From the IMG/VR virus record IMGVR_UViG_3300005340_000083, positions 1-21,784 of that record: 21,784 nt of DNA; one strand, written 5' to 3'. This stretch comes from a virus. The notes under the pieces are model-generated. The model had not been told where the DNA came from. It made no database searches and worked only from the letters and a program-made list of their open reading frames with translations. Positions 1-21,784 of the stretch are shown here, in pieces. A program made the translations under genes and the position numbers. Position 1 is the first letter of the stretch. The number at the start of each line of letters is the position of its first letter.

Positions 1-1
1 G

Positions 2-142
2 GGCCCCCGCACAGCCGCCATGGCCGTGATCGCGATGGCCCTCGACGACGCCGAGGACGCCATGCCCCGCATCCGGCTGGCCTCCCTGCTGGCGGCTGCC
101 CTGGTCGAGCTGGCCGAACTCCCCAGCGGACCGCGGCGATGA
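2..142 (+). CDS. C-terminal end of an unknown small protein (5' truncated by window)
   Basis: An open frame enters from the left edge and ends at TGA 140-142, giving 46 visible residues. The visible part is Ala/Leu-rich and helical-looking (MALDDAEDAMPRIRLASLL, then AALVELAEL). Its stop overlaps the ATG of the next gene in an ATGA junction, which is typical of translational coupling and supports it being coding. Third codon positions are almost all G or C. I do not recognise the family and the real start lies outside the window. Confidence 0.6.
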   Translation, partial: GPRTAAMAVIAMALDDAEDAMPRIRLASLLAAALVELAELPSGPRR

Positions 143-495
143 CCACCAGCTGGGTCCTCACCTGCTACGGCCAACCCGCCGACGGCTTCGAAGCCACCCT
201 CGACGACGCGAAGCGCCGCGCCAGCCACCACCTCCGCCGCACCTGCCCCTACGGGCCGATGCCCTGGGCCACCACGATCACCTGGCATCAGACGACCCTG
301 CCCGAGCTGGGCGGCCGGTACGTCTCATCCGCCGGCGGGTCCTGGCTCAACCACCACCTCATCCCCGTCCGCTGGCCTCCAGACGGACACACCATGACCA
401 AGATCGATCCGGCGGGGCCTCCCCCTATCGGTGCTGAGCTTGTGGCGAGACGGGCCCGGCGCGTCGTAGCAAGGCTAGAAGACCTGTCACTATAA
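139..495 (+). CDS. hypothetical protein, 118 aa
   Basis: The ATG at 139 overlaps the stop of the preceding frame by 4 bases, so the two are probably translated as a coupled pair. The protein has an N-terminal stretch with aromatic residues (TSWVLTCYG), a Trp/His-rich middle (PWATTITWHQ) and a basic C-terminus (ARRARRVVARLEDL). There is no signal peptide or membrane segment. I do not recognise the family. The last codons run into the left half of a composite palindrome at 481-516, so transcription termination or regulation may occur exactly at its end. It belongs to the series of small genes upstream of the recombinase, which in actinophages usually code for unknown early or accessory proteins. 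Confidence 0.6.
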   Translation: MTTSWVLTCYGQPADGFEATLDDAKRRASHHLRRTCPYGPMPWATTITWHQTTLPELGGRYVSSAGGSWLNHHLIPVRWPPDGHTMTKIDPAGPPPIGAELVARRARRVVARLEDLSL

Positions 496-516
496 GATTG
501 CTTATCCCGACAGGTC
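481..516. promoter_or_regulatory. composite palindrome: two nested perfect inverted repeats
   Basis: The outer arms GACCTGTC (481-488) and GACAGGTC (509-516) are exact inverse complements. Inside them ATAAG (492-496) and CTTAT (501-505) are also exact, separated by ATTG. The two stems are joined by symmetric 3-base internal loops (ACT and CCC). The site spans the stop codon of the gene before it and lies 5 bases before the GGGGAGG ribosome binding site of the gene at 535. It may be a terminator, an RNA hairpin controlling the next gene, or a protein-binding dyad. There is no U-tract, so a classical intrinsic terminator is not favoured. Confidence 0.6.
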
Positions 517-534
517 ACCAGGGGAGGAAGATCA

Positions 535-759
535 GTGGCGGACGCACGGCAGGGACCTACGTTTCGGATCGAGTACACGATCACCCGCCGGAGGGCCGGT
601 GAGATCGACTTCGTTGAGGTCGGCTTCGGGTCGTCCGGCGAGTGGAGCGGCGTCGACCAGTGCGCTCACATCGTCAGCTCGGCCGTCCAGAACCGGCAAT
701 GGGAGACGGAGCCCGGCATGCCAGAGCCGGCCGAGGTGGCTGGCGATGACCAGGTCTGA
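535..759 (+). CDS. hypothetical protein, 74 aa
   Basis: It starts with GTG at 535, 5 bases after a strong GGGGAGGAAG Shine-Dalgarno. The sequence (FRIEYTITRR, then EIDFVEVGFGSSGEWSGVDQCAHIVSSAVQNRQWE) suggests a small alpha/beta fold: two strands carrying charged and hydrophobic alternation followed by a helix. No catalytic motif is visible. The end overlaps the start of the next gene by 14 bases. I do not recognise the family; similar short proteins of unknown function are common in actinophage genomes. Confidence 0.65.
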   Translation: MADARQGPTFRIEYTITRRRAGEIDFVEVGFGSSGEWSGVDQCAHIVSSAVQNRQWETEPGMPEPAEVAGDDQV

Positions 760-1063
760 GGCCCGGCGTCTCGCCCGTGGGCACGTGGCGCGGTGCATCC
801 AGTCAGCTCTCGGGGAGGGCTGGCCCGACGCCGCCGAATTTGGGTACACCGACGAGCAGGCCAGCCTGGTCGCGGACGAGATCCACCGCATCGCCGTCCG
901 CATCGGGGGGGCGCAGATCTGTCCTGGGTCAGGGGTGTCGCCGGCGGCGGCGAGCATCCGTCGCACGTCGTACGGCGCGTGGGCGCCGTGTCCGGACTGT
1001 GGTGCGGACTGCTCGCTCACCCCTCGCACCGCGGTGATTCGTAGGCATCGGGCCGCGCCATGA
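746..1063 (+). CDS. small protein with C-terminal Cys cluster, 105 aa
   Basis: The ATG at 746 lies inside the end of the previous gene (14-base overlap); a longer open frame upstream of it is out-of-phase noise. The N-terminal half is helical and basic (SEARRLARGHVARCIQSAL), with an acidic helix at about 36-50 (DEQASLVADEIHRIAVRI). The C-terminal part carries C82-x2-C85-x3-C89 (CPDCGADC), which looks like half of a zinc knuckle. It ends with an ATGA overlap onto the next gene. Function is unknown; a small metal-binding nucleic-acid protein is possible but unproven. Confidence 0.6.
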   Translation: MTRSEARRLARGHVARCIQSALGEGWPDAAEFGYTDEQASLVADEIHRIAVRIGGAQICPGSGVSPAAASIRRTSYGAWAPCPDCGADCSLTPRTAVIRRHRAAP

Positions 1064-1302
1064 CCGTCGAGGCGAGGCGTTTTGTGCTGCGGGTGCTGAC
1101 CACCGACGTGGGGGCGATCATCCTGGCGTGGCTGGTGACGGTGCCGCCGGGTCTGTTCCTGGACTGGGTGATGCGGGCCGCGTCGTGGCTGACGATCGCC
1201 ACGGAGGTCGGCGTGTACGCCATCACGTACCGGTCCCTGCCAAGCGTGACCGAGGCCGAGCGGCGGCTGGCCCGCCTCGACGCTGAGGAGCGGCTGCGGT
1301 GA
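1060..1302 (+). CDS. small membrane protein, 80 aa
   Basis: The ATG at 1060 overlaps the upstream stop (ATGA). Two hydrophobic stretches are visible: about residues 16-34 (GAIILAWLVTVPPGLFLDW) and about 40-56 (SWLTIATEVGVYAITY). A charged cytoplasmic-looking tail rich in Glu and Arg follows (EAERRLARLDAEERLR). The topology is therefore probably two transmembrane helices with both ends inside. The N-terminus is basic. It is coupled by a GTGA overlap to the coiled-coil gene that follows. Small membrane proteins of this type in phages include holins and superinfection-exclusion proteins, but position beside the recombinase rather than a lysis cassette gives no support for a holin. Confidence 0.65.
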   Translation: MTVEARRFVLRVLTTDVGAIILAWLVTVPPGLFLDWVMRAASWLTIATEVGVYAITYRSLPSVTEAERRLARLDAEERLR

Positions 1303-1496
1303 GGCTCACCGTCGAGGAGGAGCTGGCCCACCTGCAGTTCGTGGTCGACAACCAGAACCAGAAGATCGCCCGGCTTGAGGCCGAGCTGGCCAACCAGAAG
1401 CAGAGCCACCACGTGATGCGTGACCTGTGGGAGCGGGAAGTCCCGCCCGGGTGGCGGTGCTGGCGGGTCAAGCGGCGGTGGGAGGCAGCCCGGTGA
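1299..1496 (+). CDS. coiled-coil protein, 65 aa
   Basis: It starts with GTG at 1299 in a GTGA overlap with the membrane-protein gene. Residues about 4-38 form a heptad-like helix (VEEELAHLQFVVDNQNQKIARLEAELANQKQ) with hydrophobic residues spaced as in a coiled coil. The C-terminal part is Trp/Arg-rich (PPGWRCWRVKRRWEAAR). No known domain is recognised. Coupling to the preceding membrane gene suggests the two could act together, which is inference only. Confidence 0.65.
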   Translation: MRLTVEEELAHLQFVVDNQNQKIARLEAELANQKQSHHVMRDLWEREVPPGWRCWRVKRRWEAAR

Positions 1497-1669
1497 GCGC
1501 CCCGGAGCGGAAGTGGTGTGCCGCATGCCGGAAGCGGCGCTACCCGACTGAGGACATGGCCGCCCGGCGGGCCGCCAGGTTCGGGCCGACCAAGGTCGCC
1601 TACCGCTGCCCGGCGGGTTGGGGCTGGCACTTCGGCGAGGACTACCGGGCGGCGGTGCGTCATGGCTGA
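1493..1669 (+). CDS. small zinc-ribbon-like protein, 58 aa
   Basis: A GTG at 1493 overlaps the previous stop (GTGA); an in-frame extension upstream reads through the neighbouring gene and is not used. The protein has C9-x2-C12 near the start (WCAACRKRRYPT), a helix rich in Ala and Arg, and then YRCPAGWGWHFGE with C39 and H46, giving four possible metal ligands. Proteins of this pattern (CxxC, Arg/Ala helix, YRCPxGxGWH) are frequent in actinophages and their function is unknown. The stop overlaps the recombinase start by 8 bases. Confidence 0.7.
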   Translation: MSAPERKWCAACRKRRYPTEDMAARRAARFGPTKVAYRCPAGWGWHFGEDYRAAVRHG

Positions 1670-2942
1670 GCCGCGACCAGCCGGGGCCGGGCATGCGGCG
1701 GTGTCCCGGGCGTTGGCGATCGCCCAGTCGCTGCGCGAAGAAGACGACATCATCAACGCCGAGATCGTCGACTACGGGCCGGTACCCACCAACAAGGCGC
1801 TGATCGCCCGGGGCCGGGTGCTGCTGGCCGACATGGGCCGCAACCCGGACGACTGGATCGACGCGGCCACCGAGGAGGCGCTGCGGGTCAACCAGGCCCA
1901 GAACACGCTCGACGTCATCCACTGGGGCTGGGGCCGGTGGGTGTGGTGGGCGGGGCTGCCACAGATCGGGGTATCCCACGAGCCGCCCAACATCCGGCCG
2001 AACGCGATCCGCCGCTACATCGAGGCCCACAAGACCATGGCCCACCCGGACGGCCGGCTGCGGGGGCGCCGCGGCCGTCCCTACTCGCCGAACGTGGTCG
2101 AGCTGGCCGTCGCGGTCATCTCGATGGTCTACCGGCGGCTGGGCTACCTCGACTCCCCCACCCGGCACCCGAAGGTCCGCGAGCAACTCGACGCCTACTG
2201 GGCCTGGTGGACCGGGCAAGGGTACGAGATCGACCAGGCCGACCCGATCACCCCCGCCGAGTCGGTGATCATCGCCCGCACCCAGCACCTGGGCACCGTC
2301 GGGGGGCTGCGCAACGCGACCGCGTTCCGGCTGCTGTACGACCTGGGCTGCCGCCCGGCGGAGCTGCTCGCCCTGCAGATGGCCGACCTGCGGTGGCGGG
2401 GTGAGCACCAGCTCACCGTCACGATCCGCCGGTGGAAGACCAACCGGGAAGGCAAGAAACCCCGCCACGTCGGCGTGCAGGGCGACCCGGCCGTCGACTG
2501 GGACGTCGACCCGGAACGGCTGGCCCGAACCTGGTGGGAGGCCCTCCAGTCCGCCGGACACACCAGCGGCCCGTTCTTCCCCGAGGTCAACTCGTCGGTG
2601 CCCCGCCTCGACGGCCGCCTCGCCGGGTCGATCACCGGTGAGCCGTGGCTGTACGAGGCCCTGGCCCGGGCCTGGAACCGGGCCGTGAAGGCCACCGACC
2701 TCGCCCTGTGGACCGACCCGGTGACGGGCCGGCAACGCCGGATCTCCCTGTACTCCAACCGCACCGGCCTCATCAGCGCCCTGTTCACGCTCGGCGTGCC
2801 GCGCGAGGTGGTCGAACGGCGCACCGGCCACGCCCCAGGCTCCGAGTCGCTGAGCCGCTACGTCCGGTCGGGTGAGCAGTGGGACGACCAAAACCCGGGC
2901 CTGACCGTGCGTCGGCGGCAACGCCCAGCCGGTGGCGGCTGA
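1662..2942 (+). CDS. int: tyrosine recombinase / phage integrase, 426 aa
   Basis: Site-specific recombinase that would catalyse integration and excision or multimer resolution through a covalent 3'-phosphotyrosine. The C-terminal catalytic domain shows R231 in LYDLGCRPAELLAL (box I), K259 in RRWKTNREGKKPRHVGV, R367 in the box II segment SLYSNRTG, H390 in RRTGHAPG and the nucleophile Y400 in LSRYVR. The usual first His of HxxR is replaced by Tyr (Y364-S-N-R367). The N-terminal about 200 residues would hold the arm- and core-binding domains. I chose ATG 1662 because it starts just inside the end of the preceding gene; upstream in-frame sequence lacks coding character. No excisionase is evident. 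The operon-like packing with the small genes before it suggests co-transcription. Confidence 0.9.
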   Translation: MAEPRPAGAGHAAVSRALAIAQSLREEDDIINAEIVDYGPVPTNKALIARGRVLLADMGRNPDDWIDAATEEALRVNQAQNTLDVIHWGWGRWVWWAGLPQIGVSHEPPNIRPNAIRRYIEAHKTMAHPDGRLRGRRGRPYSPNVVELAVAVISMVYRRLGYLDSPTRHPKVREQLDAYWAWWTGQGYEIDQADPITPAESVIIARTQHLGTVGGLRNATAFRLLYDLGCRPAELLALQMADLRWRGEHQLTVTIRRWKTNREGKKPRHVGVQGDPAVDWDVDPERLARTWWEALQSAGHTSGPFFPEVNSSVPRLDGRLAGSITGEPWLYEALARAWNRAVKATDLALWTDPVTGRQRRISLYSNRTGLISALFTLGVPREVVERRTGHAPGSESLSRYVRSGEQWDDQNPGLTVRRRQRPAGGG

Positions 2943-3151
2943 TGGGCAGGGCACAGCCAACCTCCAAACCGGGTGTGAATGCGGCACGCTCCCGGCATTG
3001 GAACGGGGGCCTCCACCGGGAGCGGCCAAGGGGGTTGCTGGCCGCGACGCTACGACCCCGCCGTTGATCGTCTGCCCGGGTCGCGGGCAGTCTCACCCAA
3101 CCGTGTCCACCCACACCTGACCACCCCCGCCCCTTTAGGGAGGAACCGCCC
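2943..3151. other. intergenic stretch after the recombinase, possible attachment region
   Basis: This 209-base stretch follows the recombinase stop. It contains the 9-bp inverted repeat CGCTCCCGG (2987-2995) / CCGGGAGCG (3016-3024) with a 20-base spacer, and the hairpin CTGCCCG (3072-3078) / CGGGCAG (3084-3090) with a 5-base loop. Phage attP sites often lie next to the integrase gene, so this is a reasonable place for one, but no core sequence or tRNA-like segment is recognisable. Two short frames (GTG 2932 to 3120, 62 aa; ATG 2942 to 3067, 41 aa) cross it. Their third-position G+C is lower than in neighbouring genes, so neither is called. Confidence 0.35.
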
Positions 3152-3691
3152 ATGACGACCAACCCAGACCCCAGCGGCGCCGACCAGCCGGCCACGGTGG
3201 TGCAGGTCGAGATCCGCAGCCTTGACGGCGAAACCGCCTACCTGACATCCGAACCGTTGGACGACGCGGCCCTGGCCGACCTGCTCGACCAGGTGGCCCC
3301 CGGTGCTAAGCCGGCCGCGGAGGTCACCGTCCCCACCGCGGCGGGTGTCGTAACGGTCAAGGCCTGGCGGATCCGGTCGATCGTCGCCCTACCCAGCGGT
3401 GCCGTGCTGTACGAGCGGAGACGGGAACCCGTCGAGGCGGCCGCCGGCCGGGTCAACGGCCGCGCCCTATGCGAACCCGCCACCCGGACCTCCGAAGCCG
3501 ACCTGCTGGACTACTGGGCCGCCTGCCGCCAACTCGACGAGCTGGTACCCGGCTGGTCCCGTCACCACAGCCTCGCCACCGCCGTCGAGGCCCTCACCGC
3601 CGCGCTGGTCCGATGGGCCGGCGCCGACCAGATCACCGCCGAGCTCGACCGCATCGGCGACGCCCACCCCCAGGAAGGACCGACCCCATGA
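3152..3691 (+). CDS. hypothetical protein, 179 aa
   Basis: It starts at ATG 3152 after a good GGGAGGAA ribosome binding site (3138-3145). The N-terminal half is beta-rich and lists like a small sheet domain (VVQVEIRSLDGETAYLTSEPL, VTVPTAAGVVTVKAWRIRSIVALPSGAVLYERRREP). The C-terminal half is helical (SEADLLDYWAACRQLDELVPGW; ATAVEALTAALVRWAGADQITAELDRIGDA). I do not recognise the family and see no catalytic motif. The stop overlaps the start of the membrane-protein gene (ATGA), so the two are probably made together, and this soluble protein may be a partner of that membrane protein. Confidence 0.7.
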   Translation: MTTNPDPSGADQPATVVQVEIRSLDGETAYLTSEPLDDAALADLLDQVAPGAKPAAEVTVPTAAGVVTVKAWRIRSIVALPSGAVLYERRREPVEAAAGRVNGRALCEPATRTSEADLLDYWAACRQLDELVPGWSRHHSLATAVEALTAALVRWAGADQITAELDRIGDAHPQEGPTP

Positions 3692-4257
3692 CCTCGCTCG
3701 GTGACGTGCTCCTCGAGGAGTACCGCACAATCAAGGCCGAACAGAACGACCGGATCAAAACCCGAGACAACCTCGTCTACGCCACCATGGCCGCCATGGC
3801 CGCGGTCACGTACGCGGCTCTGACCCTGCACCTGCCCGACCTGATGTTGGCCCTGCCGGCCGGGGTGCTGATCCTGGGCTGGCTGTACCTGGGCGGGGAC
3901 CGGAAGATCGCCTGGGCGCGGGACTACCTGCGCACCAGCCTGCGGCCCCGCCTCGCCGACCACCTCGGCGTCAACCCGGACGAGCTGTTCGGATGGGAAA
4001 CCCCGGCCCGGCATTGGGGGCTGTCGCTGTGGCGTTTCGGTGGCCTGATGCACGACCTGGCCCTGTTCGTCGCGGCCCCGGTCGGGGTGCTGGGCTGGTG
4101 GGCCATCTACCGGTGGGATTCGGGTAGCCCGTTCGCGGTGGTGTGGCTGGTCCTGGCCGCCGGGACGGTCCTGGTGACGGTGGCGGCCTTCGCCTCAACC
4201 GCCGCCCGGCAGCCGGTCTACGGGCGGGCAGCCCTGGCCAAGCAGCGGCACGCCTGA
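3688..4257 (+). CDS. four-helix integral membrane protein, 189 aa
   Basis: The ATG at 3688 overlaps the preceding stop; in-frame sequence upstream is a shadow. A cytoplasmic-looking helix (residues 5-28, VLLEEYRTIKAEQNDRIKTRDN) precedes two transmembrane helices at about 29-48 and 52-70. A soluble loop with amphipathic basic segments follows (about 71-118), then two more helices at about 119-141 and 149-171, and a basic tail. The EYRTIKAEQ and RDNLVYA pattern followed by paired helices recalls unassigned integral membrane proteins of Streptomyces and relatives. It is paired with the unknown protein encoded just before it and followed by a large hairpin. Possible roles include superinfection exclusion or an abortive-infection effector; neither is shown by the sequence. 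Confidence 0.75.
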   Translation: MTSLGDVLLEEYRTIKAEQNDRIKTRDNLVYATMAAMAAVTYAALTLHLPDLMLALPAGVLILGWLYLGGDRKIAWARDYLRTSLRPRLADHLGVNPDELFGWETPARHWGLSLWRFGGLMHDLALFVAAPVGVLGWWAIYRWDSGSPFAVVWLVLAAGTVLVTVAAFASTAARQPVYGRAALAKQRHA

Positions 4258-4267
4258 ACAGATCGGC

Positions 4268-4324
4268 GGCCCCCGATCGGGCGACCCGGCGCCGTGGCAT
4301 CGGCGCCGGCCCCGGTCGGGGGCC
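4268..4324 (+). terminator. large nested hairpin after the membrane-protein gene
   Basis: Starting 11 bases after the stop at 4257, an outer stem GGCCCCCGA (4268-4276) pairs exactly with TCGGGGGCC (4316-4324). An inner stem CCGGCGCCG (4286-4294) pairs exactly with CGGCGCCGG (4301-4309) around a TGGCAT loop. The structure is very GC-rich and has no U-tract, as is common for actinobacterial terminators. It probably ends the transcript of the 3152-4257 gene pair; an attenuator or a structured leader for the next gene is the alternative. Confidence 0.6.
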
Positions 4325-4374
4325 GTACCGTACCCGTCGTGTTGATCAGGCCACGGCCGCCGGACTCGGCCGAG

Positions 4375-4551
4375 ATGGACGGCGGTGCCGTGGTCACCGT
4401 GCTGACCGTCGTGGACCGGGGCCTGTGGTGCGACGACTGCGGGCACCCCACCCGCGACGACACCCACGTTATGGCCGAACCGGGCGGCCCGGTCATCATC
4501 ACCTTGACCGGCTGCACCACCTGCCGGACCGGCCTGTACGGGACGCTGTGA
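4375..4551 (+). CDS. small zinc-ribbon-like protein, 58 aa
   Basis: Two CxxC pairs, C19-x2-C22 (LWCDDCGHPT) and C47-x2-C50 (TGCTTCRTG), are spaced as in a zinc ribbon, with short beta strands before each pair (VVTVLTVVDRG; GGPVIITLTG). The start is uncertain. ATG 4375 has only a weak ribosome binding site. GTG 4339 lies 7 bases after a -10-like TACCGT and could serve as a leaderless start, adding 12 residues. An even longer GTG at 4294 falls inside the hairpin and is unlikely. The end overlaps the next gene (GTGA). Function is unknown; small metal-binding proteins of this kind recur through the window. Confidence 0.55.
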   Translation: MDGGAVVTVLTVVDRGLWCDDCGHPTRDDTHVMAEPGGPVIITLTGCTTCRTGLYGTL

Positions 4552-4871
4552 CGGGTCTGCTGCCTTCGGACTGGCGCCACGCCCCGGACCACCTCGTCGG
4601 CCTGGTCGCCGCCCTGGCGCCGATGCCGCCCCCGGGCCCGACCGGTGAGCCGACCCGCGAACAGTGGCACGGGCAGCTGCGCCGCGTCGTCGATGAGGTC
4701 TGGTCGACGGGCTGGTGGGCCGGCGCCGCCGACCACGCCGCCCGCACCCCGGCGCCGATGTTGCTGCAGGGTCCCGCAGAAACGGGCCTCCGGCCCGCTG
4801 TAGCGGCCCTACCGGGCCCGGCGGCTCAGCCGCCGGGCGATGCCGGCGCGCGGCCCGGGGGTCGGTCCTAG
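4548..4871 (+). CDS. hypothetical protein, 107 aa
   Basis: It begins at GTG 4548 in a GTGA overlap with the zinc-ribbon gene, which fixes the start; in-frame sequence further upstream is not coding. The N-terminal 60 residues form a compact helical domain (LLPSDWRHAPDHLVGLVAAL; REQWHGQLRRVVDEVWSTGWWAGAADHAAR). The last about 40 residues are Pro/Gly/Ala low complexity and coincide with a strong inverted repeat in the DNA (4816-4838). They may therefore be a by-product of RNA structure rather than a folded part. I do not recognise the family. Confidence 0.55.
   Translation: MTGLLPSDWRHAPDHLVGLVAALAPMPPPGPTGEPTREQWHGQLRRVVDEVWSTGWWAGAADHAARTPAPMLLQGPAETGLRPAVAALPGPAAQPPGDAGARPGGRS
4816..4838 (+). 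terminator. GC-rich hairpin inside the 3' end of the gene at 4548
   Basis: GCCCGGCGGC (4816-4825) and GCCGCCGGGC (4829-4838) are exact inverse complements around a TCA centre. The repeat lies 31 bases before the stop codon and upstream of the parA promoter region. It could be a terminator without a U-tract embedded in the coding end. It carries no U-run, so confidence is moderate. Confidence 0.4.
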
Positions 4872-4883
4872 GCCATTGAGGAC

Positions 4884-4907
4884 GGTGATGCAAAACTCAA
4901 CATCACC
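4884..4907. promoter_or_regulatory. inverted repeat upstream of parA, candidate operator or parS
   Basis: GGTGATG (4884-4890) and CATCACC (4901-4907) are exact inverse complements separated by an A-rich 10-base spacer, CAAAACTCAA. This spacer is strikingly A+T-rich for the region. The site lies 22 bases before the parA GTG and just upstream of its GAAGGA ribosome binding site. ParA proteins with an N-terminal HTH commonly repress their own promoter, and small centromere-binding partners bind repeats at such places. The site is therefore a candidate autoregulatory operator or centromere; only one copy is seen. Confidence 0.4.
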
Positions 4908-4928
4908 CGAACCCCGAAGGACAGTACT

Positions 4929-5795
4929 GTGGCCGGCAAACCCGACCGGCACCTGAGCGTACGTGACGCTGCCATCACGCTCGGCGTGCCCGACACGACC
5001 GTGCGGCTGTGGCTCGACCGCGGCGACCTGGCCGGCGGCGGCTCGCCGCAGTGGGTGTCGGACCGGTCCGTGCGGGCCCGCCTGGCCAGCCGCGAACAGC
5101 GCCGCAGCGTCCGCCTCGCCGTCACCGTCGGCGCGTTGAAAGGCGGTGTGGGCAAGTCCACCACGGTGTGGGTGCTGGCCTGCCTGCTCGCCGCCGAAGG
5201 TGGCCGGGTCCTGGTCGTCGACGCCGACACCAACTCGCAGTCGCTGACCCAGTGGGCCAATCGGTACATCGCCGCCGGCGGGCAGCTCCCCTTCGAGGTG
5301 CTGCCCTGGGCCACGCATGACCTGATCGTCGGTGTGCGTCGCCGCCTCGAAGGGGTTGACCACCTGCTCATCGACACCGGCCCCGACGGGGGCGACCTGA
5401 CCCTGCTACAGGCCGCCCTCGCCGTAGCACCCATCCTGCTGGTGCCGCTCGCTCCCCGCGACATTGAGCTCAGTCGCCTGTGGGCCACCTTGGAAGCTGC
5501 CCGGCGAGGTGCCGCCCTCACCGGCCAGCCGGCCTACCCGCTCGTCCTGCTGAACCGGATCTCGTTGTCCAGGCTGGCGGAACGGGACCAGGCCCGCACC
5601 AACCTCGCCGCCGCCCCCGCCCTCCGCGACGTGCCGGTCGCCGACCCCGAAGTCCGCGACCTGGCCGTGTTTACCCGCATGACCGTCCCGCTCACCGTCG
5701 CCGGGTGCGGCGACTACGTCGGTGTGCTCGACGAACTGCGGGCCTTCGCTTCCCGGATCGAGGAGACCTCGTGGCCAAGCCGCCTGTCAGAGTGA
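4929..5795 (+). CDS. parA: ParA-type partition ATPase with N-terminal HTH, 288 aa
   Basis: Dynamic ATPase that would position plasmid or phage DNA on the nucleoid. An N-terminal helix-turn-helix resembling MerR/excisionase domains is at about residues 8-30 (LSVRDAAITLGVPDTTVRLWLDR). The deviant Walker A motif KGGVGKSTT is at 71-79. The A' motif VVDADTNSQS begins about 96, and the Walker B-like LLIDTGPDGGD at 146-156. The length fits plasmid ParA proteins that also act as repressors. The GTG start at 4929 has GAAGGA 7 bases upstream. The 3' end overlaps the next gene by 25 bases, giving a parA-parB type pair. The HTH and the inverted repeat in front of the gene suggest autoregulation. A role in chromosome-associated regulation rather than partition is less likely. 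Confidence 0.88.
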   Translation: MAGKPDRHLSVRDAAITLGVPDTTVRLWLDRGDLAGGGSPQWVSDRSVRARLASREQRRSVRLAVTVGALKGGVGKSTTVWVLACLLAAEGGRVLVVDADTNSQSLTQWANRYIAAGGQLPFEVLPWATHDLIVGVRRRLEGVDHLLIDTGPDGGDLTLLQAALAVAPILLVPLAPRDIELSRLWATLEAARRGAALTGQPAYPLVLLNRISLSRLAERDQARTNLAAAPALRDVPVADPEVRDLAVFTRMTVPLTVAGCGDYVGVLDELRAFASRIEETSWPSRLSE

Positions 5796-6106
5796 CCGAC
5801 CTGCCATCCCCGTTCGACGACCCGACGCCGCCCAACCGCCGCGACGGGGCCTCGGGCGGGCGCACGTACGCGCGCACGAATACCAGCAGCGGGCCGATAA
5901 CACAAGTCCCGGCCGTGGCCGCCAGAGATGTTCAAAACGCTGCGCTGGCCCTGGCCGCGACCTTGCGGCAGCTGGAGCAGCGGCGGACGGTGCTGGCGTT
6001 CGCGATCGCAACCGCCAGAGCAGCCGGTGTGCCCGACGCCACCATCAAAGCCCGGTTGGCTGTGGCCGAGCTGGACGACGACGAAATTGGCGACGCCCTG
6101 GCCTAA
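5771..6106 (+). CDS. small partner of ParA, possible centromere-binding protein, 111 aa
   Basis: The GTG at 5771 lies inside the end of parA, preceded by a GAGGAG ribosome binding site. Residues 1-45 are disordered and basic/Pro-rich (AKPPVRVTDLPSPFDDPTPPNRR). Residues about 53-80 form a long helix (AARDVQNAALALAATLRQLEQRRTVLAFAI) and about 81-108 a possible helical DNA-binding segment (ARAAGVPDATIKARLAVAELDDDEIGD). It does not show the canonical ParB motif. Its position and 25-base overlap make it a likely ParB/ParG-like partner; this is inferred from context. The final codons are part of the bidirectional terminator at 6091-6118. Confidence 0.7.
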   Translation: MAKPPVRVTDLPSPFDDPTPPNRRDGASGGRTYARTNTSSGPITQVPAVAARDVQNAALALAATLRQLEQRRTVLAFAIATARAAGVPDATIKARLAVAELDDDEIGDALA

Positions 6107-6118
6107 GCCAGGGCGTCG
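6091..6118. terminator. bidirectional terminator overlapping two stop codons
   Basis: CGACGCCCTGGC (6091-6102) and GCCAGGGCGTCG (6107-6118) form a perfect 12-bp stem with loop CTAA. The loop holds the TAA stop of the + strand gene and most of the TAG stop of the - strand gene, so the two convergent genes end in the same hairpin. As a consequence both proteins end in Asp-Ala-Leu-Ala. Confidence 0.8.
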
Positions 6119-6378
6119 ACGCCGGCCGGTGTCAGCCGTAGCAGACAACCATCCGGATAGGACGGGTGCGCATCGCGGCTGAGGGCCAGCAGGCCGTGGC
6201 GTCGCAGCAGCACCGTTGGGCCTGTAACACCACGGACCTGGACGCCGGCCTCGTCGACCAGCAGCGCGACCCCGCCATGGCGCCGCAGGGACAACCCGAT
6301 GGCCGGCACACACACGACCCGACCGTCTGCGGCCGCCTGCAACAGCAGCCGCCGCGTCGGCGTGATACGCAACCCCAT
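6103..6378 (-). CDS. small winged-helix-like protein, 91 aa
   Basis: The start is the ATG at 6378, 2 bases after the stop of the upstream - strand gene, so the two form an operon. The N-terminus MGLRITPTRRLLLQAAADGRVV resembles the first helices of a winged-helix domain. It is followed by hydrophobic strands (VPAIGLSLRRHGGVALLVDEAGVQV, GPTVLLRRHGLLAL) and ends with LLRLTPAGVDALA, a pattern (LTPAGxxAL) common at the wing of MarR/PadR-like regulators. No ribosome binding site is evident, consistent with translational coupling. It may be an accessory DNA-binding protein for the regulator encoded just before it. Family assignment is tentative. Confidence 0.6.
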   Translation of the reverse strand: MGLRITPTRRLLLQAAADGRVVCVPAIGLSLRRHGGVALLVDEAGVQVRGVTGPTVLLRRHGLLALSRDAHPSYPDGCLLRLTPAGVDALA

Positions 6379-6380
6379 CG

Positions 6381-6746
6381 CTAGCTGCCGGTCTGCCGGC
6401 GACCTGCGGTTGCGACTCTCTTCCGGCTGGGGGCCGGTTTCCGGACGGTGACCCGGACGGTCTGCTGCACGTTCAGAAGCGCGTTGTACTTGCGGACCGC
6501 GTTGGGCTGATGCATGCCCAGCACCTCGGCGATGGCGTCCCACACGATGCCCGGCGCGCGGCGACCGGCGTGGGGGGGACGGTTGCGGCACTCGGCCACC
6601 GCCGTGGTCACGGCGTCCTCCGCCTGGTCGCGGGCCTCCACGGCAGCCTTGAGATGTTCCAGGGCTTCCCGGTCCAGCCGCTCACCCTCGGTCTCATCCT
6701 CGCTGGGCGCTGCCGCCGCCTTGCTCGCTGTCCGCTTCGTAGTCAT
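6381..6746 (-). CDS. small HTH DNA-binding protein, candidate regulator of the early region, 121 aa
   Basis: The protein has a Lys/Ala-rich N-terminal tail, an acidic helix (about residues 20-55, EGERLDREALEHLKAAVEARDQAEDAVTTAVAECR) and a helix-turn-helix-like segment WDAIAEVLGMHQPNAVRKYNALL at about 73-95. A basic tail follows (VRKPAPSRKRVATAGRRQ). I chose ATG 6746: it sits 6 bases after a -10-like GACCAT, so the transcript is probably leaderless, whereas the longer frame would run back through the promoter and operator. Its own promoter carries the CTATC-N5-GATAG dyad shared with four other promoters. It is divergent from the ArdC-N operon. Autoregulating repressor or activator is inferred, not shown. 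Confidence 0.7.
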   Translation of the reverse strand: MTTKRTASKAAAAPSEDETEGERLDREALEHLKAAVEARDQAEDAVTTAVAECRNRPPHAGRRAPGIVWDAIAEVLGMHQPNAVRKYNALLNVQQTVRVTVRKPAPSRKRVATAGRRQTGS

Positions 6747-6752
6747 GCCCAG

Positions 6753-6781
6753 ATGGTCGCAGACTATCGCGCGGATAGCAA
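6753..6781 (-). promoter_or_regulatory. leaderless promoter of the HTH gene with CTATC-N5-GATAG operator
   Basis: Read on the - strand: -35 TTGCTA (6781-6776), dyad CTATC-CGCGC-GATAG (6778-6764), five bases TCTGC, a weak -10 GACCAT (6758-6753), six bases, then the ATG at 6746. The spacer is 17 bases. The dyad lies between the -35 and the -10, in exactly the register found at 8526, 9457 and 11242. The gap of six bases between -10 and ATG implies a leaderless mRNA. Confidence 0.65.
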
Positions 6782-6799
6782 TGGACGGGGGGTTGTGGG

Positions 6800-6822
6800 G
6801 CGTAAGGCGATTCGCCTTACGC
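6800..6822. promoter_or_regulatory. 23-bp perfect palindrome in the divergent control region
   Basis: Arms GCGTAAGGCGA (6800-6810) and TCGCCTTACGC (6812-6822) are exact inverse complements around a single T. The site lies between the divergent promoters of the HTH gene and the ArdC-N operon, just upstream of both -35 regions. It is unrelated in sequence to the CTATC-N5-GATAG dyads and so probably binds a second regulator. No downstream T-run and no adjacent gene end argue against a terminator. Confidence 0.7.
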
Positions 6823-6845
6823 GGCGACTCCACGAAGATCGCTTA

Positions 6846-6882
6846 TTGATATGAGTAGGATAGTCTGCTATCATGATGATAG
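6846..6882 (+). promoter_or_regulatory. promoter with tandem operators for the ArdC-N operon
   Basis: -35 TTGATA (6846-6851) and -10 TATCAT (6869-6874) are 17 bases apart. A degenerate first dyad ATATG-AGTAG-GATAG (6849-6863) lies in the spacer, followed by TCTGC and the -10. A perfect second dyad CTATC-ATGAT-GATAG (6868-6882) covers the -10 and start point, with centres 19 bp apart. The mRNA would have a leader of about 40 bases before the SD AGGAG (6910-6914) and ATG 6924. Confidence 0.7.
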
Positions 6883-6923
6883 GACAACAGGCCACATCCC
6901 TACCCACTCAGGAGCGACCCCCC

Positions 6924-7322
6924 ATGGCACGCATGACCCGCGAGCAACGCAGCAAGGCACTCGAAGAGCTGTCAGCCCGAGTGAAGGCCCGGATCGAAGA
7001 AATGGCCGACGAAGAACTCGCCGACTACGGCGAGATGTTCGAGGGCCGCTACAGCCCCAAGAACGTCGTCCTGATCCTGACCCAACGCCCGGACGCGACC
7101 GTGGTCCGCGGCTACGACCAGTGGAAGGCCGAGGGCCGCCAGGTCCGCAAGGGCGAACACGGCATCAAGATCCGCAAGGTGGTGTCGGGCCCCGACCGGA
7201 CCAACGCCGCCGGCGAGGTCACCGCCCAGGGCTGGCGGTCAATGATCTGGCTCACGGTGTTCGACATCGACCAGACCGACCCGATCACCGCTGACGCCGA
7301 CCTCGCCACCTCGGCGGCCTGA
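6924..7322 (+). CDS. ArdC-N-like ssDNA-binding antirestriction-type protein, 132 aa
   Basis: After an N-terminal helical segment (residues 1-36), residues 40-87 carry the ArdC N-terminal signature: YSPKNVVLILTQRPDAT, then GYDQWKAEGRQVRKGEHGIKI. In full-length ArdC this domain binds single-stranded DNA and is followed by a metallopeptidase-like domain. Here the protein ends at 132 residues, so only the N-terminal domain is present. ArdC proteins protect incoming plasmid DNA from restriction; the same role for an entering phage is inferred. ATG 6924 was chosen for its AGGAG at 6910-6914; an upstream in-frame ATG (6873) falls inside the operator. It is the first gene of an operon with the two genes that follow. 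Confidence 0.82.
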   Translation: MARMTREQRSKALEELSARVKARIEEMADEELADYGEMFEGRYSPKNVVLILTQRPDATVVRGYDQWKAEGRQVRKGEHGIKIRKVVSGPDRTNAAGEVTAQGWRSMIWLTVFDIDQTDPITADADLATSAA

Positions 7323-7325
7323 GCC

Positions 7326-7589
7326 ATGACCACCCCCACCGCCCCGTCCCGCACCGTTTGGCGCGGGATGGGGCGCTGCCCCTTCACCTGCACCGGCTGC
7401 GGCGGGACTTGGATCCTCGACCCGGACGCCGTCCAGACCACCGACGGCGTGCAGCGGCTGTGCTCCGGCTGCAACCAGATCCGCCTCGCCGCCCACCAGC
7501 CCCCGCCGTACGTCGTCAGCTTCACCTTCGGCGGCGACACCCCGCCACTTCTGCTGCTCGTCACCGCCACCCGGAAGGACCAATCGTGA
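7326..7589 (+). CDS. small zinc-finger-like protein, 87 aa
   Basis: Starting 3 bases after the ArdC-N stop, the protein shows C22-x2-C25 (CTGCGGTW) and C46-x2-C49 (LCSGCNQ), with an extra C18, as in a zinc ribbon. The C-terminal part is beta-rich (YVVSFTFGGDTPPLLLLVTATRK). It is coupled by a GTGA overlap to the ParB-like gene. A nucleic-acid binding or protein-bridging role is plausible; I do not recognise the family. Confidence 0.65.
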   Translation: MTTPTAPSRTVWRGMGRCPFTCTGCGGTWILDPDAVQTTDGVQRLCSGCNQIRLAAHQPPPYVVSFTFGGDTPPLLLLVTATRKDQS

Positions 7590-8521
7590 CCGCCACCAAC
7601 GCCACCGTGCAGAAGACCATCGCGACCTCGCGGATCGTGCCGGACCCTGAGCAGCCGCGGAAGCTGTTCGAGCAGGCCGGCCTGGACGAGTTGGCCGCGT
7701 CGATGCGTGAGCTCGGCCAGCTGCAGGCCATCACCGTCCGGTACGACCGGACCCGCCGGCTCTACATCATCGTCGCCGGCGAGCGCCGCTGGCGGGCCGC
7801 CAACATGGCAGGCCTGACCGAGATGTACGCCATGGTCCTGCAGCACGTCGACGACGAAGAGGCCTTCATCCGCTCGGTCGCGGAAAACGTTGGCCGGGTC
7901 GACATGACGCCGATCGAGGAGGCCCGCGCGTTCCAACGCCTCGTCGACGCCGGCTGGTCCACGGAGCAGATCGCCGCCCGCACCGGCGCATCGGTCGAGA
8001 AGGTGGGCTGGCGCATGGACCTGCTCACGCTGATCCCAGCCGCCATGGACGCCCTGTCGAAGGGTCACCTGCCGGTCGGCCTGGCCTGGTACGTGTCGCG
8101 GCTGGAGCCGACGGCGCAGAGCGTGTTCCTGGGCAAGTGGGGTCGGGGCGAGTTCCCCACCATCCGCGACGCTGAGGCGTTCGTGCAGGCCTGCCGGGCC
8201 AAGGCGTCGGAGCAGTTCGGCCTGTTCGGTATGGAAGAGCCAAGCATGGAGGAGCGGGCCCAGATCATCGCCACCCGCCAGCGTGTGGCGTCCAAAGTGG
8301 ACCAGTTGGCGAAGGCGGGGGAGATCCTGCATGAGTTGGGGCAGATGGATCCGGCCGAACTGGCCAAGGTCCTCGCCGGGGCCCACGGGGGAGTGGACGG
8401 ATACCAGGCCCGGATCTCCCACCTGCAGGGTGCTGCCGCCAAGGCGGCCGGTGTGCTGCGCAAGGCGAAGGCCATCGTGTCGGTGTCCGCTCTGGATCTG
8501 CAGGAAACTTCCGCAGCCTAA
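7586..8521 (+). CDS. ParB/Spo0J-family protein, 311 aa
   Basis: The GTG start at 7586 has GGAAGGA at 7572-7578 and overlaps the previous stop. The ParB N-terminal domain is clear: IVPDPEQPRKLFEQAGLDELAASMRELGQLQAITVR (17-52), the CTPase/nuclease-fold motif GERRWRA (65-71) and ENVGRVDMTPIEEARAF (100-116). A helix-turn-helix follows at about 124-146 (WSTEQIAARTGASVEKVGWRMDLL). The C-terminal third is helical (about 230-311). It is not next to parA but in the ArdC-N operon about 1.8 kb downstream. It may be the DNA-binding partner of the ParA, a transcription factor, or an antirestriction/replication helper of the ParB type common in phages and plasmids. Confidence 0.85.
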   Translation: MTATNATVQKTIATSRIVPDPEQPRKLFEQAGLDELAASMRELGQLQAITVRYDRTRRLYIIVAGERRWRAANMAGLTEMYAMVLQHVDDEEAFIRSVAENVGRVDMTPIEEARAFQRLVDAGWSTEQIAARTGASVEKVGWRMDLLTLIPAAMDALSKGHLPVGLAWYVSRLEPTAQSVFLGKWGRGEFPTIRDAEAFVQACRAKASEQFGLFGMEEPSMEERAQIIATRQRVASKVDQLAKAGEILHELGQMDPAELAKVLAGAHGGVDGYQARISHLQGAAAKAAGVLRKAKAIVSVSALDLQETSAA

Positions 8522-8525
8522 CCTA

Positions 8526-8562
8526 TTGCTATCACGATGGTAGCAGGATATGATCATGATAT
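8526..8562 (+). promoter_or_regulatory. leaderless promoter with tandem operators for the gene at 8561
   Basis: -35 TTGCTA (8526-8531), 17-base spacer, -10 TATGAT (8549-8554), six bases, then ATG 8561. The first dyad CTATC-ACGAT-GGTAG (8529-8543) fills the spacer. A second, degenerate dyad ATATG-ATCAT-GATAT (8548-8562) covers the -10 and the start codon, with centres 19 bp apart. The short -10 to ATG distance implies a leaderless mRNA, which fits the absence of a ribosome binding site. Confidence 0.75.
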
Positions 8563-8905
8563 GACAAACAACAACAGCCCAGCCCGCCGCGAGACCGCCA
8601 TCGCCGCCGCGTTCAACGTGCCCTTCGACCCGGCCGACTACAGCACCGAGTGGTCCCCGATGCAAAAGGCCGTCGCCCAGCTGATCACCGAGATCGCCTC
8701 CACGGAGCGGGTGGCCGCCGAACAGCTCGAGATGGCCGCCCGGACCGTGCAGCGGGCCGCCCAAGCCGTTCTCGACGCGAACGCAACGATCAACTCGATC
8801 GAGCCGCTGTGCATGACCCAGGCGAGCCACTACCTGACCAAGCTGGCCTTCCAGCGCCAGACGCTGGCCGTCCTCGTGGCCGGCCTGCGCCACACCGAAT
8901 CCTGA
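8561..8905 (+). CDS. hypothetical helical protein, 114 aa
   Basis: I chose ATG 8561 because it lies at the expected transcription start of a well-formed promoter; the longer in-frame start (8537) would lie within the operator. After a polar N-terminus (TNNNSPARRE), the protein is almost entirely helical: TAIAAAFNVPFDPADYSTEWSPMQKAVAQLITEIASTERV, then two long helices with regular hydrophobic spacing (AAEQLEMAARTVQRAAQAVLDANATI; ASHYLTKLAFQRQTLAVLVAGLRH). The last part may dimerise as a coiled coil. No recognised domain. Being the only gene directly under a leaderless operator-controlled promoter on the + strand, it is a possible additional early regulator. Confidence 0.65.
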   Translation: MTNNNSPARRETAIAAAFNVPFDPADYSTEWSPMQKAVAQLITEIASTERVAAEQLEMAARTVQRAAQAVLDANATINSIEPLCMTQASHYLTKLAFQRQTLAVLVAGLRHTES

Positions 8906-8945
8906 CCCCCCATCCACCACCCACCCTCGCCTTGAGGAGGCCGCC

Positions 8946-9383
8946 ATGCTCACCGCCACCACCGCCCTCTGCGGACACGCCGCCACCCCCACCACGGCCG
9001 GCTGCGACCCGTACGAGCGCCGCAACACGGTCGTGGACCACGTGGGCGATGTGGTTCTCTACATCGGCTGCGACGGCCTCCGGTACCTGTTCCGCGACGG
9101 TGTCGACGACGGGCTGCGCATGACCGCCGGCCCGGTGCCGGGCACGTGGGCGTTGACCCTGGCCCGCCACACCGAGGTCGAGCCGGGCCGGTGGGACATG
9201 GTCCTCGACGGGCAGCCGCTGTGCACCGGCGGGTACGCGGCCCGCAACGGCCGCCGCTACGTGGCCCGCCGCGGCCCGACCTCCCGCGCCTTCCTCGCCG
9301 CCGACACGTCCTACGGCCTGTTGGGCAAGGTGGCCCGCTGGTACCTGGCCCTGCCCGGCGAAGCGGACGACGGATGCGAGTGA
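8946..9383 (+). CDS. hypothetical protein, 145 aa
   Basis: ATG 8946 follows a strong GAGGAGG (8935-8941). The protein is beta-rich: NTVVDHVGDVVLYIGCDGLRYLFRDGVDDGLRM, then GTWALTLARHTEVEPGRWDMVLDGQPL and GRRYVARRGPTSRAFLAADTSYGLLGKVARWYLAL. Several Cys/His residues near the N-terminus (CGHAATPTTAGC) could bind metal. No membrane segment or catalytic motif stands out and I do not recognise the family. It is probably co-transcribed with the gene at 8561 and is followed by a strong terminator at 9398-9430. Confidence 0.65.
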   Translation: MLTATTALCGHAATPTTAGCDPYERRNTVVDHVGDVVLYIGCDGLRYLFRDGVDDGLRMTAGPVPGTWALTLARHTEVEPGRWDMVLDGQPLCTGGYAARNGRRYVARRGPTSRAFLAADTSYGLLGKVARWYLALPGEADDGCE

Positions 9384-9397
9384 ACATCACCTCCGCA

Positions 9398-9430
9398 GCG
9401 GGGGGCGGCCGGTTCCGGCCCGCCCCCCGC
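9398..9430 (+). terminator. strong GC-rich terminator hairpin
   Basis: GCGGGGGGCG (9398-9407) pairs exactly with CGCCCCCCGC (9421-9430). Inside it GCCGG (9408-9412) pairs with CCGGC (9415-9419) around TT, with one unpaired C. The 15-bp stem lies 14 bases after the stop at 9383 and is followed by TCCGTCCTTT. It separates the 8561-9383 unit from the next operator-controlled promoter. Confidence 0.85.
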
Positions 9431-9456
9431 TCCGTCCTTTCTGGACAGACAACCCC

Positions 9457-9493
9457 TGGCTATCCCTAGGGTAGCATGCTACGATGGTGATAG
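9457..9493 (+). promoter_or_regulatory. promoter with tandem operators for the 9532 operon
   Basis: -35 TGGCTA (9457-9462), 17-base spacer, -10 TACGAT (9480-9485). The first dyad CTATC-CCTAG-GGTAG (9460-9474) fills the spacer. The second dyad CTACG-ATGGT-GATAG (9479-9493) covers the -10 and start, with centres 19 bp apart. Five bases (CATGC) separate the first dyad from the -10, as in the other members. The leader continues to the AGAGGAGAG ribosome binding site and ATG 9532. Confidence 0.72.
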
Positions 9494-9531
9494 CACAAAG
9501 AGAAAACGACCCCCCTCCAGAGGAGAGCCCC

Positions 9532-9960
9532 ATGACCACCACCACCGCCCAGGACAGGGTCGAGTTCTACAACGACCTGCTCATCACCGCCATCGAGAAC
9601 GGCGGCTACGGCCAGTTCTGGACCCGCGAATACGACCCCTTCGAGGACAGCCCGTACGCGGTCATCGAATTCACCGACGCCGAAGGCACGCTGCACCGGG
9701 TCACCCCGGCCACCATGGCCCACGGCCTGGGCGTCATCACCAGCGCCGAACGCCGCGTCGACGAGAACCACCCCGACGACGGCCCGGTGCTACACAACGC
9801 CGCAACCGGCCAGCGCCTCTACATGGGCTCCCACCAGCGTGAGCGCATCATCCTCGCCGCCGACCCCGACAACGACGAATACGAAGCCGGCGACCTGGAC
9901 GTCATCGACGCCTTGGCCATCCTCGAATGCGCCCTGCTCGGCGCCGTCACCTACGCCTGA
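9532..9960 (+). CDS. hypothetical acidic protein, 142 aa
   Basis: ATG 9532 follows AGAGGAGAG; an in-frame ATG at 9484 is inside the operator and is rejected. The protein is acidic throughout (DRVEFYNDLLITAIENGGYGQFWTREYDPFEDSPYAVIEFTDAEGTLHRV, then ADPDNDEYEAGDLDVIDALAILECALLGAV). It has the look of the short, acidic, unassigned proteins found in actinobacterial plasmids and integrative elements, some of which mimic DNA. That comparison is an impression, not evidence of function. It is the first gene of a four-gene unit ending at 11264. Confidence 0.68.
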   Translation: MTTTTAQDRVEFYNDLLITAIENGGYGQFWTREYDPFEDSPYAVIEFTDAEGTLHRVTPATMAHGLGVITSAERRVDENHPDDGPVLHNAATGQRLYMGSHQRERIILAADPDNDEYEAGDLDVIDALAILECALLGAVTYA

Positions 9961-9975
9961 AAGGACCGACCAGCC

Positions 9976-10386
9976 ATGACCATCACCGACAACGCCGAGA
10001 TCCGGCCGGGGACTGTTGTCACCATCGACCAGGGCACCCGCACCTTCGAAATCCTCCGGATCGAGGAGGGCATGGCCAGGATCGCCCCCACCGACCCGGC
10101 CGACGACCGGGACGCCGACTGGGTATCCGTCGGCCGGCTGCATGTGGCACCTGAACCGGACCCGGTCCCGTTCACCGTGACCTGGACTGAGGTGTCGACC
10201 CACTCGGCGACCATGTCCTCCACCCGGCTGGCCGCCCTGCTCGGAATACCGGTGCAGACCCTCCTCGCCACCCAGCAGGAGGACATGGCCGGCCTCGGCG
10301 ATCTGGCCAACAGCCTGTGCGAGCTCGACGACGCCGGGCCCAACAACCTGACCCGAGAAGACATCACGATCACGAAAGAGGCATGA
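9976..10386 (+). CDS. hypothetical protein, 136 aa
   Basis: ATG 9976 has AAGGA 10 bases upstream. The N-terminal half looks like a small beta domain (AEIRPGTVVTIDQGTRTFEILRIEEGMARIAPTD). The C-terminal half has TVTWTEVSTHSATMSSTRLAALLGI, which resembles a strand followed by a helix found in some plasmid-borne unknown proteins (xVxWTEVxxHxaxxxxxxL). No catalytic residues are visible. Its stop overlaps the next ATG (ATGA), so it is co-translated with the gene at 10383. Confidence 0.65.
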   Translation: MTITDNAEIRPGTVVTIDQGTRTFEILRIEEGMARIAPTDPADDRDADWVSVGRLHVAPEPDPVPFTVTWTEVSTHSATMSSTRLAALLGIPVQTLLATQQEDMAGLGDLANSLCELDDAGPNNLTREDITITKEA

Positions 10387-10916
10387 CCACCATGGGCATG
10401 ACATCGATTGGGCTCAGTGCCCTCTACACCGCCGTCACCCCGCGCCGGGAAACCCCGGCGCGGGGCAACACGCCAGCCACCGTCAGCGTCGCCCTCGTCG
10501 ACCGAGGCAACCAATACTCGGTCGAGATCGAAGGCAGCGACAGCGGCGTCCGCGATGTTGTGGCACGGCTGGCCAAGGCGGCCGGCCTGGCCACCAACCA
10601 GCACCCTGGCGTACGGCTGTGGCTGGAACTGTCCACCGCCCACCTGCCCGCCAAGCTGCGCGAGTTCCACACCCTCAACCAGTACGCCGCCGTCCTGGCC
10701 TACGAGATGAACGACGGCGACTACAGCGCCTACCAGTCGATGCTGCTGTGGGTGCCCGACGACCCGGTCGAGTCGGCCAGCGTGTACGACGCCGAGGACC
10801 AGCCTCCCGCGGAGGTGCTGGCGCTCCAGCTGCACGCCCGCAAATTGGGCTGCGACTACATCCGCTTCGACCGCGACGCTGACACCGTCGACGGCCTACC
10901 AACCTTCGAGGGCTGA
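10383..10916 (+). CDS. hypothetical protein, possibly DUF5983-like C-terminus, 177 aa
   Basis: ATG 10383 overlaps the preceding stop; earlier in-frame sequence is out of register. Residues 1-35 are a Thr/Ser-rich stretch. The core carries LVDRGNQYSVEIEGSDSGVRDVVARLAKAAGL and a helical centre. The C-terminus LGCDYIRFDRDADTVDGLPTFEG resembles the end of DUF5983-like proteins carried by conjugative elements and plasmids (CxxxxFDRDAxxxxGLPTY). That assignment is from memory of the motif and is tentative. Function is unknown in that family. Confidence 0.62.
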   Translation: MTTMGMTSIGLSALYTAVTPRRETPARGNTPATVSVALVDRGNQYSVEIEGSDSGVRDVVARLAKAAGLATNQHPGVRLWLELSTAHLPAKLREFHTLNQYAAVLAYEMNDGDYSAYQSMLLWVPDDPVESASVYDAEDQPPAEVLALQLHARKLGCDYIRFDRDADTVDGLPTFEG

Positions 10917-10919
10917 CCG

Positions 10920-11264
10920 ATGGGAATGGACGCCCCCGTCCTCATAGCCGGCGCTAACGGCGGATACCGGCTCTACACCGTCGAGTACCTGCCCTTCGAC
11001 GCCCTGCCCGAGTACATGGACGGCGGCCCGCCGCTGGTCGTTATCGACCCGTGGGCGGTGTCGACATCGTTCCCGACTGATGACAGCGACGGGCCGCAGT
11101 ACACCCTGCACGCCCGCACGGTCGACATGGAGCCCCATCCGCTCAACGGCAGCCGGTACGCCACCCGCCGTGACGCCGACCGGGCCGTCTACGACGCTGG
11201 GCTGCTGGCCTTCATGGTCTATGAGCGCGAGGCCGCCGACCTTCCTATCACGGCGATAGCATGA
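10920..11264 (+). CDS. hypothetical protein, 114 aa
   Basis: ATG 10920 is 3 bases after the preceding stop with GAGGG upstream; ATG 10926 is an alternative start. The protein starts MGMDAPVLIAGANGGYRLYTVEYLPFDALPEYM, with a beta-rich core and a helix at the C-terminus (TRRDADRAVYDAGLLAFMVYEREA). No recognised motif. The last codons and the TGA lie within the operator and promoter at 11242-11278 of the next unit, so transcription of the following gene begins inside its 3' end. Confidence 0.6.
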   Translation: MGMDAPVLIAGANGGYRLYTVEYLPFDALPEYMDGGPPLVVIDPWAVSTSFPTDDSDGPQYTLHARTVDMEPHPLNGSRYATRRDADRAVYDAGLLAFMVYEREAADLPITAIA

Positions 11265-11278
11265 TATGATGATGGCAG
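11242..11278 (+). promoter_or_regulatory. promoter with operator for the DUF488 gene
   Basis: -35 TTCCTA (11242-11247), 17-base spacer, -10 TATGAT (11265-11270). The dyad CTATC-ACGGC-GATAG (11245-11259) fills the spacer, followed by five bases (CATGA) and the -10. A weak second dyad, ATATG-ATGAT-GGCAG (11264-11278), covers the start region in the same register as at the other promoters. The site overlaps the 3' end of the preceding gene. Confidence 0.7.
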
Positions 11279-11309
11279 CAACCATCCTCTACCTTGAAGG
11301 GCACCCACG

Positions 11310-11765
11310 TTGACCAGCCTCTTGCTCGCGACCTGCACCTACCAGGAGTTCCGGGCCGACATGGCCGGCGCCCCGGTCAGGTCCACCGTCGGCTACCCCC
11401 GCTTCTCCCTGACCTACACCCTTGCCGGCCACGCCCGGCTCATCGCCCCGCAGCGGCCGATGTTGAACTTGCCCAAGGATGCGTTCATGTTGTCGTACCG
11501 TCGGCTGCTCGACCGGGCCGGTGTGGACGCCATCCGCCAAGAGCTGATCAACATTGTTGGTGTCGGCAACCGGGCCGTCCTGCTGTGCTTCGACCGGCTC
11601 GACCGGCCAACCAAAGACGGCGGCGAAAACTGGTGCCACCGGACCATGTTCGCCGCCTGGTGGCAGGAGAAGACCGGCGAGGAGGTGCCCGAGTTGGGTG
11701 CCACGCCGTCGGCCCGCCCGCGGGTGCAGCTGCCGCAGTTGGTCCCGGAGTCCCTCTTCGACTGA
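11310..11765 (+). CDS. DUF488-family protein, 151 aa
   Basis: A TTG start at 11310 with GAAGG at 11296-11300 is required to keep the N-terminal LLLATCTYQEF strand and the following PVRSTVGYPRFSLTYTLAGHARLIAP segment. The C-terminal half has the DUF488 pattern: VLLCFDRL, then WCHRTMFAAWWQEKTGEEVPELG, with C109-H110-R111. In this family the conserved Cys, His and Arg cluster suggests a catalytic or metal site, but no reaction is established. It is transcribed alone from an operator-controlled promoter and followed by two hairpins. DUF488 proteins occur widely in phages and mobile elements; here regulation with the ArdC-N operon suggests an early or lysogenic role. Confidence 0.75.
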   Translation: MTSLLLATCTYQEFRADMAGAPVRSTVGYPRFSLTYTLAGHARLIAPQRPMLNLPKDAFMLSYRRLLDRAGVDAIRQELINIVGVGNRAVLLCFDRLDRPTKDGGENWCHRTMFAAWWQEKTGEEVPELGATPSARPRVQLPQLVPESLFD

Positions 11766-11769
11766 CGCT

Positions 11770-11819
11770 CTTTTGGATCAAAAGACGGCGGATAGTGCCT
11801 GACCTGGCACTATCCGCCG
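11770..11819 (+). terminator. tandem hairpins after the DUF488 gene
   Basis: A small palindrome CTTTTG-GAT-CAAAAG (11770-11784) is followed immediately by a perfect 14-bp stem, CGGCGGATAGTGCC (11786-11799) with GGCACTATCCGCCG (11806-11819), around a TGACCT loop. The larger hairpin begins 21 bases after the stop. It contains GATAG and CTATC, but in the inverted order and with a 14-base spacing unlike the promoter dyads. It is probably a terminator without a U-tract; binding by a regulator is the alternative. Confidence 0.65.
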
Positions 11820-11886
11820 CTAGCATTCGGTGGCACGAGGGGCTCGGGGGCGCGGCAGCCCGCCGCGCCGGGGGCGGGCGCCGGAG

Positions 11887-12045
11887 GTGTACTGGCTGCA
11901 CATCCCCCTTCCAGGGGGAAGGTCCACGTTCGAGGCGTGGCCGGCGCTCCACCACCCCAACGTCGAGGCGAAGCAGCAGCCCGGGGGGTGGGGGTTCGAT
12001 GTTCCACGGCAGTATTCCCGAACCGCTGCGGGCGATCATCTATGA
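11887..12045 (+). CDS. possible small gene in the gap before the methyltransferase, 52 aa
   Basis: Between 11820 and 11998 the DNA is very GC-rich and holds pairing segments (GGCGCGG with CCGCGCC near 11851-11870, and CCCCCT-TCC-AGGGGG near 11905-11920). Within it the frame starting at GTG 11887 (VYWLHIPLPGGRSTFEAWPALHHPNVEAKQQPGGWGFD) has nearly all G/C third positions until 11998, then loses this signal where it overlaps the methyltransferase gene. The start, and even the reality of this gene, are uncertain; it could be only a leader region with RNA structure. Confidence 0.3.
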   Translation: MYWLHIPLPGGRSTFEAWPALHHPNVEAKQQPGGWGFDVPRQYSRTAAGDHL

Positions 12046-13345
12046 GCATGCGGGGGCGTGGCCGGGGACGGACATCTACGTCGGCTGCTCCGGCAACTTC
12101 ACCATCGAACGGGTCCTGCACGCCCGCTTCGGCGCCGGCCGCACCGTCCACGGCTGCGACATCCAGGCCTACTCATGCGCGCTCGGCTGGTGGCTCGCCG
12201 GGCAGCCCCTCTCCTTCACCCTCCGCGAAGACCACGAGGACGCCCTCGGCTGGCTCAGCCCGTACCTGGACGGTGCTACGGGCACGTTGGCCACGCTGAT
12301 GCTGGGCACCCGGTTCCTGCAGTGGGTCGGCAAGGACGGGCCCTACTTCCGGCGGATGCTGGCCGCCACCCAAGATCAGTGGCCGACCATGCATGCCAAG
12401 ACGGTGGCCAAGTTGGAGGCGTTGACGCTGCGGCTGGGCTCCTTCTACGCCGGCGACGTCCGCGAATACCTGGACACCGTCGTGCCCGACGACGCGCCGG
12501 TGGTGATGTTCCCCCCGTTCTATGCGGGCGACTATACGAGCCAGTTCGCGTCGCTCGACCACGTCTTCGCCTGGCCGTCCCCCACGTACGGGGAATTGGA
12601 CGAGGACGCGAAGGAGGACATCATCGCCCGGGTCGCGCACCGACCCAGCTGGATGCTGGGCCTGCACGTCGAGCGCGACGAGATGCGCGAGCACCTGGCG
12701 GGGATTGTCCAGACCGCCAACCGGGGCCTGCCGATCTATGTGTACGCGGCGGCTGGGCCGCGCCGGATCGTCGCGCCGCGCCAGCAGACCCGGCCGGTGT
12801 TGATGCAGAAGTTGGGCCCCGACGACGAGCTCGGTGACCGGATGGCGTTGCACATCCTCGACGGGGGCCAGTTCGCGGCCCTGCGCTCGCAGTTCATGTC
12901 GAAGACGATCCTGCCCGGCTCGCCGCTGCTGGCCTGCGCTGTCTCAGTCGACGGGCATGTGATCGGCGCGTTCGCCTACAAGTCGCTGGCCGCATACTCG
13001 CCGACCTGCGGCTACCTGCTGTCGGACTTCCCCGTGTCGTGGACCAGGTACCGGCGCCTCGCCAAGCTGGTCGTGATGGCCGGCATCAGCCGGGAGGCGC
13101 GGCTACTCGTCGAACGGTCGGTGTCGAAACGGCTGACCGAATGGACGACGACAGCGTTCTCCGACAACCCGAACTCGGCCAAATACAGCCGGGGCATCCC
13201 GGGCAGCCGGCTGCTGAAACGGACCGAACCCGGCGGCGACGGCATCCACCGCTACCAGCTGCAGTACGGCGGCCCGCTCGGGGAGCTCACCCTCCCCGAG
13301 GCCCTCGCCTACTGGAAGACGAAACACGGAGCCGACCAGCGATGA
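11999..13345 (+). CDS. phage DNA methyltransferase-like protein (putative antirestriction adenine methyltransferase), 448 aa
   Basis: The N-terminus MFHGSIPEPLRAIIYEHAGAWPGTDIYVGCSGNFTIERVL contains an S-adenosylmethionine-binding motif I (VGCSGNFT, 28-35), followed by an acidic motif II residue in HGCDIQAYS (D54). MFPPFYAGDYTSQFA (170-184) provides the FPPF catalytic-type motif IV of amino-methyltransferases. The protein matches the layout of an actinophage family annotated as putative antirestriction adenine methyltransferase; that name is from recall. It would methylate phage DNA to block restriction. ATG 11999 follows a G-rich ribosome binding site. The stop overlaps the next gene (ATGA). 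Family members typically sit beside a ParB-N protein, as here, just before the terminase genes. Confidence 0.75.
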   Translation: MFHGSIPEPLRAIIYEHAGAWPGTDIYVGCSGNFTIERVLHARFGAGRTVHGCDIQAYSCALGWWLAGQPLSFTLREDHEDALGWLSPYLDGATGTLATLMLGTRFLQWVGKDGPYFRRMLAATQDQWPTMHAKTVAKLEALTLRLGSFYAGDVREYLDTVVPDDAPVVMFPPFYAGDYTSQFASLDHVFAWPSPTYGELDEDAKEDIIARVAHRPSWMLGLHVERDEMREHLAGIVQTANRGLPIYVYAAAGPRRIVAPRQQTRPVLMQKLGPDDELGDRMALHILDGGQFAALRSQFMSKTILPGSPLLACAVSVDGHVIGAFAYKSLAAYSPTCGYLLSDFPVSWTRYRRLAKLVVMAGISREARLLVERSVSKRLTEWTTTAFSDNPNSAKYSRGIPGSRLLKRTEPGGDGIHRYQLQYGGPLGELTLPEALAYWKTKHGADQR

Positions 13346-14283
13346 CGATGTTCACGCCCCGCCTCGTCCGGCGCGACCCGCGCCAGCTGACCCGGCTCGA
13401 GGTCAACGCCCGGTACATGCGCAAGGAGGAGTACGACCGGCTGGTCGCGAACGTGCGCCGCGACGGGTGTCTCACCTCCGTCCCGTTGATCTACGGCGGC
13501 GGGGACTACCCCGAAGGCCAGGAGCTGGTCATCTCGGGGAATCACCGCTGCGACGCCGCCGTCGACGCCGACCTGACCGAGGTCGACGCCATGCTCATCG
13601 ACACGCCCCTGACCCGGCAGCAGTTGGTGGCGTTGCAGCTGTCCCACAACTCGATCGCCGGCGAGGACGACCCGGCCACCCTGCGGCACCTGTACGCCGA
13701 GTTGGACGACATCGACTGGCGCTCCTACTCGGGTCTGGACGACAAAGAGCTCGAACTGCTCGCCCAGGTCAACGCGGAAGGCCTGTCAGAGGCGAACCTC
13801 GACTTCGCCACCGTTCAGGTCGTGTTCCTGCCGCCCGAATTGGTTACCGCACGGGAAGCCCTCGACGCCGCCCGTGCCGGGGCGGACGAAACGTGGCTGG
13901 CCGCCCGGGCCGACTACGACACGACGATGGAGGCGCTTCTCTCGGCCCACGCCGCCCACAAGGTCGGGAACATCGCGACCGCCCTCCACGTCGTCCTGAC
14001 CGTCTTTGAACGGCACCTCACCGACCTGCAGGACGGCTACCAGGACGCCGACGGCGAACCCATCCACAAGGGCGACGTCGGCCTGGAAACCGTGTTCGGC
14101 AGCCGCACCGTGCCAGCCGCCACCGCCGCGGTCATCAACCGGGCCGTCAAACGGGCCGCCGAGGTCGACGACATCCCCAAGGGTCCCGGCCACGGCTGGC
14201 AACTGTTGGAGAAGCTGGCCGAGGCCTACCTGGCCGGCCTCGACGCCGACCGGCAGGCCCGGCGCCGGGAGGAGCCCCAATGA
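13342..14283 (+). CDS. phage ParB N-terminal-domain protein, 313 aa
   Basis: ATG 13342 overlaps the methyltransferase stop. The N-terminal domain has the ParB/sulfiredoxin-like fold pattern LTRLEVNARYMRKEEYDRLVANVRRDGCLTSVPLI and the motif ELVISGNHRCDAA (61-73), equivalent to GERR. It then has PLTRQQLVALQLSHNSIAGEDDP (89-111), characteristic of phage versions located before the terminase. The C-terminal 150 residues are helical and charged. This family differs from the true ParB-like protein at 7586. Phage members are thought to act with DNA modification or packaging, possibly as nucleases, but the role is not settled. Confidence 0.8.
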   Translation: MTMFTPRLVRRDPRQLTRLEVNARYMRKEEYDRLVANVRRDGCLTSVPLIYGGGDYPEGQELVISGNHRCDAAVDADLTEVDAMLIDTPLTRQQLVALQLSHNSIAGEDDPATLRHLYAELDDIDWRSYSGLDDKELELLAQVNAEGLSEANLDFATVQVVFLPPELVTAREALDAARAGADETWLAARADYDTTMEALLSAHAAHKVGNIATALHVVLTVFERHLTDLQDGYQDADGEPIHKGDVGLETVFGSRTVPAATAAVINRAVKRAAEVDDIPKGPGHGWQLLEKLAEAYLAGLDADRQARRREEPQ

Positions 14284-14885
14284 CCGTCGGCCAGCTCCCC
14301 GTCCTCACCCTCGACCCGGACCTGGACCCATGGGACCGCCACGAGCCCAGGGAGACGACCCGGCGATACAGCCAGTTCCGCACCTACCTGGACGCCGGCC
14401 GGGGCCGGACCCTGCGCAAGGTTGCCGAAACCCTTGCACTCCACCCGGCCTACGTGCGCGCGGTGGCGGCCGCCTACCGGTGGGTGGAGCGGGCCGAAGC
14501 ATGGGACCGGCACCGCGACCAGATGCACGAGAAGGTTTGGCTCGAGGAGCGGCGCCGGGCCGCCGAGAACGACAGCAAGATCCTCGGCGCTGCCGTCGGG
14601 AAGATCGCCGACCGGCTCCGTTCCCTCCGGGCGGACGACCTGACCAACAGCGACCTCATTCGCCTGCTCGACGTGGTCCTCCGGCAGCGGCGGGCGCTGT
14701 TCGGTGACCCACAAACCATCGCCTTGACCGGCCTGGACGGCAGTCCCCTCACCGTCCAGTTGGCCGAATTCGCCGGCATGTCCATCGACCAGCGGCGCCA
14801 AACCATCTCCGGGCTGGCCGCCGACGTGCAGCGGCGCATCGCCGCCGCCAGAGGCGAAGAAGACGATGACCCTGGCCCCGACTAG
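14280..14885 (+). CDS. terS: terminase small subunit, 201 aa
   Basis: DNA-recognition subunit of the packaging motor. ATG 14280 overlaps the upstream stop. The N-terminal part carries a helix-turn-helix (TLRKVAETLALHPAYVRAVAAAYRWVERAEAWDRHRDQ, about 44-80), whose WxERAxAWDxHxD ending is characteristic of actinophage small terminases. A central helical oligomerisation region (about 90-145) follows, then a C-terminal segment likely to contact the large subunit. It lies directly before, and overlaps by 20 bases, the large-subunit gene. A role as transcription factor is unlikely given this context. Confidence 0.82.
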   Translation: MTVGQLPVLTLDPDLDPWDRHEPRETTRRYSQFRTYLDAGRGRTLRKVAETLALHPAYVRAVAAAYRWVERAEAWDRHRDQMHEKVWLEERRRAAENDSKILGAAVGKIADRLRSLRADDLTNSDLIRLLDVVLRQRRALFGDPQTIALTGLDGSPLTVQLAEFAGMSIDQRRQTISGLAADVQRRIAAARGEEDDDPGPD

Positions 14886-16470
14886 CCGGGACCCCACCGA
14901 CGCCGACGTGCACGACTACGCGGCCCTGACCGCTGCGAAACAGGCCCTCGCCCAGGACCTGAAACGGGGCCCGGCCACGATGGCCCTCGGGCTGGATCCC
15001 GAGTACCGGATGCGGCCCCACCTGCGGGTCATCGCCGACGCCATAGCCGGTGTGCTGGCCGGCTGGTATGACCGGCTGCTGATCATCACGCCGCCCCAGG
15101 TCGGCAAGTCGACCTTGGTGGGGGAGTGGGGGCCGTTCTGGTGGTTGACCTGCCGGCCCCGCGACGACATCGTCATCGCCTCGTACGCCGCGGACCTGGC
15201 CGAGACCAGGTCGAAGGGCATCCAGCAGCACATCGCCGACTACGGCGCCGAGTACGGGCTGATGATGAAACCGGGCTCCGAGTCGGTCCACGACTGGCGG
15301 CTGACCTCGAACGGGCACCTCCGCGCGGTCGGGGTAGGGGGCGGGTTGTCCGGTTTCCCCGCGAACCTGATCGTGGTCGACGACCCCCACGCTGACCGGG
15401 CCGCGGCCGAGTCGCCGCGCATCCGCAACGGCGTGCACGACTGGTGGTCATCCACCGCGTCGACCCGGCTGCAGCCCGACATGGGCGCCGTCATCGCGAT
15501 CATGACCCGGTGGCATGAGGACGACTTCGCCGGGCGCCGGCTCAAGGAGGAGGGCCGGCTTGAGACGGGCGGGAGGTGGAAGGTGGTCCACCTGCCAGCC
15601 TTCGCCGACCCGAAGTTCGGCAAGGACCCGCTCGGTCGCGACCCGGGCCAGCCGCTGACCCACCCGAAGATCCCCACCCGGGACAGGGCCCGGCTGGTCG
15701 CCTGGTGGCAGGAGAAGAAACGCACGTCGATGGTCCGGGACTGGCACTCCCTCTACCAGGGCGACCCGCAACCCGCGGCCGGTGCGCTCGTATCCGAAGA
15801 GCTGCTGCGCCTCATCCGCGACACGGTCACCGACGTCGAACCGCAACGCATCGCCGTGGCGGTCGACCCGTCCGGCGGCGGCCGCGACACCGCCGGCATC
15901 GTCGGCGGGTTCCTGGGCGAAGACGGCCGGCTGTGGATCACCGACGACCGGTCCGGGGTCATGTCGTCTGACGCCTGGTCGCTGGCGGCATGCCGTCTCG
16001 CGTACGAGATCGGCGCCGCCTCGTTCGTGGTGGAAACCAACTACGGCGGCGACATGGCCGCCCTGGTGTTGCGGACCGCGTGGAAGACCCTGCAGGACGG
16101 GCACGTCGACCCGGCCACCGGGGAACGGTGGTCCATCCCCGCCGACGAGTTGTGTCCGTTGGTGCGGGTGGTGCGGGCGAAGCAGGGCAAGCTGCTGCGG
16201 GCTGAGCCGATCGCCCAGCAGATGATCCTTGACCGGGTCCGGCTGTACGGGATCTTCCCCGACCTGGAGCGGGAGTGGGCCACCTGGCAGCCCTCCGACC
16301 CGATGTCACCCGGCCGGATCGACGCCTCCGTGTACCTGGCCTACCACCTGCTGCCGATCCCGTCTACGGGGGTCCAGTTCGCCACCCCGTCCGGGTCGAT
16401 GCCGTCGAGCTCGGCCTCGCCGCTGGCCGGGGCCGGGGCCGGCACGACGGGCCTGTCACCCCTGGCCTGA
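14866..16470 (+). CDS. terL: terminase large subunit, 534 aa
   Basis: Packaging ATPase and headful/cos nuclease. The ATPase domain shows Walker A TPPQVGKST (75-83), Walker B LIVVDDPH (168-175) and the coupling segment IMTRWHEDD (212-220). The RNase H-like nuclease domain has the acidic triad D334 (AVDPSGGGRDTAG), E390 (FVVETNYGGD) and D486 (GRIDASVYLAYHLL). Length and motif order match actinophage large terminases. The last 30 residues are Ser/Gly/Ala-rich and variable. The start overlaps the end of terS by 20 bases. No nuclease or ATPase key residue is missing, so the gene appears functional. Confidence 0.95.
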   Translation: MTLAPTSRDPTDADVHDYAALTAAKQALAQDLKRGPATMALGLDPEYRMRPHLRVIADAIAGVLAGWYDRLLIITPPQVGKSTLVGEWGPFWWLTCRPRDDIVIASYAADLAETRSKGIQQHIADYGAEYGLMMKPGSESVHDWRLTSNGHLRAVGVGGGLSGFPANLIVVDDPHADRAAAESPRIRNGVHDWWSSTASTRLQPDMGAVIAIMTRWHEDDFAGRRLKEEGRLETGGRWKVVHLPAFADPKFGKDPLGRDPGQPLTHPKIPTRDRARLVAWWQEKKRTSMVRDWHSLYQGDPQPAAGALVSEELLRLIRDTVTDVEPQRIAVAVDPSGGGRDTAGIVGGFLGEDGRLWITDDRSGVMSSDAWSLAACRLAYEIGAASFVVETNYGGDMAALVLRTAWKTLQDGHVDPATGERWSIPADELCPLVRVVRAKQGKLLRAEPIAQQMILDRVRLYGIFPDLEREWATWQPSDPMSPGRIDASVYLAYHLLPIPSTGVQFATPSGSMPSSSASPLAGAGAGTTGLSPLA

Positions 16471-16477
16471 CCTGCGG

Positions 16478-16544
16478 GAAGCCTTGCGGTGGAACCCCCC
16501 CAACGCCGGAAGATTTGCGGTGATTCGCCCCTATAGTCAGGACC
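16478..16544 (+). promoter_or_regulatory. possible leaderless promoter and duplicated element before the DUF1360 gene
   Basis: A -10-like TATAGT (16532-16537) lies 7 bases before ATG 16545. A direct repeat GAAG-N2-TTGCGGTG occurs at 16478-16491 and 16509-16522, 31 bp apart; the second copy lies just upstream of the -10. No good -35 at 17 bases is seen. This could be an activator-dependent promoter. It lacks the CTATC-N5-GATAG dyads of the early region. Confidence 0.4.
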
Positions 16545-16907
16545 ATGTCGGTATGGGTGTGGGGCGTGTACGCCCTGGCAGTCGCACGCCTCACAGGCCT
16601 GATCACCGCCGACGAGATCAGCCGCCCGGCCCGGGACTGGGTCATCGCGAACCTCCCGCCGTACCCGGTGTTCATCCCGGTCGAGTACCTGCTGACCTGC
16701 CCCTGGTGCGTGTCCATTTGGGTCGGTGCCGCAACCGTCCTCATGGCGTGGCGGTGGGGTGGGGCGCCCTGGCTCCTGGGCGTGGCCCTCGTATTGGCCA
16801 TGAGCCAGATTGCCGGCATGCTCGCACCGCTGGGTCGGGCGGCCCCCGACGACGACGTCGACCTGGCGGCCACCGGCGACGGTGACCGGGCCGCGGTGAC
16901 GCCGTGA
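16545..16907 (+). CDS. DUF1360-like membrane protein, 120 aa
   Basis: Residues about 4-20 and about 57-95 form hydrophobic segments, and the loop between them has LLTCPWCVSIWVG with a CPWC motif (52-55), the hallmark of DUF1360-like phage and bacterial membrane proteins. The C-terminal tail is acidic (DDDVDLAATGDGDRA). In actinophages such a gene is often found among the head genes, between terminase and portal, as here. Its function is unknown; proposed roles are membrane-associated and unproven. ATG 16545 is probably read from a leaderless start; the stop overlaps the portal start (GTGA). Confidence 0.75.
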   Translation: MSVWVWGVYALAVARLTGLITADEISRPARDWVIANLPPYPVFIPVEYLLTCPWCVSIWVGAATVLMAWRWGGAPWLLGVALVLAMSQIAGMLAPLGRAAPDDDVDLAATGDGDRAAVTP

Positions 16908-18907
16908 CGGTGGCGACGCTGCCCGCGCGGCGCCTCCCCGACCTCGACCAGCGCTGCACCGCCGTCGCCTCCTCCACCGGCTCCCGGTGCCGACACTGGA
17001 CCAGCCACGGCACCGACCGGTGCGCAAGCCACGCCCTGACCGCGATCACCCTGCCCGCCCAGTCGGTCACCGCGTCGGTCGCCTCCGTCGAGATGGACGG
17101 CGTCGGGTGGCGGACCTGGCGGCCCGGGTCACGCACCTGGCAGGCCGAGGCGTGGCGGCTGTACGACATCACCCCCCAGCTGCGGTTCGTGTGCAACTGG
17201 ATCGGCAACTCGGTCAGCCGGTGCCGGCTGTATGTGGCCGAGCTGGACGAGTCGGGTGAGGTCACCGGCGAAACCGAAGACCCCGACATTGCCGTCCTGG
17301 CCCAGGGCCCGCTCGGGAAGGGCCCCGCCAAGGACGAGGCGCTGCGGCTGCTCGCCATCAACCTGTACGTCCCAGGCGACGGCTACGTGGTCGCCGAAGC
17401 CGACGCCGCCCCCGACGGCGACGACCTGTGGTACGTCGTGTCGGGCCGACAGATCCGCCTTTCCGGCGACCGCATCATCATCCGCCGGTCCCTGCTCCAC
17501 GGCGGCGGGGACATGGTGTTCCGCCCCGGCATCGACCTGCTGCTGCAGGTGTGGACCCCCCACCCGGCCGACCCGGACGAGCCGGACTCCCCGACCCGCT
17601 CCGCCATCCCGGACCTGCGTGAGATCGAGGCCCTCCGCAAGCGGGAGTTCGCCGAGCTCGACTCGAGGTTGGCCGGCGCCGGGCTGCTGGCCCTGCCGCA
17701 GGGCATCGACTTCCCGCGCGGCCCGGACGACCCGCCCGGGGTCGACGGCTTCCAGCGGGTCCTCATGCGGGCCATGGCCACCTCGCTGCGGGACCGGTCC
17801 AGCGCTGAGGCGCTGGTGCCGATCCTGATGACCGTCCCCCCCGACGCCGTCGACAAGATCAAGCTGATCACGTTCTGGTCGGACCTCAGCGAGCAGCTGT
17901 TGCCGTTGCGGGAGGCCGCCGTCCGGTCCCTCGCCCAGGGCCTGGACATTCCGCCCGAAATCCTCCTAGGTCAGGCAGACAGTAATCATTGGACGGCCTG
18001 GCAGGTCAGCGACGATGCGATCACCACCCAGATCAAACCGATCTTGTCGCGGATCGCGGACGCCCTCACGACCGGCTACCTCCGCCCGGCGCTCGAGTCG
18101 ATGGGCCTGGACCCGGACCTGTACTCGTACGACTTCGACACGGCACCCCTGTCGGCCCGGCCGAACCGGTCGACCGACGCCCTGGCCTACCACGAGGAGC
18201 TGCTGCTCTCCGACGAGGCGGCCGTGGTCGCGGGGGCCTTCGTGCCGGAGCAGATGCCCACCCAGCGGGAGCGGCTGCGGCGCCTTGCCGAGAAGGCCCT
18301 CATCGCCGACCCGACCCTGCTGACCGACCCGACCATCCGGACGTTGATCGGGCTACCAGCGCCGGCGCCGTCGGTGACGGCCCCGACCGCCCCGCCCGGA
18401 GTGGGTGGCCCCACCCAGCAGCCCGCCCAACCGGGCGAACCTCAACCGGGTCAGCCACGGGCCATCCCAGCCCAGCCGACCGAGGCCCCCCAACCGGCCC
18501 CGACCCCGACCCAACCCGCCCCCCAGCCGGCACCGTCGACGGCGAGCCTGCTGCTGCCGGTGGCCGGTTTGGCTGTGCGGCGGGCCCTGGGCCTGGCCGG
18601 GGTGCGGCTGATCACCCACCACCAACGCGACCAGTGGCCCGACACGCCCCGCTACCAGCTCCACACCCGCCGCGGCCCGGTCAGCCCCGGCGACGCCGAA
18701 CGGGTCCTGCGCGGCGCCTGGATCGACCTGGCCCCCGCCGCCGAAGACCTGGGCCTCGACCCGGGCCAGGTGGAGGCCCTGCTCCACGGGTTCTGCCTGG
18801 AGCTGCTGACCCGCGGCCTGGGCTATGACCCGGCCCTGCTGCGTGACCTGGTCGACGCGGCCTGCACCGGCCGGCGCCTCAACGCCCCCGACCTGGTCGC
18901 AGCATGA
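16904..18907 (+). CDS. phage portal protein with N-terminal zinc-knuckle-like motif, 667 aa
   Basis: Dodecameric gateway of the capsid through which DNA enters. The GTG start at 16904 overlaps the previous stop. Residues 18-43 carry C18-x10-C29-x10-C40-x2-H43 (RCTA, RCRHW, RCASH), a treble-clef-like metal site not usual for portals. The portal core spans about 55-480, including AWRLYDITPQLRFVCNWIGNSVSR and QGLDIPPEILLGQADSNHWTAWQVSDDAITTQIKPI, typical of actinophage portals. Residues about 482-545 are a Pro/Gln-rich linker, followed by a C-terminal helical domain to 667 (LGLDPGQVEALLHGFCLELL). The extra ends may attach other head proteins or nucleic acid; that is inference. Confidence 0.88.
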   Translation: MTVATLPARRLPDLDQRCTAVASSTGSRCRHWTSHGTDRCASHALTAITLPAQSVTASVASVEMDGVGWRTWRPGSRTWQAEAWRLYDITPQLRFVCNWIGNSVSRCRLYVAELDESGEVTGETEDPDIAVLAQGPLGKGPAKDEALRLLAINLYVPGDGYVVAEADAAPDGDDLWYVVSGRQIRLSGDRIIIRRSLLHGGGDMVFRPGIDLLLQVWTPHPADPDEPDSPTRSAIPDLREIEALRKREFAELDSRLAGAGLLALPQGIDFPRGPDDPPGVDGFQRVLMRAMATSLRDRSSAEALVPILMTVPPDAVDKIKLITFWSDLSEQLLPLREAAVRSLAQGLDIPPEILLGQADSNHWTAWQVSDDAITTQIKPILSRIADALTTGYLRPALESMGLDPDLYSYDFDTAPLSARPNRSTDALAYHEELLLSDEAAVVAGAFVPEQMPTQRERLRRLAEKALIADPTLLTDPTIRTLIGLPAPAPSVTAPTAPPGVGGPTQQPAQPGEPQPGQPRAIPAQPTEAPQPAPTPTQPAPQPAPSTASLLLPVAGLAVRRALGLAGVRLITHHQRDQWPDTPRYQLHTRRGPVSPGDAERVLRGAWIDLAPAAEDLGLDPGQVEALLHGFCLELLTRGLGYDPALLRDLVDAACTGRRLNAPDLVAA

Positions 18908-19101
18908 GCACCCCGTGGGAGGTGCTCGCAGCCGTCGCGCGACGCAACGGCCTTGACGCACTGGTGCTGTGCGGCCACATCACCACCGCCCATGACGTCG
19001 ACCCGAACGGGCCGGAATGGGCTGGGCAGTGTGAGGCGGCCGCCATCTGCCTCCTCGACGTCGACCGCGCCCACCGGGACCTGGCCGAGGTGACCTCGTG
19101 A
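18904..19101 (+). CDS. hypothetical protein, 65 aa
   Basis: ATG 18904 overlaps the portal stop (ATGA) and the end overlaps the next gene (GTGA). The protein has two short helices flanking a Cys/His-containing stretch (ALVLCGHITTAHDVDPNGPEWAGQCEAAAICLLDVDRAHRDLAE). C-x-H and downstream Cys residues could bind metal. I do not recognise the family; it is likely a minor head-cluster gene. Confidence 0.6.
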   Translation: MSTPWEVLAAVARRNGLDALVLCGHITTAHDVDPNGPEWAGQCEAAAICLLDVDRAHRDLAEVTS

Positions 19102-19364
19102 GCGCCCGGATCCACCGCTACCAGGTGCCCGTCGACGACCAGGTCCACGTCATCGAACTCAACGGCACCCCCGCCCACGTCGGCTGCCGCGACCCGGAGG
19201 TGGTCGAGTTCTGGGCCATCCACCGCGACGGGGTGCCGCTGCGCCCGTACCGGTTCACGGTGGCCGGCACCGGCCACGTCCTGCCCGAAGGGTGCCGGGT
19301 GTGGGGCACCGCCACCGCACCCGGCGGCACCTACGTGTGGCACCTGATCGAGGTGGCCGCATGA
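19098..19364 (+). CDS. DUF7352-like small protein, 88 aa
   Basis: GTG 19098 overlaps the preceding stop. The sequence IHRYQVPVDDQVHVIELNGTPAHVGCRDPEVVEFWAIHRDGVPLRPYRFTVAGTGHVLPEGCRVWGTATAPGGTYVWHLIEV matches the layout of a small beta-rich protein family seen in actinophages and annotated as DUF7352 (YxVPVDD, VEFW, VxGTGxxLP, VWHLxE). The function of that family is unknown. It is coupled to the MuF gene by an ATGA overlap. The name is from memory of the motif pattern. Confidence 0.68.
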   Translation: MSARIHRYQVPVDDQVHVIELNGTPAHVGCRDPEVVEFWAIHRDGVPLRPYRFTVAGTGHVLPEGCRVWGTATAPGGTYVWHLIEVAA

Positions 19365-20209
19365 GCCAACCCTGGGACGGCACCGGCGTCGACCCGTACC
19401 TGCCGGCCCGCATCGCCCACGAGATCGACGCGATGGCCGCCGAGCGGCGGGTCTACCGGTCGTGGTGGTCGTCGCTGTCGCAGTGGCTGGTCGAGGTCCA
19501 CCGCGGCGTGCTGGCCAGCGACCGACCCGACCCGAACGCCGTCTGGGCCCACGCCCCGGAGTGGTCGTCGCTGATGGACGGCGTCGTGTACGGCTCCATC
19601 CGCGACGCGGTCGGCCTGCCCTACGCCCAGCTGTTCGGCCCGGACTACCTGTTCGATCACCGCCCGGCCGTCACGACCTACCTGGCTGAGGTCCACAACC
19701 GGATGGTCCACACCCCTGAGCAGGTGTACGACGCTGTCGCGTCCCAGGTCGCTGCCGGTGCCGCGGCCGGTGAGTCCATCCCGGCCATCGCCGACCGGGT
19801 CGATGAGGTCCTCACCGCCACCGCCACCCCGACCTGGCGCAACCGGGCCGTGGTGGTGGCCCGCACCGAAACGTTGGGTGCCCTCAACTTCGGCCGCTCC
19901 GACGCCTTCGCCGCGGTGGCCGACACCTTAGGTGGCGAGTTCGAACAGACCTGGCTGGCCACATTGGACAGCCGGGTCCGCCCGGCCCACCTCGCCGCCG
20001 ACGGGCAGCGGGTGCCGCTGGGCACCCCGTTCCTCGTCGACGGTGAGCACCTCATGCGCCCCGGCGACCCGAACGGGTCGCCGTCGAACGTCATCCAGTG
20101 CCGGTGCACGACCTTGCTGGAGCGGCCGGGCGAGACCACCGACATGACCGGGCGGGGCTTCAAGGACGCCGATGCCTGGTGGGCCAAGCAAATCGCGCAG
20201 GTCACGTAA
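19361..20209 (+). CDS. phage head morphogenesis protein (MuF type), 282 aa
   Basis: ATG 19361 overlaps the preceding stop. The MuF-type core is visible: VARTETLGALNFGRSDAF (166-183), TWLATLDSRVRPAHLAADGQRVPLGTPFLVDGEHLMRPGDPNGSPSNVIQCRCTTL (197-252), including the D-x-R-x-x-H and CRC motifs typical of the family. The N-terminal 150 residues are helical and would contact the portal. MuF proteins are minor capsid proteins made just after the portal and are needed for head assembly; the gene order here agrees. There is a 12-base gap and a ribosome binding site (AAGGAG) before the next gene. Confidence 0.88.
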   Translation: MSQPWDGTGVDPYLPARIAHEIDAMAAERRVYRSWWSSLSQWLVEVHRGVLASDRPDPNAVWAHAPEWSSLMDGVVYGSIRDAVGLPYAQLFGPDYLFDHRPAVTTYLAEVHNRMVHTPEQVYDAVASQVAAGAAAGESIPAIADRVDEVLTATATPTWRNRAVVVARTETLGALNFGRSDAFAAVADTLGGEFEQTWLATLDSRVRPAHLAADGQRVPLGTPFLVDGEHLMRPGDPNGSPSNVIQCRCTTLLERPGETTDMTGRGFKDADAWWAKQIAQVT

Positions 20210-20221
20210 GGAGCACAACTG

Positions 20222-21784
20222 ATGGGTACGCGGTGGCGCGGCATGCTCGCGCCGATCGATCAGCCGACCGGCGACGGTCGGCGTATGGCCAAGGGCGCCT
20301 TCCGGGCCCGGCCGCTACCGCTGCCGTTGAAGTGGCAGCGCCAGGACGAGTCCGGCCACGACACGTCGGTCGTCGTCGGCCTGGTCGACACCCTCGACAT
20401 CGACGAAGCGTCGGGCCAGGTGTGGGCCGAGGGGGAGCTGTTCGACGACCAACCCAACCTGCCCCGCCTCAGCCAGGACGTGGCCGAAGCCATGTTGTTG
20501 ACCGACAAGAAGGTCATCGGCCCCAGCGTCGACGCCGGCGCCGCGGACATGGTGTTTGTGCGGGAGGGCTCCGACACGCCGCTGACCGACGCCGACTGGG
20601 AAGACCTGATCCGGCAGGAGATGGAAACCGGCGAGCCGGCCCCGATCGAGATGCTTTTCGTCGACTACGAGATCGCCGCTGCCACGCTGGTGCCGATCCC
20701 CGCGTTCGTGGAGGCCCGCCCGTTCCAGCTGCTCCCGTCGGCCGAGCAGACCCAGGAGCCGTCGCTGGTCGCGTCGGTGACCGGCGCCACCGATCTGCCC
20801 ATCGCCGACCGGGAGGCGGCGTGGGACGGGCCCGCCGCCATGGGCCGGGTCTTCGACAAGTACACCGCCGCCGACGGCACCGTCGACACGGCCGCGGTGG
20901 CGAAGGCGTTCCTGTACCGCAACCCCGACGCTGACCCGGCCACCAAGACGGCCTACAAGCTGGGCTACGCCGACGTGGTCGACGGTGAGCTGCGCATCAT
21001 CCCGCGGGGTGTGGCGGCCAGCGCCGGCGGCCACGGCGTCGACGCGGCCAACATTCCGGCCGATGAGAAGACCCGCATCAAGTCGAAGATCTGCACCCTG
21101 TACGGGCAGATCCAGGCCAAGTTCCCCGACTGGCCCGACTGCCCGACCTCGTCCGGGTCGGCGTCGCGGCTAGCGGCCCTGACCGCGGCGGCGGTGCTAC
21201 CCGATGACGTGTTCACCGGCCCGGCCGACGCCCCCGCCTACCAGCTCGTCACCGTGGCCGCGGCCCGGCCCGGTGAGACGTTCCGGCGGGTCGCCGGGTA
21301 CATGGCCCCGTTCGGTGCCTGCCACGTCGGTTTCCGGGACGTGTGCATCCAGGTCCCGCCGGCCAGCGTCGACTACGCCCTGTTCCACCGGTACCCGATG
21401 CAAACCACCGGCGGGCTGCTCGGGGTGGGGCGCATCACCACCGGCCTGGGCCGGGTCGGGTCCGGGTGCTCACACCTGGCCTGCCGCCGCAACGACGACC
21501 ACGCCTGCCGCGACTACGGCCTGTCCGAAACCATCGCCCACCACGACCGGATGCGGACCCTGGCCCACGTGCGGGCCACCGAATACCCGGGGGTCGGGGT
21601 GTGGGTACAGGGCATCGTCGCCGACGACGCCACCGTCGACGACCTGGCCGTGCTGGCCCGTCAGCGGGTGTCGGGCGACTGGCGCGACTACGCCGGGCAC
21701 CTCGAGATGGTGGAGCTGCTCGCCCTGACCCGCGAAGAGCCCGGCTTCCCCATCCCGCAGACCGTGCTCCGCGACGGGCGGCAA
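20222..21784 (+). CDS. prohead protease / capsid maturation protein, 3' truncated by window (521 codons visible)
   Basis: From ATG 20222 (AAGGAG 5 bases before at 20210-20215) the frame stays open to the window end. Its first about 180 residues (RWRGMLAPIDQPTGDGRRMAKGAFRARPLPLPLKWQRQDESGHDTSVVVGLVDTLDI) match the start of actinophage capsid maturation proteases, with H46 in GHD as a candidate catalytic His. A central helical region (about 200-300) with IADREAAWDGPAAMGRVFDKYT and AYKLGYADVVDGELRIIPRGV follows. Then a C-terminal domain (about 350-521) with FRRVAGYMAPFGACHVGFRD, HACRDYGLSETIAHHDRM and GVWVQGIVADD is typical of the scaffold-like part of these large proteins. The stop and any major capsid gene lie beyond the window. 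Confidence 0.82.
   Translation, partial: MGTRWRGMLAPIDQPTGDGRRMAKGAFRARPLPLPLKWQRQDESGHDTSVVVGLVDTLDIDEASGQVWAEGELFDDQPNLPRLSQDVAEAMLLTDKKVIGPSVDAGAADMVFVREGSDTPLTDADWEDLIRQEMETGEPAPIEMLFVDYEIAAATLVPIPAFVEARPFQLLPSAEQTQEPSLVASVTGATDLPIADREAAWDGPAAMGRVFDKYTAADGTVDTAAVAKAFLYRNPDADPATKTAYKLGYADVVDGELRIIPRGVAASAGGHGVDAANIPADEKTRIKSKICTLYGQIQAKFPDWPDCPTSSGSASRLAALTAAAVLPDDVFTGPADAPAYQLVTVAAARPGETFRRVAGYMAPFGACHVGFRDVCIQVPPASVDYALFHRYPMQTTGGLLGVGRITTGLGRVGSGCSHLACRRNDDHACRDYGLSETIAHHDRMRTLAHVRATEYPGVGVWVQGIVADDATVDDLAVLARQRVSGDWRDYAGHLEMVELLALTREEPGFPIPQTVLRDGRQ

Follow-up and report, generated by a model that had tools for sequence, protein, structure and literature searches.

Five promoters of a soil actinobacterial phage carry probable operators of one phage-encoded helix-turn-helix regulator

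Introduction

Which protein acts at a set of near-repeated elements that lie over the promoters of a soil virus of actinobacteria, and what would it do there? The elements are found in a window of 21,784 nt, the whole stretch of DNA analysed, from IMGVR_UViG_3300005340_000083. A sequence-only reading of this window had described five promoters sharing a CTATC-N5-GRTAG motif in one fixed register, and had inferred a coordinated regulon. Our analysis suggests that the five sites are operators of a single phage-encoded regulator, most likely the 121 aa helix-turn-helix (HTH) protein encoded at 6381-6746.

Sequences and searches

The window overlaps a sibling contig of 51,205 bp (window positions 6674-21784, 2 mismatches), and the two were joined into a composite of 57,878 bp (57.9 kb). 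Comparisons covered nine genomes: class I, with a TATC/GATA operator, consists of the window phage and phiM2, a prophage or episome of Streptomonospora litoralis, and class II consists of seven relatives with the operator TAGTG-N6-CACTA. The lead to class II came from a terminase relative (L112) in which a TAGTGACTACCCACTA element was found; in other terminase relatives, de novo repeat families were for the most part coding repeats. With the HTH protein or ParB as a single-protein query against viral contigs, the sibling contig was the sole match, and a protein search with the window ParA gave no phage match. Looser operator patterns returned single chance matches in IMG/VR and GTDB genomes, almost always in DNA of AT-rich or mid-GC composition and never in a relative. 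Two other candidates were rejected: the HTH motif GxxQPNAVRK, searched in IMG/VR as a DNA pattern, gave 26 unrelated contigs, mostly through one recurrent frame, and the paired dyads of L048 (7256, 7279) are unrelated, being the arms of one longer inverted repeat that precedes a PadR-like gene.

Results

Five sites in one register. The sites are as follows, written as -35 triplet, half-site, N5, half-site, N5 and -10.

6753..6781, - strand: promoter/operator of the HTH gene, TTG CTATC CGCGC GATAG TCTGC GACCAT
6846..6882, + strand: promoter/operator of the ArdC-like/ParB operon, TTG ATATG AGTAG GATAG TCTGC TATCAT (6846-6874); two dyads, that at 6868-6882 perfect
8526..8562, + strand: promoter/operator of ORF 8561-8905, TTG CTATC ACGAT GGTAG CAGGA TATGAT (8526-8554)
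9457..9493, + strand: promoter/operator of the operon led by ORF 9532-9960, TGG CTATC CCTAG GGTAG CATGC TACGAT (9457-9485)
11242..11278, + strand: promoter/operator preceding ORF 11310-11765, TTC CTATC ACGGC GATAG CATGA TATGAT (11242-11270)

All five 29-mers match, letter for letter, those quoted when the fixed register was proposed, and the second dyad claimed for the + strand sites is present at four of four, its centre 19 bp from that of the first. At 9459-9494 the entire promoter is one imperfect palindrome of 36 bp. The sites follow a sigma-70-type arrangement (TTGnnn-17-TAnnnT, start 7 nt downstream), with a weak -35 triplet at two of the five (TGG, TTC), a weak leftward -10 (GACCAT) and a degenerate first half-site (ATATG) at 6846; the 11245 site shares sequence with the 3' end of the preceding ORF, 10920-11264. 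When 6700-11400 was scanned with a generic sigma-70 pattern, exactly two promoters came up, 6846-6874 and 8526-8554 (0.4 expected). Three genes, those for the HTH proteins of the window phage (ATG at 6746) and of phiM2 and ORF 8561 (ATG at 8561), are leaderless, with the start codon exactly 7 nt past the -10, and these start codons support three of the predicted start points.

The genes around these sites are as follows.

6106..6402, - strand: second gene of the leftward operon (reading frame 6106-6591, start codon assigned provisionally), small and winged-helix-like by eye
6381..6746, - strand: candidate regulator, 121 aa, with a predicted helix-turn-helix (WDAIAEVLGMHQPNAVRKY) in common with a phiM2 protein at the same locus
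6924..7322, + strand: ArdC-N-domain protein (PF08401, E 1.1e-8), antirestriction-like, first in the rightward operon
7586..8521, + strand: ParB/Spo0J-family protein with an HTH_ParB domain (PF02195 and PF17762), lying third in the first rightward operon
8561..8905, + strand: putative regulon gene, leaderless
9532..9960, + strand: putative regulon gene, PHROG match to phrog_2355
11310..11765, + strand: putative regulon gene, PHROG match to phrog_2450, with a homologue in 8 of 8 relatives (nine genomes)

The 121 aa protein had no match in Pfam, PHROG or PDB, and its structural model is weak (mean pLDDT 64), with helices predicted at low confidence at 64-76 and 80-102. For the product of 6106..6402 there was neither a family match nor a homologue in phiM2 and three class II records.

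Confinement to promoters. The exact motif CTATC-N5-GRTAG occurs in 5 places in the window and in the identical 5 places, and no further ones, in the sibling contig. With up to one mismatch allowed, the dyad was found 5 times in the composite, compared with 0.1 in first-order random sequence. A matrix built from nine dyads gave their own sites 15.7-26.9 and the best other site 12.0, and the best score per random genome had a mean of 11.2 and a maximum of 18.7, all of these values being descriptive as the training sites were themselves scored. The combined pattern [AC]TAT-N16-TANNAT, read on both strands of the 57.9 kb, picked out only the four + strand sites and one reverse reading that overlaps the 8529 site; TANNAT by itself occurs at 1.7e-4 per position. 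A motif as common in coding DNA as at promoters would have spoken against a regulon; this one lies at five promoters and nowhere else in the 57.9 kb.

The same register in phiM2. Gene order in phiM2 is the same as in the window, and its homologous region holds eight promoters with TTG[CA]TATY-N15-TATGAT-N3-GATAT in the window's register. One of the eight drives the divergent HTH gene of phiM2, where the element reads TCG CTATC-N15-TATGAT CGA GATATG, again in that register, and an extra overlapping palindromic pair near 77.2 kb includes a near-perfect 34 bp palindrome. Together with the restriction to promoters in the window phage, these eight promoters support the coordinated regulon first proposed from the window. 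As the shared operator, CTATC-N5-GRTAG stands within the window phage and fails across phages, its inner half-sites being found in the window phage only and not kept in phiM2; the conserved core of the putative operator is the outer pair, [CA]TATC at the -35 and GATA[TG] at the start point.

The two phages with this common operator also have in common the HTH helix GM[HA]QPNAVRK[YF], within a match of 23 aa at 61% (span 23-25 aa, E 3.4e-4 in phiM2). The phiM2 protein differs in length and has two HTH units; in Pfam it matched only Myb_DNA-binding, at 25.0 bits (cut-off 24.4). While phiM2 has both ParB and HTH, a homologue of the window ParA was undetected.

Another HTH protein and another operator in class II. 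ParB of the window phage is 46-52% identical to that of its eight relatives. The seven class II relatives (ParB 46-50% identical) encode another, unlike small HTH protein at the corresponding locus and carry TAGTG-N6-CACTA, unrelated to the window's operator, in 4-10 copies per locus compared with 0-0.3 in random sequence. In seven of seven this dyad precedes the HTH start codon by 11 bp, and it lies just downstream of promoters of a GGWAC-N17/18-GTT type that are unrelated to the window's and resemble, by their letters, host SigR-type stress promoters. Taking the HTH protein to be the regulator, the regulator's own promoter carries the operator in the window (6753-6781), in phiM2 and in all seven class II relatives. 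Across the nine genomes the operator covaries with the HTH type and not with ParB, and the leftward HTH gene at 6381-6746 is therefore likely to encode an autoregulated repressor.

Discussion

We infer that the HTH protein binds and represses the five sites. It would contact the half-sites [CA]TATC and GATA[TG], which at the rightward promoters follow one another at 10, 9 and 10 bp; since each step is about one helical turn, four half-sites would lie roughly on one face over 34 bp, from the -35 to the start point. An occupied site would cover -35, -10 and +1 and, to judge from its position, would exclude RNA polymerase. The rightward sites would thereby close down the early operons, namely ArdC-like/ParB, 8561, 9532 onward and 11310 onward, whereas synthesis of the regulator itself would be restrained by the leftward site, and in a prophage the early lytic or replicative genes might stay silent until the regulator was lost, which would give the circuit a role in lysogeny. 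Several points count against this model: the HTH match of the two phages is short and their proteins differ in length, the window protein has no database match and a weak structural model, the operator class comprises just two genomes, and a ParB within the regulon would be odd if the prophage were a plasmid kept by ParABS.

The HTH protein might instead be a KorA-like global regulator, or an activator or modulator of the Cro-like kind, rather than an immunity repressor, and we regard this as rather unlikely but worth serious attention. Plasmid-type functions (ParB, the ArdC-like protein) are among the putative regulon genes, and other repressor-like genes lie elsewhere in phiM2: one of HTH type at 86.5 kb, divergent from the gene beside it, and a LacI-like one at 88.2 kb. 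Sites lying over -35, -10 and +1 speak against activation, however, and a divergent, autoregulated gene heading the early region is where an immunity repressor is usually encoded.

That the ParB-family protein (7586-8521) owns the sites, as operators or a centromere, and in the manner of KorB combines partition with repression of many promoters, seems improbable to us. The protein has an HTH_ParB domain, is in the first operon and is kept in all relatives, and the 15 bp dyad is compatible in size with the 13 bp operator of the KorB precedent (PMC5577506). Yet ParB proteins 46-52% identical occur in genomes with unrelated operators, so the operator does not follow ParB; in its HTH, phiM2 (GKTVAYITWR) is nearer to pSITFR-21c (GKSPAYVGWR) than to the window (GASVEKVGWR), yet phiM2 and the window have the operator in common; and the fixed -35/-10 register and the site on the HTH gene promoter suit a repressor better. 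Less probable again is that the shared letters are no operator but simply the consensus sequence of these phages' promoters, which would have spread as a duplicated cassette: the conserved blocks do overlap the -35 (TTGMTA) and -10 (TATGAT) and the inner dyad is unconserved in phiM2, but GATA[TG] lies past the -10, outside any such sigma-70 preference, as an inverted copy of the -35 TATC, the phiM2 site at 77 kb is a near-perfect palindrome, and the class II dyad directly follows a promoter of an unrelated type.

The preferred reading, repression by the HTH protein, has counterparts among known systems. In the actinophage phiC31 a repressor acts with conserved inverted-repeat operators near many early promoters, both repressor and repeat sequence probably being other than here. 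Phage P1, with 22 C1 operators, likewise has one autoregulated repressor with operators scattered across phage promoters, but those operators are asymmetric and 17 bp long, whereas here symmetric half-sites are fixed on -35/-10/+1 (PMC8546580). Cluster A mycobacteriophages (L5, Bxb1, Trixie) are, as here, actinobacterial and temperate, with a motif and repressor that diverge jointly and with the repressor gene itself carrying a site (PMC6550527); their stoperators, however, number up to about 30 and are asymmetric 13 bp sequences, mostly in one orientation to transcription and not fixed on -35/-10, and their repressor family is different, whereas the sites described here are inverted-repeat half-sites locked to -35/-10. 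RK2 KorA/KorB resembles the present case in being plasmid- and partition-linked, with repeated operators at many promoters and KorB a ParB protein (PMC5577506), but its operator sequences are unlike (TTTAGCSGCTAAA; GTTTAGCTAAAC) and in the present phages the operator does not go with ParB. We found no record of this HTH protein/operator pair. Given that relatives have either the same layout or a swapped protein-and-site pair, the circuit seems to be a repressor system that has not been described before, although its general kind is known from P1 C1, cluster A stoperators and RK2 KorA/KorB.

In a lineage of phages from high-GC soil actinobacteria where no control protein fits a named family, this would identify the probable immunity repressor together with the full set of its operators. 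We tentatively speculate, as a possibility we do not favour outright, that one lineage of actinobacterial temperate phages, with ParB, the phrog_2450 gene and the virion-entry cassette in common, has exchanged its control module as a unit, the HTH protein along with the operator and the type of promoter: TATC/GATA operators would go with sigma-70 promoters in class I, and TAGTG-N6-CACTA, at the start point, with the SigR-like promoters in class II. If so, a single cassette would swap the immunity type along with the induction signal, and class II lytic development would be coupled to a stress sigma factor of the host. Two unrelated repressor/operator pairs within a near-identical gene layout amount to a natural swap, which makes direct tests possible of a change in immunity specificity, of stress sigma factor use in one group and of which genes make up the conserved early regulon, with phrog_2450 as the leading candidate.

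Promoters and their proposed operator

The window of 21,784 bp encodes a tyrosine integrase, ParA, ParB and an ArdC-like protein (Pfam/PHROG matches), and a sibling contig of 51,205 bp, IMGVR_UViG_3300025936_000031, overlaps it at 6674-21784 with 2 mismatches, so that with the two joined the genome measures at least 57.9 kb.

Features of the window
4929-5792: gene for a ParA-like protein with an HTH-like segment at its N-terminus; no match in the phage collection
6381-6746 (-): gene for a 121 aa HTH protein
6800-6822: perfect 23 bp palindrome GCGTAAGGCGATTCGCCTTACGC between divergent promoters, one copy in the 57.9 kb; possibly parS or another operator
7586-8521 (+): ParB gene
9394-9434: strong hairpin of high GC content, after ORF 8946-9383 and before the promoter at 9457; a probable transcription end separating operons
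9459-9494: promoter detected as a single long palindrome
14866-16470: terminase-like gene, matching annotated phage terminases

All five 29-mers quoted for the promoter sites in the sequence-only reading are exact, as are the four second dyads, their centres lying 19 bp from the first in the + strand sites. The finding passed the refutation test set in that reading, which was whether the motif is as frequent inside coding regions as at promoters: over the whole 57.9 kb a scan returned the same five places and none other. Allowing one mismatch at most, the dyad is found 5 times (0.1 expected), and [AC]TAT-N16-TANNAT, sought on both strands, is confined to the four rightward promoters, apart from one reverse reading that overlaps one of those; a generic promoter scan of 6700-11400 gave two hits, both coincident with motif sites. 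Half-sites in the rightward promoters start at 0, +10, +19 and +29 in alternately inverted orientation, and such spacings of 10, 9 and 10 bp would place them on about one helix face, as for two adjacent dimers.

The -10 assignment is supported within the sequence because an ATG stands exactly 7 nt after the last -10 base in three genes: the window leftward HTH gene, ORF 8561 and, in the relative phiM2, the HTH gene. An ATG so placed is as in leaderless actinobacterial transcripts.

A relative with the same proposed operator

Operator patterns used alone as queries found no relative in IMG/VR or GTDB genomes; a ParB query against plasmids found phiM2 (Streptomonospora litoralis M2) and pSITFR-21c (Streptomyces sp. 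ITFR-21). In phiM2 a leftward HTH gene is followed by rightward genes that include ParB, ArdC-like, ORF 11310, methyltransferase-like, ParB-nuclease and terminase homologues. Its intergenic gaps hold seven rightward promoters of the form TTG[CA]TAT[CT]-N15-TATGAT-N3-GATATAA, and the leftward HTH promoter matches this element, register included (TCG CTATC-N15-TATGAT CGA GATATG). Scanning all 90 kb with one mismatch allowed gave ten places, namely these eight and one overlapping pair near 77.2 kb, an intergenic near-perfect 34 bp palindrome.

Across fifteen aligned sites from both phages the constant parts are TTG.TATC at -35, TATGAT at -10 and, at the start point, GATA[TG]. Of the CTATC-N5-GRTAG dyad first proposed, the inner GRTAG is present in 5/5 window sites but missing from phiM2, so that, judged by alignment, the putative operator common to both phages is the outer inverted pair, the inner half-sites being additional in the window phage. 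This class (class I) comprises two independent phages and one sibling contig.

Relatives with a different proposed operator

A ParB profile brought the relatives with a full-length ParB at 46-50% identity to seven (class II: pSITFR-21c and loci L152-L157). In 7/7 a small HTH protein of another type, akin to that of pSITFR-21c, is encoded on the opposite strand upstream of ParB; these proteins measure 89-200 aa, occur in single or duplicated form, and have a confident helix-turn-helix model (mean pLDDT 80). The TATC/GATA element did not rise above chance level at the seven loci. They carry instead TAGTG-N6-CACTA, 55 copies in total and 4 to 10 per 21-25 kb locus (0-0.3 expected); in every locus one copy is found 11 bp ahead of the start codon of the HTH gene.

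CGG[AT]AC-N17/18-GTT[GA] stands ahead of 35 of the 55 operators, its distance constant, with GTT starting 8 nt before TAGTG. On the + strand of the seven loci this pattern has 35 occurrences, as many as at operators; the - strand has one. The window and the phiM2 stretches read lack it, and the sibling contig has three scattered matches. It resembles the SigR promoter, GGAAT-N18-GTT (PMC2375139), and is SigR/ECF-like, but has GGWAC where the SigR promoter has GGAAT. These results suggest an exchange of promoter type along with the repressor.

We also note a TGACCTGCGA(A/T)TTTTC-like box that precedes 31 of the 55 operators by no more than about 110 bp (seen in L152, L157 and pSITFR-21c), and lies ahead of the first early promoter of phiM2 as well (near 10300).

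The candidate regulator

The window HTH protein has no match in Pfam, PHROG or PDB. It shares WxxIAxxLGMxQPNAVRK with its positional counterpart in phiM2 (14/23 identical; E 3.4e-4 against the whole phiM2 record), a short similarity with little else alike; the phiM2 protein has two such HTH units. Single-HTH or tandem-duplicated candidate regulators occur in both operator classes, which suggests that internal duplication occurred repeatedly:

phiM2 (L125), 9811-10224 (-): regulator gene
pSITFR-21c (L126), 8497-9048 (-): regulator gene
L157, 5015-5614 (-): regulator gene

In its DNA-binding region the phiM2 ParB is closer to that of pSITFR-21c than to that of the window, yet the phiM2 operator is the window's. 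Because the operator differs where the HTH protein differs, with ParB retained, and because homologues of the window ParA and of the second leftward gene were undetected in phiM2, pSITFR-21c and two further records, the HTH protein is the best candidate for regulator of the five sites, and a likely one. Since ParA gave no match in these four ParB-sharing relatives or in the phage collection, it is not a constant companion of ParB.

Proposed regulon and mechanism

ORF 11310 (phrog_2450) has a homologue in 8/8 relatives, and in 8/9 genomes an operator lies at most about 510 bp upstream of it, a distance measured in the IMG/VR loci to the aligned part, since gene starts are unannotated there; L154 has no close operator upstream of its homologue.

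Operator upstream of ORF 11310 or its homologue
Window: 11245
phiM2: 18505
pSITFR-21c: 14011
L152: 13315
L153: 12808
L155: 11948
L156: 12147
L157: 12060

The sites are placed at promoters, exclusively and in one register, and covary with the HTH type; we infer that the HTH protein binds them, represses, and has a role in lysogeny. On the best reading the HTH protein is an autoregulated repressor, which at the early promoters would cover -35, -10 and +1. A KorA-like role in regulating a plasmid-like state is a possible alternative, in keeping with the other repressor-like genes of phiM2 near 86-88 kb and with ParB lying inside the regulon.

The general design of a dispersed-operator regulon is already known. 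The phage phiC31 has conserved inverted repeats. For P1 C1 there are 22 dispersed operators, whose 17 bp consensus is asymmetric (PMC8546580); the stoperators of cluster A mycobacteriophages are asymmetric too and diverge with their repressors (PMC6550527); and RK2 has KorA and the ParB-type KorB (PMC5577506). These four systems are alike in general design, but none matches the window in operator sequence or regulator family.

A look-alike at L048 7256-7293 was rejected as a chance resemblance: there CTTTCGGTCCGATAG...CTATCGGACAGAAAG form a long inverted repeat, which precedes a PadR-like gene and is probably the operator of that regulator.
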